DNA of 64,000 nucleotides from Herminiimonas contaminans (GTDB lineage Bacteria > Pseudomonadota > Gammaproteobacteria > Burkholderiales > Burkholderiaceae_D): positions 186,001 to 250,000 of the forward strand of contig NZ_JADOEL010000001.1 of the NCBI RefSeq assembly GCF_015645465.1. The letters run 5' to 3'. Below the pieces are notes generated by a model. The model was not told the DNA's origin. It did no database searches and saw only the letters and a list, made by a program, of their open reading frames with translations. This document shows, one piece after another, positions 1-64,000 of this stretch; position 1 is the first letter of the stretch; every line of letters starts with the position of its first letter. Position numbers and translations under genes: made by a program.

Positions 1-332
1 CTCCAGATAGCCAAATCACAAGTAACCGACTTGCAGATCAAGTTGCGTACGACCCCAATCATTTGTTGGATTCCCTGATTGAAAGACTGCATCTTAAAAA
101 TGATGCAGCTCTGTCGCGCGCACTGGAAGTTGCCCCACCAGTTATCAGCAAAATCCGCCATCGCCGTCTGCCGGTAGGTGCATCCCTGCTGATTCGCATG
201 CACGAAGTAAGTGATTTGAGTATTCGTGACCTGCGTATCCTGATGGGTGACCGTCGCGATAAATTCCGTATCAGCGACAAGCAATTCAAACCAAAAGAAG
301 GCGGCGTCGTAGCAAGCGAGCCGCAAGAGTAA
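1..332 (+). CDS. Small HTH-like conserved hypothetical protein, 5' end outside window
   Basis: The reading frame is open from the left edge (frame beginning at base 3) to a TAA at 330-332, so the true start probably lies upstream. A TTG at 63 could give an 89-aa product, but no Shine-Dalgarno sequence supports it. The centre (DAALSRALEVAPPVISKIRH, then LLIRMHEVSDLSIRDLRILM) resembles a Cro/CI-type helix-turn-helix: a helix that skips poorly matched positions, a turn at VAPPVISK, then further helices. The C-terminal tail is charged and probably disordered. A DNA-binding role is inferred only from this pattern; the target is unknown. It converges on cysM with a 28-base gap. Confidence 0.6.
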   Translation, partial: PDSQITSNRLADQVAYDPNHLLDSLIERLHLKNDAALSRALEVAPPVISKIRHRRLPVGASLLIRMHEVSDLSIRDLRILMGDRRDKFRISDKQFKPKEGGVVASEPQE

Positions 333-360
333 TGAAAGTTACCCGCAGAGTATTCTCGGC

Positions 361-1263
361 TTAGGCCGGGAATACGCCTGTCGACAAGTAACGATCCCCC
401 CTGTCGCAGACGATAAAGACTACCGTCGCGTTTTCTACCGTCTGAGAAATCCTGAGCGCAACTTCACATGCGCCCGCTGCTGAAATCCCGCAGAAAATCC
501 CCTCTTCTATAGCTAAACGACGAGCCATTTGCTCGGCCACAGCCTGGCTGACGTATTCAAGCTGGTCGACTTTGCTGGCGTCATAAATCTTGGGCAGATA
601 GGCTTCCGGCCATTTGCGGATACCAGGAATTTGCGAACCTTCATCCGGCTGCACACCGATGATTTTGATGTCCGGATTCTGTTGTTTCAGGTATTCCGAC
701 ACGCCAATAATGGTGCCGGTCGTACCCATCGCGCTGACAAAGTGCGTGATCTTGCCGCCGGTATCGCGCCAGATTTCCGGGCCAGTCGTTTCGTAGTGTG
801 CACGCGGATTGTCCGGATTGGCGAACTGATCGAGGATCAAACCTTCGCCGTTCTTTTGCATTTGTTCTGCCAGGTCACGCGCATACTCCATGCCACCGGT
901 TTTCGGCGTCAGGACAATACGCGCACCGTATGCTGCCATCGCCTGTCTGCGCTCTTCGCTCAGATTCTCCGGCATCAGCAAGACCATCTTGTAGCCACGC
1001 ATCGCTGCCACCATCGCCAGCGCAATCCCGGTGTTGCCACTGGTCGCCTCGATCAGGGTGTCGCCTGGCTTGATCACGCCGCGCTCTTCCGCGTGCAGGA
1101 TCATGGAAAGCGCTGGACGGTCTTTCACAGAACCGGCCGGATTATTGCCTTCCAGCTTGCCGAGGATGACGTTGTTGCGACGTACTGCTTCTTCACCGCC
1201 CAGTCGTTTAAGTTGTACCAGTGGGGTATTGCCGATGGTGTCTTCGATGGTCAAATATTGCAT
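361..1263 (-). CDS. cysM: Cysteine synthase B (O-acetylserine sulfhydrylase)
   Basis: A 300-aa PLP enzyme of fold type II that makes L-cysteine from O-acetylserine and sulfide or thiosulfate in the cytoplasm. The PLP-lysine motif NPAGSVKDR is at about residues 41-49, the substrate loop EATSGNTGIALA at about 68-79 and the glycine-rich phosphate-binding loop GTTGTIIG at about 175-182. Length and the short C-terminus fit CysM better than CysK. The start is the ATG at 1263 and the protein opens MQYLTIEDTIGNTPLV, typical of the family. It lies downstream of comEA but is separated from it by a terminator, so it probably has its own promoter in 1264-1356. Confidence 0.93.
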   Translation of the reverse strand: MQYLTIEDTIGNTPLVQLKRLGGEEAVRRNNVILGKLEGNNPAGSVKDRPALSMILHAEERGVIKPGDTLIEATSGNTGIALAMVAAMRGYKMVLLMPENLSEERRQAMAAYGARIVLTPKTGGMEYARDLAEQMQKNGEGLILDQFANPDNPRAHYETTGPEIWRDTGGKITHFVSAMGTTGTIIGVSEYLKQQNPDIKIIGVQPDEGSQIPGIRKWPEAYLPKIYDASKVDQLEYVSQAVAEQMARRLAIEEGIFCGISAAGACEVALRISQTVENATVVFIVCDRGDRYLSTGVFPA

Positions 1264-1356
1264 AGTGAGTGCTTATATGGTGTATCCGGGAAAACGCCAT
1301 TTTAATCGCAGATGCCTTTGCGCGTACGAACTCGATTAAAACCATGCGGACAGCAA

Positions 1357-1388
1357 AAAGCCCCATCCGCTGACGTGGACGGGGCTTT
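1357..1388 (-). terminator. Rho-independent terminator after comEA
   Basis: AAAGCCCC and GGGGCTTT frame a 16-base loop region that can pair further. Read on the minus strand, the stem is followed by a T-rich stretch, and it lies 27 bases beyond the comEA stop codon. The arm symmetry could make it weakly bidirectional. Confidence 0.75.
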
Positions 1389-1414
1389 CTTGAAGATACG
1401 CAAATACCTGGCGC

Positions 1415-1744
1415 TTACTTCCCTGACTTGGCCTTCGCTGCCCCCTTCTTTTCTGCCGGTTTGTTTACAGCTGATTTCCCGGCACCATTTACCGTCAGCC
1501 CGGCTTGCGAGAGCTTTTCAGCACTCTTTTCACCTACGCCTTTGACGCGCTTCTGCAAATCATCCCAGTCCTTGAAACTCCCGCCTTTCTTACGCTCTTC
1601 GAGTATGGCCTTGGAGGTAGCCGGGCCTATGCCCTTAATGCCGTCCAGTGCCGCCTGATCCGCTTTATTGACATCAACTTGTGCCCACGCAAAGCTCATC
1701 GAGAAAAATGCAGCTACGAGTGTAAAAAACACTTTTTTCAACAT
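1415..1744 (-). CDS. comEA: ComEA-family helix-hairpin-helix DNA-binding protein
   Basis: A 109-aa secreted protein. Residues 1-21 form a signal peptide (MLKKVFFTLVAAFFSMSFAWA). The mature part begins VDVNKADQAALDGIKGIGPA, the classic ComEA helix-hairpin-helix entry, followed by a second hairpin around VKGVGEKSAEKL. The C-terminal 25 residues are Lys/Ala-rich. ComEA proteins bind incoming double-stranded DNA in the periplasm during natural transformation, and this short form without a membrane anchor matches Gram-negative versions. No other competence genes are nearby. The 217-base gap upstream separates it from lapB. The domain is clear; a role in transformation here is inferred. Confidence 0.85.
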   Translation of the reverse strand: MLKKVFFTLVAAFFSMSFAWAQVDVNKADQAALDGIKGIGPATSKAILEERKKGGSFKDWDDLQKRVKGVGEKSAEKLSQAGLTVNGAGKSAVNKPAEKKGAAKAKSGK

Positions 1745-1899
1745 TTGAATCTCCTGGTCAGTTTATAAAAATGCACAGAGATAACGACGTCAGACAGCTA
1801 TATTTATCGCTAGCCCAGCGCCGAATGTAGAAAAAACAAGCAGGGATTTGAATCGGACATCTCCCAAAGGAAATACATCAAGGGAGAGAAAAGTGAGTA

Positions 1900-1946
1900 C
1901 CGGCTAACCTACGTGCATTTAAATACACATAAAGCAGCTTAGCCGG
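1900..1946. repeat. Nested inverted repeat between comEA and lapB
   Basis: CCGGCTAA (1900-1907) and TTAGCCGG (1939-1946) are perfect complements. Between them lies the near-palindrome GTGcATTTAAATaCAC (1913-1928). It sits 16 bases past the lapB stop on the minus strand. No clean T-run follows on either strand, so it may be a messenger-stabilising hairpin, a weak terminator or an operator for comEA. Confidence 0.45.
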
Positions 1947-1961
1947 GGGGTTGCAGACTAC

Positions 1962-3137
1962 TTAATTCATGACATTCAATTCTTCGGTGCGGCGTGGCGG
2001 GTAGCTTTCCCACTTGCTGCAACCTGGGCATTGCCAGTAATACTGACGTGCCTTGAAACCGCAATGGCTGCATTGGTAACGTGCAAGTTTTTGCGTGTAA
2101 CCATGCACCAGGTTCTTGACCAGCGACAGTTCCGAACGCATTTCCGGCGGCGCTTCCATCAGACGCGCTTCCAGCAGCTTATCCAGCCCCAGCAAAGTCG
2201 GGGTACGACGCAGTTCGTCACTGACCATTTGATTCGCTGCGTCTACACCTTCCAGTTCCAGCACGGCCTTGAACACGACTTCCAGCAAATCTATCGACGA
2301 TGCCTCCGCCAGATAGAACTTCAACAGGTTCACGCCTTCCTGCGCCCGTCCGACTGCACGATAGCCATCCATCAAACGCTGCGCCACCAATGCCACGTGC
2401 GGCACGCTTTGATGCTCAACCCGGCGCCAGGTCAGCAATGCAGATTCGGTATCGCCTTGCGCCAGTTGCGCATCGCCCAGCAGGATGGTGGCTCGCACGC
2501 TGGTACGATCTGCCGCCAATGCTTTTTCCAGCAAACTGATCGCGGTCTCAGGATGGGTATGCACCAATTCATCCTGCGCCAGCTCACAGTAAAACTGTGC
2601 GATTTCCTTCTGACGGCCACCGGCACCTGATTCCTGCAATGCATGGGCCGCTTCGATCGCGCGCTCCCATTCTTTTTCGCGCTGATAAATTTCCAGCAAT
2701 GCACGCCTGGCTTGCGCACCGTACTGAGTGTCTATCAGTTGGTTAAAGGTTTCCTCTGCCCTGTCCAGCAAGCCAGCGTTCAGATAGTCCTGCCCCAGCT
2801 CGTATTGGGCGTGCACCTTGTGTTCCAGCGGTAAATCAGGACGCGCCAGCAAGTTCTGGTGCACACGTATTGCGCGCTCAGTCTCACCGCGACGACGGAA
2901 CAGATTGCCGAGCGCAAAGTGCAGCTCAGCGGTTTCCGGATCCAGTTTGACGATTTCGATAAAGGCGTCGATCGCCTTATCGGGCTGTTCATTCAGCAGG
3001 AAATTCAAACCCTTGAAGTAGCCGCGCGGCAGGCTGCGCGATTCCGAAACCAATTGTTTGATATCCACGCGCGCAGCTATCCAGCCCAGGGTAAAAAAGG
3101 CCGGTATGGCAAGCAACCACCAAGTTTCAAATTCCAT
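1962..3137 (-). CDS. lapB: Lipopolysaccharide assembly protein B (TPR protein with rubredoxin-like zinc domain)
   Basis: A 391-aa inner-membrane protein equivalent to E. coli LapB/YciM, which recruits FtsH to LpxC and so sets LPS synthesis. Residues 4-22 form one N-terminal transmembrane helix (WWLLAIPAFFTLGWIAA). Tandem TPR repeats cover about 35-350 (for example TAELHFALGNLFRRRGETER). The C-terminus carries the CSHCGFKARQYYWQCPGC metal-binding knuckles at about 358-375. Length matches the family. It follows lapA by 47 bases in the same direction, the usual lapAB arrangement. Confidence 0.93.
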   Translation of the reverse strand: MEFETWWLLAIPAFFTLGWIAARVDIKQLVSESRSLPRGYFKGLNFLLNEQPDKAIDAFIEIVKLDPETAELHFALGNLFRRRGETERAIRVHQNLLARPDLPLEHKVHAQYELGQDYLNAGLLDRAEETFNQLIDTQYGAQARRALLEIYQREKEWERAIEAAHALQESGAGGRQKEIAQFYCELAQDELVHTHPETAISLLEKALAADRTSVRATILLGDAQLAQGDTESALLTWRRVEHQSVPHVALVAQRLMDGYRAVGRAQEGVNLLKFYLAEASSIDLLEVVFKAVLELEGVDAANQMVSDELRRTPTLLGLDKLLEARLMEAPPEMRSELSLVKNLVHGYTQKLARYQCSHCGFKARQYYWQCPGCSKWESYPPRRTEELNVMN

Positions 3138-3184
3138 GCAATGTTGTGTCGTAGAGAGTAATCAAATGATGCAAGACGCACGAC

Positions 3185-3499
3185 TCACAGATGAATCACA
3201 GCGTCCGGCTGTGGTGGCTGCGATTTCACCATAGCCTGTTCTTGTACTTCTTTTTGTATCGTTGCGATCGTCTTCTTGTGTTTCGCCAGTTCACGACGGT
3301 GACGGAACAGGGTCGGCGTCATCGCCAATACACCCAGAGCGGCACCACCGACAAAGAAACCCAGCAAGAGCAATACCAAAGGTCCGCGCATTTCATAACC
3401 GAGGAAGAACTGCAGCGAGATTTCCTGCGTATTCTTCATGGCGAAACCAAAGAACACGATGAAAAGCAGGACAGCAATAATTCTGAGCAGGATTTTCAT
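3185..3499 (-). CDS. lapA: Lipopolysaccharide assembly protein A (DUF1049)
   Basis: A 104-aa membrane protein with two hydrophobic segments, residues 1-20 (MKILLRIIAVLLFIVFFGFA) and about 41-62 (LVLLLLGFFVGGAALGVLAM), followed by a charged helix of coiled-coil character (RHRRELAKHKKTIATIQKEV). This is the LapA/YciS layout. LapA associates with LapB in the inner membrane in LPS assembly control. Gene order ihfB-lapA-lapB is conserved in many proteobacteria. A terminator separates it from ihfB, so it may have its own promoter in 3500-3581 or depend on readthrough. Confidence 0.88.
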   Translation of the reverse strand: MKILLRIIAVLLFIVFFGFAMKNTQEISLQFFLGYEMRGPLVLLLLGFFVGGAALGVLAMTPTLFRHRRELAKHKKTIATIQKEVQEQAMVKSQPPQPDAVIHL

Positions 3500-3581
3500 G
3501 GCATTCGTTCCTTTATAAGCTGATCCGGGCTACTGCATGCCCTCAGTTTGGCACAGTAATAGATTAATGAAATTGTACGTG

Positions 3582-3610
3582 AAAAAAAACGGCATCCGAA
3601 GATGCCGTTC
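3582..3610 (-). terminator. Rho-independent terminator after ihfB
   Basis: On the minus strand AACGGCATC, loop TTCG, GATGCCGTT is followed directly by eight T. The stem is perfect, the tetraloop is of the stable UUCG type, and it starts about 20 bases after the ihfB stop. Confidence 0.9.
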
Positions 3611-3629
3611 TTATTTCGTTACAAACAAC

Positions 3630-3935
3630 TCAGTCTTCGATGATTGGTTGCCCAACCATCGCATCCACACGCTCACGCAACTGCTTGCCTGGCTTGAAGT
3701 GAGGAACCCGTTTTTCCGGGACCATCACCTTGTCACCCGACTTCGGGTTGCGACCGATACGCGGCGGGCGGCTATTGAGTGCAAAGCTGCCAAAACCACG
3801 TATCTCGATGCGTTGTCCGGTTGCCAGGGCATCGGACATTGCATCAAGAATGGTTTTGACCGCGTAATCCGCATCCTTAGCTACCAGTTGCGGATAACGC
3901 TCAGCCAAGCGAGCAATCAGCTCCGACTTTGTCAT
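3630..3935 (-). CDS. ihfB: Integration host factor beta subunit
   Basis: A 101-aa HU/IHF-family DNA-bending protein. It begins [17 protein letters not shown], the standard IhfB opening, and carries the family signature [20 protein letters not shown] at about 48-67, with the intercalating proline in the RPPRIGRNP arm. With IhfA (not in this window) it forms the heterodimer that bends DNA at promoters and recombination sites. It lies 11 bases downstream of rpsA, as in E. coli, so cotranscription is expected. Confidence 0.96.
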
Positions 3936-3946
3936 TGACGATGGTC

Positions 3947-5662
3947 TTAGTTCTTGTTATCGAGCTTAGCTTTGAGCAATGCGCCGAGGCTGGTCGTACC
4001 CGATGCAGCGTTTGCATCCGACGACATTTTTTGCATTGCTTCTTGCGTTTCAACATTGTCTTTCGCTTTGATCGACAGTTGAATGCCGCGTGCTTTGCGG
4101 TCAACGTTGATAACCATAGCTTCAACTGTATCGCCGACTTTCAGGTGCGTACCAGCATCTTCCACGCGATCGCGGGAGATTTCGGAAGCGCGCAAGTAGC
4201 CTTCAACTTCATCGGACAATTGGATCACTGCGCCTTTAGGCTCAACCGATTTAACGGTACCAGTTACCAACGCGCCTTTGTCGTTCATTGCAGCGAAGTT
4301 GTTGAATGGGTCACCTTCGAGTTGTTTAACGCCGAGGGATACGCGTTCACGTTCCACGTCGATAGCCAACACGATTGCTTCCAGCTCATCACCTTTCTTG
4401 AAGCGACGAACAGCTTCTTCGCCGGTTTCTGTCCAGGACAGGTCGGACAAGTGAACCAGACCGTCGATGTTGCCAGCCAGGCCGATGAACACGCCGAAGT
4501 CGGTGATCGATTTGATCGCGCCACGAACTTTGTCACCTTTTTTATGGGTCACAGCAAAGTCATCCCATGGGTTGGCTTTACATTGTTTCATGCCGAGGCT
4601 GATACGACGACGTTCTTCGTCGATTTCCAGAACCATGACTTCAACTTCATCGCCCAATTGAACGACTTTGTTTGGCGCCACGTTTTTGTTGGTCCAGTCC
4701 ATTTCGGAAACGTGCACCAGGCCTTCGATACCTTGTTCGACTTCAACGAATGAGCCGTAGTCGGTCAGGTTGGTGACTTTACCGAACAGGCGTGTGCCTT
4801 GTGGGTAACGACGGGACAAACCGGTCCAAGGATCGTCGCCCAATTGTTTGACGCCCAGCGATACGCGGTTTTTCTCTTGATCGTACTTGAGTACTTTCGC
4901 GGTGATTTCTTGACCGACGGTGAGTACTTCCGATGGGTGACGCACACGACGCCATGCCAGATCGGTGATGTGCAACAGACCATCGATACCACCCAGATCC
5001 ACGAACGCGCCGTAGTCGGTGATGTTTTTAACGACGCCAGTAACGATGGTGCCTTCTTTCAGGGTTTCCATCAGTTTTTGACGTTCTTCGCCCATCGATG
5101 CTTCGATGACAGCGCGACGCGACAGCACAACGTTGTTACGTTTGCGATCGAGTTTGATAACTTTGAATTCGAGCGTTTTGCCTTCGAATGGAGTCGTGTC
5201 TTTAACAGGACGGGTATCAACCAGCGAACCCGGCAAGAATGCGCGGATGCCATTGGTCAAAACGGTCAGACCGCCTTTGACTTTACCGTTAACGGTACCG
5301 ACAACGATTTCACCGGATTCCATCGCTTTTTCAAGCGAGAGCCACGATGCCAGGCGTTTAGCCTTGTCGCGCGACAGGATAGTGTCGCCAAAACCGTTTT
5401 CGAGGGATTCAATAGCGACGGAAATAAAATCGCCAACGTTGACTTCGAGTTCGCCATTGTCGTTTTTGAATTCTTCGATAGGAATAAATGCTTCCGACTT
5501 CAAGCCAGCGTTGACGATAACGAAGTTATGGTCGAGGCGGACAACTTCAGCCGAAATCACTTCACCAGAACGCATGTCCTGACGTGACAACGATTCTTCA
5601 AAAAGAGCGGCAAAACTTTCCATACCAACAGGTGTTGCTTCAGAGGTGACAACAGTAGTCAT
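3947..5662 (-). CDS. rpsA: 30S ribosomal protein S1
   Basis: S1 binds the platform of the small ribosomal subunit and captures mRNA leaders. About 571 aa with six S1 (OB-fold) repeats; repeats 3-6 are the most regular, each carrying a G-x-V-x-x-I/L-x-x-[YF]-G-[AS]-F core (for example [20 protein letters not shown]). I chose the ATG at 5662 ([17 protein letters not shown]) over an in-frame TTG at 5674 because the family starts there. Neither start has a clear Shine-Dalgarno sequence, as is also known for E. coli rpsA, which is autoregulated by its own leader. It follows cmk and precedes ihfB. Confidence 0.95.
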
Positions 5663-5833
5663 AGATTTAAACAAGTTGACCAGGACTCGGGTTTACTCGG
5701 TTTGCCGTATATAAAAACAGCAAAAGGAACGAATCATGGGTTAGGTTTTTCAACGCCTGCCCGACTTTGCATCGGACAGACACCAGGTACTACAAACAGC
5801 TACTACGCTTTTTTGCTACTTAATTCTTTACAG

Positions 5834-6511
5834 CTAAGCCTTTACAGCGGCATACCAGGTGAGCACCTGATCCACTGCTTGCTGCACAGTCAGATTCGAG
5901 GTATCCAGCAAATATGCGTCTTCGGCGGGTTTGAGCGGGGCGATGGCGCGATTCGCATCACGTGCATCACGTTCGTTCAAATCCTTCAGAAGGTCTTCTA
6001 TATTAGCAGAAAATCCCTTGTCAATCAATTGCTTATAACGTCTTTCAGCGCGCGCTTCGGCACTGGCGGTGAGGAAGACCTTGAGTTTGGCGTCCGGGAA
6101 AATCACGGTTCCCATATCCCTGCCATCAGCAATCAGGCCTGGCGCTTCACGGAAGCGCAACTGCAAATCGACCAAGGCCTTGCGCACAGCAGGCAAAGCA
6201 GCGATTTTTGATGCTGTATTACCAACTTCCTCAGCCCGGATCGACATTGTGACGTTTTCACGATCAAGGAAGATGTCGCCATCTTTGAAGCCACATTTGA
6301 GGGTTTCGACGGAATTAGCGACAGCTTGCTCATCATCAATGGCGATGCCGCGATACAAGGCAGACAAGGCAGTCAGACGATACAAAGCACCCGAATCGAG
6401 GTAGTGGAAGCCAAGTTCGGTTGCTACCAATTGGGCAACCGTGCCTTTGCCGGAAGCGGTCGGACCATCAATAGCGATGACCGGAATAGCGGAAGTTGGA
6501 GTGGATGTCAT
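5834..6511 (-). CDS. cmk: Cytidylate kinase
   Basis: A 225-aa nucleoside monophosphate kinase that phosphorylates CMP and dCMP. The P-loop [11 protein letters not shown] is at about residues 14-24. DSGALYR, the CMP-binding start, lies at about 40-46, and the [13 protein letters not shown] segment, with its conserved Arg-Asp, at about 129-141. Length fits the family. It sits between aroA and rpsA, the standard proteobacterial order. The leader to rpsA is about 170 bases, so rpsA probably has an additional promoter there. Confidence 0.95.
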
Positions 6512-6534
6512 TTAACAAGTGTGTCAAAAATACA

Positions 6535-6598
6535 ACTGCGGCCCAGCGCCGCAGTCATAAAGGGAATGGATACTGGCGGGATGACACTACATCCCGCC
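6535..6598. repeat. Two hairpins between aroA and cmk
   Basis: GGCGGGAT (6575-6582) and ATCCCGCC (6591-6598) form a perfect 8-bp stem starting six bases past the aroA stop on the minus strand. A second perfect 7-bp stem, ACTGCGG (6535-6541) with CCGCAGT (6549-6555), follows 20 bases later. Neither has a T-run, so they look like mRNA-processing or stability hairpins within the operon rather than intrinsic terminators. Confidence 0.55.
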
Positions 6599-6603
6599 AT
6601 GCA

Positions 6604-7929
6604 TTAAAACAAACTCTCTTCGGTAACCTTGGCAAAGGCTTCGAAATACTCAGGGAAGGTCTTGGCCACGCATTGCGGGTCATTAATACGTTCCTTGTTG
6701 CCACGGCGTGCTGCCCCATCCAGGGTCGCCAGCGAGAAGCACATGGCCATACGATGGTCGTCATAGGTATCAATCGCTGCGGACAGTATCTCGGCAGGTG
6801 GCGTCACCTTCAGGTAGTCTTCGCCCTCTTCCACGATCGCACCCAGCTTGCGCAGCTCGGTCGCCATCGCACTGATGCGATCGGTTTCCTTGACGCGCCA
6901 GCTGCCGATATTGCGCAAGATGCTCGGACCGTCGGCATACAGTGCCGCAACGGCTATCGTCATCGCTGCATCCGGAATATGGTTGAAGTCGGCATCAATC
7001 GCGCGCAAGACACCATTCGACTCGGCTTCTATCCAGTTATCGCCCATGCGTATGGTTGCACCCATTTGTTCCAGCGCTTCCACAAAACGCACATCGCCCT
7101 GGATGCTGTCCTGCCCCACGCCTTCGACACGCACCGGACCACCAGCGATTGCACCAGCGGCGAGGAAGTAGGATGCCGACGAAGCATCGCCTTCAACATG
7201 GATATTGCCCGGGCTGATATAGCGTTGACCGGCTTTCACCGTGAACGATTGCCAGCCGTTGCGTTGCACTTCCACGCCAAAGCGCTGGATCAGGTTCAGC
7301 GTGATTTCGATATACGGCTTGGAGATCAACTCACCGATCACATTGATGGTTACATCCTGTTCGCGCGCCATCAAAGGCGCAGCCATCAGCAACGCTGTCA
7401 GGAACTGACTGGATACATTGCCGCGCACCGACATCTCATGCGCGTGTATGCGGCCACGCTGGATATGCAGCGGCGGATAACCCGGCTCGCCGGTGTATTC
7501 AATATGTGTACCGATTGCATTCAAGGCATCGACCAGATCACCGATAGGACGCTCGTGCATGCGTGACACGCCATGCAAGGTGTAATCACCACCTGTCACT
7601 GCCAGTGCCGCGGTCAACGGACGTATCGCGGTACCTGCATTACCCATGAACAGATCGGCCTGGTGTACCGGAAAGCTGCCATCGACGCCGTGCACGATGT
7701 AATCCTGCGACTCGCCTATCTGCTCCCATTTGACGCCCAGTTTTTGCAATGCCATCAGCATGACATGCGTATCGTCGGAAGCCAGCAAATCACGGATATG
7801 CGTCGTCCCCTGCGCCAATGCTGCCAGCAACAAGGTACGGTTGGAAATACTTTTGGAACCAGGCAAACGCACCACGCCTTTCGCGTGCATCGCCGGTTTC
7901 AGGTCAAGATAATGCGGATAGTGTTTCAT
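6604..7929 (-). CDS. aroA: 3-phosphoshikimate 1-carboxyvinyltransferase (EPSP synthase)
   Basis: A 441-aa enzyme joining PEP to shikimate-3-phosphate in the chorismate pathway. Visible motifs include [18 protein letters not shown] at about 22-39 (shikimate-phosphate and PEP binding), the class I type loop [13 protein letters not shown] at about 92-104, and [18 protein letters not shown] at about 349-366. The two-domain inverse alpha/beta barrel length is normal. The start overlaps the end of tyrA by four bases (ATGA), indicating translational coupling. The GNAGTA loop is of the glyphosate-sensitive type, judged by sequence only. Confidence 0.96.
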
Positions 7930-8828
7930 TTATCGCCATCTGGTTGGTGCTGAGGTTCAGCCGTTTCTATGCTGCGCTGCCAGTTCTGGCGCGCCTGCTG
8001 TGCGTTCGCAAACATCGCTTGCATCGCCAAACCATCACCAGCCGCCAATTGCGCACGGAAGCGGGTCAGCTGTGCAATATAGGCATCCAGTTCAGTCAGG
8101 ATCGCGCCCTGGTTAGACAAACTGATATCGCGCCACATCTCGGGGGAAGAGCCCGCTATCCGTGTGAAATCGCGGAAGCCGCTGGCGGCGTACTGAAACA
8201 GCAAATCAGCGTGCGGTTTGTTCGCAATATCGTCTACCAGTGCAAACGCCAGCAAGTGCGGCAAATGGCTGACAGCTGCAAATACTGCATCGTGATTTTC
8301 AGGTGTTAGCTGATGGATGATCGCACCGCATTGTTGCCAGGCTTGCGCTACCAAAGCGACATCGGCGGCGGAATTTTCCGCCAGCGGCGTCAATACGACC
8401 TTCTTGCCTACGTACAGATCGGGAATCGCCGCTTCAGGGCCATTGGCTTCCAAGCCGGCGATAGGATGACCGGGTACAAATTGCGTAATCTTGTCACCCA
8501 GGACTGCACGCGCAGTAGTGACGACTTCGCCCTTGATACTCCCGGCGTCAGTCACCACGGTACCGGCTTGCAAATAAGGCTTGATAGATTTTAGGATCAC
8601 TTCGGTTTGCGCAACCGGTGCTGCCAGCAATACCAGGTCAGCACCGCGCAAAGCCTCTTCAACCGACGTACTGGCGACATCGATGATGCCCAGTTCTTTA
8701 GCGCGCTCTAACACCTTAGCGGTGCGCCCTACGCCAACGATTTGTTCAACTGCTCCCGCCTGGCGCAAAGCGCGCGCAAACGATCCGCCTATCAAACCCA
8801 CTCCAAAGATGACGATTTTTTTTAGCAC
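7926..8828 (-). CDS. tyrA: Prephenate dehydrogenase
   Basis: A 300-aa NAD(P)-dependent enzyme making 4-hydroxyphenylpyruvate (or arogenate to tyrosine). An N-terminal Rossmann fold has [14 protein letters not shown] at about 9-22. The catalytic region contains [11 protein letters not shown] at about 117-127, with the conserved His, and the helical C-domain includes [13 protein letters not shown] at about 190-202. There is no chorismate mutase domain, consistent with that activity being supplied by PheA upstream. It overlaps aroA by four bases and follows hisC by 39 bases. Confidence 0.93.
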
Positions 8829-8867
8829 GAGAGCGTAGGGATTAAAGTTGATCGGTTCAATACAAAA

Positions 8868-9974
8868 TCAGGCCAGGGCTTTTTTCAACGCGGCAATGAA
8901 GATGGTATTTTCTTCTTCCAGTCCAATGGAGATGCGCAGCCATTGCGGCAAACCATAATTGCCGACCGGACGCACAATCACGCCCTGCTTCAGCAAAGCC
9001 AGGTTGACGCGCGCACCGGCGCCATCGTCATCACCAACCTTGACCATGACGAAATTACCGGAAGATGGCAGATAGCGCAGCTTCAATTCATCGAAAGCCT
9101 GTGTCAGTTGACGGTAACCGGAGGCATTCAATTGCGCACTTTTCTGTACGAAAGCATGGTCATTCAATGCAGCAATCGCCGCAGCTTGCGCCAGCGAATT
9201 CACGTTGAAAGGCTGGCGTATGCGATTCAGCAAATCGGTGATGCCCGCTTGCGCAATGCCGTAGCCGATGCGCAAACCTGCCAGGCCATAGACCTTGGAC
9301 ATGGAGCGCGACACCAGCAAATTAGGATACTTGGCGACCCAGGCGATGGAATCGTATTGCTGTTCCGGTGCGAGGAATTCGGTATAGGCTTCATCCAGCA
9401 CCACCACCACTTCCGGCGGCACGCGCTTCAGGAAAGATTCAATCTGCTCACCCGGGATAAAGGTACCAGTCGGATTGTTTGGATTCGCGACAAAGATCAA
9501 ACGCGTATCAGCTTCTATCGCATCCGCCATCGCATCCAGGTCATGGCCAAAATCTTTCGCCGCGATTACCAGCGAACGGCCACCGACGGCTTGCGCCGCC
9601 AGCGGATACACGGCAAAAGAATACTGCGCGTAAATGACGGATTGACCCGGCTGCACGAATGCGTGCGCGGCCAGTTCGAGGATGTCGTTGCTGCCGTTAC
9701 CTAATGTGATCCATTCAGCAGGCACACCATACTTGGCAGTCAGCGCTGCTTTCAGCTCAAAACCATTGCCATCCGGATAGCGACCGGCATCCGCCAGCGC
9801 TGCTGCCATCGCCTGCTTCGCCGACTCAGGCATGCCGAGCGGATTTTCGTTTGAAGCGAGTTTGACGATTTTCGCTTCATCGAGGCCGAATTCACGCGCG
9901 ACTTCAGCAATCGGGCGACCGCCCTGATAAGGCGCAATCGCACGAACGTAGTCAGGACCAAACTTAATTGACAT
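8868..9974 (-). CDS. hisC: Histidinol-phosphate/aromatic aminotransferase
   Basis: A PLP fold-type I aminotransferase of about 368 aa. ASNENPLGMP is at about 41-50, the N-P-N-N-P-T-G segment at about 164-170, and the PLP-lysine motif SRSMSKVYGLAGLRIGYG at about 225-242. I start at the ATG at 9974 (MSIKFGPDYVRAI) because GGAATC precedes it by a proper spacing; the longer form begins with a TTG. Being between pheA and tyrA rather than in a his operon suggests it transaminates aromatic keto acids as well as, or instead of, imidazoleacetol phosphate; this is inference from context. Confidence 0.9.
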   Translation of the reverse strand: MSIKFGPDYVRAIAPYQGGRPIAEVAREFGLDEAKIVKLASNENPLGMPESAKQAMAAALADAGRYPDGNGFELKAALTAKYGVPAEWITLGNGSNDILELAAHAFVQPGQSVIYAQYSFAVYPLAAQAVGGRSLVIAAKDFGHDLDAMADAIEADTRLIFVANPNNPTGTFIPGEQIESFLKRVPPEVVVVLDEAYTEFLAPEQQYDSIAWVAKYPNLLVSRSMSKVYGLAGLRIGYGIAQAGITDLLNRIRQPFNVNSLAQAAAIAALNDHAFVQKSAQLNASGYRQLTQAFDELKLRYLPSSGNFVMVKVGDDDGAGARVNLALLKQGVIVRPVGNYGLPQWLRISIGLEEENTIFIAALKKALA

Positions 9975-10039
9975 AGCAGATTCCAAAATTAATCACGTCT
10001 GAAGCAAAGTCGGGCACCGCATACAGTGCCCGCTATAGA

Positions 10040-11116
10040 TCACAAACTGGAAGGATACGAACCCAGCACTTTGAAAAATGCTGCGTTGTCTTTTAGCTCT
10101 TTCAAGGCGCTTTCGACCTTGGCATCTTGCAGATGACCTTCAACGTCGACGTAGAAATAATACTCCCACGTACCCATGCGTGCCGGACGCGATTCAAAAC
10201 GGGTCATCGATACACCGTGCTTGGCCAGAGGCGCCAGCAAGTTGTAAACCGCACCCGCCTTGTTTGGCACCGAGAGTACCAACGAAGTCTGATCCTTGCC
10301 GCTGGCCGACGTTTGCAAACGGCCGATGACAGCAAAACGTGTACGGTTATGCGGATCATCCTGGATGTGCGCCTTGATGACTTGCAACTGGTATTTCTGT
10401 CCGGCGATCTCACTTGCAATAGCAGCCACGCTCGGATCTTCGCCCGCCAGGCGCGCCGCTTCGCCATTGGAAGCGACAGCCATACGTTCGATGTTCGGGT
10501 AGTTCTGGTTCAGCCAGACCTGGCATTGCGCCAGCGCCTGCGAATGCGCACAGATAGTTTTTACACCTGTCATCGAACCGGTACGCGTCATCAGGCTGTG
10601 ATTCACCTGGATAGACACTTCACCGCTAATCGTCAGTGTGGTTTGCAACAGCAAATCCAGCGTACGATTGATCACGCCTTCCGACGAATTTTCGATAGGC
10701 ACGACGCCGAAATCGGCAGTACCTGCTTCGGTAGCGCGGAAGACTTCATCGATGGAGGCGCAAGGCATCGCATCGACAGAGCGACCAAATTGTTGATAGA
10801 CAGCCTGTTCGCTAAAAGTGCCGACCGGTCCCAGGTAAGCGACGGTCACGCGCTTTTCCAGCGCGCGGCAAGCTGACATCACTTCACGGAAAACGGTCTG
10901 GATATCGGTGTTGAGCAAAGGCCCGGGATTACGTTCTGCCACGCTGCGCAAGACCTGCGCTTCGCGTTCCGGACGGAAGACCGGTGCATTGGTCTCCGCC
11001 TTGATGTGGCCGACTTCCTGCGCGACGCGTGCGCGTCGATTCAGTAAATCGAGAAGTTGCGCATCGATGGCATCGATTTGTTCACGCAGTGGTTTGAGCT
11101 TGTCGTCGGTCGTCAT
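10040..11116 (-). CDS. pheA: Bifunctional chorismate mutase/prephenate dehydratase (P-protein)
   Basis: A 358-aa fused enzyme for phenylalanine synthesis. Residues 1-85 are an AroQ-type chorismate mutase (LREQIDAIDAQLLDLLNRRA). About 92-270 is prephenate dehydratase, with YLGPVGTFSEQAV at the start and the family motif SSEGVINRTLDLL at about 143-155. About 275-358 is an ACT domain, including the ESRP segment for phenylalanine feedback. Domain order and length are normal. It sits 33 bases after serC and 65 bases before hisC. Confidence 0.95.
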   Translation of the reverse strand: MTTDDKLKPLREQIDAIDAQLLDLLNRRARVAQEVGHIKAETNAPVFRPEREAQVLRSVAERNPGPLLNTDIQTVFREVMSACRALEKRVTVAYLGPVGTFSEQAVYQQFGRSVDAMPCASIDEVFRATEAGTADFGVVPIENSSEGVINRTLDLLLQTTLTISGEVSIQVNHSLMTRTGSMTGVKTICAHSQALAQCQVWLNQNYPNIERMAVASNGEAARLAGEDPSVAAIASEIAGQKYQLQVIKAHIQDDPHNRTRFAVIGRLQTSASGKDQTSLVLSVPNKAGAVYNLLAPLAKHGVSMTRFESRPARMGTWEYYFYVDVEGHLQDAKVESALKELKDNAAFFKVLGSYPSSL

Positions 11117-11149
11117 AGTTATGCAAACAATCTTTTATTTGAATAAAAA

Positions 11150-12241
11150 TCAGCCGTACTTTTTCTCGAAGTCTTTCATGAACGCGACCAGTGCCTGTAC
11201 ACCTTCCATCGGCATCGCGTTATAGATCGACGCACGCATGCCGCCGACCGAGCTATGGCCTTTGAGTTGTACCAGACCTTGCTGGTCCGCTTCCGCGATG
11301 AACTTGCTATTGAGCGACTCGTCTTTCAGGAAAAACGGTACATTCATGCGCGAGCGATTCGCTGCAGGAACATTGTTCAGGTAGAAACCGGTCGAATCCA
11401 AATAGTCATACATCAACTTCGCTTTCGCGATATTGACCTGCTCCATCGCAGCCACACCGCCCTGGCGTTTCATCCATTGGAAGGTCAGGCCGGCGATGTA
11501 GATAGGATAGGTCGGCGGCGTGTTGAACATGGAGTCATGCTCAGCCACTTGCTGCCAGTCGAATGCGGACGGGCAGATAGGCAATGCGTGACCCAGCATG
11601 TCATCACGCACGATGACGATAGTTACGCCTGCAGGGCCGATGTTCTTTTGTGCGCCAGCATAGATCACGGCGTACTTGGAGATATCGATTTCGCGCGACA
11701 GGATATTCGACGACATATCCGCGACCAATGGTACGTTACCAACGTCAGGCGTGAAGTCGAACTCAACACCACCGATGGTTTCATTGGTGCAGATATGTAC
11801 GTAGGCAGCGTCAGGTGTCAGCTTCCAGGTATCACGTGCAGGCACATAGGTGAAACCTTTGTCTTCAGAAGAAGCAGCAACATTCACCTTCGCGTACTTG
11901 TGCGCTTCTTCGATAGTCTTGCTCGACCAGTGGCCGGTGTTGACGAAGTCGATAGTCGCAGGTTGCGCTTTATGACCAACCAGGTTCATAGGCACGATCG
12001 CATTTTCCGCGATGGCACCACCTTGCATCAACAACACTTTGTAATTATCCGGAATCGACAACAAGGAGCGCAGATCAGCTTTGGTTGTTGCCAGGATTTC
12101 CGTAAATTCCCGCCCGCGATGGCTCATCTCCATCACTGACAAACCGCTACCTCTCCAGTTTGTCATTTCCTCTGCTGCCTGCTTGATTACTTCTTGAGGC
12201 AATGCAGCCGGACCCGGCGAAAAGTTATACACACGCTTCAT
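11150..12241 (-). CDS. serC: Phosphoserine aminotransferase
   Basis: A 363-aa PLP enzyme converting 3-phosphohydroxypyruvate to phosphoserine, and also 3-hydroxy-2-oxo-4-phosphonooxybutanoate in vitamin B6 synthesis. It begins [16 protein letters not shown], the SerC signature, and has the PLP-lysine region [18 protein letters not shown] at about 193-210. The start codon shares one base with the gyrA stop (TAATG), so translation is probably coupled to gyrA. Order gyrA-serC-pheA is common in betaproteobacteria. Confidence 0.96.
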
Positions 12242-14862
12242 TATTCTGCTTCCTCCGTACCGGATTGATCATCATCAACTTCTACATCTGATTCAAGTAT
12301 GCGTTGCAGTCCGCTCAGCTTGGTGCCGTCTTCGACGGCAATCAGGGTCACACCTTGCGTCGCACGGCCCATTTCGCGGATCTCTGCCACGCGGGTACGT
12401 ATCAGTACGCCACCGGTCGTAATCAGCATGATTTCATCGCTGGCATCGACCAGGGTCGCCGCCACAACTTTGCCGTTACGTTCGCTGGTCTGGATCGCGA
12501 TCATGCCTTTGGTGCCACGACCATGACGGGTGTACTCGGTGATAGGCGTACGTTTGCCAAAGCCGTTTTCCGTTGCCGTCAGCACGGATTGCTGTTCGTT
12601 CTCAGCCACCAGCAATGCAATGACTTGCTGACCTTCTTCCAGGTTCATGCCGCGCACGCCGCGTGCTGTACGGCCCATAGGACGTACATCGTTTTCGTCG
12701 AAGCGCACGGCCTTGCCGGAATCGGAGAACAGCATGACGTCATGCTTGCCGTCGGTCAGTGCAGCACCGATCAGGAAGTCACCGTCATCGAGGTCGACCG
12801 CGATGATGCCGGCCTTACGTGGATTGCTGAAATCGCTGAGCGAGGTTTTCTTCACGGTACCGAGGCTGGTTGCCATGAAGATGTAGTGATCTTCAGGGAA
12901 GCTGCGGTTTTCGCCAGAGATAGGCAGGATCACAGTGATCTTTTCGCCATCCTGCAGCGGGAACATATTGACGATAGGTTTGCCGCGCGAGTTGCGCGAA
13001 CCTTGCGGCACCTCCCATACTTTCAACCAGTACAAACGACCGCGGTTGCTGAAGCACAAGATGTAATCATGTGTGTTCGCGATGAAGAGCTGGTCGATCC
13101 AGTCGTCATCCTTGGTCGCCATCGCCTGCTTGCCGCGACCGCCACGCTTCTGCGCACGGTATTCGGAAATCGGCTGCGCCTTCATGTAACCGGTATGCGA
13201 CAAGGTCACGACCATATCCTGCGGTGTGATCAGGTCTTCGGTACCGAGGTCGGTAGCATTCAGTTCGATGGTCGAACGACGTTCATCTTTATTGCCGATG
13301 CCGTAGTCGTTTTTAGCCAGCGTCAGTTCATCATTGATGATGACGGTGACACGCTCCGGCTTGGCCAGGATGTCGAGCAAATCAGCGATCTGCTCCATGA
13401 CTTCCTTGTATTCATTAACGATCTTGTCTTGCTCCAGACCGGTCAGGCGTTGCAGACGCATCTGCAGGATTTCCTGTGCCTGGTCATCGGACAGTTTGTA
13501 CAAGCCGTCAGTCTGGATGCCGTAATGCTTAGGCAGGTTTTCCGGACGGAATGCATTTACGCCACCGATAGATGCTTCACCGGTACGTGCCAGCATCTCA
13601 CGCACCACGGACGAATCCCAGGCGCGCGACATCAGATCAACTTTTGCCACCGGCGGAGTCGGTGCTGCTTTGATGATCGCGATAAAGTCGTCAATGTTGG
13701 CCAATGCAACTGCCAGGCCTTCCAGTACGTGACCGCGTTCGCGTGCTTTGCGCAGTTCAAATATGGTACGGCGTGTTACGACTTCGCGACGATGCGACAG
13801 GAAGCATTCCAGCATCTGCTTCAGGTTCAGCAACTTAGGCTGACCATCCACCAGCGCAACCATATTCATACCGAAGGTGTCTTGCAGCTGGGTCTGTTTG
13901 TACAGATTGTTCAGCACGACTTCCGGTACTTCATTGCGCTTCAGTTCGATCACTACGCGCATACCCGATTTATCGGATTCGTCGCGAATGTCGGAGATAC
14001 CATCGAGCTTCTTGTCACGTACCAATTCAGCAATACGTTCGAGCAGCGACTTTTTGTTTACCTGATACGGCAACTCGTCGACGATGATGGCCGCACGGTT
14101 TTCCTTGCCGAATTCCTCGAAGTGCGTCTTCGCGCGCATCACCACACGGCCACGGCCAGTGCGATAACCATCGCGTACGCCGGACACACCATAAATGATG
14201 CCGCCCGTAGGGAAGTCCGGTGCCGGAATGATTTCGATCAGTTCATCGACTGTCGCATCTGCATTGCGCAACACATGCAAAGCACCATCGATGACTTCAG
14301 TAATATTGTGCGGCGGGATATTCGTCGCCATACCGACCGCAATACCGGACGAACCGTTGATCAGCAGGTTAGGAATACGCGTCGGCAGTACCGATGGTTC
14401 CTTTTCCTTGCCGTCGTAGTTCGGTACGAAGTCGACAGTTTCCTTGTCCAGATCAGCCAGCAATTCGCCAGCGATCTTATCCAGACGACACTCGGTATAA
14501 CGCATAGCCGCTGCGTTATCGCCGTCGATGGAGCCGAAGTTACCCTGCCCGTCGACCAGCATATAGCGCAGCGAGAACGGCTGTGCCATACGCACCAGCG
14601 TGTCGTAAATCGACGCGTCGCCGTGCGGGTGATATTTACCCATGGTTTCACCGACCACGCGCGCACATTTCACGAACGGGCGGTTCCACACGTTATTCAT
14701 CTCATGCATGGCAAACAATACCCGGCGATGCACCGGTTTCAAGCCGTCACGCACATCGGGCAATGCGCGGCCAACGATAACGCTCATCGCGTAATCGAGG
14801 TAGCTCTTGCGCATCTCTTCTTCGAGTGAAATAGGAATTGTTTCTTTAGCGAATTGATCCAT
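12241..14862 (-). CDS. gyrA: DNA gyrase subunit A
   Basis: An 873-aa type IIA topoisomerase subunit that introduces negative supercoils with GyrB. It opens [20 protein letters not shown]. The breakage-reunion domain runs to about 530 with the catalytic tyrosine in [11 protein letters not shown] at about 118-128, and the C-terminal beta-pinwheel includes the GyrA-box QKRGGRGK at about 567-574. The quinolone-determining segment reads [17 protein letters not shown], so the position equal to E. coli Ser83 is Ala, followed by Ser. The acidic C-terminal tail is typical. It heads the long minus-strand block. Confidence 0.97.
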
Positions 14863-15116
14863 TGGCGGTTCGTCTGGTCTTTGGCTAGGGGTTTTAATAA
14901 TGAAGAATCGCTTGAGCAGTAAAGCTTAGTTACGGGCGATCCGGCAAATCGTAAGATTTTAACACGGCAGAGGCCTTCGCTCCCCGCTTTCGGCATTCCG
15001 GGAGCTTTCGCCGCGGCGACCATTGCGGTCACGTGGCAAGAAGAAAATATGTTTAAATGCTGACTGTCAAAAATTTGCTGCTTTTTCCAGCACTCATCTA
15101 TTAATAAGAGAAAAAC
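14863..15116. promoter_or_regulatory. Divergent intergenic region gyrA / OmpA-family gene
   Basis: A 254-base region between divergent starts must hold the promoter for the gyrA block on the minus strand and one for the OmpA-family gene on the plus strand. AAGAG at 15106-15110 is a plausible ribosome binding site for the gene at 15117. I see no unambiguous -35/-10 pair and no coding remnant. Confidence 0.4.
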
Positions 15117-15785
15117 ATGATCAACAAAGTGGTCCTTGGTTTGCTGCTTGGCGCATCCTCCTCCTACGTCGCCGCGCAAACTGATATTCAGGTCCCCGCC
15201 AACAATGCTTATGCCCAGGACAGCCGCGGCGTCGTCACGCGCAGTGCCTTTGGCCTGTGCTGGCGCTCCGGCACATGGACGCCAGCCGATGCAGTCCCAG
15301 GCTGCGACGGTGCATTGGTCTCCCCTATTCCGAATCCAATCGCACCCGACGTTGCCAGCCATCTGGATGGCAAGGTAGCGCCGCTTGCGCTTGCGGCCAA
15401 TCCTTGCGATTTCACTATCGCACTGGAAAGCGACCAGACCTTTGGCCTGAACCAGGCAGTGTTAAATAGAGCAGCCAAAAACCGCATCGATCGCGACGTC
15501 CTGCCGAAACTGACCGCCTGCAACGGCGCCAGCAGCATGACGATTACCGGCTACACGGATCTGCTGGGCAATGCGCACTCCAACCAGGCCCTGTCGGAAA
15601 AACGTGCCGCTGCGGTCGCCGGCTATCTAAAGAAAAAGGGCGTGACGGTCAATATGAAGGTAGCCGGTGCCGGTGCGACACAGCCAGTCAAGGAATGTGA
15701 CAGCAAATTGAGCCGCACCAAACTAGTTGCATGTTTAGCACCAAATCGGCGCGTTTTAATAGAAATGCACAGTTTGCCGAAATAA
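15117..15785 (+). CDS. OmpA-family outer membrane/periplasmic protein (paralog 1)
   Basis: A 222-aa protein with a signal peptide at residues 1-21 (MINKVVLGLLLGASSSYVAAQ). It has a short module LCWRSGTWTPADAVPGCDGA shared with the next gene, and a C-terminal OmpA-like peptidoglycan-binding domain at about 100-220 (MTITGYTDLLGNAHSNQALS, then EKRAAAVAGYL). The last part carries two extra cysteines (KECDSKLSRTKLVACLAPNRRV) that could form a disulfide and are absent from the neighbour. There is no N-terminal eight-stranded barrel, so it is a short OmpA-like protein anchoring to peptidoglycan. Natural role unknown. Confidence 0.82.
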   Translation: MINKVVLGLLLGASSSYVAAQTDIQVPANNAYAQDSRGVVTRSAFGLCWRSGTWTPADAVPGCDGALVSPIPNPIAPDVASHLDGKVAPLALAANPCDFTIALESDQTFGLNQAVLNRAAKNRIDRDVLPKLTACNGASSMTITGYTDLLGNAHSNQALSEKRAAAVAGYLKKKGVTVNMKVAGAGATQPVKECDSKLSRTKLVACLAPNRRVLIEMHSLPK

Positions 15786-16101
15786 AAGAGTGCTTTTTAA
15801 TAAATATTTCTTCAAAACATGAACGTTTTTGATGTCCAAAGGTCAATGTTTTGCCAGGGGAAATAATTCTTAGCAAGCGTTGTTTAAACACAACGCTTTG
15901 GAAAAAACGTTAATTAGTCGATTTAGCAATCGGTCGTTGTAGTGGCTGGCTGTGGCAAAATGGAGCCAAGTTAAACCATTGCATGCGAACAATTTGTTTC
16001 ATGTGGTTGTTGAAGCGCGTGTTAATATCCATTTCCGATGTCATTCACGTAATTTTGCGCAGTTTAGTCTGCGGATATCTCACTCGAGAGGAGAAAGAAA
16101 T
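15786..16101. promoter_or_regulatory. Intergenic region with 9-bp inverted repeat upstream of the second OmpA gene
   Basis: A 316-base region with no gene. AAGCGTTGT (15875-15883) and ACAACGCTT (15890-15898) are perfect complements with a 6-base loop containing TTTAAAC symmetry. No T-run follows on either strand, so it is more likely an operator or mRNA structure than an intrinsic terminator. The rest is AT-rich and should include the promoter and long leader of the strongly biased ompA gene downstream. Confidence 0.45.
16087..16097 (+). promoter_or_regulatory. Strong Shine-Dalgarno for ompA paralog 2
   Basis: GAGAGGAGAAAG precedes the ATG at 16102 with good spacing and decides this start. 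The open frame extends upstream to 15952, but those codons look non-coding and are followed by the signal peptide only from 16102. Confidence 0.8.
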
Positions 16102-16722
16102 ATGAATAAATTAGCAAAACTCGTCTTCGCTGCGTCCGCGATTGTCGCAATGTCTGCTCAAGCACAGACCGACATCAAAGCAAGCACACCAAACAGCGCT
16201 TATGCACAAGCTACTAACGGTACGATCGTTCGCAACTCGACCGGTCTGTGCTGGCACACTGGCTACTGGACACCAGCTGACTCGGTTCCAGGTTGCGACG
16301 GTGCACTGGTTGCAGCTGCAGCCCCTGCTCCAGCTAGCCCAGCTCCAGCAGTTGTTCCAGTTCCAACTTCGGAAAAAGTAACTTTCGCAGCTGACGCATT
16401 CTTTGATTTCGACAAAGCAGTGTTGAAACCAGAAGGCAAAGCTAAACTGGACGATCTGACTTCGAAACTGAAAGATCTGAACCTGGAAGTTATCATTGCT
16501 GTTGGTCACACTGACTCGGTCGGTTCCGATGCATACAACCAAAAACTGTCGGTTCGCCGCGCAGAAGCTGTTAAAGCTTACTTGGTTGGCAAAGGCGTTG
16601 ACGCGAAACGTGTTTACACCGAAGGCAAAGGCGAAAAACAACCAGTTGCTACTAACAAAACAGCTGCTGGTCGCGCACAAAACCGTCGCGTAGAAATCGA
16701 AGTTGTTGGCACACGCAAATAA
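16102..16722 (+). CDS. OmpA-family outer membrane protein (paralog 2)
   Basis: A 206-aa protein with a signal peptide at 1-22 (MNKLAKLVFAASAIVAMSAQAQ), a module LCWHTGYWTPADSVPGCDGA like the upstream paralog, an Ala/Pro-rich hinge (about 72-90) and a canonical OmpA C-terminal domain from about 94: ADAFFDFDKAVLKPEGKAKL, GHTDSVGSDAYNQKLS with RRAEAVKAYL, and AAGRAQNRRVEIEV. It binds peptidoglycan in the periplasm. Codons are strongly skewed to a small set (GCT/GCA, AAA, GTT, CCA), suggesting high expression. A strong ribosome site and its own terminator frame the gene. Confidence 0.9.
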   Translation: MNKLAKLVFAASAIVAMSAQAQTDIKASTPNSAYAQATNGTIVRNSTGLCWHTGYWTPADSVPGCDGALVAAAAPAPASPAPAVVPVPTSEKVTFAADAFFDFDKAVLKPEGKAKLDDLTSKLKDLNLEVIIAVGHTDSVGSDAYNQKLSVRRAEAVKAYLVGKGVDAKRVYTEGKGEKQPVATNKTAAGRAQNRRVEIEVVGTRK

Positions 16723-16742
16723 TTCGTTTCTAGCGAAATCTA

Positions 16743-16770
16743 AACCCCGCTCCGGCGGGGTTTTTTTTCG
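16743..16770 (+). terminator. Rho-independent terminator after ompA paralog 2
   Basis: AACCCCGC, loop TCCG, GCGGGGTT followed by a run of T. Perfect 8-bp GC-rich stem, about 20 bases after the stop codon. Confidence 0.95.
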
Positions 16771-16819
16771 TCTGCGCAAACCAGCGCGCTCGCCGCACTT
16801 TCCAGTTATCATTTAGCCC

Positions 16820-17515
16820 ATGAACGCCGATCCTTTAGAACTGAAAAAATTTAGCGATTTGGCCCATCAATGGTGGGACCCAACATCAGAATTCCGTCCG
16901 CTGCATGAAATCAATCCGCTGCGCCTGGGCTGGATCAATGGCCGTGCGCCACTGGCTGGCAAAACTGTAGTCGACATCGGTTGCGGTGGTGGCATCCTGG
17001 CCGAATCGATGGCCAAGAGCGGCGCCAATGTCACCGGCATAGACCTGTCAGAAAAAGCATTGAAAGTAGCCGATCTGCACAGCCTGGAATCCGGCGTACA
17101 GGTACGCTATGAACTGATCGCGGCAGAAGATCTGGCGGAGCGCGAAGCTGGTCGCTACGATGTGGTGACCTGCATGGAAATGCTGGAGCACGTACCGGAT
17201 CCTGCAGCCATCGTTGCTGCCTGCGCCAAACTCGCAAAGCCAGGTGGCAAAGTATTCTTCTCGACCATCAACCGCAATCCGAAAGCGTATCTGCATGCGG
17301 TCATAGGTGCAGAATACTTGCTGCGCATGCTGCCCAAAGGCACACATGATTACGCCAAGTTCATTACTCCGGCAGAGTTGTCACGCTTCGCACGCGAAGC
17401 TGGCCTGGATATCGATGCACTCAAAGGCATGGGCTACAATCCATTGACCAAGATCTACTCGTTGAACCAGGACACCAGCGTCAACTATCTGATCGCCTGC
17501 ACCAAGCCAGCCTGA
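16820..17515 (+). CDS. ubiG: Ubiquinone biosynthesis O-methyltransferase
   Basis: A 231-aa SAM-dependent enzyme doing both O-methylations in ubiquinone synthesis. It begins with the UbiG-typical [20 protein letters not shown] at about 12-31, then [20 protein letters not shown] (SAM motif I) at about 51-70, [11 protein letters not shown] at about 117-127 and [13 protein letters not shown] at about 155-167. Length is normal. The ATG at 16820 follows the ompA terminator by about 50 bases; gph follows 65 bases later, a common betaproteobacterial pair. Confidence 0.95.
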
Positions 17516-17580
17516 TCTTCGACACACTGCAAGGCCTGCGCATGTAGCCTGGCCTTGCTTACCTCTCTGCACGAGTTCAC

Positions 17581-18240
17581 ATGACACTACGCACGCCACT
17601 CGCCATATTGTTTGATCTCGACGGCACACTCGCGGACACCGCGCCCGACCTGGCCGGAGCCGTCAATCAATTACGCATTGCACGCGGCCTGGAACCAACC
17701 GACTACGAATTGCTGCGTCCTACTGCTTCTGCTGGCGCACGTGGCCTGATCGGTGCCGCCTTTGGCCTGACTCCGCAAGATGCCGAGTATCCTGAACTAC
17801 GCGATGCTTTCCTGAAAAACTACGAAGCATCGATAGCAGTAGAAAGCCGTCTGTTCGATGGCGTCACTGAACTGCTGGCGCAATTGCAGGATCAGGGCAT
17901 CGTCTGGGGCATCGTCACTAACAAAGTCAGCTACCTGACCGACAGACTGGTACCGCAAATTGGTCTGGATCACGCAGCCTGCGTCGTCTCCGGCGACACG
18001 GCCAGCCATCCCAAGCCGCACCCGGCCCCACTGTTTGAAGCCGCCAAACGCATAGGCATAGACCCTGAGCACTGCTGGTACGTTGGCGACGATTTACGCG
18101 ACATCCAGGCTGGCCAGGCTGCTGGCATGACTACCATCGCAGCAGGCTGGGGTTATTGCGGAAATGTAGAACCGGCAAGCTGGAATGCGGATGCATTGGC
18201 AGAGTCACCACAGCAATTATTTACACTGATTAAGCAGTAA
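17581..18240 (+). CDS. gph: Phosphoglycolate phosphatase
   Basis: A 219-aa HAD-superfamily hydrolase. Motif I is FDLDGTLADT at about 11-20 (nucleophile Asp and acid-base Asp), motif II IVTNKVSYLT at about 113-122, the motif III lysine is in HPKPHPAPL at about 141-149, and motif IV is YVGDDLRDIQAG at about 164-175. The cap domain lies between motifs I and II. It removes phosphate from 2-phosphoglycolate; closely related HAD enzymes (N-acetylmuramate-6-phosphate phosphatase MupP) share this shape. Position directly after ubiG supports Gph/MupP; I cannot separate the two by sight. Confidence 0.85.
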   Translation: MTLRTPLAILFDLDGTLADTAPDLAGAVNQLRIARGLEPTDYELLRPTASAGARGLIGAAFGLTPQDAEYPELRDAFLKNYEASIAVESRLFDGVTELLAQLQDQGIVWGIVTNKVSYLTDRLVPQIGLDHAACVVSGDTASHPKPHPAPLFEAAKRIGIDPEHCWYVGDDLRDIQAGQAAGMTTIAAGWGYCGNVEPASWNADALAESPQQLFTLIKQ

Positions 18241-18294
18241 AACGGCAGTACAGCTTCAGATACACCGGCAAAAATCGGCTCACTTGAATCTGCC

Positions 18295-18323
18295 GTGAAA
18301 CACCCCATCTAATGCGATACAAT
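18295..18323 (+). promoter_or_regulatory. Probable sigma-70 promoter of ssrA
   Basis: GTGAAA (18295-18300) and TACAAT (18318-18323) are separated by 17 bases. The -10 box ends 11 bases before the mature tmRNA 5' end, allowing a short precursor leader. Confidence 0.6.
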
Positions 18324-18334
18324 GGCAATGCTTT

Positions 18335-18695
18335 GGGGGCGACCTGGTTTCGACAGGGGTTGCAAAGCAGCGCAGGGCATACCGAGGACTGGTCACCTCG
18401 TAAATACAACCAGAAAAGTAATAACTGCAAACGATAACTCGTACGCACTAGCCGCTTAATACCGGTTAGCTTCACACCGTTTCTTCCTTGGGGCGGGCTG
18501 GCAACAGCAGTGAAGTCATATACAAGGAATCGCGTCGTGCCGGGTCACTTGGCAAGACGTTAAACAATAGGTGACTCGCCTGTCCGCAGCGTGTGCGTCC
18601 GCGTCGTACGGGTTAAATCAAATGGCAGCACTAAGTATGTAGAACTGTCTGTAGAGTGCTTCTGGACGCGGGTTCGATTCCCGCCGCCTCCACCA
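18335..18695 (+). ncRNA. ssrA: Transfer-messenger RNA (tmRNA)
   Basis: The ends form the tRNA-Ala-like acceptor: GGGGGCG at the start pairs with CGCCTCC before the encoded ACCA. The 5' part reads GGGGGCGACCTGGTTTCGAC and the T-arm GGGTTCGATTCCCGC lies near the 3' end. The resume codon GCA at 18427 opens the tag reading frame ANDNSYALAA, stop TAA at 18457-18459. The tag ends in ALAA, the usual degradation signal for ClpXP. Total 361 nt, normal for a one-piece tmRNA. It rescues stalled ribosomes with SmpB (not in this window). Confidence 0.97.
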
Positions 18696-18702
18696 CCAAT
18701 AC

Positions 18703-18733
18703 AAAAGGTCATCCATCAGGATGGCCTTTTTTA
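18703..18733 (+). terminator. Rho-independent terminator of ssrA
   Basis: AAAAGGTCATCC, loop ATCA, GGATGGCCTTTT followed by further T. The 12-bp stem has one G-T pair and starts eight bases after the tmRNA CCA end. Confidence 0.93.
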
Positions 18734-18878
18734 TTTGTATTGACGTTGAGGGGATCGAACTCGCGGGACGCGGGGCGTAGCCAGGGTTGCGCAACGCATG
18801 CGTTGTGCTGGCTGAGCGGTGTGCGCTTGCAAGCACACAGTCGGGAGCCCACTATCGTAATCCACTGGCAGGTCCTTA

Positions 18879-19067
18879 TTGACACTCCTCCCCTTACGGC
18901 AACAGAATCGAGCCAGACAGCTATTGGATTTCATCATCACACCAAGCTGCGACGAAGAATTGGCTGAACGCCTAAAGATATTGCAAGTTTCCCGCATCCT
19001 TCTGAAGCCATTCAAGGTCAGGGATGTTATTTCAACTATCGAAATGGTGAGTCGTCCGGCTTCGTAA
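18879..19067 (+). pseudogene. Remnant of a response-regulator receiver domain
   Basis: The open frame gives about 62 codons whose second half, with ERLKILQVSRILLKPF, then VRDVISTIEMV, looks like the last third of a CheY-type receiver domain, including the conserved Lys-Pro-Phe. No phospho-acceptor half is found in any frame upstream; bases 18734-18880 are unrecognisable. The TTG start has no ribosome site. I read it as a decayed 3' fragment left behind the tmRNA gene, a site where integrating elements often insert. Confidence 0.5.
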
Positions 19068-19215
19068 GTCCCACCCTATGCGCTTTCCGGCTCAGGAAAG
19101 AGGTGATCATTTGACCTAGCCACATCAACACGCAAAAAATGTATGGCAATATGCGCCCTGAAGGATAAGTGCGGCAAGTATGTATTGGGCAGGCTGATAA
19201 CGGGCGTATACAGAT

Positions 19216-19878
19216 ATGGCAAAGCTGTTGTTACTGGAAGATGAGGTTGACTATCGGCAGGAAATCGCCGACTTCCTGAGGAGCGAAGGACATCAGGTGA
19301 TGGAAGCAGGCAGCGCCGCAGAATTCATGCCCCTGATGGATGTCATGGATATCGCCTTGATAGACGTGGGACTGCCGGACGGCGATGGCCTGGAAGTCGC
19401 AGCCAGGTTGCGTCAGTATCGCAACAAATGCGGCATCATCATGCTGACCGCCCAGGGCGGCGTCAATTACAAAATTACTGGCTTACGCGACGGTGCCGAT
19501 CACTACCTGGTCAAACCGGTACGCTATGACGAGCTATTGGCCCATATCAGCGCGCTGGAACGGCGTATGGGACTGGGTGGATGGCGACTCGATACCGTGG
19601 AACGCAAGCTATATGCGCCTAACGGCCATGCCGAAGTATTATCCGAACACGAACTAAAACTGTTTGAACTGCTGGCCGCGCAATCCGGCCAGGCGGTCAG
19701 CCGCCGTACGATTGCGAATGCCTTCGGGGCCGACTGGCTGGATTACGATGAGCGCAGGCTGGAGCAAATCGTTAGCCGGCTGCGCCGCCGCTGGCGCGAA
19801 AACTGTCCGGAAGAACTGCCGTTCCGGACCGAACATGGCAAAGGCTATAGCTTCTGCGCCGACATAGAAGTATTTTAA
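19216..19878 (+). CDS. OmpR/PhoB-family response regulator (orphan)
   Basis: A 220-aa two-component regulator. Receiver domain about 1-118 with acidic Glu8/Asp9, phospho-acceptor Asp50 in ALIDVGLPDGDG, the switch Thr in IIMLTAQG and Lys in YLVKPVRYDELL. Winged-helix DNA-binding domain about 125-218, with LSEHELKLFELLAAQSGQAV and TEHGKGYSF. No histidine kinase lies next to it, so its partner is elsewhere. It converges on the small outer membrane protein gene and stands beside the giant surface locus, which it might control; this is only positional inference. Confidence 0.88.
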   Translation: MAKLLLLEDEVDYRQEIADFLRSEGHQVMEAGSAAEFMPLMDVMDIALIDVGLPDGDGLEVAARLRQYRNKCGIIMLTAQGGVNYKITGLRDGADHYLVKPVRYDELLAHISALERRMGLGGWRLDTVERKLYAPNGHAEVLSEHELKLFELLAAQSGQAVSRRTIANAFGADWLDYDERRLEQIVSRLRRRWRENCPEELPFRTEHGKGYSFCADIEVF

Positions 19879-19914
19879 ACAGCCGCTAACAAGGCATCTG
19901 CGTCCTATCCCATC

Positions 19915-20490
19915 CTATTTGAAACGATATTTGAGACCGACCGTAACAAGGTTGGTGCCTGCATAGCGCGCATACATGATGCGTCCGTCCACGTTGCCGA
20001 ACAGCCGGGCTTCATAACCGCCACCCCAGGTAAAGTCTGTATCCGTTTTCCGGACCGAGTTAGTTCTGCGTAATGCAGGAAACTCGGCGGTGGTATTGAT
20101 AGTCGAATACGTCGCGCCGCCCAGTACATACAGGCCAGGCAGAACCTCGGGTAATTTATAAAAGAAAGCCAGGTCATGATTTTTGGTCTCGACCCGCGCA
20201 TTGTAAGAAAAAACGCCGTTAGTCGCGCTTTGCTTATAGTCGCTGGGACGTACTGCTCCCAGCTCTACGCTCAGCTTGGGCGTGATCTGGTAACCGACGT
20301 AAAGTCGGCCGCCATCCACCCTGTCAGTTTCGGAGGTAACCCGAAAACTCGGATTTAGCGGGTCTTTTTTCTTGACCTTGCCACTACCGGCATCCAGGCC
20401 TAAATAGAATTTCCCGACATCATTTTCATCTGCAAACGAAACGGCGGAAACGACGGATAGCACTGCAAAAACGAGCGGTTTAATGGACAT
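19915..20490 (-). CDS. Small outer membrane beta-barrel protein
   Basis: About 191 aa. I start at the ATG at 20490 because a clean signal peptide follows (MSIKPLVFAVLSVVSAVSFA). The mature chain alternates polar and hydrophobic residues in short strands (GKFYLGLDAGSGKVKKK, RLYVGYQITPKLSVELGAV, GLYVLGGATYSTINT, RIMYARYAGTNLVTVGLKYR) and ends Tyr-Arg-Phe-Lys, close to the aromatic end used for barrel insertion. This fits an eight-stranded OmpA/OmpW-like barrel. It lies 149 bases downstream of the large barrel gene on the same strand. Function unknown. Confidence 0.78.
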   Translation of the reverse strand: MSIKPLVFAVLSVVSAVSFADENDVGKFYLGLDAGSGKVKKKDPLNPSFRVTSETDRVDGGRLYVGYQITPKLSVELGAVRPSDYKQSATNGVFSYNARVETKNHDLAFFYKLPEVLPGLYVLGGATYSTINTTAEFPALRRTNSVRKTDTDFTWGGGYEARLFGNVDGRIMYARYAGTNLVTVGLKYRFK

Positions 20491-20603
20491 TACACTTCTG
20501 ACGAAAACGGAATGCGTGACCCTGAACAATGGGAAACGGCAAATTGCTGCCATGCCGACCTTATAGGCCGCGCATTATACAGAAACAGCCGTCAACACAT
20601 TCC

Positions 20604-20625
20604 GGAAGGCAATATTTTGCCTTCC
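20604..20625. repeat. Perfect hairpin between the two barrel genes
   Basis: GGAAGGCAA (20604-20612), loop TATT, TTGCCTTCC (20617-20625). On the minus strand it lies 15-36 bases after the large barrel gene's stop codon, without a following T-run. It could lower readthrough into the small barrel gene or protect the upstream messenger end. Confidence 0.6.
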
Positions 20626-20639
20626 GCCTGCGTTTTCGA

Positions 20640-23600
20640 TCAGTAAGTCGCCAACACGTTCACAAAGAAGCCACGAGCGCGATACGACAGGTCCGTCAAA
20701 TCATCCGAGTAGTTGGTGAAGTTATAGCCGACACCCGCTTTGATGCCTTTGTCGAAGTGACGATACAGACCAACTAATGCACCTGCCTTCGCATCTTTCG
20801 CTTCCGTCGCACGCAGATTGCGGAATTCAACCAGTGCATCCCACTCTTTGACGAAATGTATGTCAGCGCGCAGCACCCACAGATCCGCGCGGCTGGAGAA
20901 CCATTCGCCACCGGCCACCGGGGTCTTCAGTTCACCGATACGGAAAGCATACTTACCACCTACCGACAACCACGGCAGCAAGTCGTAAATCGTATCAACT
21001 GCAAACACCTGGCTACGTTGTGCGTAATCCGCATTCAGGCCGGACGGCGTCAATTGACCATTGGTAGGTACATTGTTCAGGTTGGTGTACTTGAACAAGG
21101 TATTCCAGCGATCGTTATCGACCGGACGGTAAGCACTGGCCAACACGAATTCACGATAGTTACCATCGATGAATGCCCCCTGGTTATTGCGCGAGCGTGA
21201 CACATTGAATTTGCTCAGGATGCGCCAGGCTGGATCAACCTGATAACCCAGGGTATTACGCATCAGCCAGGTTGTGCGCTCACCGGACACATTGCCGCTG
21301 TCCTTGCGCCATTCCAGGCTACCGCCGTATTTAAGGCCATCCTTTTTATAGCCGACCGAACCGCCCAGCGCGCGACGTTCAAGATCGCCCGCCAACGGAT
21401 CGGAGACCGTACCGTATTCAGCTTTGGCGCCCCAGTTCCAGCGATCATTCGGCGCCCAGTCTATACCGAAGGCTTGGGTCAGGCTTTGCGGACCTGCACC
21501 GTTGGAAGCACGTCCTTCACCGAAGACACGCAACTGATCCGATACACGGGTGCTGGCACCGGAAACCAAAGTTCCTTGACGACCGCGCCACGCGATATCC
21601 GGACTTTCTGTTTCCATCGCATAGGTCAGGTAGGCATTGCTACGATCCGATACACGGTAATCAGCACCCACCTTGCCGCCTATACCCATGCTGCCATCCG
21701 ATACTTCGGCCAGCAGCTTGACGCGTTCGCTGACTTGCAGCGAGCCACCTACACCAACGCGATTATTTGCATCGCGTGTGGCATCGTGATCCAGTGTCGC
21801 CTGCACGAAACCGTATGCTTCCCAGTCATCTTTCTCACCCGGCTTGCCATCCTTGCGCTCCGGTTTGTAGCCGACACGTACTTGTGCATCGGTACGTGAC
21901 CCGACTTGTGACAGCAATGGGCTAGCATTGGCAACCACCTTGCTGCGGTCATCCATACGCGTACCGACTGCCACATCCCATTCAGGATTGATGGTTTGGC
22001 GCACTGCGACTTCGAGGTTCTGGCTATCCTGCAGATCACCGTTACGTTGATCAGCTTTGACCAGCAAGCGTGTACCCTGCACGATTTCGACGTCAGCATT
22101 CACACCTGTTTGCCGGATCGCTTCACCACTGACACCGATCTGGCCTGGTGCGGAGTAACCACGTTCACGGTTCTGCGCATAGGCGGAGAACTTGCCTTTC
22201 ATATCGTCCGTGACTTCTGCCAGGTCGACCGCTGCTTCCACACGCTGCGCACCAGCCGTCTGGTTGGTACCGGGATTCAGGCTGTTGAAACCGAAACCAC
22301 CATCCAGCGAAGTTTGCGAACCACTGCCCGGCCCCTTCGATTGTGCTACTTCGAATTTGACCCAGGTACCCGGTTTGTAACGGAAGGTACCATCTACTCC
22401 TTTCAGAGTCTGGCTGGTGCCGTCTTCGCCTTGATGGTAGCTGCTGATACCCAGTTGTACGTGATCGTTCAGCCATTGGCTGCCACGGAAACCGGTCGAC
22501 AGATTGTTAATGGCTGTCACACCTGGTGCGTATTCATAAGTCGTCACCAGGTAAACCGGATTGCCGCTCACCGCCGACGTCATGATCAGGCTGGCGCTGC
22601 CGCCGGTCGATGACAATGGCGATTGCAGCAAGATGCGACCTTGCAGGTAGTTGATCTCGTAGTCCTGTGCTGGTGCCAGCTCACGACGTTCGATCACCAT
22701 GCCGGAATCCTTGTCGCGTACCTCTACCCATACCCGCTCCGAACCCTGCGTGATATCCAGGTGGCGCAGGTAGTACAGCGAACCGCCGGTACCACGGAAT
22801 TCTTCACGCGACGACAAGGTACCCGGATCTGCCAGGAAGGCATCGATCTGCGTTTGCTTCTCGCCGTAGGTGGTTGCATCTTCCGAACGATGACGCAGTT
22901 GCGCACCGTACAAGCCACGCGAGTATTGCATCAACTCGGTACCTGTCCAGCTGGTTTTGAAGTTACCCCACAGCGCATGCGAGTCGCCTTTTTGCAATTT
23001 CACATAGAACTTACCTTGTGTCGGCGCATCGTCAACCGTGGTGCTGTCATCGCCATAGACCGGGTAATACAGGTTCGGATCTATGCTGCGCAACAGGTAT
23101 TTAGGATCCTTGCTGGAGAAGTTCGAGAACAAATCCTTGAACGGACCTTCGCGCGTATCCGCCGAAGCAGTCAGCAAGTACTCGCCCTTGATCTTGCCTT
23201 TCAGGTAGAACGCGGCACGACCGTCGACGTAGACTTTATTGTCGTAATGATCTCCGTTGTCACCCGTCACCAGTTTGATCGGGCCCGATGTCTTGTTCTG
23301 CCCTACCGTCAAATCACCAAGTGCCAGATAGAACCAGTCATTGGCTGCAATGTTCAGATTACGACGGAAGCTGTTCGCACGACCATCTGCTTCAGTCACG
23401 GTGACTTCGACTGACTGCGGACCGGCTGGCATGATTTGCTTCATCGCAAACTTGCCATTCGCATCCACCGGCAAATCCAGTCCGAGGGCAGCGACGCGCT
23501 GACCTGGCTGCATATGAGTGCCATTGACGGTAATCGTGCCGCCGGTCACCGGGATATTGCGCAGTGCCAGGCTGTTTTCACCGTAACCAGTCAGGCGTTC

Positions 23601-24770
23601 ACGTTCTATCTTGTCCTGATCTTCATTTGCAGGCATCGCGCGATTCAACAGATTCAGCGACTTCAGACTGGTTTCATCGAAACGACCTTGTTCGTCATAC
23701 ACGCGCAACAGATAAAAGACTTGGTCATCCGCGACCACAGGTGCAGTCCAGTTCGTCACACCGGTCCACGAAACTGGCAACACTTCCAATGGTTGCTCTT
23801 GTGTCTTTTGTCCTGCTTTGAACAAACGCAACTCGGCCTTCTTCAGCCATGGTATGTAGTTGGACCAGGCACGGAATTCGACTTGCTGGCCTTTGACAGC
23901 TGCATTCGGCGTTGCCCAGATATTCATGGTCGGTGCAATTGCCAGACTGTCGTAGCGTACCTGGATATCTGCACGCTCAAGCGCAACGTCGGTACAACGC
24001 TGCCCATCCGCCTCATTCGCGTCATTACCCTGGAACGGTACGCCGTCGATAGTGATACGGAATGGCGCATCTATCATCTGCGACATCGCTTGCGGTGAAC
24101 AAGGTGCAGGCTTAGGCAAGGCAACTACTGGTGCTGCCATATCAAACCAGACTTGCAAGCCCACACGGCGATTCTTGGCCATGCCTTCGGGTGTCGCATT
24201 CGATGCGAGCGGCTGGCTTTCGCCCTTGCCATCTATCGAGTATGTGATCGCAGGATTTTTCAATGCCTGCTTCAGGTAAGCGGCTACCGTCAGCGCACGC
24301 GCTTCAGACAAACCCTGGTTATCGGTAAAGATACGCTTGGCATTCGGTGACAGACGTTGATTGTCGGTATGACCGACGATCGCGATACGCATACCGGCGA
24401 TCACACCTTTACGTGCGTGGATCTCGGCTATCAATGCATCCAGCGATTCCTTGGCGGACGGTGTCAGGTCAGCTTTACCGGATACGAACAGGCTCAAGCC
24501 TTTGGCTTCCTGCAGTGCCTTGCTCAGGTCTGCAGGTGCAGCAGGTACTTGCGCAGCACGATTACGCATCTCGGTCGCTTCAGCGCGTGTCACGCCGGAC
24601 GGCATAGGATAGGCAATCTTCGGTTGCACTTCCGCCGGACGCGGTATCGAATGCAAATCGATGCGTCCGTTATCGATACGTTTGCCATTAATCTCTGTAT
24701 CCGCCCAGGTGGATGGACCGGCAAACAACATGCTGATCGCCAATGCGATGGTGTGTGGTCGGAGCATCAT
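20640..24770 (-). CDS. Giant OmpA-domain outer membrane beta-barrel protein
   Basis: A 1376-aa secreted protein. Signal peptide 1-23 (MMLRPHTIALAISMLFAGPS...). About 90-220 is a complete OmpA-like peptidoglycan-binding domain (IAIVGHTDNQRLSPNAK, QGLSEARALTVAAYL, NRRVGLQVWF). About 280-480 has Ig-like beta modules. About 480-1376 is rich in amphipathic strands and ends GFFVNVLATY, with a terminal aromatic residue as in BAM substrates. It thus looks like a large barrel that also grips peptidoglycan. The ATG overlaps the TGA of the 2198-aa gene (ATGA), so the two are translationally coupled. I do not recognise a characterised family for the whole; a role in displaying or anchoring its partner is inference. 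Confidence 0.8.
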   Translation of the reverse strand: MMLRPHTIALAISMLFAGPSTWADTEINGKRIDNGRIDLHSIPRPAEVQPKIAYPMPSGVTRAEATEMRNRAAQVPAAPADLSKALQEAKGLSLFVSGKADLTPSAKESLDALIAEIHARKGVIAGMRIAIVGHTDNQRLSPNAKRIFTDNQGLSEARALTVAAYLKQALKNPAITYSIDGKGESQPLASNATPEGMAKNRRVGLQVWFDMAAPVVALPKPAPCSPQAMSQMIDAPFRITIDGVPFQGNDANEADGQRCTDVALERADIQVRYDSLAIAPTMNIWATPNAAVKGQQVEFRAWSNYIPWLKKAELRLFKAGQKTQEQPLEVLPVSWTGVTNWTAPVVADDQVFYLLRVYDEQGRFDETSLKSLNLLNRAMPANEDQDKIERERLTGYGENSLALRNIPVTGGTITVNGTHMQPGQRVAALGLDLPVDANGKFAMKQIMPAGPQSVEVTVTEADGRANSFRRNLNIAANDWFYLALGDLTVGQNKTSGPIKLVTGDNGDHYDNKVYVDGRAAFYLKGKIKGEYLLTASADTREGPFKDLFSNFSSKDPKYLLRSIDPNLYYPVYGDDSTTVDDAPTQGKFYVKLQKGDSHALWGNFKTSWTGTELMQYSRGLYGAQLRHRSEDATTYGEKQTQIDAFLADPGTLSSREEFRGTGGSLYYLRHLDITQGSERVWVEVRDKDSGMVIERRELAPAQDYEINYLQGRILLQSPLSSTGGSASLIMTSAVSGNPVYLVTTYEYAPGVTAINNLSTGFRGSQWLNDHVQLGISSYHQGEDGTSQTLKGVDGTFRYKPGTWVKFEVAQSKGPGSGSQTSLDGGFGFNSLNPGTNQTAGAQRVEAAVDLAEVTDDMKGKFSAYAQNRERGYSAPGQIGVSGEAIRQTGVNADVEIVQGTRLLVKADQRNGDLQDSQNLEVAVRQTINPEWDVAVGTRMDDRSKVVANASPLLSQVGSRTDAQVRVGYKPERKDGKPGEKDDWEAYGFVQATLDHDATRDANNRVGVGGSLQVSERVKLLAEVSDGSMGIGGKVGADYRVSDRSNAYLTYAMETESPDIAWRGRQGTLVSGASTRVSDQLRVFGEGRASNGAGPQSLTQAFGIDWAPNDRWNWGAKAEYGTVSDPLAGDLERRALGGSVGYKKDGLKYGGSLEWRKDSGNVSGERTTWLMRNTLGYQVDPAWRILSKFNVSRSRNNQGAFIDGNYREFVLASAYRPVDNDRWNTLFKYTNLNNVPTNGQLTPSGLNADYAQRSQVFAVDTIYDLLPWLSVGGKYAFRIGELKTPVAGGEWFSSRADLWVLRADIHFVKEWDALVEFRNLRATEAKDAKAGALVGLYRHFDKGIKAGVGYNFTNYSDDLTDLSYRARGFFVNVLATY

Positions 24771-27700
24771 TGCGCGCCCTCCAATTCTGTTTCTATCATC
24801 AGCGGAACAAGTGGCTCGCTTTCCTCATGCCCTTTCTTGCGCTTCTCCTTCCACATACGCTGTACACGATCACTGACGGCAGCGATGCGTTTCTTGGCGA
24901 GGTCTTTGGATTCCTTACCCTGACGGTATGCAATACGCAGAACCGTAGGACGTGATTGCAGTTGCTCCGGCAATTTATCCAGCTCCGAGATATAAGGTGC
25001 TTGCAATTCTGTGCCCTCACCTACGAATGCAGCACTGGAGAGTTCCAGTCGCACTACGCGATGTACGCTTGCACCAAAATTAAGTTTGACCATCTTGCCG
25101 CGGGTGACGCGAACGTCGCGCGGGTTCTCTGTAGTCAGGCGATAACCGGACGGCAAAGTGCGTTCATCCACTTTCATGACGAAGTTGGAACCGCGATCCG
25201 CATTCGGAATGGCCGCGCAAGCTACGTGGAAACGCCCTTCCTGATCGCTGGTCACCAGCAAGCCGCGGGCAGTCGCGATACGCACGTTGGCAATACCTGG
25301 CTCACCCTGGTCTTGATAACCATTGGCATTCTTGTCATCGAAGACCTTGCCGATGATGTCGGAACAATCAAAGGTCGGATCTGGCACCACGCGCACGGTA
25401 GCCGAAGCTGTGTTCGAGACTTGCGTTTTAGTGATGTCGTTAATTGAAGAGACGCGATTAACGAATTCACCTTCAGAGACGCCGGTACCGACGACCAGCA
25501 TCATGCGCAGTGTCTTGCGCTCACCCGCTGTGAAAGTCTGGTTAGGCCAGGTCAGGTTGCGACCGCTGACCAAAGGTTCGGTTGGCACACCGTTCAGCGA
25601 AGCGGTACCGGTGCGATAACGGAAACCAGCTGGTATCACGTCGACGACATTGATGCCCGTCAAGGTTGCCGCCAAGGTGTTGGTGGCGGTGATGGTGTAA
25701 GGCACCAGATCTCCACGTACCACGTTGACCAGTGGGGTGCTCTTCGTCATCACGATCGCACCACCCAGGACTGGGTCCAGCGGGATATGGTTATTCCCAA
25801 CGTTGGCCGATCTGGTAGGACCTGGCGTGTTCGACAGATTAAATGTCGTGTAGTACTGCGTCGAGCCGGAACCCAGCGTGCTGGTGGTAGCCGGGCAAGC
25901 ACCAGGATTTTGCTTGGTTATTGCCAGTGCCGGTGCACCCACGTTGCTTTGTACCAGCGCTGGATCTGGGGTCGGTGAGACCAGCAAGGTATTCGAACAT
26001 ACCGGCAACAATGTCGATGGCGACGGTGTGTAACCCGCAGGATAAGTGGTCACAACCAGGGTATACATGCCTGGGGGTGCGTTCGAATTCAACAGGAATT
26101 GATACAAGCCATCAGCACCGGTAGTCGACGCACCAACGCCACCAATCACATGCAACGCCGGATCAAAGCCCGCAGGTCCCTGAATGGTAACCACTGCGCC
26201 GGAAACCGGTTGACGTGTGATCGCGTCATAGACAACACCAGTCGCACCACCGTGCCCTTCTTCTGCGAAGTTATTGTTCAGCGTCGATGTATTCGGCGGC
26301 AGAACGATATTGCTGATGCGGCTAGGCGTGACCGCCTGCGACGTAGCTGTACCTGGCGTACCACCGTTAGGCACAGGGCCTGCTGTCGTAATACCGTTGC
26401 TGGTACCAGATGGCTGGGTAGGCTGCAGCACAGAATAAGTGCCTGGCAACAATCCGCTGAAGCTGTAGTTACCGTCAGCGTCGGTTACTGTCGTTGCGAC
26501 CACAACATTCGCTGCATTCAGCAACTGGATGGTGACGCCTGGCAGCGGTGTATCTACACCACTTTCAAACGTGCCATTCGGTACCGGATTGTTGTCCTTG
26601 AATACCTTACCGGAAATCGTGGATGCAGCGATCTCTGCAAAGTTGTTATTAATCGAACCCGAAATTTCACCCGCGCCGTTATCACCCAGTACGACATTCG
26701 CGATCTGGCTGCTGGTCGTGCTTGGGTTAGAGGCTGTGCCTGGTGTACCTGTGCTGCCAGCTACGTTCACTATCGTGCCCGCAGTGGTCGTGCCATTCAG
26801 TGTTCCTGGTGGTTGTGTAGGTTGGCACACCGAATAGGTGGCCGCACCCAGGTCGGCAAATATATAGTTACCTAGTGAATCGGTCGTCGCGGTTGCAAGC
26901 AATGGGCCGCTACAAGTCGGGCCGCTGCGCAATTCAATTGGCGAGTTGGCAATCGGGGTGTCGGTACCACTGGTAAATACACCGTTAGGAACCAGCTTGT
27001 TGTCCTTGAATACCTTGCCCGAAATATAGCCACGTGTGCTGATAGTCAGCGGTGCATTCGCAGGTTGTTGGTTATTACCCAGATTGGTTTGCAAGGCACC
27101 GGCCGGGATATTGTTGGTATGTACACCAGCAGCAAATCCGGTCACATTGACATCGATGGTACAGCCGCCTGGCGGGATGGTACCGCCGCTACGCAAACGT
27201 ACACTGACTGCATTCGGCACTGCATCGACCGTGCCGCCGCAAGTGGTCGTAATGCCAGGCGTCGCCGTCAGGCTGATCTGACCAGGAGCGACCGGCAGTA
27301 CGTCGTCAAAATTGGACGTCAGGGTCATCGTCGTCGCATTGTCATTGGTAATGACGATGCTCAGGCGCGATACGCCGTTCGGTGGAATCACTGCAGGAGA
27401 AAACTGCTTGCTAACGGTCGGTGGTGTCGAGACGATCAGTTCTGCACGTGTCGGCTCTTCATTCACGACACCTTCATTAGTCGTGACTGCACCAGCCGGA
27501 ATCGTATTGGTATAAGTACCTGATACGTTGCTCAAGACGTTGACCGTCGCCGTACAAGAACTGGTCGGAGCAATCGTAGCACCGCTCAGGCGCACGCTGG
27601 TTCCCGATGGATCAGCGGTCACTACACCGCCGACGCAGGTAGTGCTCGCTCCCGGCGTAGGTGCCACAACCAGACCTGTCGGCAGGACATCTGTCACATT

Positions 27701-30700
27701 GACGCCGGTCAATGCGGTGGCATTGGTGTTTTCAAAACGCAGGGTCAGCACTGCAATCGCACCAGGGGCCTTATTATCAATACCGGTAGTGAAGCCAGCA
27801 GGATTACCTGCGTCCAGCGTGAGCAGACTAAACGCCTTGTGCACCGACAAAGGCGATTTTGCGCGCAAAGTATCGCTGGTCGGCGTTGTGTTATTGGTTG
27901 TCGTGCCACCGATAGTGACAGACAAGGCACCAGCCGGAATCGTATTGACGTAGTCGCCTGCCGCTGCAACCAGTACATCGATTTCCGCGTAGCAGCTGGC
28001 AGGTACCAGGCCACTTGCAGCAGGAATCGTGCCGCCGCTGACTTGTACGACGTTGCCGCCGGAAGATGTCACTGTTGCGCCTGTACATGTCGTCGTCGGA
28101 TTGCCACCATCAGCAGGAATTGTCACGCCAGCTGGCAGAGTATCGTTCACCGACAGGTTGGTGCCCACCTGTGCCGTAGGGTTAAAGAAGGAAATGCGCA
28201 AACGCGAACGCTCACCCGGTTTGACCACATTCGGTGTGAACTGCTTGACGATACCTAAGTTGCTGCTGGTCGCCAGACTGGTCGATGCAGGAGCGCTGTT
28301 TGTCAGGCCTTGGTCAGTATGCAAGGCACCTGCCGGGATGATGTTGGTCACACCCGCTGCCACGGTTGAAGTCACATTAACCTTGACCGAGCAAGTCGTG
28401 TTCGCCGCCAATGTTGCAATGCTCAGGCTGACCGAGCGCGAGCCGGGCACGGCAACCACATTCCCCCCCGGGCAAGTCGTGCTCGCCATAGGACTCGCAG
28501 TGATAACCCAGCCATTTTCCGGTGCACCAGCAGTACCGTCAGTCGTGAAGTAATCGGTGACACCCATATTGGTAACGCCTTGGGTACCGCTATTGATATC
28601 AATCGTCAATTGACTGACCTGGCCCGGAAAGGTCAACGAAGATGGATTCGTCGATTTCAAAATGGTCAGGTTGGTTGGCGCATTACGTATCAGGGTCGCA
28701 TCGACCGAACTTACATTGCGTACGCCACCGTCGGCGGTGATGTTGTTGGCTGGAATGCTGTTAAGCCAGTTCGTGCTACCCGTTGCGATGACATCAAACA
28801 GCAGCGAGCAACTTCCGCCGCCGTTGATGCTGGCTCCAGCTAGCGAAATCGAGTTCGCTCCAGCTGCACCGGTAATGACAGGTGTACCTGCACAAGTCGA
28901 ATATGCGTTGGTCGGATTCGCCAAAACCATCCCGGTCGGCAATGGATCAGTCACGGCCACGTTGGTCAGTGGCAGAGTGCTCGAATTCAGCAGCTGCACG
29001 GTAACAGTCGATTTGCCACCAGAAGCTACACTGGCCGGATTAAAGCTTTTATTTGCAGTCAGCGCCGAGGTATAGGTCACGGTCGCCTGATTCGTTGCCA
29101 GCGGCGTCAGCGAGCGCGTCTGGTTATCTGCCAGGGTTTCATTGCCGCCTACCGTTGCAATATTGTTGTACACACCAGCAGGCCCCACTACGTCCACTTG
29201 CAATACGCAAGTACCATCCGCGCCTGTCCCGTTGCCTGCACGAGCCGGAACGGTTGCGCCATTCATGCTGACCGAAGTTGAATTTGGTGTTGCAGTGATG
29301 GTCGGCGCACCGCAGGTGCTGGCGGCATTCGATGGCGTTGCGACACGCAGTAGACCACCACCCGCAGTTGCCGCTGGCAAAGTATCGGAGATGGTTACGC
29401 TGGTCAGCGGATTTACCGATTTATTGTTCAGCCTGATCGTCATGCGGACGATGGTGCCTTCGGCAAAAGTGCTGACGCCAGGCGCTGATTCTGCAAATGC
29501 CTTGCTTACAGAAAGTACCGGAGCAGTTGGATTAGGCGGTGTCGTATTCGAACCACCGCCGTTACAAACCTGACCTGCACCATTGTTGTAACAGACGCCA
29601 CCTGAATTAATAACGTTAGCAGTCGAGGTATTGGTAGTCAGCGAAGTCATCGCCCAGAAACTGACCTTACAAGAACCAGGTGCGTTAATGGTGCTGCGAC
29701 CAGGAACCGTCGTCAGGTTAACCACTGGTGATGTTGCGCCGACTGGCGACGACGTGCTCACCGCGCCGCAACCTGCGCCAGTCACTGTCGGCGAGTAATT
29801 TACTCCGTTGATGGTGCCGGTCAGAAATGTCTGGCCATTGGTGAAGGTGTCAGTAATGCTGACGTTGTTGATCGCACCTGCACCGTAGTTTTGTACTTCA
29901 ACCTCATAGCGGATCGGGTTACCCGGTGCCACCGAGGTAGGTGTAGAGGTTTTCAAAACACGCAAATCATCCGCCACCAGGATGGAGGAGGATGCCGGTT
30001 GACTACGTATCGCCGGGTTACCGACATTGACCGCGCCTTCCGACAATGCATTGGTATAAGTAACCGGAACACCAGTAGTTTGCACACGACCGGTAAAGTT
30101 CACGGTGACGGTACAAGTTCCAGCTGTATTACCGACTTTCGCAGGTATGGTGCCACCTGCCAAAGAAAATCCTACCGCAGTAGTGGTCGGTACAGCACCA
30201 CATGTGCTGGTGGCGCCAGTTACCAACAGACCTTTGGTTCCGTCTGCGCCACCCACTCCATCAATAGGACTATCTACAAAATTGCTGATGTTAAGCGGTG
30301 TGTCGCCTTCATTCGTCAGCGTGATCGTGAAGCTACCGTTTTCTCCACTGGATAACGATGCCGCAGAAAATGCCTTTGACACCTTGAGCGGCGAAAGGAC
30401 AGTGACATTTGCAGTTGCATCGGCAGATGCGGGTATACCCACGCTGTTGGTGAAGCCCGTGGACCGATTGATACGGTTGGTTTGCGCTCCGGTCGAATAT
30501 GCACCATTGGTCTGGTTCGCTTCGACGTTGACTGTGAAGGTACAACTTCCGCTCGCGGGCAAAGTACCACTACCACTTACGGTCGTGGCACCTGCAACTG
30601 CAGTGATAGTCGGAGCGGGACCGCCACCGGTACAGGTAGCATTTGCAACCAGAGGAGTAGCGATCTTGATGATGCTGCTACCACCCAATTGAGGGAATGC

Positions 30701-31363
30701 ATCAGCAATGTTAAAACTGTCGATAGCAACCGGATTCGTATTGCTGACGGTAACAGTCAACGCGGTCGGCGCACCACCAAGTACCAGGTTCGAATTTGCA
30801 AATGACTTGTTAATTTCCGGCTGTGCAAGCGCGCGTACACCAAAGGTCTGGGTTACCTGACCGCTATTCGCCACATTAACGCCGTTCTCTGTACCGGTTA
30901 CCGCACCACTACCCAATTGATAATCGTAGCTAGCAGCGGCACCGTTCGAAGTTCCCGCAGTAACAGGAATATCGATAGTACAAGAGCCGTCTACCGCAGG
31001 GCTTGTCGTTGCAGCTGGAACTACGCCACCATCCAGCTTGATCTGCTGCGTACCAACCGAGGTAGTCATGGTTCCGCCGCAGGTAGAAACCGGAGTACCG
31101 GCTATTTTCAAACCGTTCGGCAAAGTACCGGGCAACAGATTGTCAAACGCGGTGTTATTGACAGGCACCGTCGCATTGTTCGACAAAGTAATGCGCAGGG
31201 TACGCACCTCGCCCGGATAAAAAGAAGACGGGTCCGGCGTCGTCACCGATGCAGTCAATGCAGCAAATGCAGACATAGGCAACAAGCCCATCGCCAGAGC
31301 CAGAGGCACTGACCGGAGCATGGATGCGAAAGACGATTTGGCAAAAATTGTGGGACGCGACAT
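24767..31363 (-). CDS. Giant DUF11-repeat surface protein with SdrD/Cna-B-like modules
   Basis: A 2198-aa Thr/Asn/Gly-rich exported protein. Signal peptide 1-34. Ten DUF11-like repeats of about 130-160 residues begin near 35, 184, 328, 469, 629, 780, 911, 1048, 1184 and 1327; most open with a V-x-K-x-F type motif (VSKAF, ANKSF, IVKQF) and carry a conserved Cys pair. SdrD/Cna-B-like modules follow at about 1455, 1593 (ISGKVFKDNNPVPNG) and 1718, another DUF11 at about 1870, a further B-like module with DDKNANGYQDQGEPG at about 1993, and a final OmpA-like region with a Lys/Arg-rich tail. It has no LPXTG or type I secretion repeat. It is likely a stalk-like surface protein that works with the coupled barrel gene. 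Confidence 0.8.
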   Translation of the reverse strand: MSRPTIFAKSSFASMLRSVPLALAMGLLPMSAFAALTASVTTPDPSSFYPGEVRTLRITLSNNATVPVNNTAFDNLLPGTLPNGLKIAGTPVSTCGGTMTTSVGTQQIKLDGGVVPAATTSPAVDGSCTIDIPVTAGTSNGAAASYDYQLGSGAVTGTENGVNVANSGQVTQTFGVRALAQPEINKSFANSNLVLGGAPTALTVTVSNTNPVAIDSFNIADAFPQLGGSSIIKIATPLVANATCTGGGPAPTITAVAGATTVSGSGTLPASGSCTFTVNVEANQTNGAYSTGAQTNRINRSTGFTNSVGIPASADATANVTVLSPLKVSKAFSAASLSSGENGSFTITLTNEGDTPLNISNFVDSPIDGVGGADGTKGLLVTGATSTCGAVPTTTAVGFSLAGGTIPAKVGNTAGTCTVTVNFTGRVQTTGVPVTYTNALSEGAVNVGNPAIRSQPASSSILVADDLRVLKTSTPTSVAPGNPIRYEVEVQNYGAGAINNVSITDTFTNGQTFLTGTINGVNYSPTVTGAGCGAVSTSSPVGATSPVVNLTTVPGRSTINAPGSCKVSFWAMTSLTTNTSTANVINSGGVCYNNGAGQVCNGGGSNTTPPNPTAPVLSVSKAFAESAPGVSTFAEGTIVRMTIRLNNKSVNPLTSVTISDTLPAATAGGGLLRVATPSNAASTCGAPTITATPNSTSVSMNGATVPARAGNGTGADGTCVLQVDVVGPAGVYNNIATVGGNETLADNQTRSLTPLATNQATVTYTSALTANKSFNPASVASGGKSTVTVQLLNSSTLPLTNVAVTDPLPTGMVLANPTNAYSTCAGTPVITGAAGANSISLAGASINGGGSCSLLFDVIATGSTNWLNSIPANNITADGGVRNVSSVDATLIRNAPTNLTILKSTNPSSLTFPGQVSQLTIDINSGTQGVTNMGVTDYFTTDGTAGAPENGWVITASPMASTTCPGGNVVAVPGSRSVSLSIATLAANTTCSVKVNVTSTVAAGVTNIIPAGALHTDQGLTNSAPASTSLATSSNLGIVKQFTPNVVKPGERSRLRISFFNPTAQVGTNLSVNDTLPAGVTIPADGGNPTTTCTGATVTSSGGNVVQVSGGTIPAASGLVPASCYAEIDVLVAAAGDYVNTIPAGALSVTIGGTTTNNTTPTSDTLRAKSPLSVHKAFSLLTLDAGNPAGFTTGIDNKAPGAIAVLTLRFENTNATALTGVNVTDVLPTGLVVAPTPGASTTCVGGVVTADPSGTSVRLSGATIAPTSSCTATVNVLSNVSGTYTNTIPAGAVTTNEGVVNEEPTRAELIVSTPPTVSKQFSPAVIPPNGVSRLSIVITNDNATTMTLTSNFDDVLPVAPGQISLTATPGITTTCGGTVDAVPNAVSVRLRSGGTIPPGGCTIDVNVTGFAAGVHTNNIPAGALQTNLGNNQQPANAPLTISTRGYISGKVFKDNKLVPNGVFTSGTDTPIANSPIELRSGPTCSGPLLATATTDSLGNYIFADLGAATYSVCQPTQPPGTLNGTTTAGTIVNVAGSTGTPGTASNPSTTSSQIANVVLGDNGAGEISGSINNNFAEIAASTISGKVFKDNNPVPNGTFESGVDTPLPGVTIQLLNAANVVVATTVTDADGNYSFSGLLPGTYSVLQPTQPSGTSNGITTAGPVPNGGTPGTATSQAVTPSRISNIVLPPNTSTLNNNFAEEGHGGATGVVYDAITRQPVSGAVVTIQGPAGFDPALHVIGGVGASTTGADGLYQFLLNSNAPPGMYTLVVTTYPAGYTPSPSTLLPVCSNTLLVSPTPDPALVQSNVGAPALAITKQNPGACPATTSTLGSGSTQYYTTFNLSNTPGPTRSANVGNNHIPLDPVLGGAIVMTKSTPLVNVVRGDLVPYTITATNTLAATLTGINVVDVIPAGFRYRTGTASLNGVPTEPLVSGRNLTWPNQTFTAGERKTLRMMLVVGTGVSEGEFVNRVSSINDITKTQVSNTASATVRVVPDPTFDCSDIIGKVFDDKNANGYQDQGEPGIANVRIATARGLLVTSDQEGRFHVACAAIPNADRGSNFVMKVDERTLPSGYRLTTENPRDVRVTRGKMVKLNFGASVHRVVRLELSSAAFVGEGTELQAPYISELDKLPEQLQSRPTVLRIAYRQGKESKDLAKKRIAAVSDRVQRMWKEKRKKGHEESEPLVPLMIETELEGAQ

Positions 31364-31765
31364 GGCAGACCTATCTACTTTTCAAAAATTTTTAAAACCA
31401 GGAGCACAGCGATCGACTGCTAAAAAATTGATCCAATGCAATAAATTTCCGAACGGAATATAAATTTCAGGCGGAGGAATCGCACGTAAACGATCGTCAA
31501 CATTTGCAAACGAATTGCGGCAGATGTCCTGTTGACGCGGTGTTGACAGAAGAAAACTCGCTGAAGAAATGCTGCGGGAGGTTAATAAGTTTCGCGATGG
31601 AAATGCTGACAAATGCTGAGACGTGCGGAACTACGGGGAGCGGAGAAGAAGGAGAAAATGCGAGAAGAGTCGCGTGTGAATATTTTTGATAAGAAATAAA
31701 TTCTCACAAGAAAAACAATTAGTTAGCGCGTTATCGCCTTATCGATACGACGCACATACACGCGT

Positions 31766-31791
31766 AAATTATTTCCACATGGAAATAATTT
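31766..31791. repeat. Perfect 11-bp inverted repeat (operator-like)
   Basis: AAATTATTTCC, spacer ACAT, GGAAATAATTT. The symmetry is exact and the composition AT-rich, unlike the GC-rich terminators nearby. The plus-strand flank has a T-run (31796-31802), so a weak terminator is an alternative. Confidence 0.6.
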
Positions 31792-31912
31792 ATGATTTTT
31801 TTGTTGAGTAAACGTTTGCAAACTAGACGACATAGGCGCGTCTCAATTTCACAATCCGTTTGAAATATCCAACACATCGTTTACAAAATTTGCACTTGCA
31901 AACACAGTGCAT

Positions 31913-31947
31913 AAAAAAAGCCGGGTCTAAACCCGGCTTCGTTTTTT
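31913..31947 (-). terminator. Rho-independent terminator of the first chemotaxis receptor gene
   Basis: Minus-strand AAGCCGGGT, loop TTAG, ACCCGGCTT followed by T residues; the plus strand also has a T-run, so it works in either direction. It starts 15 bases after the stop codon. Confidence 0.93.
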
Positions 31948-31961
31948 TACAACAGTGAAGA

Positions 31962-33665
31962 TCAGAACTCTTCCCAATCGTCGGCACCGCTGCTAGCACC
32001 GTTCGCAATCTTCTTCGGCGCTGGAGCCGAGATCGCACGATTGGCAGCATCACCATGCGAAGGAACGACCTGTACTTTCGCTGTTTTTCTCACTGGTGCT
32101 ACCGTCACAGCCGAGCTGTCCAACTTAAATACACTGACTGCTTCAGCCAGTTTCGCCGCTTGCTCATTGAGCGATTCCGCAGCAGCCGCAGCTTCTTCTA
32201 CCAATGCTGCATTTTGTTGGGTGACCTGATCCATCTGACCGATCGCCTGATTGACCTGTTCAATACCCGCGCTTTGTTCCTGACTCGCTGCCATGATCTC
32301 GGACATGATGTCAGTGACATGACGCACACTTTGCACCACTTCATCCATAGTCACGCCAGCTTCTTCAACCAGCTTGCTGCCGAGCTCCACTTTATCGACC
32401 GAATCACCGATGAGTGTTTTGATTTCCTTGGCTGCTGCCGCAGAACGTTGTGCCAGGTTGCGCACTTCACTCGCCACCACGGCAAAGCCGCGACCTTGTT
32501 CACCAGCACGTGCTGCTTCGACGGCTGCGTTCAGTGCCAGAATATTGGTCTGGAATGCAATGCCATCGATGACGCCAATGATGTCGACGATTTTCTTCGC
32601 CGAGGCATTGATGTCTTCCATCGTATCGACCACGCGTGATACAACCGCACCGCCTTTTTCTGCGACTCCCGACGCAGATACGGCGAGTTGATTTGCCTGA
32701 CGTGCGTTGTCAGCATTCTGTTTGACGGTAGAAGTCAGTTCTTCCATCGAAGATGCTGTTTCTTCCAATGAGCTGGCCTGTTCTTCGGTGCGGCTGGACA
32801 GATCCAGATTACCGGCAGCGATCTGACTGGAAGCGGTCGCTATCGTATCGATACCTGTGCGCACCTGACTCACGCTTTTCACCAGCCCATCATTCATGTC
32901 GCGCAAGGCATACAAGAGTTGGCCGGTTTCATCGTTGGAGTTGGACTGGATTTTGTTACGCAGATCACCGGAGGCCACGGTACGCGCAACCGACACCGCG
33001 TAATCGAGCGGGCGTGTAATGCTGCGTGACAACAGCCACGCCAGTATCGCGCTCAATATTAAAGCCATGGTGCCCAAAGCAATCAGGACCGTGCGGCCGG
33101 ATGCATACAGCTCATCGACCTCGGCTTTGGCTTTCAGGAAAATCGTTTGCTGAAACTCCACGACAGCCTGTACCGACTGATTGTAGGAAAGCAGCGCCGG
33201 GTCCATTTTTGTTTCTATCAGTTTTTTTGCTGCGGCTTCAGCTGCAGGATTGCCTTCCGCCTTGAGTTTGAACACATCCTTGCGGACATCCATGTAAGCA
33301 GTACGCTTCTCACCGACGACGCTCATCAGCTTCTTGCCTTCGTCGCTATGAATCAACTCAACGATCTGGTTTTGCAGCTTGGTGATTTCCAGGCTTTGCG
33401 CTTCCATTTCAGTCTGGAATTGCTTCTGCACTTCCGCATCATTACTACGTACACGTGCTGCGGTACGCACTGCATTCGCGATATTGCCCAGATACCATTG
33501 ATGTGTCAGCCGCTCCTTGGTAGCGGCCTCCTCCATATGCACAGTAGCCTGTGCTACCTCCTGCAAACGCCAGACACCGATCACGATCATGGATGCCATC
33601 AGTGCCAGTATCACAGCGAACGCCAGTCCCAGACGTACGCCAATTTTCAGATTAGTTATTTTCAT
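31962..33665 (-). CDS. Methyl-accepting chemotaxis protein 1
   Basis: About 567 aa. The ATG at 33665 ([20 protein letters not shown]) is preferred to a TTG 12 bases upstream, giving a normal receptor start. TM1 about 11-30, a periplasmic four-helix sensor about 31-190, TM2 about 190-210 ([18 protein letters not shown]), HAMP about 210-265, then the signalling coiled coil with the hairpin tip [20 protein letters not shown]. It ends DDWEEF, a C-terminal pentapeptide of the kind that tethers CheR/CheB. Ligand unknown. Its signalling half is nearly the same as the next receptor's. Confidence 0.92.
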
Positions 33666-33711
33666 TTTTATACTCAAAGTGAAGAAAGGATATTTGCAAA
33701 AGGATGTTCAC

Positions 33712-33753
33712 GAAAAAACATCAAGTTGCCAGGCCTGCTGGCGAACTTGATGT
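33712..33753 (-). terminator. Rho-independent terminator of the second chemotaxis receptor gene
   Basis: Minus-strand ACATCAAGTT pairs with AACTTGATGT around an inner GCCAG/CTGGC stem with one bulged base, then six T. It lies about 70 bases after the stop of the receptor gene at 33826 and before the start of receptor 1. Confidence 0.88.
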
Positions 33754-33825
33754 CATCGCATAGTCGGGATAAAGCAGGGATAAAGCTGCCCCTGCCTCAA
33801 TCACACACTTCAGATGGGCGTGGAT

Positions 33826-35529
33826 TTAAAACTCTTCCCAATCGTCGCCACCGGTCGGCGCGCCATTCGCTACTTTCTGACGCGCCGGAGCGGGTGCCGA
33901 GATTGCGCGCTTGACTGGTGCTGGTGTGCTGGGAACTGCGGTGATTTTGCTCGCAGCTTTTTTAAGCGGCGTAGCGGCAGCCACACCATCCAGTTTAAAG
34001 ACGCTGACTGCTTCGGCCAGTTTGCCGGCTTGTTCATTCAGCGATTCAGCGGCAGCGGCAGCCTCTTCAACCAGCGCAGCATTCTGTTGCGTGACTTGAT
34101 CCATCTGGCTAATCGCCTGATTGACTTGCTCGATACCTGCGCTTTGTTCCTGGCTGGCTGCAGTGATTTCCGACATGATGTCGGTCACTTGCTGTACGCC
34201 ATGAACAACTTCTTTCATGGTCACACCGGCTTCGGCGACCAGCTTGCTACCGATTTCGACTTTATCTACCGAATCACCGATCAATGTTTTGATTTCCTTG
34301 GCAGCAGCGGCGGAACGTTGCGCCAGGTTGCGCACTTCGCTGGCGACCACGGCAAAGCCGCGACCTTGCTCACCTGCACGCGCTGCTTCCACTGCGGCAT
34401 TCAAGGCAAGGATGTTGGTCTGGAAAGCGATGCCATCAATCACACCAATGATGTCGACAATTTTCTTCGCCGATGTATTGATGTCTTCCATCGTATCGAC
34501 CACTTGCGAAACCACCACACCACCTTTTTCTGCCACGGTGGAAGCCGAAGCTGCCAGTTGATTGGCCTGACGTGCGTTATCAGCATTTTGCTTGACGGTC
34601 GAGGTTAGTTCTTCCATCGACGACGCAGTTTCTTCCAGCGAACTGGCTTGTTGTTCGGTACGGCTGGACAGGTCCAGGTTACCGGCAGCGATTTGCTGGG
34701 TGGCGACACCGATGGCGGTACTGCCCTGGCGTACATTGAAGACGGTTTCTATCAGGCTTTTTTGCATGACTTGCAGACCACTCATCAAGACACCCATTTC
34801 ATTACGGGATTTGACTTCGATGCGGCTGGTCAGATCACCGGAAGAAATCGCGCTGAAATGACCCAGCATTTCAGTCAGCGGTTGCATGATGGCGCGGATC
34901 AGGAAGAAAGCAGCGATCGCAACCACGATCAGGCCAAACAATACGCCACCAATCGCAGCGATACGGAACATCCCGTACATGGATTGACTCGCTTCATAGC
35001 TGGCAGCGGCGACCTTCATCTGGAAGTCCGACAGCTTTTCCGCGCTGTTATTCAGTTCTATGAAGAGCGGCGTGGTTTTTTCAAACATCAGGCGCTCTGC
35101 TTCTTCAAAACGTCCAGCCTGGATCGCAGTGACCAAAGGCAGTGCGCCGTCGCGTATATAGGCATCACGTTTGGCATTCACGTCTTCCGCCAGCTTCTTC
35201 TCTTCTGCATCCGCTGGTAATTCGGTGTAACGCTTCCATGCCTCGTCAGACTGCGCGCGCAAACTCGCGGCGCGGGCGATCAGATCGCCTGCATTCGCTG
35301 CATGCGGCTTGACCAGTACGCGGTCGATATTCGAGCGCGCCTGGAACAAGCGCGTCATTGCAGTATCAATCGCCTGCGATGACGCAAGCTGGTTACCGTA
35401 TACATTTTTCAGTGAGTCATTGGTGCTTTGCAAGCCAAATACACCCATGGCGCCACCAACGATCAGCATGATGCCCATAAAGGCCATCGTGCCTATCAAG
35501 CGCATCTTGATTGACAAGTTATTAAACAT
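33826..35529 (-). CDS. Methyl-accepting chemotaxis protein 2
   Basis: 567 aa, starting ATG at 35529 ([20 protein letters not shown]). TM1 about 10-30, a helical periplasmic sensor about 31-190, TM2 about 190-212, HAMP, and a signalling domain with [20 protein letters not shown]. It also ends DDWEEF. The sensor half differs from receptor 1 while the cytoplasmic half matches closely, a pattern of duplication followed by sensor divergence. It is 45 bases downstream of cheW on the same strand, so it probably shares its transcript. Ligand unknown. Confidence 0.93.
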
Positions 35530-35574
35530 TTTTTCCCTCTCAGACCATTATTGTGAAGACGGCTCTATTTTTTA

Positions 35575-36051
35575 TCAGGCCGCTAATTTTTCTATCAGTC
35601 CCATTTCGGATGAAGACATCAGCTTGTCTATATCCAGCAAAATCAGCATGCGCTCTTCTATCGTCCCCAGCCCGATCAAAAAGTCTGCATTCATGGAGGT
35701 TCCCATTTCCGGGGCCGGTTTGATTTGCTCGCTATTGAGTGTGATGACGTCCGAAACGCTGTCGACCACAATTCCGACTACACGATTACCAATATTTAAA
35801 ATAATGACGACCGTGAACTGGTCATAAGTAGGCGCCCCCAGTTTGAACATAATGCGCATATCAACAATCGGTACGATGATGCCGCGCAGATTAATAACGC
35901 CTTTGATGAACTCGGGTGCATTAGCGATTTTCGTAACAGCGTCGTAACCACGAATTTCCTGAACTTTCAGGATATCGATGCCGTATTCTTCGCTGCCTAA
36001 AGTAAACGCCAATACCTCGGTCCCGCCGAGAGATTGTTGCTTGTTTTGCAT
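35575..36051 (-). CDS. cheW: Chemotaxis coupling protein CheW
   Basis: A 158-aa SH3-like adaptor linking receptors to the CheA kinase. It has [20 protein letters not shown] at about 13-32, the motif [17 protein letters not shown] at about 52-68, and [15 protein letters not shown] at about 92-106, all typical of CheW. No cheA, cheY or flagellar gene is near, so it is probably an extra CheW dedicated to these two receptors. Its promoter should lie in the 437-base region upstream. Confidence 0.93.
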
Positions 36052-36488
36052 GGGTGGCCTGTTTATAAGAAGGATTGTTTTTTTGCGCTGTGGTTAACAC
36101 TTTTAGCGTAAAAATATAGGCAGTTGAAACGGGAAAAATTCCCCCTTCAACTTAATCCTGATTACGTCATTCCGTAACGAATCTTTAGAGAAAAACGAGG
36201 CCATCACGAAGATATTCTGGTGTATCTGTGACTTTTGGTTAAATCGCGAAAAACGTTTGTGTATTTGGTACTTTTTTTAACGTTTTATTGAGGGAAAAGA
36301 CGCTGTAATCAGCCGTGTGTATAAACCGGCAAGGAGGAGGAAAAACACGCTAATCATCGGATATGGGAATCGTTTCTATTCCCGAGGCAGGATTATTTGT
36401 TTATTGATAAGGGCATGCATACATCCGTCAAACACCATAGCCATCTATCCGACGCCTGGTCTGCATTGAATGCAACGCGATGTCGTCC
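36052..36488. promoter_or_regulatory. Intergenic region upstream of cheW
   Basis: No gene is seen. GTTGAA (36123-36128) and TTCAAC (36146-36151), with inner GGGAA/TTCCC, make a hairpin about 75 bases upstream of the cheW start that could be an operator. AT-rich tracts lie at 36280-36295. I did not find a convincing flagellar sigma-28 promoter. Confidence 0.35.
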
Positions 36489-38951
36489 TTAAATCGCTTC
36501 GTCCGGATGGCCCAGTATGCATTTCTTGATGATGGCGTGTACCCCCCAATTGCCATTGACAACCTGGGTGATACCGAAATCGACCGCCACCGATATCAGG
36601 GATATCGCCTCATCCTCGTTTAAGGCGTGCGCAGTCATCAGGTAGCGCCGGGTCTTGCGGAAGGCATCGCGCATCGCCATGTCGAGCGAAGCCTTTTTGT
36701 AAATATCAGCCTGCGCGTTGGCACCCAGCTCGACCAGGTGATTGGCATAGCTCAGGCCCTGGATTACCCATTCAGTCTCGCTCTCGAGGAAGGGATGATC
36801 CAGATCGTCGAGGAAAGTCCCGGCTATGTCTTTCTTCTTATGCAGAACCAGCTGGAACTCGCCGGTCAGCGAGCACTCAATCGCCGTGCCGCACAGTTCG
36901 GAATCGCCCTGTGACGCATGCGGATCACCAACCGAGAACAAGGCCCCTGGCACCGCGACCGGCAGGAACAGGGTAGAACCCTTGGCCGCACGCCAGTTAT
37001 CCAGATTTCCACCAAACGAACCTGGCGGCACTGAATCCACTTCATCGTCCAGCAAAGGCGCAACTGCCATCACACCAAAGTGGGGCCGGATAGGAATGCG
37101 CGCATTTTTCAGTACGCCATAGTTCTTCACGATGCTGCTGTGATCAACCGGGATGCCGGGATAATCTATAGTGGTATGGCGCACGCCAAACGGATCGGTC
37201 TGCGGCGTCCAGCGGAAGTTGTAGACCGCCTTCGCGCAGCAATGCTCATGCGTCGGATGCTCGATTTCGTAGATGGTCACGACTTCACGCGGCTTGGGTT
37301 CGGTCAGCAAGTCGTGATAATGGAAGCCCCACCATGACGCGGCGTTACTGCCAAATGATTTGCCGGCGTATTCTTCCGCCGCTGCGGGACGGGTCTGTAT
37401 ATCAAGGATGCGTATTTCCAGCACATCGCCAGGCTCTGCATCCTGCACATAAACCGGGCCGGTACAGATATGTACGCCAAAGCCCTCACCTGCTCCACGT
37501 CCGTAGATGGAACCGTCTATCGGGCCGGAACCGCGCCGGTCTACCGACTTTCCGTTGGCATCCCAATGAAATACGCTCTCTGCGCCCGGATCATTTTTGA
37601 TCATGCGCTCGTAATCATCGTATGCATGCTGGGTCAGCGTTTCTATCGTGACGCAATCGCCTGAATGTACGCTGACGACCGGTTTGATCGTTTTGCTGAA
37701 ATAGCCCCAGTGCACAGTCTTGTCCGAAACCGGAATGTAGTGATGTTTGCTTTGTACGGAGTTGGTCGACACCGCCTCATCGCCGAGCGGAACATGCGCA
37801 TGTTCGGCAATTTCACTCAGTATGCTGGCAAATTGGTCACGCAGGCCATCCGCCACACCATCGACGTGCGCAACACGTGGGGCACCGTGTGTTTTGCGAC
37901 TGTTGCGCCTCTTTTCAGAAGTCGCTGCAGCATTGCTGGCAGGACGTCCCCGCTGCAAATGCAAAGCGACTTGCTTGCCCGCAGAAGAGCGATACGCTTT
38001 CGGACTGATGCCGAACTCCAGGTTGAAAGCGCGACTGAAGTTTGCCGCGTCATTAAAGCCCCAGCGGAAGCAAAGTTCGCAGATGGTCAAATGTTTGAGC
38101 GCGCTATTGGCCAGATCATTGCGACAACGATCCAGTCGGCGCTTCTTCACATATTCACCGAAGGTGGTATCACCACCTGCAAACAATTTTTGTATATAAC
38201 GCGCAGATAGATTTTCGATACGGGCGATTTCGCCTATCGATACATCCGGATCGGTCAGGCGGTTCTCTATGCTGCGACAAACCCGACGCAAATGTCCGAG
38301 CTGAACCGAGGTCGAATGCTCGGCATCACCATCACCAGAGTCTTCGGCATCCGCATGCCGCGCCATGCCCGCGATCAACAGGCTGATCAGGCTAGCCTCC
38401 ATTTGCCCGAGGTCTTCCGGGCCTAGGCCATCGAAGTGTTCGCCTATCGAATATAGGAAGTCAGCACTGATACCACCAGTACCAAAACTCGTCGCCACCT
38501 TGTTCAAATCACTGGAACCGGTGCGCATCAGGCGTGCCAGGAATCCGGCTTCCTTCAGTTCGACCAGAATCGCGGTAAATGCAGTTCGTAAATCAAGACG
38601 CCAGTCTTGCTGCGGATTGAGCAAAAAGATATCACCGGCATCCACAGTCGCAGATTCGGGACCGACACTGACCTGGCCATGACCTTCCAGCAGCGCAAGG
38701 ATCAGGACGACGTCATTGCGCTTGCCCACCGCATCCTGCGGCGAATGCAATATCTGTGGTGAACCATGTAATTTAGCGAATACGGAAGCGTGGGAAGAAA
38801 CACTGACGGAGGCACAACCATGCAAAGGTGTGCGTTCAGCTGCGGGGAAATCACAGGCCAGTCCGATTCGACTCAAGGTTTGCTGCCATGCTGCAGCACG
38901 CAACTCGCCAGGGAAGGCGTCCGTCGAAAAACGATTAAAGTTATCAGCCAT
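36489..38951 (-). CDS. AraC-type regulator fused to acetamidase/formamidase
   Basis: One 820-aa frame with no internal stop. Residues 1-200 resemble the AraC ligand-binding domain of the AraC_binding_2 type. About 217-323 is a double helix-turn-helix (VSIGEIARIENLSARYIQKL; ICELCFRWGFNDAANFSRAF with GISPKAYR). A basic, Ser/Ala-rich linker covers 324-400. About 402-800 is an acetamidase/formamidase domain (HWGYFSKTIKPVVSVHSGD; GVHICTGPVYVQDAEPGDVL; SVGDPHASQGDSELCGTAIE). Such amidases release ammonia from formamide or acetamide. The ATG at 38951 follows GGTGAAGC. The fusion suggests an amidase that senses or reports its substrate to a promoter; this is inference. No nik/urt transport genes are near. 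Confidence 0.85.
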   Translation of the reverse strand: MADNFNRFSTDAFPGELRAAAWQQTLSRIGLACDFPAAERTPLHGCASVSVSSHASVFAKLHGSPQILHSPQDAVGKRNDVVLILALLEGHGQVSVGPESATVDAGDIFLLNPQQDWRLDLRTAFTAILVELKEAGFLARLMRTGSSDLNKVATSFGTGGISADFLYSIGEHFDGLGPEDLGQMEASLISLLIAGMARHADAEDSGDGDAEHSTSVQLGHLRRVCRSIENRLTDPDVSIGEIARIENLSARYIQKLFAGGDTTFGEYVKKRRLDRCRNDLANSALKHLTICELCFRWGFNDAANFSRAFNLEFGISPKAYRSSAGKQVALHLQRGRPASNAAATSEKRRNSRKTHGAPRVAHVDGVADGLRDQFASILSEIAEHAHVPLGDEAVSTNSVQSKHHYIPVSDKTVHWGYFSKTIKPVVSVHSGDCVTIETLTQHAYDDYERMIKNDPGAESVFHWDANGKSVDRRGSGPIDGSIYGRGAGEGFGVHICTGPVYVQDAEPGDVLEIRILDIQTRPAAAEEYAGKSFGSNAASWWGFHYHDLLTEPKPREVVTIYEIEHPTHEHCCAKAVYNFRWTPQTDPFGVRHTTIDYPGIPVDHSSIVKNYGVLKNARIPIRPHFGVMAVAPLLDDEVDSVPPGSFGGNLDNWRAAKGSTLFLPVAVPGALFSVGDPHASQGDSELCGTAIECSLTGEFQLVLHKKKDIAGTFLDDLDHPFLESETEWVIQGLSYANHLVELGANAQADIYKKASLDMAMRDAFRKTRRYLMTAHALNEDEAISLISVAVDFGITQVVNGNWGVHAIIKKCILGHPDEAI

Positions 38952-39437
38952 GCTTCACCCACATCTTCCAATTCCATATGCCTGCAGCGGCACGCTCATT
39001 CTATTCAATGCAATATTACGACAGCTCACTCGCTATCAGACCGGGCTGACAAAAAGAATGAGAAACTCATTCATATACAACATTGCCTGGAATAAATTCG
39101 GCGCTGCGGAATGGAGATAGAATTGAGCAGATACTAGGCTGCTCAACGCGGGCAAACTTGTTCAGGAGCGAACAATTCATTGTAATTTGCGGAAAAGCCA
39201 CAACAAAGCATTTCCATACAGCAACAAATGTGTATGTGCGTTCAAGACAGCATCCATACTTGCCCCGGTATCATAAGAAACACGGCCCGCGCCAAGCAAA
39301 ATCAGGCCAAAACGCGAATATTTGCAAATGTTAACGTTTCACCTCCATCCGGCTTTTCTGATCCACCTATAATTCCCGAAATCAACAAAATACCGCATAA
39401 ATTCAAGGATTTCGCGAAGTACCTTAAGAGGCAAGCA
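38952..39437. promoter_or_regulatory. Divergent intergenic region, AraC-amidase / LysM-FecR gene
   Basis: 486 bases without a convincing gene. GAATGAG AAA CTCATTC (39056-39072) is a perfect 7-bp inverted repeat 105 bases upstream of the AraC-amidase start, a possible operator. TATAAT at 39368-39373 may be the -10 of the LysM-FecR gene, though no matching -35 is seen. The open frame extends upstream from 39438 to 39228, but it lacks a start with a ribosome site. Confidence 0.4.
39426..39431 (+). promoter_or_regulatory. Shine-Dalgarno that fixes a GTG start
   Basis: AAGAGG lies six bases before the GTG at 39438, after which a signal peptide begins directly. This favours a GTG start over any upstream codon. 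Confidence 0.75.
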
Positions 39438-41117
39438 GTGTTGAGAACCATAGCTAGTGCATTCCTGTTAATCGCAATCAGTTCTTCCGCATCCGCAGAT
39501 AACATCAGCGTGACGCGCGATGGCGTTGTGTACTCCGTTTCGCAACACGAAACCTTGTCCAGTATTTCGCAGAAATTTACCGGCCACGTCAAAAATTGGC
39601 GCGCCATAGGCCAGACCAACCAGATCGAAAACGACAGGACCATTCCTATCGGTCGCAAAGTCCTGATCCCTGCCCGTCTGCTCACGCCGGTTTCAACATT
39701 TGCACGGATCAAAAGCTTCTTTGGCGACGTGGTGATCCGCGGACATGACGGCAACGCGATAGAAGCGAAAATAGACGCGCTATTAAAGGAAGGCGACACG
39801 CTGACCACAATGGCGAACAGCTTTATCTCGCTGATGCTGGATGACGGCACCCAATTCACACTGCCACCGAATAGCGTGGTCAGCCTGCGTCTGTTGCGCG
39901 CCACTCAGTATGTGGAAACACCGCGCACCCAGCTGTATCTGCAGAAGGGTCGAGTTGAATCACAAGTCACGCCATTAAATAATAGACCCGACGGCAAATT
40001 TGAAGTCATCAGCCCGCTCGCCGTCTCTGGTGTGCGCGGCACCAACTTCCGTGTGAATGTGGATGACAAACGGGTCTTGAATGAAGTCCTCGAAGGTAAA
40101 GTCGCGGTCGCACAAAACACTGCCGTCAACAAACCCAGCAAGCAACTGGTTGCGGCCGGTTATGGCACGGTGGTTGAGAATGGCCGCGTCAGCAAACCAG
40201 TCGCACTACTGACGGCACCGGTATTGCAAGACGGCTACCAGCAGCAAATACGCTTGCCTATTCAGTTCCCGTTGTCGCACGCAAGTGCCGCGGCATTCCG
40301 CGTCATCGTTTCTACCGACGCGGCCGGACGCAACAATATTGCCGAAACCAGCATACGCAGCAATAACGGCAAAGCGGTCGCGAAACTGGAAAACCTGGAA
40401 GACGGTGCCTACTTCGTCCGTACCAGCGCGCTAGATGCGGCCGGACTCGAAGGTATACCGACGATACAAGCCTTCCGTGTCGATGCCCGTCCATTCCCGC
40501 CGTTCCTGCTGCAACCAGGTGCCAAGTTCCAGGGTCAGTTGCAAAATGAACGCATCCCGGTCACGATGAAATGGTCGCTGGCCGAAGGCATCAAGGATTA
40601 TCGCCTGCAAGTTGCAAGCGACGCGACGTTCCAGGGCATCATCTTCGATCAGACTGCCGACACCGGCGCCGACGAAATGACGGTGCCGCTTGCGCGTGGA
40701 AATTATTACTGGCGTGTCGCCTCTATACTCCGTTCGGGCAACACATCCAAACAAGGCCCGTTTGGCGATGCGAAGCCATTGGCCGTGATACCAGGCCTGG
40801 ACGCACCATCGGCCAGCATCGGCCAGAAAGAAATCCAGTTTTCCTGGAGTGCAGAACCTGGCCAGCGCTTTACCTTCCAGGTTGCCGCCACGCCGGACTT
40901 CAAAACCTTGCTGAACAATATAGAGAGCAGCAAGGCAGAAGTCGCCATTCCGCGTCCGGAAGCAGGCACCTACTATGCACGCGTACGCAGTACTGATGAC
41001 GATGGCTTCGTCGGTGCTTTCTCACCGGCACAAAAATTCTCTGTCCCGCTGCAATGGCGTACCGAGTACGATGCACCGCTCGAATCGCAGGGGCAGCCCC
41101 TGGGCAGCAGCTACTAA
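39438..41117 (+). CDS. Periplasmic LysM/FecR-domain protein
   Basis: About 559 aa from the GTG start. Signal peptide about 1-20 (LRTIASAFLLIAISSSASA). A LysM-like peptidoglycan-binding module at about 24-80 (YSVSQHETLSSISQKF, IPIGRKVLIPARLL), a FecR-type domain at about 105-205 (DGTQFTLPPNSVVSL, VISPLAVSGVRGTNFRVNV), then two or three beta-sandwich fibronectin-like units (FRVDARPFPPFLL, GTYYARVRSTDDDGFVGAFS). In Burkholderiales such proteins often stand beside CHASE2 sensor genes, as here, so it probably feeds a periplasmic state to the kinase downstream. The stop is 15 bases before the next gene's TTG. Confidence 0.85.
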   Translation: MLRTIASAFLLIAISSSASADNISVTRDGVVYSVSQHETLSSISQKFTGHVKNWRAIGQTNQIENDRTIPIGRKVLIPARLLTPVSTFARIKSFFGDVVIRGHDGNAIEAKIDALLKEGDTLTTMANSFISLMLDDGTQFTLPPNSVVSLRLLRATQYVETPRTQLYLQKGRVESQVTPLNNRPDGKFEVISPLAVSGVRGTNFRVNVDDKRVLNEVLEGKVAVAQNTAVNKPSKQLVAAGYGTVVENGRVSKPVALLTAPVLQDGYQQQIRLPIQFPLSHASAAAFRVIVSTDAAGRNNIAETSIRSNNGKAVAKLENLEDGAYFVRTSALDAAGLEGIPTIQAFRVDARPFPPFLLQPGAKFQGQLQNERIPVTMKWSLAEGIKDYRLQVASDATFQGIIFDQTADTGADEMTVPLARGNYYWRVASILRSGNTSKQGPFGDAKPLAVIPGLDAPSASIGQKEIQFSWSAEPGQRFTFQVAATPDFKTLLNNIESSKAEVAIPRPEAGTYYARVRSTDDDGFVGAFSPAQKFSVPLQWRTEYDAPLESQGQPLGSSY

Positions 41118-41132
41118 TCAAGTCACCCCGGT

Positions 41133-43505
41133 TTGCTTATCCGATCCATTACGCCCAATTTGCGAACAGCCAAATCACCATTAAGAAAAGAATGGCGTAT
41201 TTTCCTGTTCCTCATGTTGTTGCTGGCAATCCTGCTCGGCTACGAAAATGGCCTGGGCCAGGCGGATCGCTTTATATATGACAATCTGGTCAAGGCGACA
41301 CAACGCCCGGCGCCATCCGACGTCGTCATTATCGCAATCGATGAATTCAGTATCGCCTCACTCGGACGCTGGCCATGGCAGCGACGCACCCACGCGGAAT
41401 TGCTGGATATCCTGACCAAGGCCAAAGCGAAAGCCGTCGGCATGGACATCATCTTCGCCGAACCGCAATACCTCTCCGATGACGATGCCTTGCTGGCAAG
41501 TGCGATTGCGAATAACAAACGCACTGTTTTACCAGTACTGATAGAACGCACACCGATAGGCTTGCAACCAACGCTGCCGCTGCCCGCGTTCCGCCAGGCA
41601 GCAAACAGCCTGGGGCATATCCACTTCACTTTTGAAGCGGATGGCGTAGTCCGTGGCATTTACCTGCAGGAAAAACTGCATGGCGTGTCCTGGCCACAGT
41701 TTGCACAGGCGGTCTTCAATGCGGCGCATAGCGACGGTACGCGTAACCTCACCGGCGACAACATCGTCTCCGACGACTATCGGGATATCGACGTCAACAG
41801 CATCCTGCAAGGCGATCACCTGGCGCGCATCCCATACGCTGGCCGCCCCGGTCACTTCAAAACGATTTCCTATATCGACGTCTTGTCGGGCAAGATTCCT
41901 CCCAGCTTCTTTACCGATAAATATGTATTGATCGGCGCGACCGCCGCTGGCATAGCATCGACTTTTGCGACGCCGGTGACGACTGATCACGAAGCGATGT
42001 CCGGTGTTGAAATCAACGCCAACATCCTGACAGGCCTGATAGAAGATCGCAGTATCAGCCCGGCAGCGCGCTGGCAAACCATACTGTTTACGCTGCTGTC
42101 CACTTCACTGGCACTGCTCGCCTGCCGCTACTTCTCACCGTTTGGTGCGCTCGGCCTGACGCTATTCCTGGCCAGCCTGATCAGTGCGCTGACCTATGGC
42201 GCCTTCCTCGAAGAATTATGGATACCGCCTAGCGCAGCCATTTTGATGATCGTAATTGTTTATCCTCTATGGAGCTGGCGTCGCCTGGAGGCTGCCCTCG
42301 CCTACCTCAGCGAAGAATTCGCGCGCCTGAATCAAACCACGCCTATGGTTTTGCGTCATGCCAATGAGACCGTACGCATCAAGAATTCAGACTACCTGGA
42401 CCGACAAATCGGTGCCATCCGCATAGCAGCCAATCGCTCCCGCGACATGCATCAGTTCGTGATCGACAATCTGAACAGCATGCCGGATGCCACCCTGGTC
42501 TTGTCGCAAACCGGTGAGATCCTGATGTACAACCGCATCGCCCGCGAGTACTTTGCGACGCTGAACCTGGATAAAGGCCAGACCCCGACGCTGGAAGCGA
42601 TTTTCTCCAAGTTCGACATGTTGCAGGACGTCGGCAGCAATGGTACCGACTGGCGTGTCGCCCTGCTGCATTCAACCCCTGGCAACACTGCGGTGGAAAT
42701 TGAAACGCGCGATATCAACAAGCGTGAATTCCTGATCAAATCCGCACCATCACGCATGACCGACGGCTCGATGCTGGGCTGGATCGTCTCGCTGATTGAC
42801 GTCACCACCTTGCGCGCTGCCGAACGTCGGCGCGAAGAAAGCCTGAACTTTATTTCACACGATATGCGCGTACCGCAATCGTCGATACTGGCACTGATCC
42901 AGCTGCAACGTAACCCAAGTACCGCGTTCGCCATTCCGGAATTCCTCAGCCGTATAGAAAAATCGGTTGAAACCACGCTGAACCTGGCCGATGACTTCGT
43001 CCATCTGGCCAAGGCGGAATCGCAATCCTATCAATTGCAGGACACCGACTTCTCGTCGCTACTGGCTGAAGCTGCCGACGATATGTGGGCCTTTGCCCAC
43101 AGCAAGTCCATCAACATTGTGGTCGATGCACAGGAAGTCGAGAATTGCTGGCTGAATGTCGATCGTTCGCTGGTGATACGTGCCCTCGGCAATCTGCTAT
43201 CGAATGCGATCAAATTCAGTCCCAAAGGATCAGAAATTATTTGCAGCGCCAAGCCACTCCATACCGAAACCGGCAGCAGCGTCGTATGCAATATTACCGA
43301 CCATGGCAAAGGCATAGCCGATGCGGATCGCAACGCCATCTTCTCGCCTTTCCTGCGCGCAGACGAGCAGGATCACGATGGCGTCGGGCTGGGACTGGCC
43401 TTTGTAAAAATGGTGGTCGAGCGCCACCACGGCAGTATAGAAGTCAGCAGTATCGTAGGGCTAGGGAGTACCTTCACCATCACCTTGCCGTGCGTGATTG
43501 GATAG
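41133..43505 (+). CDS. CHASE2-domain sensor histidine kinase
   Basis: A 790-aa membrane kinase if it starts at TTG 41133; start codon uncertain because no ATG with a good ribosome site is seen. N-terminal TM about 27-45 (FLFLMLLLAILLGYENG), a periplasmic CHASE2 domain about 46-300 (VVIIAIDEFSIASLGRWPW), three TM helices about 310-380 (ILFTLLSTSLALLACRYF), a PAS-like domain about 440-560, HisKA with phospho-His576 in NFISHDMRVPQSSI, and a HATPase_c domain with NLLSNAIKFSPKGSE and DHDGVGLGLAFVKMVVE. It sits between the LysM-FecR gene and a response regulator, most likely as one operon. Confidence 0.9.
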   Translation: MLIRSITPNLRTAKSPLRKEWRIFLFLMLLLAILLGYENGLGQADRFIYDNLVKATQRPAPSDVVIIAIDEFSIASLGRWPWQRRTHAELLDILTKAKAKAVGMDIIFAEPQYLSDDDALLASAIANNKRTVLPVLIERTPIGLQPTLPLPAFRQAANSLGHIHFTFEADGVVRGIYLQEKLHGVSWPQFAQAVFNAAHSDGTRNLTGDNIVSDDYRDIDVNSILQGDHLARIPYAGRPGHFKTISYIDVLSGKIPPSFFTDKYVLIGATAAGIASTFATPVTTDHEAMSGVEINANILTGLIEDRSISPAARWQTILFTLLSTSLALLACRYFSPFGALGLTLFLASLISALTYGAFLEELWIPPSAAILMIVIVYPLWSWRRLEAALAYLSEEFARLNQTTPMVLRHANETVRIKNSDYLDRQIGAIRIAANRSRDMHQFVIDNLNSMPDATLVLSQTGEILMYNRIAREYFATLNLDKGQTPTLEAIFSKFDMLQDVGSNGTDWRVALLHSTPGNTAVEIETRDINKREFLIKSAPSRMTDGSMLGWIVSLIDVTTLRAAERRREESLNFISHDMRVPQSSILALIQLQRNPSTAFAIPEFLSRIEKSVETTLNLADDFVHLAKAESQSYQLQDTDFSSLLAEAADDMWAFAHSKSINIVVDAQEVENCWLNVDRSLVIRALGNLLSNAIKFSPKGSEIICSAKPLHTETGSSVVCNITDHGKGIADADRNAIFSPFLRADEQDHDGVGLGLAFVKMVVERHHGSIEVSSIVGLGSTFTITLPCVIG

Positions 43506-43537
43506 ATTAATTAAAAAACGGAGTTAGAGAGTAAGCC

Positions 43538-44245
43538 ATGAAAATAGCGTCACTGGAAGATGATCCGATCGAATCGCAACTGATCAATCAGGTCATTACC
43601 GATGCAGGCCATGAATGTACGTCATTTGCAGATGGAAAAACGCTGATCGCTGCATTGCAGTCCCAACGTTTCGACATCCTGATATTGGATTGGCATTTGC
43701 CCGACATGACAGGCAAGGACGTCATAGAATGGGTACGCAGCAACATAGGCGAGAACATTATCGTAATGTTCCTCACCAATCGCGTACTGGAAGAAAACAT
43801 CGTCGCAGGTCTGATGGCCGGTGCCGACGATTACATGACCAAGCCGATACGCGAGGCAGAGCTGTCAGCCCGCATTCATGCGTTGTCGAAACGCATACGC
43901 CACGTGTCAGGCAATGATGCAGCCATCGTCGCACCACAGGCGACCGCGGTAGAAGTCGGCATTTTCAATTTCGACCTGATGCGCAAGATCGCCACCATAC
44001 GCGGCGAACCGGTTGATCTGAAACCCAAGGAATTTGATATTGCTGCCCTGTTCTTTCAAAACATCGGGCAATTGATTTCACGCGAACGCATCATGGAAGA
44101 AGTGTGGGGACGCGAACTCATGATGACCTCGCGCACGCTCGACACCCATATGTCGCAAGTACGGACCAAGCTGCAACTGAAGCTGGACAACAATGTACGC
44201 CTGACGACGGTGTACACGATAGGCTATCGTCTCGATACTTTCTAA
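43538..44245 (+). CDS. OmpR/PhoB-family response regulator
   Basis: A 235-aa regulator, probable partner of the kinase 32 bases upstream. Receiver domain about 1-120 with Glu7/Asp8/Asp9, phospho-Asp51 in ILILDWHLPDMTG, Thr in MFLTNRV and Lys in YMTKPIREAEL. Winged-helix domain about 140-232, with LKPKEFDIAALFFQNIGQLI and TTVYTIGYRL. Two-component pairing is supported by adjacency and orientation. It ends eight bases from the convergent deacetylase gene. Confidence 0.93.
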   Translation: MKIASLEDDPIESQLINQVITDAGHECTSFADGKTLIAALQSQRFDILILDWHLPDMTGKDVIEWVRSNIGENIIVMFLTNRVLEENIVAGLMAGADDYMTKPIREAELSARIHALSKRIRHVSGNDAAIVAPQATAVEVGIFNFDLMRKIATIRGEPVDLKPKEFDIAALFFQNIGQLISRERIMEEVWGRELMMTSRTLDTHMSQVRTKLQLKLDNNVRLTTVYTIGYRLDTF

Positions 44246-44253
44246 GCTGTGAT

Positions 44254-45045
44254 TCAAACTATGCTGGATAGCCGCGCCAATTTGAGTTTGGCGGCTGCCA
44301 GCATATCCAGATACTCCTGCGAACGGAAGAAGTTGTATTCCACCACCCGTTGCTTCGCTATCTCGTCATCCGGATACACCTCTGTCGCCGGATGGCACAT
44401 GATCAGCATGCCCGGCTGCGCCGCCGCCAGCCACTCCTTGAAGCAGTTACCGTAATCAGCGCGATCAAAACCATACACCCCGGCAAAGCCGTGGTTGGTC
44501 TTGATGCCGGATACTTGTAAACCGGCCGCCAGTTTCTGCCCGCCCAGATACTTCAGGATTTGCGGCTTGCCACTCCATGCCGGATTCGCCGGCACCGTAT
44601 TGCGCACCCAGATAGTCTTATCCGCATAACGACGTTTAATCACTTGCAGCACGATCTGGCGCACGCCGGGCAATTGATGCACATGCTGATGGCCATCAAT
44701 AAAATCAGGTGCCTGGCCGTAACCATCTTCAAACGCATCCAGTTGCCGCTCCAGTTCCTGCTGCAAGCGCTCTGCATTCATCCCCTTCAGCAAGCTGCGC
44801 AAGATCACTGCGTGCAAGCTCGGCATGCGGGTCTGGCCAAAGCCTTCGGTCAGGTTGAAATGCAAACCGATATCGGCCTGCCCCTTGTGCTCGCGTATCG
44901 CCGGTGCCGCTGTGCTCTTCCAGTTCGGTGCAGTACTAAAGCAGCTGACCGCACTCAGGCGACCAAACGCCAGCAATTGCAAAATGCCCGCATCAATACC
45001 GGGATTCTGTGCGTAGTCATCAGAGCAAAGTGCAATCGGAGTCAT
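44254..45045 (-). CDS. YdjC/ChbG/HpnK-family carbohydrate deacetylase
   Basis: A 263-aa protein of the YdjC fold. It opens MTPIALCSDDYAQNPGIDAG, with paired Asp for the metal site, has GLHFNLTEGFGQTRMP at about 81-96 and DFIDGHQHVHQLPGVRQIV with the metal-binding His residues at about 117-135. Members remove acetyl groups from N-acetyl sugars in chitobiose metabolism or hopanoid/lipid glycan synthesis. It is the last gene in a leftward cluster with gtrA and a glycosyltransferase, so a role in modifying a polyprenyl-linked sugar is plausible but inferred. Confidence 0.85.
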   Translation of the reverse strand: MTPIALCSDDYAQNPGIDAGILQLLAFGRLSAVSCFSTAPNWKSTAAPAIREHKGQADIGLHFNLTEGFGQTRMPSLHAVILRSLLKGMNAERLQQELERQLDAFEDGYGQAPDFIDGHQHVHQLPGVRQIVLQVIKRRYADKTIWVRNTVPANPAWSGKPQILKYLGGQKLAAGLQVSGIKTNHGFAGVYGFDRADYGNCFKEWLAAAQPGMLIMCHPATEVYPDDEIAKQRVVEYNFFRSQEYLDMLAAAKLKLARLSSIV

Positions 45046-45060
45046 GGTCAGTCTAGCTTC

Positions 45061-45471
45061 TTACGTATGTGCAGCATGGCGGAAAGCCCACAGCCGGCTC
45101 AGGATGTAAGTCATCACCGCCACTGTGAAGACCACGATAGCCAGCGCCACGTAGTAAGGCAAACCGGCATAACGCAGCAACAGATAAAACAATAATTCAT
45201 TTATGCAAAAACCCAGCACCGCCACCGCCAGGAAACGCAGGAATGATTGCCTGGCGCCATTGGCATGGCTGGCAACCGCATCAGAAAAAGTCCAGTGCCG
45301 GTGACCGAAATAGCTGACCCAGAAGGCAACGATGAAGCCACCGACATTCGCCAGCAAGGGCGCAATATGTAGCAACTCCACCAGGGCTATCACCGCCCAG
45401 TAATGCACGGCCGCCGCCGTCAGGCCGACGATGCCGAAACGCATTACACGAAACAACTCCATCAGGCGCAT
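45061..45471 (-). CDS. GtrA-family membrane protein
   Basis: A 136-aa inner-membrane protein with four hydrophobic segments: about 10-28, 37-56 (LLANVGGFIVAFWVSYFGHR), 78-98 and 105-125. The GFIVAFWVSYFGHRHWTF stretch is the GtrA signature. GtrA proteins are thought to flip undecaprenyl-phosphate-linked sugars for O-antigen or lipid A glycosylation. The start overlaps the end of the broken glycosyltransferase; an alternative ATG at 45462 would couple to its TGA (TGATG). Confidence 0.88.
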   Translation of the reverse strand: MRLMELFRVMRFGIVGLTAAAVHYWAVIALVELLHIAPLLANVGGFIVAFWVSYFGHRHWTFSDAVASHANGARQSFLRFLAVAVLGFCINELLFYLLLRYAGLPYYVALAIVVFTVAVMTYILSRLWAFRHAAHT

Positions 45472-45671
45472 GGCGTGCCATCTTTATCGTTGCTGTTGTT
45501 TACAGTCGTTGCAGGGCCATTATTAATGTCGTGCGCTACCACGTACAAGGGACGTTTCTTGACCTCATCATAGACGCGGCCCAGGTACTCACCCAAGACA
45601 CCGATGGAAATCAGTTGTACGCCGGAGAAAAACATCAAACCCGCAGCCAGCGTCGACCAGCCCGGTACGTC
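45462..45671 (-). pseudogene. 3' part of the frameshifted family-2 glycosyltransferase
   Basis: Read from 45671, the frame gives DVPGWSTLAAGLMFFSGVQL, then ISIGVLGEYLGRVYDEV and KKRPLYVV, the conserved C-terminal membrane segment of GtrB/ArnC-type glycosyltransferases. It is exactly what is missing from the adjacent upstream gene, which stops at 45670-45672 in a different frame. Fixing the shift at the CTG/TGAC junction (45669-45675) would restore one protein of about 336 aa. It may be translated poorly or not at all. Confidence 0.75.
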
Positions 45672-46467
45672 ACAGTGATTCACCGGCAATCCAGAACGCA
45701 TACAGGATCGCGATAATGGAAATCACAAAGCCGACCATACTCCAGATCCGCAACGGCAAGGTCGTGAAGGCGGTCACTCCCGCCATCGCCAGACGCCCGA
45801 GGCTACGATAGCTGAAACTGGAAACACCAGTTGCACGATCCGCCGGGACAAACGGCAAGGCGATACTGCTGAAACCGACCCAGGCGTACAAGCCTTTCAT
45901 GAAGCGATTGCGCTCCGGCAGCTGTCGCAAGGCGTCCACCACTTTCTTATCCATCAGGCGGAAGTCACCCGCGTTGCGCGGGATGGTAATCGGCGAACCG
46001 GATTCCATCAGGTAATAAAACATTCCAGTGCCCCAGCGCTTAAGGCGCGACTCATTACTGCGATCACTGATCACGCCGTAGACCATATCGATACCGTCAC
46101 GCCACAAACGCGTCATTTCCGGCAATAACTCCAGCGGATGCTGGTAATCACTATCCATCAGGATCACCGCATCGCCCTGCGCTGCATCGATACCTGCCGA
46201 TAAGGCCGCTTCCTTGCCGAAATTGCGCGAGAAGCTGATATAACGCAGCCCGCCCTCGTGCAACAGCGAGGCCATGATTTCGTCGGTATTGTCACGGCTA
46301 CCGTCATTGACCACGATAATTTCATAGCGCACAGCGAAACCCGCCAGCGTTTTACGCAAATCGCGCAAAAAGTCGGCCAGATGGGCGGCTTCGTTATAAG
46401 CCGGAATTACACAGGAAATCAGGGCATCAGCCGGACGATGCTTCGGAAGTGCTGGCACTGTCAACAT
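45670..46467 (-). CDS. Glycosyltransferase family 2 (GtrB/ArnC-like), truncated by frameshift
   Basis: About 265 aa from the ATG at 46467, preferred to one at 46509 because GAAAGG precedes it. ISCVIPAYNEAAHLADFLRD begins the GT-A fold, EIIVVNDGSRDNTDEI and VILMDSDYQHPLELLPEM carry the nucleotide- and metal-binding acids, and one TM follows (VGFVISIIAILYAFWIA). The C-terminal TM and cytoplasmic tail are out of frame (see the adjacent pseudogene). Such enzymes load a sugar onto undecaprenyl phosphate. If the shift is real, the enzyme probably lacks membrane anchoring; a sequencing error is an alternative. Confidence 0.8.
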   Translation of the reverse strand: MLTVPALPKHRPADALISCVIPAYNEAAHLADFLRDLRKTLAGFAVRYEIIVVNDGSRDNTDEIMASLLHEGGLRYISFSRNFGKEAALSAGIDAAQGDAVILMDSDYQHPLELLPEMTRLWRDGIDMVYGVISDRSNESRLKRWGTGMFYYLMESGSPITIPRNAGDFRLMDKKVVDALRQLPERNRFMKGLYAWVGFSSIALPFVPADRATGVSSFSYRSLGRLAMAGVTAFTTLPLRIWSMVGFVISIIAILYAFWIAGESL

Positions 46468-46509
46468 GTAAAAAGCCTTTCGGACGCCATTTGCTGGGCT
46501 TCTACCCAT

Positions 46510-46661
46510 CCCGCAAAATTCAGGAAAACAGGCATGTATTCTGAAAAAATTGTGTATAAGACGATTCTTAGCAGCGATTATAATTCAGCACCACTGTATG
46601 CATTTGTGAAACTAAGCCTGTTTCCACGCCAGATCTACATCTTTTCCATTTTTCGCTACCG
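46510..46661. promoter_or_regulatory. Divergent promoter region between the glycosyltransferase genes
   Basis: 152 bases between the family-2 enzyme (minus) and the family-39 enzyme (plus). AT-rich words such as TATAAT at 46577-46582 could serve as -10 elements. No other gene is visible. Confidence 0.35.
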
Positions 46662-48254
46662 ATGATGCCCACTCCACCAGTTTCCTCGTCCAATCAAAAT
46701 AGTCGGCTCTTTTCGCTGAACTCATCCAATCTGGTACCGATGGTCATCGTACTGTTGCTGCTGCACCTGGTTTTATGGAGCGTTTTCACTGGTATCAGCC
46801 ACCGTGCACCCGACTGGGACAATATGGAAGAGCTGGTCTGGGCCAGCGGACTGGAATGGGGCTACTACAAGCATCCACCGCTGCCAACCTGGATACTGTA
46901 TGGACTGGTCTCGATTTTTGGCCGTCCGGTCTGGCTGACCTTCTTCACCGGCCAATTAAGCGTCATCCTGACACTCTGGCTGGTCTGGAAACTAGGCTGT
47001 GAAATGACCACGCAAAGCCGCGCACTGGTCGCGACTTTGCTGGTTTCGCTGGTCGCCTACTTCACCGTACGCGGCGTCATGAATAACCACAATACGATGC
47101 AATTGTGGGCCGTAGCCGGTGCGATCTGGATGTTTTACCGTGCCACCCGCTATGACAGCATGCGCGCCTGGGCTGCGCTCGGCTTCTTTTGCGGCTGCGC
47201 CTTCCTGACCAAATACAGCGCACTGATCCAGTTCGCTGCCTTCTTCCTGTACCTGCTGGTAACCGGCAAACTGCTGCGCGCACAAACCTGGAAAGGCATT
47301 TTGCTTGCAACTGTCATCCTGCTGGTAATGGTCGCACCACACTTGATGTGGCTGAAACAGCAAGCTGCTGGCCCGATAGCCTACGCTGGCAGTGAAATGG
47401 TGCCGCTGGAGACTTATTGGCTGGAAATCAAGGACTTGTCCAGCTTCCTGGTGACCAACCTGGGACGTATCGCCGCCCTGATCCTGGCTGTCGTTGTGAT
47501 TGCCATCTGGGCCGGTCGCCAATACAAACTCACGCCGAAATCTGCCCGTCCGGGCAAAATCGCCAGCGAACTGGCGGCTTCGGATCGTTTCTTCCTGCTC
47601 TTCATCGGCCTGGCTCCACTGGTATTGACACTGCTGGTAGCCGGAGCAATGAAAGTACCGCTGGCGGCACACTGGGCGACCACCTTCTTTGTGCTGTTTG
47701 GTTTCTTTTCATTCTGGGTCTTCCGTTCGGGCGACGATACCGCACTGCTGCGCAAAACCATTATCATCGTAGTCCTGTTCCAGATCCTCGGCTCCATCGG
47801 CTATGGCCTGGCACGCGGCCCGCTGGCGGACAAATCCGGCCGCCCCAGCCGCGCTACTTTCCCGGGTGCTGAAGTGGCCCGTCAGGTGCATGCACAATGG
47901 CAAGCGCATATGCAGACGCCGTTGACACTTGTTGCATCCGATACCTGGCTGGGCGGCAATATCGCAACCCACATCGGCCCGCAAGTGCAGGTCTTCATCG
48001 ATGGAGACTTCCACAAGGCACCGTGGGTGAATGAAGAAAAAGCCGAGAAATGCGGCATGCTGGTGGCAATCAACCGCAGCGAAGTCAATCCTGACGACAT
48101 CGGTATCGACGTCATTGCCCTGATGGCGCAAACCACTGAACACGGCACACTGGAAATCCCGTGGACCAAAAAAGCCGGTGGCCCTATCGTAGTCGTCGAG
48201 TGGGGCATCATCCCGCCACAAGCCAGCTGCAAGGATATTAAAGACGTGAAGTAA
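46662..48254 (+). CDS. Glycosyltransferase family 39 (ArnT/PMT-like) membrane protein
   Basis: A 530-aa polytopic protein. It has an early TM (VPMVIVLLLLHLVLWSVFTG), the PMT-type motif around APDWDNMEELVWAS with an acidic pair, the conserved YYKHPPLPTW and at least eight further hydrophobic segments to about 390, then a periplasmic soluble C-terminal domain of about 140 residues. ArnT-like enzymes transfer sugars from undecaprenyl phosphate to lipid A or proteins. Divergent pairing with a GtrB-like gene supports a shared glycosylation role. The terminator follows at 48272. Confidence 0.88.
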   Translation: MMPTPPVSSSNQNSRLFSLNSSNLVPMVIVLLLLHLVLWSVFTGISHRAPDWDNMEELVWASGLEWGYYKHPPLPTWILYGLVSIFGRPVWLTFFTGQLSVILTLWLVWKLGCEMTTQSRALVATLLVSLVAYFTVRGVMNNHNTMQLWAVAGAIWMFYRATRYDSMRAWAALGFFCGCAFLTKYSALIQFAAFFLYLLVTGKLLRAQTWKGILLATVILLVMVAPHLMWLKQQAAGPIAYAGSEMVPLETYWLEIKDLSSFLVTNLGRIAALILAVVVIAIWAGRQYKLTPKSARPGKIASELAASDRFFLLFIGLAPLVLTLLVAGAMKVPLAAHWATTFFVLFGFFSFWVFRSGDDTALLRKTIIIVVLFQILGSIGYGLARGPLADKSGRPSRATFPGAEVARQVHAQWQAHMQTPLTLVASDTWLGGNIATHIGPQVQVFIDGDFHKAPWVNEEKAEKCGMLVAINRSEVNPDDIGIDVIALMAQTTEHGTLEIPWTKKAGGPIVVVEWGIIPPQASCKDIKDVK

Positions 48255-48271
48255 TATCACACTAGAAAAAC

Positions 48272-48307
48272 AAAAAAGCCGCTTCCTCAGGATAGCGGCT
48301 TTTTTAT
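48272..48307. terminator. Bidirectional rho-independent terminator between glycosyltransferase 39 and pdxH
   Basis: AAAAAGCCGCT, 10-base loop, AGCGGCTTTTT, flanked by A-run and T-run. It lies between convergent genes, 18 bases after one stop and about 20 bases from the other. Confidence 0.93.
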
Positions 48308-48325
48308 TGACGACGACGGGATGAT

Positions 48326-48961
48326 TTACGGCTGCAAACGATGACGTTGCCACTTGCCGTCTTTATCCAGCGTATAGACTATCCGGTCATGCAGGCGCGA
48401 AGCACGGCCTTGCCAAAACTCGATGTAATCCGGTTTCAGGCGATAACCGCCCCAGTGCTCAGGCCGTGGCGGATGTTGACCAAACTGCGCCTCAACCTCA
48501 GCATACTGCGCTTCCAAGGCCGCACGATCCGCTACCGGCTGGCTTTGTGATGAGGCCAGTGCGCTCAAACGACTCTTGACCGGGCGACTCTGGAAATACT
48601 GTTCGCTCTCAGCCGCACTGACGCGTTCCACCTTGCCTTCTATCCGCACTTCCCGCTCCAACGGTATCCAGTGAAACAGCAAAGCGGCATGCGGATTCTG
48701 CGCCAGCTCCTGACCTTTGCGGCTATCGTAATTGGTGAACCAGGTAAAGCCGCGCTGATCGAAATCCTTGATCAGCAAAATACGCGACGATGGACGGCCG
48801 TTGGCGCCTACCGTCGCCACACTCATCGCATTCGGCTCCGGCACTTCCGCCCGCAAGGCTTCATCAAACCATTTGGCAAACTGCGCAACCGGGTCCGGAT
48901 CAGTATCCAGCTCCGACAAGGCCGCCTGTGTGTAATCGGTACGGATATCTGCAATCGACAT
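48326..48961 (-). CDS. pdxH: Pyridoxine/pyridoxamine 5'-phosphate oxidase
   Basis: A 211-aa FMN enzyme making pyridoxal 5'-phosphate. Visible motifs include [20 protein letters not shown] at about 58-77 and [21 protein letters not shown] at about 87-107, the FMN/substrate regions, and [22 protein letters not shown] at about 172-193, the family C-terminal signature. Length is normal. It is convergent with the glycosyltransferase gene and divergent from tcdA. Confidence 0.96.
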
Positions 48962-49173
48962 ACTTCTTTCTCCTGATTCTTTTATGAGTTCTAGTCATGC
49001 ATTGTAAGACAGCGCGTATTTCCTGTCCCTGCAGCTACCTTAACCGCAGGCAGCTCCGGCGTATTTGATCCAACGCAAGCATTTCTTGCATAGACAACAA
49101 GAACAACACGCCCGACGCTCGCCTATCCATCATCAAACAGGAAAGTCGGGCCGTCCTCCGTTAAAATGACGGG

Positions 49174-50007
49174 ATGACTTCAAATGCAGCCCCTACCCTT
49201 ACCGCCGTACCCGATATCGATTTTGACCGTCGCTTCGGCGGCATTGCGCGCCTGTATGGCAGCGCCGCGCTGAAACGTTTCCGTAGCGCCCATATCTGCG
49301 TCATCGGCGTCGGTGGCGTCGGCTCCTGGGTAGTCGAAGCACTGGCCCGCAGCGCCATCGGCAAGATTACGATGATAGACCTGGATAACCTGGCGGAATC
49401 CAATATCAACCGCCAAATCCACGCGCTGACCGACACCCTCGGCAAAGCCAAGGTCACGGCCTTGTCGGAACGCATCGGCCAAATCAATCCGTATTGCGTC
49501 GTCACCGAAATCGAAGACTTCCTCACCGCGGACAACCTGGATGAAATGATAGGTGCGCATCAGTACGATTACATCATCGATGCAATCGACAATGTACGCG
49601 CCAAAACTGCACTGATTGCTTACTGCCGCAAACACGGCCTGAAGCTGGTGACCATAGGCAGCGCCGGTGGCCAGATTGATCCGACCCGCATAGAAGTACT
49701 GGATTTATGCCGTACCGAACAGGAACCGTTGCTGGCCAAGGTACGCAAACGCTTGCGTGCAGAACACGGCTTCCCGCGCGGGACTAAAAACAAGTTCGGT
49801 ATCGATGCCGTGTTTTCCAGTGAGCCATTGCGCTTTCCGGAAGCGGCAGAAGTGTGTGCAGTCGATGGCGATGAACACAGCGGCATTACTGGCTTGAATT
49901 GCGCAGGCTTCGGCTCTGCGATGGTGGTAACGGCTTCCTTCGGCCTGGTAGCCGCAGCGCACGTCTTGCGCAAACTGGCAGAGGCAGCGGAACAAGCCAG
50001 CACCTGA
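49174..50007 (+). CDS. tcdA: tRNA threonylcarbamoyladenosine dehydratase
   Basis: A 277-aa E1/ThiF-like enzyme that cyclises t6A37 in tRNA using ATP. N-terminal FDRRFGGIARLYGSAALKRF, the nucleotide-binding GVGGVGSWVVEALARSAIGK at about 46-65, and DLDNLAESNINRQIHAL at about 70-86 are typical. A GLNCAGFGSAMVVTASFGL stretch is at about 241-259. The 212-base upstream region is empty. Its C-terminus converges on guaC with a 6-base gap. Confidence 0.93.
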   Translation: MTSNAAPTLTAVPDIDFDRRFGGIARLYGSAALKRFRSAHICVIGVGGVGSWVVEALARSAIGKITMIDLDNLAESNINRQIHALTDTLGKAKVTALSERIGQINPYCVVTEIEDFLTADNLDEMIGAHQYDYIIDAIDNVRAKTALIAYCRKHGLKLVTIGSAGGQIDPTRIEVLDLCRTEQEPLLAKVRKRLRAEHGFPRGTKNKFGIDAVFSSEPLRFPEAAEVCAVDGDEHSGITGLNCAGFGSAMVVTASFGLVAAAHVLRKLAEAAEQAST

Positions 50008-50013
50008 GTCCGA

Positions 50014-51066
50014 TCAGGACTTGCCGAACACCTCATTCAATTGCTGCGTCACGCGTACAAAGGTTGTACGCTTGGTCAGCTCCTTCAACTTGTGCGCACC
50101 GACATAAGTACAAGCTGAACGCACACCACCGAGGATATCCTGCAGCGTATCGGCGACCGGGCCGCGATAATCGATCAGCACATCCTTGCCTTCGGCCGCA
50201 CGATACTCGGCGACCCCACCCGCATATTTTTCCATCGCGGTACGACTGCTCATGCCGTAAAAGCGTTTGAATTTCTTGCCATCGCGTTCTATCAATTCAC
50301 CAGCGCTTTCATCATGCCCGGCCAGCATGCCACCCAGCATCACGAAGTCTGCGCCACCACCGAACGCCTTGGCCAGATCACCCGGTACCGAGCAACCGCC
50401 ATCGGCACAAATCTGCCCGCCTAGGCCATGTGCCGCATCCGCGCATTCAATCACCGCCGATAGCTGCGGATAGCCAACACCTGTCATCTTGCGCGTGGTG
50501 CATACCGAACCCGGCCCTATGCCGACCTTGACGATGTCGGCTCCGGCCAGGATCAATTCCTCGGTGATATCACCTGTCACCACATTGCCTGCCATGATGG
50601 TGAGTTGCGGATAAGCCTTGCGTATCTTCTTGACGAAGTTGATGAAGCCCTCGGTATAACCATTCGCAACGTCTATACATAGATATTCGAGCGTATCGCC
50701 GGTACGTGCCATCACTGCATTCAGCTTTTCAAAATCAAGCTGGCTGATACCCATCGAGTAGAACGCACCGGAGGCGGGTATACCTTGCTCATGCCGTTGC
50801 AGGAAGAAATCGGCCAGTTCATCCGCCGAGTAATGCTTGTGCAATGCCGCCGACAAGCCGTGCCCTGCCAGCGCCTGTGCCATAGCCATGGTGCCGGTGC
50901 TATCCATATTGGAAGCGATGATGGGAATGCCGCGATAGGTATTGTGTGAATTGCGGAAGATGAATTCACGCGAGATATCGACATCGAGACGCGATGTCAG
51001 CGTGGAGCGTTTTGGCCGTATCAGCACATCCTTGAAATCCAGTTTAACTGACTCTTCAATATGCAT
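50014..51066 (-). CDS. guaC: GMP reductase
   Basis: A 350-aa (beta/alpha)8-barrel NADPH enzyme converting GMP to IMP. It starts [20 protein letters not shown], the GuaC opening, and has [20 protein letters not shown] with the catalytic Cys at about 187-206 and [20 protein letters not shown] at about 226-245. It lacks the CBS domains of IMP dehydrogenase, as expected. It follows msrA by 30 bases, so the two may share a transcript. Confidence 0.95.
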
Positions 51067-51096
51067 GATGCGGCCCTCCTGCGTTAAATCTGCGGC

Positions 51097-51636
51097 TTAA
51101 ATCATATCTCCGCGGATTTTGTCACTGAATGTTTTCCTGAATTTGGAAACCTTGGGTGCCACGATGAAAGCGCAATAGCCTTGCATCGGGTTCATGCGGA
51201 AATAATTCTGATGATAATTTTCCGCCTTGTAGTAAGTCTCGGCCGGACTCAATTCGGTCACGATAGGCGCGTCCCAGACATTCGCCATTTCGGAGATGAC
51301 GTGCTTGGCCGTGTCTTGCTGTTCCGGCGAGTGGAAATAGATCACTGAACGATATTGGGTGCCGACATCATTACCCTGGCGATTCAGCGTAGTCGGATCG
51401 TGGATAGTGAAGAAGACTTCGAGGATTTCACGGTAACTGACGACCGCAGGATCGAAAGTCAGGCGTACGACTTCAGCATGGCCGGTCGTGCCCTCGCATA
51501 TCTGCTCATACACCGGATTCTCGACGTGACCACCGGTATAGCCGGACTCAACCGCCTGCACACCTTTGAGCTGCTGGAACACAGCCTCGGTGCACCAAAA
51601 ACAGCCACCACCCAGAGTTGCGATTTCCATTGCCAT
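51097..51636 (-). CDS. msrA: Peptide methionine sulfoxide reductase A
   Basis: A 179-aa enzyme repairing S-methionine sulfoxide. The catalytic motif GGCFWCTEAVFQQLKGV is at about 10-26, followed by the MsrA markers GYTGG and YEQICEGTTGHAEVVRL. HQNYFRMNPMQGYCAFIVAP at about 140-159 includes a C-terminal Cys that can resolve the sulfenate. Two ATG codons (51636 and 51630) are possible starts. Confidence 0.95.
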   Translation of the reverse strand: MAMEIATLGGGCFWCTEAVFQQLKGVQAVESGYTGGHVENPVYEQICEGTTGHAEVVRLTFDPAVVSYREILEVFFTIHDPTTLNRQGNDVGTQYRSVIYFHSPEQQDTAKHVISEMANVWDAPIVTELSPAETYYKAENYHQNYFRMNPMQGYCAFIVAPKVSKFRKTFSDKIRGDMI

Positions 51637-51774
51637 TCATAGACTCCCTTCATGTATGCCTGTGACTGTAGCGCAACTGTTGCTGCCTGCCTACCAAATT
51701 CCAGACTAATCACCGCTCTTGGCAGAGGCAAATATCAGCCTGGCTCTCCATATATCGGGAGCCCGTGCGGAATT

Positions 51775-52401
51775 TCAGCGAAAAATGATCGTGCCACCAG
51801 CTGTCAACGTCGATAAAACCTGTGGTGCGAATACGTCATTATCAAAGAGTGCGGCGCCTACCCTGAATTCCTGCGTGACAGGAGTGGTTGTCATTGATGA
51901 TAGTTGCTGCAGGCTATGCTCTTCTGTGCGGAAACGCCCATTCGCATCACGAAACATAGTAATCAGGCTGGGTAACTGCACGTCTTCCACCACAACCGGC
52001 GCGTGATAACTGCGGGTGGCAATGAGCGACGACAAATTGGTCAGTACCGGAGCCGCTGGAGGCTGCGCAAACCTGAGCTCATCATCGTGCAACAGGATCT
52101 TGACCGGAATATCGCGCAGGATAGCCTCACTAGCCTGCTGCAAGGACGGATGCTCCAAAGGCAGCAATCGTGCACCACAGCGCGCAGTGGCAATGTACAG
52201 CATCAGCGCATCCTGATGGCCGAGCCCCCAGTACGCTACGGTATCGCCGCTGGTGACACCCCACTCGCCCTGCAGACGCGCGGTGCCCCGTTCTATGCGC
52301 GACCAGAACTTGCGCCAGCTCACCAGACGTCGGCTGGAGCGCGAGACAATAATGCCTTCATGCGTTTTCGCACGGGCACGTAGTAATTCAAACAAGGTCA
52401 T
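51775..52401 (-). CDS. Shortened AMP-binding (acyl-CoA synthetase-like) protein
   Basis: A 208-aa product resembling only the N-terminal part of an adenylate-forming enzyme. SWRKFWSRIERGTARLQGEW, GVTSGDTVAYWGLGHQDALM and ATARCGARLLPLEHPSLQQA match the start of that fold. The Ser/Thr-Gly-rich phosphate-binding loop (SSGTTGxPK) is replaced by LSSMTTTPVTQEF, and nothing follows of the C-terminal half. The end, FAPQVLSTLTAGGTIIF, matches the region just beyond that loop. It cannot adenylate by the usual mechanism. It may be a decaying gene or a small binding protein. It is divergent from the flavin reductase. Confidence 0.6.
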   Translation of the reverse strand: MTLFELLRARAKTHEGIIVSRSSRRLVSWRKFWSRIERGTARLQGEWGVTSGDTVAYWGLGHQDALMLYIATARCGARLLPLEHPSLQQASEAILRDIPVKILLHDDELRFAQPPAAPVLTNLSSLIATRSYHAPVVVEDVQLPSLITMFRDANGRFRTEEHSLQQLSSMTTTPVTQEFRVGAALFDNDVFAPQVLSTLTAGGTIIFR

Positions 52402-52512
52402 ATACCGGGGTCTCCTCCGACATCATTTTATGCAAAAGCCCTATGCAACGTGAGGCGTTTTGCCATGTCACTTCCTTTTTCGGCATAATGAACGAAATTT
52501 CATGGAACATCG

Positions 52513-53013
52513 ATGTCTATTTCTTCTTCACCCAACGCTGCGCCTGTGATGGATGCGCGCCATTTCCGTGATGCGCTCTCACAATTTGCCACTGGCGTGA
52601 CCATTATCACGACCCGTCTGGCTGACAATAGCTTTCTCGGACTGACTGCCAGCTCCTTCAATTCCGTTTCGCTGAATCCGCCGCTGGTATTGTGGAGCCT
52701 CAACCAGGCCGCCAAAAGCATGCCTGTATTCAGCGGTAACTCGCACTATGTGATTAACATCCTCGCCGCCGATCAGGCTGAACTGGCAATGAAGTTTGCC
52801 AAACCCAGCGACGATCGCTTCGCAGGTGTGGATTACACCTTATCACCTACTGGCCTGCCTATCCTGGCTGGTGTCTCGGCCTGGTTTGAATGCCATAACC
52901 GCAGCCGCTATCCGGAAGGCGACCACGTTATCTTTGTCGGCGAAGTGGAATGTTGTGATGTCCGTGCGCAAGCGCCATTGGTCTTCCACGGCGGGCGCTT
53001 CCTGTCTGAATAA
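52513..53013 (+). CDS. Flavin reductase family protein
   Basis: A 166-aa flavin-binding split-barrel protein. FRDALSQFATGVTIITTRLA, FLGLTASSFNSVSLNPPLVL with WSLN, and HYVINILAADQAELAMKFAK are the typical flavin-reductase motifs, and GDHVIFVGEVECCDV closes the fold. Such proteins reduce FMN/FAD with NAD(P)H, often for a partner monooxygenase; none is adjacent here. The ATG at 52513 follows GGAAC. Confidence 0.9.
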   Translation: MSISSSPNAAPVMDARHFRDALSQFATGVTIITTRLADNSFLGLTASSFNSVSLNPPLVLWSLNQAAKSMPVFSGNSHYVINILAADQAELAMKFAKPSDDRFAGVDYTLSPTGLPILAGVSAWFECHNRSRYPEGDHVIFVGEVECCDVRAQAPLVFHGGRFLSE

Positions 53014-53054
53014 AGCTACTGCAGTTTTAATCCAGCTGCTTTATTCCTGCCGCA

Positions 53055-54077
53055 TCAATCCTGCAACAGCTGCTGCAAGACGCCGAGTGAATCATGCGCC
53101 GCGCGGCGCAATCTGTCATTGACGCCGCTCCATGCGGCATCTGCCGGTGGCGTCTGCACAATGATTACATCGGCATGTACCTCATCCATCGCACGCAGTG
53201 CTGCGTACAAATCATGAGCGTAAGCACCCGGTGTATTCGGTAAACGCATGTTGGCAGCAACCGGTGGTATCGCATCGGCTGCATGCTGCATCAAAGCCAC
53301 GTGACGGCCGCGTGTAATCAACTTTTGCACCACGGCCAGCAAATGTTCACCATCTACCTGCACGACTGGCGTACGCGGTGCGTAATGTGCTTCCAGCGTG
53401 CCGGAAGCACGTGGCGCCCCCTGATCCGGCAGCGCAGGTGCAGAGCCTATGACTTCTGCAATTTGCGCCGCACTGATATGACCTGGCCGCAGCAGCACGG
53501 CGTGACCACGCGACATATCAACGATGGTCGATTCGATACCGACTTCGCTTTGTCCACCATCCAGTATGCAAGTCAGCAAACTGTCAGCATCATTACCAAA
53601 CTCATTACGTACGTGCTCGGCCGTGGTCGGGCTGACGTGACCGAATTTATTGGCGGAAGGTGCAGCAACGCCGCCTTTGCCATCCTTGAAAGTACGCAGC
53701 AAAGCCTGTGCCACCGGATGTGAAGGGCAACGCAAACCTATCGAATCCTGGCCACCTGAGACGGTGTCCGGGATGTGTGCAGCACGCTTCAGGATGAGTG
53801 TGAGCGGACCCGGCCAGAATGCCGCGATCAGTTTCTGCGCATCAGCCGTAACCGACTGCACCCAATAGCTCAGGTCAGCTTCCGGTGCCAGATGCACGAT
53901 GACAGGATGATTCGACGGACGACCTTTGGCCGCATAGATATTCGCTACTGCGGCCGGGTTTTCTGCATCCGCGCCAAGACCGTAAACAGTCTCAGTAGGG
54001 AAAGCGACCAGCTCGCCCTGCTCCAGCCGACGAGCTGCATCGCGTATCGCCGGCCAGTCCAGTTTCTCTTCAGGCAT
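53055..54077 (-). CDS. L-threonylcarbamoyladenylate synthase (Sua5 type)
   Basis: A 340-aa enzyme making threonylcarbamoyl-AMP for t6A tRNA modification. The N-terminal YrdC-like domain has LVAFPTETVYGLGADAENPA at about 23-42, KGRPSNHPVIVHL at about 51-63 and STIVDMSRGHAVLLRPGHIS at about 183-202. The extra C-terminal Sua5 domain starts after about 225 (SGTLEAHYAPRTPV). The length matches Sua5/TsaC2 rather than the short E. coli TsaC. It lies 20 bases downstream of purK on the same strand. With tcdA upstream in the window, two steps of the same tRNA modification are close together. Confidence 0.92.
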   Translation of the reverse strand: MPEEKLDWPAIRDAARRLEQGELVAFPTETVYGLGADAENPAAVANIYAAKGRPSNHPVIVHLAPEADLSYWVQSVTADAQKLIAAFWPGPLTLILKRAAHIPDTVSGGQDSIGLRCPSHPVAQALLRTFKDGKGGVAAPSANKFGHVSPTTAEHVRNEFGNDADSLLTCILDGGQSEVGIESTIVDMSRGHAVLLRPGHISAAQIAEVIGSAPALPDQGAPRASGTLEAHYAPRTPVVQVDGEHLLAVVQKLITRGRHVALMQHAADAIPPVAANMRLPNTPGAYAHDLYAALRAMDEVHADVIIVQTPPADAAWSGVNDRLRRAAHDSLGVLQQLLQD

Positions 54078-54097
54078 GGATAACTTAGTCAGTGCAA

Positions 54098-55297
54098 TCA
54101 GGCAGCGATGCCAAGGATGTCACAGGCTTTGCGCAAGTTGGCTTGCGCTTCTTCCAGTGTCGCTGCAACAAAGGTGATGTGACCCATCTTGCGCGCGCGA
54201 CGTGCGGTGTCTTTGCCATACAGGTGCAAATTCGCACCCGGCAAAGCCAGCACTTTGTCCCATGCCGGCTCACGTGCTTCGTCGGAATCACCTTCGAACC
54301 AGATGTCGCCCAGGATGTTCAGCATCGCGGCTGGCGAGTGTTGACGTACGTCACCCAAAGGCAAACGCGCCATCGCCCGTGCCTGTTGTGCAAACTGGCT
54401 GGTGATGCAGGCGTCGATGGTGTAGTGACCGCTATTGTGCGGACGTGGTGCCATTTCATTGACGACCAGCGAACCATCGGTCAGCACGAAGAATTCTATG
54501 CACAGCACGCCGACATAACCGAGTTGTTCGATCACCGCCAATGTTGCTGCTTGTGCTTTCTCGGCAGAAGCCTTGGTAATGTTAGGACCTGGTACCGTGG
54601 TGGTGAACAGGATGCCGTTGCGATGGACGTTTTCCGCGATCGGATATACCACTGCCTTGCCGTCCGCGCCACGCGCAGCCAGCACCGAGATTTCATATGC
54701 CAGCGGCAGCATTTTTTCCAGCACGCAGGCCACGCCATTCATACCGGCATAGGCAGCGTGCAATTCTTCACGGGTCTTGACGCGGACCTGGCCTTTACCG
54801 TCGTAACCCATGCGTACCGTTTTCAGGATGCCGGGCAATAAATCATCAGGTACGGCATCAACATCAGCAGTTGAATTGATTTCTTTATGCGACGCCGGGA
54901 ATACGCCCGAAGTCGTCGCGCATTCTATGAAGAAGCGCTTCTCTGCCATCCGGTCCTGTGCAATCGAAACACAATCGGCAGATGGTGCAACAAAGGTGCT
55001 CTCCGCCAGGAAAGCCAGGCTCTTGGCCGAGACGTTTTCAAATTCAGTCGTGACAGCTACGCATTGCGCTGCCAGCTTGCCCAGGGCTTCGCTATCGGTG
55101 TAATCGGCGCAATGCAAATAATCAGCCGCGTGGCTGGCCGGGCAATCGAGTGCCGGTTCCAGCACCGCGACCTTGAAGCCCATTTGTTGTGCGGCATGCG
55201 CAAACATACGGCCGAGCTGGCCACCACCCATGACACCCAGCCAGGTGCCAGGTGTTGCGGATGGATTCAAAGGCGGGAGTTGTTTCGGTGTGCTCAT
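54098..55297 (-). CDS. purK: N5-carboxyaminoimidazole ribonucleotide synthase
   Basis: A 399-aa ATP-grasp enzyme of purine synthesis. [20 protein letters not shown] at about 19-38 is the family entry motif; the ATP-grasp core includes [20 protein letters not shown] at about 156-175, and [20 protein letters not shown] at about 263-282 with the metal-binding Glu/Asn. Overlaps purE by four bases (ATGA), so the two are coupled, as in E. coli. Confidence 0.96.
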
Positions 55298-55797
55298 GTC
55301 GGCAGGGTCATTTCTACGGCGATTTGCGTTTGTTTGGCGCGGAATTCTTGCAGGCTGGCAGCCAGTTTGTCATCAGTGGTGGCGAGGATGGCGATTGCCG
55401 CCAGCGCAGCATTCGCCGCACCTGCTTCACCGATCGCAAAGGTCGAAACCGGGATGCCTTTCGGCATTTGCACGATGGACAGCAGGGAGTCTTCACCACG
55501 CAGGTATTTGGAAGGTACCGGCACACCGAGCACGGGCACGATGGTTTTGGCTGCAACCATGCCCGGCAAGTGCGCAGCACCGCCAGCACCAGCGATGATG
55601 GCACGCAAGCCGCGGCTGCGTGCCGACTCGGCATAGGCAAACATTTGATCCGGCATGCGATGCGCAGAAATTACCTGCGCTTCATGTGCAATACCAAAAT
55701 CCTTCAGGATCGCGACTGCGTGCTGCATCACATCCCAGTCAGATGAAGAGCCCATGATCACGCCAACTACTGGCTTGGTTGTCAATGCGTCTGCCAT
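55294..55797 (-). CDS. purE: N5-carboxyaminoimidazole ribonucleotide mutase
   Basis: A 167-aa class I Pur[21 protein letters not shown] at about 10-29 and the active-site segment [20 protein letters not shown] at about 45-64 are clear, and [20 protein letters not shown] follows. It moves the carboxylate on N5-CAIR to C4, completing the step begun by PurK. It starts one base after the purC stop codon and overlaps purK. Confidence 0.97.
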
Positions 55798-55798
55798 A

Positions 55799-56695
55799 TC
55801 AGCCTTTCAGTTCTTGACCAGTCAAACGGGTCAGTGCTTCGCGATACTTGGCACCGGTTTTTTCGATGACGTCAGCAGGCAATGCTGGTGCTGGCGCGGT
55901 CTTTTTCCACTCGGTCAGTGTTTCCAGGTAATCACGCACGAATTGCTTGTCGAACGATGGTGGCGAGATGCCGGTAGCATACGAATCAGCAGGCCAGAAA
56001 CGCGACGAGTCAGCGGTCAGCACTTCATCCATCAGGTGCAGGGTACCGTCTTTATCCAGGCCGAATTCAAATTTGGTGTCGGCAATGATGATGCCGCGTG
56101 TAGCTGCATAGTCAGCAGCAGTTTTGTACAGCTTGATGCTGACGTCACGGATTTTGTTGGCCAGTTCTTTGCCTATGCGTTGTTCCATATCAGCGAAAGT
56201 GATGTTTTCATCGTGCTCACCCATCTCGGCTTTCGCTGCCGGTGTGAAGATCGGTTCAGGCAGTTTTTCTGCCTGCTTCAGACCTGCTGGCAAAGCCACA
56301 CCGCAAACTGCACCGCTCGCTTTGTAATCGTTCCAGCCGGAACCGATCAGGTAACCGCGCACAACGGCTTCCACCAGTATCGGTTGCAGACGCTTGGCGA
56401 CCACTGCACGATTCTTTACTTGTGCCACTTCGTCTGGTGCCACCACGGATTCAGGTGCAATGCCTGTCAAATGATTAGGCACGATATCTTTCAGTTTCTC
56501 GAACCAGAAGTCAGACATCTGATTCAGCACCTGACCTTTGGTTGGAATCGGTTCATTCATCACCACGTCGAATGCGGACAAACGATCACTGGTAACGATC
56601 AGAATTTTGTCGTCGCCTACCGCGTAGTTTTCGCGCACTTTGCCGCGACCGAGTAAAGGCAGTGATGTGATGGTGGATTGATACAGACTAGTCAT
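55799..56695 (-). CDS. purC: Phosphoribosylaminoimidazole-succinocarboxamide synthase
   Basis: About 298 aa from the ATG at 56695 ([20 protein letters not shown]); the open frame upstream is non-coding leader. SAICAR synthetase motifs: [20 protein letters not shown] at about 17-36, [15 protein letters not shown]-like [20 protein letters not shown] at about 122-141, and [16 protein letters not shown] at about 199-214. It joins aspartate to CAIR using ATP. It is downstream of fba, with a hairpin between. Confidence 0.94.
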
Positions 56696-56716
56696 GACGT
56701 TTCCATAAATCTGAAA

Positions 56717-56737
56717 CGGCGATTCCAAGAATCGCCG
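56717..56737 (-). terminator. Hairpin between fba and purC (possible attenuating terminator)
   Basis: CGGCGATTC, loop TTG, GAATCGCCG on the minus strand, followed by TTTCAGATTT. The 9-bp stem is strong but the T-run is interrupted, so it may only partly stop transcription from fba into the pur genes. Confidence 0.6.
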
Positions 56738-56790
56738 AAGGTGGGTATGCACTACCAAATAATTGCAGCAAACAAATTGCTGCGGACACT

Positions 56791-57855
56791 TTACTGAATG
56801 ATTTGCGCCAGTTCGCCTTTTTTGTACTTCTCTGCGATTTTGTCCAAAGGCAGTGGCTTGATCTTGGCAGCCTGTCCTTCGCAACCAAATGCCAGGAAGC
56901 GTGCCTTACATACTTGCTTGGCCGCTTCACGTGCTGGTTTCAGGTAATCGCGCGGATCGAACTTGGATGGGTTCTCGATGAAGTAACGACGGATCGCACC
57001 GGTCATCGCAAGACGGATATCGGTATCAATATTGATCTTGCGCACGCCGTTCTTGATGCCTTCCTGGATTTCTTCTACTGGTACGCCGTAGGTTTCTTTC
57101 ATGTCACCGCCGAATTCGCGGATTTCCGCCAGCAATTCTTGCGGTACCGAAGACGAACCGTGCATCACCAGATGGGTGTTAGGAATGCGGGTGTGGATTT
57201 CGCGGATACGTTCGATCGCCAGGATGTCGCCGGTAGGCTTCTTGGTGAATTTGTATGCGCCGTGCGAAGTACCGATAGCGATAGCGAGCGCGTCACATTG
57301 GGTTTTTTTGACGAAGTCTGCTGCCTGCTCAACGTCAGTCAACAATTGTTCGCGTGTCATTTTGCCGTCAGCGCCGTGACCGTCTTCCTTGTCGCCCATC
57401 ATGGTTTCCAGCGAACCGAGCACACCCAGTTCTGCTTCTACCGTGACGCCGATCGCGTGCGAGAACTCGACAACCTTGCGCGATACTTCAACGTTGTATT
57501 CGTAACTGGCAACTGATTTGCCATCTTCGTTCAGGGAACCGTCCATCATCACCGAGGTGAAACCGGAACGGATCGCCGCCATACAGACTGCTGGCGACTG
57601 GCCGTGATCCTGGTGCATGACGACGGGAATATGTGGGTACGCTTCGACTGCTGCTTCAATCAAGTGACGCAGGAATGGTTCACCCGCGTATTTGCGTGCG
57701 CCAGCGGATGCTTGCATGATTACCGGTGCGCCGACTTCATTCGCCGCTTCCATGATGGCCGTGACCTGTTCAAGGTTGTTGACGTTGAACGCAGGCAGAC
57801 CGTAGCCGTTTTCGGCTGCGTGGTCGAGTAATTGACGCATGGATACGAGAGGCAT
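56791..57855 (-). CDS. fba: Class II fructose-1,6-bisphosphate aldolase
   Basis: A 354-aa zinc-dependent aldolase, Calvin-type class IIA/B. It opens [20 protein letters not shown] and has the Zn-binding [20 protein letters not shown] at about 78-97, [13 protein letters not shown] at about 103-115, HGAYKF at about 209-214, and HGSSSVPQ at about 249-256. Cleaves fructose-1,6-bisphosphate in glycolysis/gluconeogenesis. It follows pgk after a terminator. Confidence 0.95.
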
Positions 57856-57916
57856 GGTAATTCTCCAAAATCAGTAAAAGGTTCAACAGTAGTTCGATAC
57901 TGCTGCAATTTTCTTT

Positions 57917-57959
57917 AAAAACAATCAGCGGAAGGCACGCAAGGAATCGCGTGCTTCCG
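57917..57959 (-). terminator. Rho-independent terminator after pgk
   Basis: On the minus strand a GGAAGCACGC arm pairs with GCGTGCCTTCC (one bulge), and TTTTT follows after a short spacer. It lies between the pgk stop and the fba start, so fba is likely read from its own promoter or by readthrough. Confidence 0.7.
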
Positions 57960-57969
57960 TTTGCTGCAT

Positions 57970-59163
57970 TCAGCTTTGTGCGCGCTGTTCCAGAATAGCG
58001 ACCGCAGGCAAGGCTTTACCTTCGAGGAATTCGAGGAAGGCACCGCCGCCAGTCGAGATATAGCCTATCTTGTCAGCGATATCGTACTTGGCAATCGCCG
58101 CCAGGGTATCGCCGCCACCAGCCACTGAAAAGCCCTTGGATTCCGCAATCGCGTAAGCCAGGGTTTTAGTACCGTTGGCGAACTGGTCGAATTCAAATAC
58201 GCCGACCGGACCGTTCCAGACGATGGTGCCAGCCTGCGCAATTTGTTTGGCCAGCAAGTCGGCTGTTTTCGGGCCGATGTCGAGGATCATGTCGTCATCC
58301 GCTACATCAGCGACATCCTTGACGGTCGCTGCTGCGGTCGGCGCAAATTCTTTCGCGCACACGACGTCGACCGGAATAGGTACCGATGCACCGCGTTTAG
58401 CCATCATGTCTATGATGGCTTTGGCGTCACCGACCAGATCCGCTTCGGCCAGCGACTTGCCAATTTTCAGACCGGCAGCCAGCATGAAGGTATTCGCAAT
58501 ACCACCGCCGACGATCAGGTTATCAACCTTATCCGCCAGCGTTTTCAGGATAGTCAGTTTGGTCGAAACCTTGGAACCGGCAACGATGGCAACCAATGGG
58601 CTGGCCGGTGCAAACAAGGCTTTGCCCAATGCATCCAGTTCGGCTGCCAGCAAAGGACCCGCGCAGGCTACCGGTGCGTACTTGGCGATGCCATGTGTCG
58701 TTGCTTCCGCGCGATGGGCGGTACCGAATGCATCATTGACGTAGACATCGCACAGCGCTGCAATCTTTTGCGCCAGTGCATCGTCGTTCTTTTTCTCGCC
58801 TTTATTGACGCGGCAGTTTTCCAGCAAGACCACCTGGCCCGGCGCAACATCAACGCCGTCTACCCAGTTTTGCTTCAAGGCCACGGGTTGTCCCAGCAAT
58901 TCGGACAAACGTTGCGCAATCGGCGCCAGGGTATCGGCAGGTTTGAATTCGCCTTCGACCGGACGTCCCAAATGCGACGTTACCATGACCGCGGCACCTG
59001 CCTGCAAGGCCTGCTGTATCGCCGGCACCGAAGCGCGGATACGCGTGTCCTCGGCAATATTGCCCGTGCTGTCTTGCGGTACGTTGAGATCGGCACGGAT
59101 AAAAACGCGCTTGCCCTGCAGTTCACCACGCGCGATCAGGTCGCTCAATCTTTTAAATTGCAT
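57970..59163 (-). CDS. pgk: Phosphoglycerate kinase
   Basis: A 397-aa glycolytic kinase. [15 protein letters not shown] at about 18-32 is the signature, [13 protein letters not shown] at about 60-72 binds 3-phosphoglycerate, [20 protein letters not shown] at about 219-238 and the Gly-rich [20 protein letters not shown] at about 346-365 are nucleotide-binding regions. Length is normal. It is first in the leftward block leading to fba and the pur genes. Confidence 0.97.
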
Positions 59164-59537
59164 GTGCTCGTAAATTGGAGGGTTAAAGATGAAAAATCAG
59201 AAAGACCGCTATTTTACCGCACCAGATGCCGCAAAAACCTTGGTTTTATGCCTAGTTTCAGCTTGAAAAAGGGCAAAAAAGGCAATCCGGACGGAAATCA
59301 GAGGCCGCATATTAAGGAAATTACCGCGATGCAGCAAATCCCCGGGTTAGAAGCACCCACTCCAAATTGATTCAATTTTTATAACAAAAAATGTTTTCAG
59401 CACTATCCGCACGGTTCAAGCGATCTCAATACGCACGCAAAATCACAATATTTCGCGCAAGAATGCCCTTGATCATTCTTTCTCGATAGCCGAATCCGTT
59501 AAAATCGAGATCTTGCACAATTACTGGAGATCCCGAA
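59164..59537. promoter_or_regulatory. Divergent intergenic region pgk / ilvE
   Basis: 374 bases without a gene. It should hold promoters for pgk on the minus strand and ilvE on the plus strand. TAAAAT (59500-59505) could be the ilvE -10 box, with GGAG at 59526-59529 as its ribosome site. A well-spaced -35 is not apparent. Confidence 0.4.
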
Positions 59538-60458
59538 ATGTCGATGTCTGATCGCGACGGCAAAATTTGGAAAGACGGCAAATTAATCGACTGGCGCGAT
59601 GCAACCGTTCATGTATTGACCCATACACTGCACTACGGCATGGGTGTGTTTGAAGGCGTGCGCGCTTATAAAACCGACAAAGGCACGGCGATCTTCCGCC
59701 TGCGCGAACATACAGAACGGCTGTTTAATTCCGCCAAGATTTTTCAGCTGAAAATTCCATTTGATCTGGAAACAGTAATGGAAGCGCAATTGCAAGTGGT
59801 CCGCGAAAACAAGCTGGAAACCTGCTATCTGCGTCCATTGGTCTGGATCGGCGATGAAAAACTCGGCATCTCCGCCAAAGGCAATACCATCCATGTCGCG
59901 ATCGCAGCGTGGCCGTGGGGCGCTTATCTGGGCGAAGACGGCCTGAACAAAGGTATACGCGTCAAAACCTCGTCGTTCACCCGTCACCATGTCAATGTCT
60001 CGCTGGTACGCGCCAAGGCTTGCGGTTACTACATCAACTCCATCCTGGCGAACCAGGAAGCGCTGACCGACGGTTACGACGAGGCATTGTTGCTGGACAC
60101 CGACGGTTATGTCTCCGAAGGCTCCGGCGAAAACGTGTTCATCGTCAAGAACGGCAAACTCTATACACCAGACCTGGCATCCTGCCTCGACGGCATCACC
60201 CGCGACGCAGTGCTGACGATGGCACGTGACCTCGGTATCGAAGTCATCGAAAAACGCATCACCCGTGACGAAATGTATTGCTGCGACGAAGCCTTCTTTA
60301 CCGGCACCGCAGCAGAAGTCACACCGATACGCGAACTCGACAACCGCCAGATCGGCGACGGCAAGCGCGGCCCGGTCACAACCCAACTGCAATCGCTGTT
60401 CTTTGATGTGGTCGCTGGTAAAGCGCCGCAATACAGCCATTGGCTGACTATCGTTTAA
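59538..60458 (+). CDS. ilvE: Branched-chain amino acid aminotransferase
   Basis: A 306-aa PLP fold-type IV enzyme that aminates the keto acids of Leu, Ile and Val. VHVLTHTLHYGMGVFEGVRA at about 24-43, the PLP-lysine region VSLVRAKACGYYINSILANQ at about 154-173, DEALLLDTDGYVSEGSGENV at about 180-199 and EAFFTGTAAEVTPIRELDNR at about 251-270 are characteristic. The ATG at 59538 follows CTGGAGAT. A small zinc-finger gene follows 48 bases later. Confidence 0.95.
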   Translation: MSMSDRDGKIWKDGKLIDWRDATVHVLTHTLHYGMGVFEGVRAYKTDKGTAIFRLREHTERLFNSAKIFQLKIPFDLETVMEAQLQVVRENKLETCYLRPLVWIGDEKLGISAKGNTIHVAIAAWPWGAYLGEDGLNKGIRVKTSSFTRHHVNVSLVRAKACGYYINSILANQEALTDGYDEALLLDTDGYVSEGSGENVFIVKNGKLYTPDLASCLDGITRDAVLTMARDLGIEVIEKRITRDEMYCCDEAFFTGTAAEVTPIRELDNRQIGDGKRGPVTTQLQSLFFDVVAGKAPQYSHWLTIV

Positions 60459-60506
60459 ATATATAAGCAAGCATCAAGACTACAACCTAGTAATTCGGAG
60501 AATGAA

Positions 60507-60707
60507 ATGACAGAAGCAAGCAAGGGCACATCCGCAATCGAACTGGACGGCAAGGATTTGCCAGCCTACTGCCCTAACCCGGCGATGCCGGCCTGGAGCT
60601 CGCATCCACGCGTGTTCCTGGAGTTGTCCCACGGCAGTGAAGCAAAATGTCCGTACTGCGGCACCGTATATCGCCTGAAACCAGGTGCAGTCGTACACCA
60701 CCACTAA
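60507..60707 (+). CDS. Small CHCC-type zinc-finger protein
   Basis: A 66-aa protein whose Cys/His pattern is YCPNP...HPRVFLEL...AKCPYCGTVY, the zf-CHCC arrangement also found in the complex I subunit NDUFS6 family. It binds zinc by this reading; the partner is unknown. In related bacteria it often sits after ilvE. Eight bases separate its stop from the next ATG. Confidence 0.85.
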   Translation: MTEASKGTSAIELDGKDLPAYCPNPAMPAWSSHPRVFLELSHGSEAKCPYCGTVYRLKPGAVVHHH

Positions 60708-60714
60708 GACCATC

Positions 60715-61143
60715 ATGCCCAAAGCCCGCAAACAGTTCGGTACCGCAGACGACATCGAAGTCGCACTTTACGATGCTATCGGCCGTGCCGATCTGGATGC
60801 ACTCATGGCTTTATGGGCAGACGATGAAGAAATCGTCTGCATCCACCCTGACGGCACGCGCTTGATCGGCTACGCCGCCATCCGTGCCTCATGGGAGGAA
60901 ATCTTCACCCGCGGCGGTGTACATATCCGCCCGACCCAGCTGCATACTTCACAGAACACCATGAATGCCGTGCACAATCTGATCGAAGCCGTCAACACGA
61001 CAGACGACCGCGACATTCACATCATCGCCACCAATGTGTATATCAAAACGCCGGTGGGCTGGCGCATCGTGCTGCATCACGCTTCCATCGCACCCGGCAA
61101 ACCGCGCGCCGAACTCGCACACAGCAGCAATGTGCTGCACTGA
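60715..61143 (+). CDS. NTF2-like (SnoaL-type) protein
   Basis: About 142 aa from the ATG at 60715 (MPKARKQFGTADDIEVALYD). ALMALWADDEEIVCIHPDGT followed by GYAAIRASWEEIFT, and a C-terminal VYIKTPVGWRIVLHHAS, show the cone-like NTF2 fold seen in small ketosteroid-isomerase-like and YybH-type proteins. Catalytic function is not recognisable. It is tightly behind the zinc-finger gene, suggesting joint expression. Confidence 0.8.
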   Translation: MPKARKQFGTADDIEVALYDAIGRADLDALMALWADDEEIVCIHPDGTRLIGYAAIRASWEEIFTRGGVHIRPTQLHTSQNTMNAVHNLIEAVNTTDDRDIHIIATNVYIKTPVGWRIVLHHASIAPGKPRAELAHSSNVLH

Positions 61144-61222
61144 TTGCAGTGCTTGTCACCAGGTAAGCAAGCCACCTTCGTGCCGTGCATGACGCCTCAG
61201 AATTTCCAGGACTAAGCCAGTA

Positions 61223-62179
61223 ATGAACTATCCCGCTCCATGCTGGCTGCCCGGCGGCCATCTGCAAACCATCTATCCAGCCAAGTTCATCAACAAACCT
61301 GAAGTCAGCTACCGGCGTGAACGCTGGGATACGCCCGACGCTGACTTCATCGATCTGGATTTTGTCGACGGGCGTAAAAACCTGCCTTTCATTGTGCTGT
61401 TCCACGGGCTGGAAGGCTCGTCCAACAGCCACTACGCACGCGCCTTGATGGCGCACATCAGCGGTCTAGGCTGGTCGGGAGCGGTGGTGCACTTCCGTGG
61501 TTGTTCGGGTGAATTGAATCGCGCACCGCGCTTCTATCACTCCGGCGATGCACCGGAAATCAACTGGATACTGCAACGCCTGGTGCCGTATGCACGCGCA
61601 CGCGGTGCGGGCAAGTTCTATGCAACCGGTGTTTCGCTCGGCGCAAATGCGCTGTTGCGCTGGATGGGCGAATCGCAACATCAGGCCGAAATCGTCGACG
61701 CCGCTTGCGCAGTGTCCGCACCACTCGATCTGGCTGGTGGCGGCGGTGCGCTATCGCGCGGTTTCAATATGATTTACACGCGCGTCTTCCTCGAAACACT
61801 GAAGCCGAAATGCGTGGCCAAGCTGGCACAATTCCCTGACCTCTTTAATCGCGATGCCATGCTGCAATCGCGTGACCTGTACGCCTTCGACAATATAGTG
61901 ACAGCACCGCTGCATGGTTACCTCAACACCGAAGACTACTGGCAGCGCGCCAGTGCCAAGCACGTATTGAAAGACATCACCGTGCCGACACTGGTACTGA
62001 ATGCGCGCAACGATCCTTTCCTGCCCGCAAAATATTTACCATCCAAAGCATCAGATAAAGTCACGCTGGAATATCCGGCACATGGCGGGCATGTCGGCTT
62101 TGCCGTCGGCACTATACCGGGTAAATTGAACTGGCTGCCACAACGTATGGTCAGATTCCTCGAAGGTACAGCCGCCTGA
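61223..62179 (+). CDS. YheT-family alpha/beta hydrolase
   Basis: A 318-aa hydrolase. YPAPCWLPGGHLQTIYPAKF at the N-terminus is the YheT opening; LFHGLEGSSNSHYARALM at about 58-75 is the oxyanion loop; YATGVSLGANALLRWMGE at about 133-150 is the nucleophile elbow (Ser in GVSLG); NARNDPFLPAKYLP gives the Asp and PAHGGHVGFAVG at about 287-298 the His of the triad. E. coli YheT is an esterase-like protein of unclear substrate. The next gene follows after nine bases with a GGAGG ribosome site. Confidence 0.88.
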   Translation: MNYPAPCWLPGGHLQTIYPAKFINKPEVSYRRERWDTPDADFIDLDFVDGRKNLPFIVLFHGLEGSSNSHYARALMAHISGLGWSGAVVHFRGCSGELNRAPRFYHSGDAPEINWILQRLVPYARARGAGKFYATGVSLGANALLRWMGESQHQAEIVDAACAVSAPLDLAGGGGALSRGFNMIYTRVFLETLKPKCVAKLAQFPDLFNRDAMLQSRDLYAFDNIVTAPLHGYLNTEDYWQRASAKHVLKDITVPTLVLNARNDPFLPAKYLPSKASDKVTLEYPAHGGHVGFAVGTIPGKLNWLPQRMVRFLEGTAA

Positions 62180-62188
62180 GGAGGTGGA

Positions 62189-62788
62189 ATGGATGCAATC
62201 GTTGCACAAGCTTTGGCCAAGTGGCCCAATGTCCCGCATTGCTACGGCTGGCTGGCACTCGATGCGCGTGGCAACTGGCGCATGCGCAATGAGGCGGCAC
62301 AAGCACAGCAACTACCGGGCGACAAAATCGCCCATCCCGCTTTAATCAGCTTCATACAGCGCAACTACGCTTGCGACACGCAAGGTCGCTACTATTTTCA
62401 GAACGGCCCGCAACGCGTGTATGTCGATCTCGAAATCGCGCCATATATTGCGCACACTGATCCCGCTCATGGTTTTGTCCTGCATACAGGTGAGCCGCCG
62501 AACAATATCAGTGCTGCTTATCTCAGTGCTACGGGAAGATTATTTCTGCATGGCGATGATAAATTTGCCGCGCTGGACGACCGGGATATGGCTTTGTGCT
62601 TACCGCAGATTGAACTCGGGAATCTCCCGATTAAGGATGAGGAATTGCTGGCTTGGCTGGCAAGTGAAGGAAAGACCGGCGCTTTAAGTTTGCAAACAAA
62701 CTCAGGCAACATCAGTCTGCAGTACATCAAGGATGATGAGCCAGCTACTCGCTTCGGTTTCATACTTCAGCCGCGCACGGCAGATTGA
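62189..62788 (+). CDS. Conserved hypothetical protein (DUF2946-unrelated, 199 aa)
   Basis: A 199-aa soluble protein with no signal peptide or membrane segment. It begins MDAIVAQALAKWPNVPHCYG, and has RYYFQNGPQRVYVDLEIAPY and TGRLFLHGDDKFAALDDRDM in beta-rich stretches. I do not recognise a characterised family. It is the third gene in the ribosome-coupled run zinc finger/NTF2-like/YheT/this gene and begins right after a GGAGG site, so it is probably translated efficiently with the hydrolase. Confidence 0.7.
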   Translation: MDAIVAQALAKWPNVPHCYGWLALDARGNWRMRNEAAQAQQLPGDKIAHPALISFIQRNYACDTQGRYYFQNGPQRVYVDLEIAPYIAHTDPAHGFVLHTGEPPNNISAAYLSATGRLFLHGDDKFAALDDRDMALCLPQIELGNLPIKDEELLAWLASEGKTGALSLQTNSGNISLQYIKDDEPATRFGFILQPRTAD

Positions 62789-62813
62789 GTGCCGCCAGCC
62801 AGCAGTTCGATAA

Positions 62814-64000
62814 CTATCCGGTATAGCCTTCTTTTTCCTGGCGTATTTCTTCCAGGCGCTGCGCTTTAATCTCACGTTCACGTGCATCGATAATCGACTG
62901 ATCGTAGAACGAGGCATCGGGTGCTTTGCGTGCAATAGACAACTGATCCAGTGCCGCCGAGAGACTGCCGTTCAACGCATACGATTCAGCCAAAGCGAGA
63001 TGCTGCTGCGCCTGCATCTTCAATGCCGCATAGACTTTGGCTAGACGCTCATACAGCTGTGGCTCCTGCCGATACAACTGTGTCTGGTCACGCAAATAAG
63101 TCGCAGCATCTTCATAACGCCCGGCCGCAAACAGTGCATCCGCATACTGCAATGCGATGCCGCGCGAAATTGGGAATTGTGCACGCGCCGCGTCCGCTTC
63201 CTGCACTGCTTCGCGTGGCTGATGCGCTGCCAGCTTGATCTCGATAGCGAGGCTGGACAGCACTGCGCTCTTGGAACTCGGCGAGCCATTATTCAAGGCA
63301 GCACGAGCATCGTTCAACAGGCTTTGTGCTTTAGCAGGATTCCCCTGCCGCAGGGCAATCACAGCCAAACCATATTTACCAGCCACTATCGCGGTCCGTG
63401 TTTTCAGCTGTAACTGACGTTCAAACGCGGATGCTGCATCGATCAAACCTTGATGACTGGGATCTTGCAAGACTTTCACACGCGCCTGTATCAAAGGGAA
63501 ATCGAGACTATCCACATGTTGCCGGTAACGCAAATCACGGGTGCGCGCCTGAATATCGGCGATACGTTCCGTCGTCATCGGGTGTGAACGCAGGTAAGGC
63601 GGCGCGTTGTCGCTATAGTTGCGGCTGGCGGTTTGCAAACGGCCAAAGAAATTGATCATGCCGGTGGTTTCAAAACCTGCTTCGCGCATGATATCGAGCC
63701 CGACCCTATCGGCTTCACGTTCGGCTTCGCGGCTGAAATTGAGCTGACGCTGTATCGCCAGCCCTTGCCCACCCATAATCATCGCCATCCCCGCATCCGG
63801 ACTGGAACTGATGGCCAACGCACCCAACACCATGGCCGCCAGCGGAATCAACATGTCCTGCTTTTGCTTGCCTAGCATACGGGCAATATGACGCTGCGCC
63901 ACGTGGCCTATCTCATGCGCCATCACCGAGGCCAGCTCGGACTCATTCTGCGCCGCCAACACCAGTGCAGAATGCACACCTATGAAACCTCCCGGCAAGG
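62814..64000 (-). CDS. BepA-like M48 metalloprotease with TPR domain, 5' end outside window
   Basis: At least 394 aa; the frame runs off the right edge. The zinc site HEIGHVAQRHIARML is near the present N-terminus (about 27-41), preceded by GGFIGVHSALVLAAQNESEL. EREADRVGLDIMREAGF at about 93-109 carries the third ligand Glu. A C-terminal TPR region runs from about 190 to 385. BepA (YfgC) is a periplasmic protease/chaperone checking outer membrane protein and LPS-export assembly. The missing part should be the signal peptide and first about 100 residues. Confidence 0.88.
   Translation of the reverse strand, partial: LPGGFIGVHSALVLAAQNESELASVMAHEIGHVAQRHIARMLGKQKQDMLIPLAAMVLGALAISSSPDAGMAMIMGGQGLAIQRQLNFSREAEREADRVGLDIMREAGFETTGMINFFGRLQTASRNYSDNAPPYLRSHPMTTERIADIQARTRDLRYRQHVDSLDFPLIQARVKVLQDPSHQGLIDAASAFERQLQLKTRTAIVAGKYGLAVIALRQGNPAKAQSLLNDARAALNNGSPSSKSAVLSSLAIEIKLAAHQPREAVQEADAARAQFPISRGIALQYADALFAAGRYEDAATYLRDQTQLYRQEPQLYERLAKVYAALKMQAQQHLALAESYALNGSLSAALDQLSIARKAPDASFYDQSIIDAREREIKAQRLEEIRQEKEGYTG

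Follow-up and report, generated by a model that had tools for sequence, protein, structure and literature searches.

A giant Ig-like stalk protein paired with an OmpA/barrel protein in Herminiimonas contaminans: a candidate split, autotransporter-like fibrillar adhesin

Two adjacent giant genes of Herminiimonas contaminans probably encode a split, autotransporter-like fibrillar adhesin, in which a dedicated barrel holds, and probably passes, a long stalk through the outer membrane; the probability of this reading is estimated at about 0.6. Both genes, and all features given below, lie on the reverse strand of the window, as the whole stretch of 64,000 nucleotides analysed (contig NZ_JADOEL010000001.1) is called here. 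Gene 1 (24767..31363) codes for the stalk protein P0002 of 2198 aa and is located upstream of gene 2 (20640..24770), which codes for P0001, a protein of 1376 aa that combines an OmpA domain with a predicted outer-membrane barrel. The ORF coordinates confirm the ATGA overlap (24767..24770) that the first-pass annotation had reported for these two giant genes.

P0002 starts with a likely Sec signal peptide, read by eye (residues 1–35, 31259..31363, with the cut between MSAFA and ALT). The stalk region follows as one block of repeats (25379..31258), in which Pfam recognized eight DUF7933, five DUF11, and three SdrD_B stretches, in line with a tandem Ig-like stalk. Gene 1 had been termed a DUF11 giant; DUF11 is indeed present, but the best-scoring repeat family is DUF7933. 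No adhesive-domain family, an N-terminal one included, is among the Pfam matches of P0002. Behind the repeats lies a conserved SdrD_B-like C-terminal module (25064..25381) with the pattern GKVFDD..NGYQD ... TTENPR..R.T.GK..K.NFGA, delimited by alignment, genome matches, and profile similarity. Its alignment of 24 rows has a mean column identity of 59%, and its profile is similar to SdrD structures. The last part of the stalk protein (24770..25072) is probably a decayed OmpA-like domain: when profiles of the tail and of the OmpA domains of this system were compared in hhalign, the score was 33.7 and the probability 78.6, while the best of 100 column shuffles reached a score of 16.2 and a probability of 1.6. 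Pfam OmpA matched none of the 23 single stalk-tail sequences tried, and a full OmpA domain at the end of P0002 was rejected, the similarity being one of profiles only.

P0001 also has a likely Sec signal peptide, read by eye (24702..24770, with the cut between STWA and DTE). Its OmpA peptidoglycan-binding domain (residues 94–201, 24168..24491, motif GHTD...LSEARA) was matched by PF00691 with an E-value of 5.6e-14 and by OmpA-like domains of PDB chains. Residues 236–482 (23325..24065) form a region conserved in alignment A1 and probably Ig-like, as 12 of 33 family members gave weak matches to Glucodextran_B, an Ig-like family. The remaining residues 483–1376 (20640..23324) are predicted from alignment, Pfam matches, and the C-terminal pattern to be an outer-membrane beta-barrel, with boundary and strand number only roughly determined. 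Outside the OmpA domain, the approximately 1170 residues of P0001 have no Pfam match above the curated cut-off. The 33 members of the barrel family were scanned individually with E-values up to 1 admitted, and 22 families were matched by any of them. DUF2490 was matched by 15 of the 33 and OMP_b-brl by 10 (best E-value 2.5e-9), with BBP2, DUF481, YadA_anchor, and KdgM in fewer members; these outer-membrane family matches are mostly weak and vary from member to member, and the barrel region of the window itself has none in the same scan. The last residue is F, Y, or W in 28 of 33 members, a pattern like the outer-membrane assembly signal. The number of amphipathic peaks in the barrel is roughly 34–40, but mean amphipathicity was nearly the same in the barrel and in the region before it (1.53 vs. 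1.52), so that the case for a membrane barrel was built on the C-terminal pattern and the Pfam matches and not on this profile. No solved structure was found with the barrel profile (best E-value 0.89). The OmpA part of the first-pass description of gene 2 is confirmed, and its large barrel is a prediction from sequence, by which the family resembles outer-membrane barrels.

The two families occur together. In a sample of 398 Pseudomonadota genomes, a full-length barrel was found in 22 genomes and a strong match of the C-terminal module in 23, with 22 genomes common to both; the 23rd module genome, G348, has its locus interrupted by contig ends. Each of the 23 full-length barrels is near a strong module, being adjacent to the stalk or, in one case, fused to it, and 23 of 25 strong modules are beside a full-length barrel, the other two lying at the G348 contig ends. 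These 23 contexts comprise 21 split pairs, one pair with swapped gene order, and one fused frame. Fused chains of distant relatives carry stalk domains first, and then OmpA and the barrel. The four-base overlap, with the start codon at −4, is present in 30 of the 51 split loci fetched. DUF7933 was detected in 10 of 398 genomes, eight of them without a full-length barrel, and thus the repeats alone are not specific for the pair. Also, a barrel match is lacking in the vicinity of 14 of 40 weak module matches, and a module match in that of 15 of 41 partial barrel matches, so that the tight pairing rule is limited to the full-length family. Polaromonas relatives (L006–L008) are among those that bear the pair. 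Scans of viral contigs revealed one relative, on a contig of 65.8 kb that also carries a pair, and outside Pseudomonadota there was one weak match in Cyanobacteria. As to the neighbourhood, type II secretion genes adjoin one pair, an autotransporter gene is near another, and exbB, exbD, and a TonB-family gene adjoin one relative.

The canonical OmpA domain is movable. It is situated at the barrel N-terminus in the window, and in relatives at the stalk C-terminus, within fused chains, or, in Vibrio, on a separate third gene, with at least nine changes of location on a quick barrel tree, as would be expected if barrel, stalk, and third gene product form one complex. In 29 of 60 rows it was undetected in either protein or a nearby gene, and the peptidoglycan tether is therefore not universal. 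Stalk genes at three loci (L038, L043, and L065) code for an adhesive CshA_NR2 head close to the N-terminus and for a terminal OmpA domain. In the L065 stalk, CshA_NR2 and GEVED come first, and the module and OmpA last; with such a head outside and OmpA inside, the outer membrane must be crossed. Of three sampled genomes bearing CshA_NR2, two have it within the stalk gene of a pair, and in the third, module, OmpA, and barrel are all absent from the 19 kb around CshA_NR2. A class-wide CshA_NR2 search of 239 genomes revealed no further case, and the CshA_NR2/GEVED head of L065 had no match in plasmids in tblastn.

In the proposed mechanism, the long stalk of Ig-like repeats would enter the periplasm by the Sec route. 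The C-terminal module and the OmpA-like tail would stay behind on the periplasmic face of the outer membrane, where the stalk would be tied to the barrel of gene 2 and probably threaded through it, with the N-terminus leading outwards. The OmpA domain of gene 2 would grip peptidoglycan, and a pull on the stalk would be passed to the cell wall. The first-pass reading of gene 2 as an outer-membrane anchor or exporter for the repeat protein is supported by the pairing, while display at the surface is something we infer from topology.

Alternatively, the barrel could be an anchor only, with the stalk crossing the outer membrane in another way and then docking via its C-terminal module. Export via the barrel is a conjecture of the present reading, the most conserved stalk part found is docking-like and not an export signal, the swapped pair implies that the genes can do without their usual coupling, and the type II secretion and autotransporter genes mentioned above could offer other routes. 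However, in the annotated plasmid neighbourhoods of 14 pairs, no outer-membrane exporter occurs repeatedly, and in the fused chains the stalk precedes the barrel, which is the order of classical autotransporters. An anchor-only role seems rather unlikely. Another alternative keeps the repeats within the periplasm and makes the pair a scaffold that links the outer membrane to peptidoglycan. This would fit the periplasmic location of OmpA domains and, probably, of the stalk C-terminal end. However, the stalk genes, which extend from frames below 900 codons, of which some may be truncated, up to about 19 kb, are longer and vary more than a gap of fixed width would allow, relatives carry the CshA_NR2 head, and the role described for DUF11 in the main text of PMC12617251 is in surface stalks; such a scaffold is very improbable.

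Equally improbable is that gene 2 codes for an ordinary nutrient receptor or porin merely co-regulated with the adhesin. The barrel family is widespread, and its members are labelled in public records as TonB-dependent receptor or hypothetical; the first label and the exbB, exbD, and TonB-family genes beside one relative would agree with a receptor. But neither a TonB plug nor TonB_dep_Rec is among the 22 families matched by the 33 members, adjacency or fusion to the stalk is kept at 23 of 23 places, and in distant relatives the barrel is fused with the stalk. The label TonB-dependent receptor was rejected.

The split adhesin proposed here shares features with several described systems. According to the main text of PMC12617251, fibrillar adhesins have DUF11 among their stalk domains, and CLIPPER (DUF11) adhesins such as Acinetobacter silvestris B9T28_05395 are OmpA-anchored. 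The pair resembles these in its long protein with DUF11-type repeats and an OmpA-like anchor, but differs from them as described there in having a dedicated barrel gene and an OmpA domain that may sit on the barrel or a third gene; in the window, the stalk tail is OmpA-like in profile comparison, without a Pfam OmpA match, and canonical OmpA is on gene 2. TraA-TraB of Myxococcus xanthus, as presented in the available text of PMC3325183, is likewise a surface repeat protein and an OmpA-domain partner with genes overlapping by four bases. However, the match of the TraB model to P0001 is confined to the OmpA domain (24.3 bits vs. a cut-off of 700), and PA14, Cys-rich-repeat, and MYXO-CTERM families are absent among P0002 matches. 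As in type V secretion, there is one dedicated barrel per large surface passenger, and the fused forms run from passenger to barrel. In contrast to two-partner secretion (type Vb), POTRA, ShlB, and haemagglutination-activity domains are absent among the matches; unlike in classical autotransporters (type Va), no PF03797-type barrel was found in the 33 members, and the chain is split here and fused in other relatives; IAT_beta of inverse autotransporters (type Ve) was matched by one of 33 members only (E-value 0.081), and their order of barrel and passenger is opposite. DUF3233 solitary autotransporter barrels, in the available text of PMC3206015, are stand-alone outer-membrane barrels of 12 strands with a putative passenger gene upstream, one listed passenger being an OmpA-domain protein. 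The separate barrel gene with an upstream passenger candidate is similar, but the barrel region here is about 890 aa and DUF3233 is absent among its matches. The stalk/barrel pair was not found described in the literature searched, a search thin in subscription papers.

In known Gram-negative DUF11/OmpA adhesins, the head should be outside and the anchor inside. The words "barrel" and "outer membrane" are absent from the main text of PMC12617251, and "outer membrane" from the text of PMC10952558 on DUF11/OmpA fibrillar adhesins, so these texts leave the crossing step unaddressed. The barrel gene, which adjoins the stalk gene wherever a full-length barrel was sampled and is fused to it in relatives, is a testable candidate for this step, and the pairing may account for the outer-membrane passage of a known kind of bacterial adhesin. 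It is possible, though tentative, that the pair represents a new class of outer-membrane machine for secretion and anchoring, a split counterpart of autotransporters unrelated to known type V barrels. Its barrel, a single chain of unusual size, would thread giant Ig-like stalks and hold them fast, and its peptidoglycan clamp would be interchangeable, sitting now on the stalk, now on the barrel, and now on a third subunit. Such a machine may be used by DUF11/CshA-type adhesins throughout Pseudomonadota and, by the one weak match, in Cyanobacteria. The C-terminal module offers a simple rule for finding further pairs, and the barrel family, now named TonB-dependent receptor or hypothetical, obtains a likely role.

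The stalk gene (24767–31363) and the barrel gene (20640–24770) are both encoded on the minus strand of the window, with products of 2198 and 1376 residues, respectively. The first-pass annotation described two giant genes overlapping by ATGA, and these bases are indeed common to both, at 24767–24770. A Pfam scan recognized repeats in the stalk protein (eight DUF7933, five DUF11, and three SdrD_B stretches) and a single OmpA domain at residues 94–201 of the barrel protein, in the other approximately 1170 residues of which no Pfam match passed its family cut-off. NCBIfam matches to the barrel protein are OmpA-domain models, among the 25 of 31 matches listed, and all 43 PDB matches are within the OmpA-domain region. 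Judged by eye, the N-termini of both proteins read as putative Sec signal peptides. A small OMP_b-brl protein is encoded directly downstream of the pair (19915–20553, minus strand), and two methyl-accepting chemotaxis receptor genes are upstream of it (31962–35529, minus strand). Also annotated in the window were an unusual 820-aa fusion of an AraC-type regulator (HTH_18, AraC_binding_2) with an acetamidase/formamidase domain (36489–38951, minus strand) and a tmRNA gene with the tag ANDNSYALAA (18335–18695, plus strand); a second, overlapping tmRNA prediction at 18600–19066 is probably spurious.

With the barrel part of the second gene as a query, 57 of 398 genomes spread across Pseudomonadota gave a match at 1e-10, and full-length barrels (match covering 80% or more of the query) were found at 23 places in 22 genomes. 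The C-terminal module of the stalk protein is about 106 residues long and strongly conserved (59% mean identity in 24 rows), and at E < 1e-20 it was identified at 25 places in 23 of the same 398 genomes. All 22 genomes with full-length barrels are among these 23 (hypergeometric P of about 3e-35, with relatedness ignored). A strong module is located within 15 kb of each of the 23 full-length barrels, every one of which adjoins its stalk or is fused to it (21 split pairs, one swapped pair, and one fused frame), so the coupling of the two families proposed in the first-pass annotation was borne out by the survey. Conversely, a full-length barrel is near 23 of the 25 strong modules. Both exceptions are in one genome, G348, where each module is 28 bases away from the end of its contig and the 135 C-terminal residues of a barrel are encoded at the edge of another contig. 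Weak modules have a barrel match nearby in 26 of 40 cases, and partial barrels a module match in 26 of 41. DUF7933 by itself is not tied to the barrel: it was found in 10 of the 398 genomes, eight of them without a full-length barrel.

Gene order was inspected in 65 locus rows, all except L080 and L083 picked by the barrel alone; L006–L008 are close relatives and not independent, as are L034 and L035. They comprise 51 split pairs, 11 single chains, one swapped pair (L080), and two others, of which L037 is the L080 locus in shortened form and L083 a contig-end fragment. The start codon overlaps the upstream stop by four bases in 30 of the 51 split pairs and by one base in two; for the remaining 19, the distance from the stop to the nearest start codon ranges from −14 to +68 bases. 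In genome G326, the barrel comes first and a 3505-aa stalk begins 46 bases after it. Most of the barrel was matched in 20 plasmid records; contexts of 16 of these were inspected, and all 16 contain the pair. In Devosia, module and tail are in a separate frame of 152 codons. In Paracoccus alcaliphilus (L076, 7760–14309), the stalk frame has only 231 codons and adjoins two insertion sequences, but module and tail are kept and a full-length barrel is beside it; this stalk is probably truncated. In Phyllobacterium sp. 628 (L068, 14726–18303), genes for a siderophore-interacting protein, exbB, exbD, and a TonB-family gene are directly downstream of the pair. On a plasmid of the cyanobacterium Kovacikia minuta (L079), a distant barrel overlaps an adjoining frame that bears the module by four bases, and the system may extend beyond Pseudomonadota. 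The pair is complete, with a CshA_NR2 adhesin, on IMG/VR contig 2684623061 (L065), which is catalogued as viral and may be of either phage or bacterial origin.

The OmpA domain is movable. It is at the start of the barrel protein in the window and in most nearer relatives (L048 is without it, and L026 and L029 have three copies), and at the end of the stalk protein in L014, L038, L039, L041–L043, and L065. A separate OmpA frame, opening −73 to +36 bases from the end of the barrel frame, was found in eight loci, namely the Vibrio type (L013, L044–L046), L053, L055, L063, and the Acinetobacter locus L078; all four of these that were scanned are Pfam-confirmed. In the L078 locus (1–18600, Acinetobacter haemolyticus plasmid), short DUF11-type proteins form a cluster, and a fused stalk-barrel, the OmpA gene in its own frame, and a further DUF11 gene are also present. 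Among fused chains, OmpA is between stalk and barrel in L058, L059, and L061, and after the barrel in L057. A quick tree built from 60 barrel regions requires at least nine changes of OmpA location and at least three between the fused and split states; no OmpA was detected in 29 of the 60 rows, including the plasmid pairs of Rhizobiales and Rhodobacterales. In the window and 22 relatives, the stalk protein has a C-terminal tail of approximately 100 residues that is OmpA-like in profile comparison, with score 33.7 and probability 78.6, when 100 column shuffles reached at most 16.2 and 1.6, respectively, and the reversed profile and that of the neighbouring module gave probabilities of 0.19 and 0.15. 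In many of the forms, stalk and barrel thus meet at an OmpA-type domain, whether intact or decayed, irrespective of the side of the gene boundary; exceptions are the third-gene and L057 forms, in which it follows the barrel.

The first-pass annotation placed an OmpA domain and then a large barrel in the second gene; the domain stands, and the barrel is predicted from the sequences of relatives. Members of the 33-row barrel family, each scanned singly against Pfam at E up to 1, matched DUF2490 (15), OMP_b-brl (10, best E 2.5e-9), BBP2 (four), DUF481 (three), YadA_anchor (three), and KdgM, IAT_beta, and Toluene_X (one each), all of which are outer-membrane barrel families. These matches are mostly weak and scattered over members, and the window's own barrel protein matched none of the families at the same threshold. 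The last residue is F, Y, or W in 28 of the 33 proteins, and all 33 have G ten and N six residues from the C-terminus with alternating hydrophobic residues, a pattern expected of outer-membrane assembly signals. The amphipathicity profile has 40 and 34 peaks in residues 483–1376 at two stricter thresholds, a rough hint of size only, because it does not distinguish this region from the one before. We infer that a large part of the protein is a predicted membrane barrel. Public records label barrel relatives as TonB-dependent receptor or outer membrane protein transport protein; domain scans of the 33 members back neither label, apart from the one weak Toluene_X match, and the first was rejected.

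In fibrillar adhesins, DUF11 serves as a stalk domain, which an isopeptide bond can lock (PMC12617251), and in a survey of CshA_NR2-type adhesins, those of Proteobacteria most often have DUF11 repeats and OmpA-like anchors (PMC10952558). The L065 stalk protein combines a head of the CshA_NR2 family with a GEVED domain, the module, and OmpA. CshA_NR2 was found in three of the 398 genomes, twice in stalk genes of the pair system (L038, L043); in the third, the surrounding 19 kb lacks module, OmpA, and barrel alike. The genomes show that the two genes pair and adjoin, that the stalk has a conserved C-terminal module, that OmpA moves, and that fused and swapped forms occur. As read from sequence, both proteins would be exported by Sec. 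Topology suggests that the stalk N-terminus would be outside and its C-terminus in the periplasm, with the barrel holding the stalk and OmpA gripping peptidoglycan. A head outside and an anchor inside require passage of the outer membrane, for which the barrel is the obvious candidate; the stalk may pass through it, or it may dock there after export by another route.

The pair would work in a manner like a split autotransporter or two-partner system, and the layout is similar to that of myxobacterial traA-traB, two genes that likewise share a four-base overlap (PMC3325183). No POTRA, ShlB, or classical autotransporter barrel was among the domain matches of the pair and the 33 barrel members, the inverse autotransporter is represented by one weak match in these members, and the TraB model matches the OmpA part alone of the barrel protein. 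By the features tested, the pair is not a member of the autotransporter, two-partner, or traA-traB families, and the barrel may be the partner so far missing for OmpA-anchored DUF11 adhesins already published.
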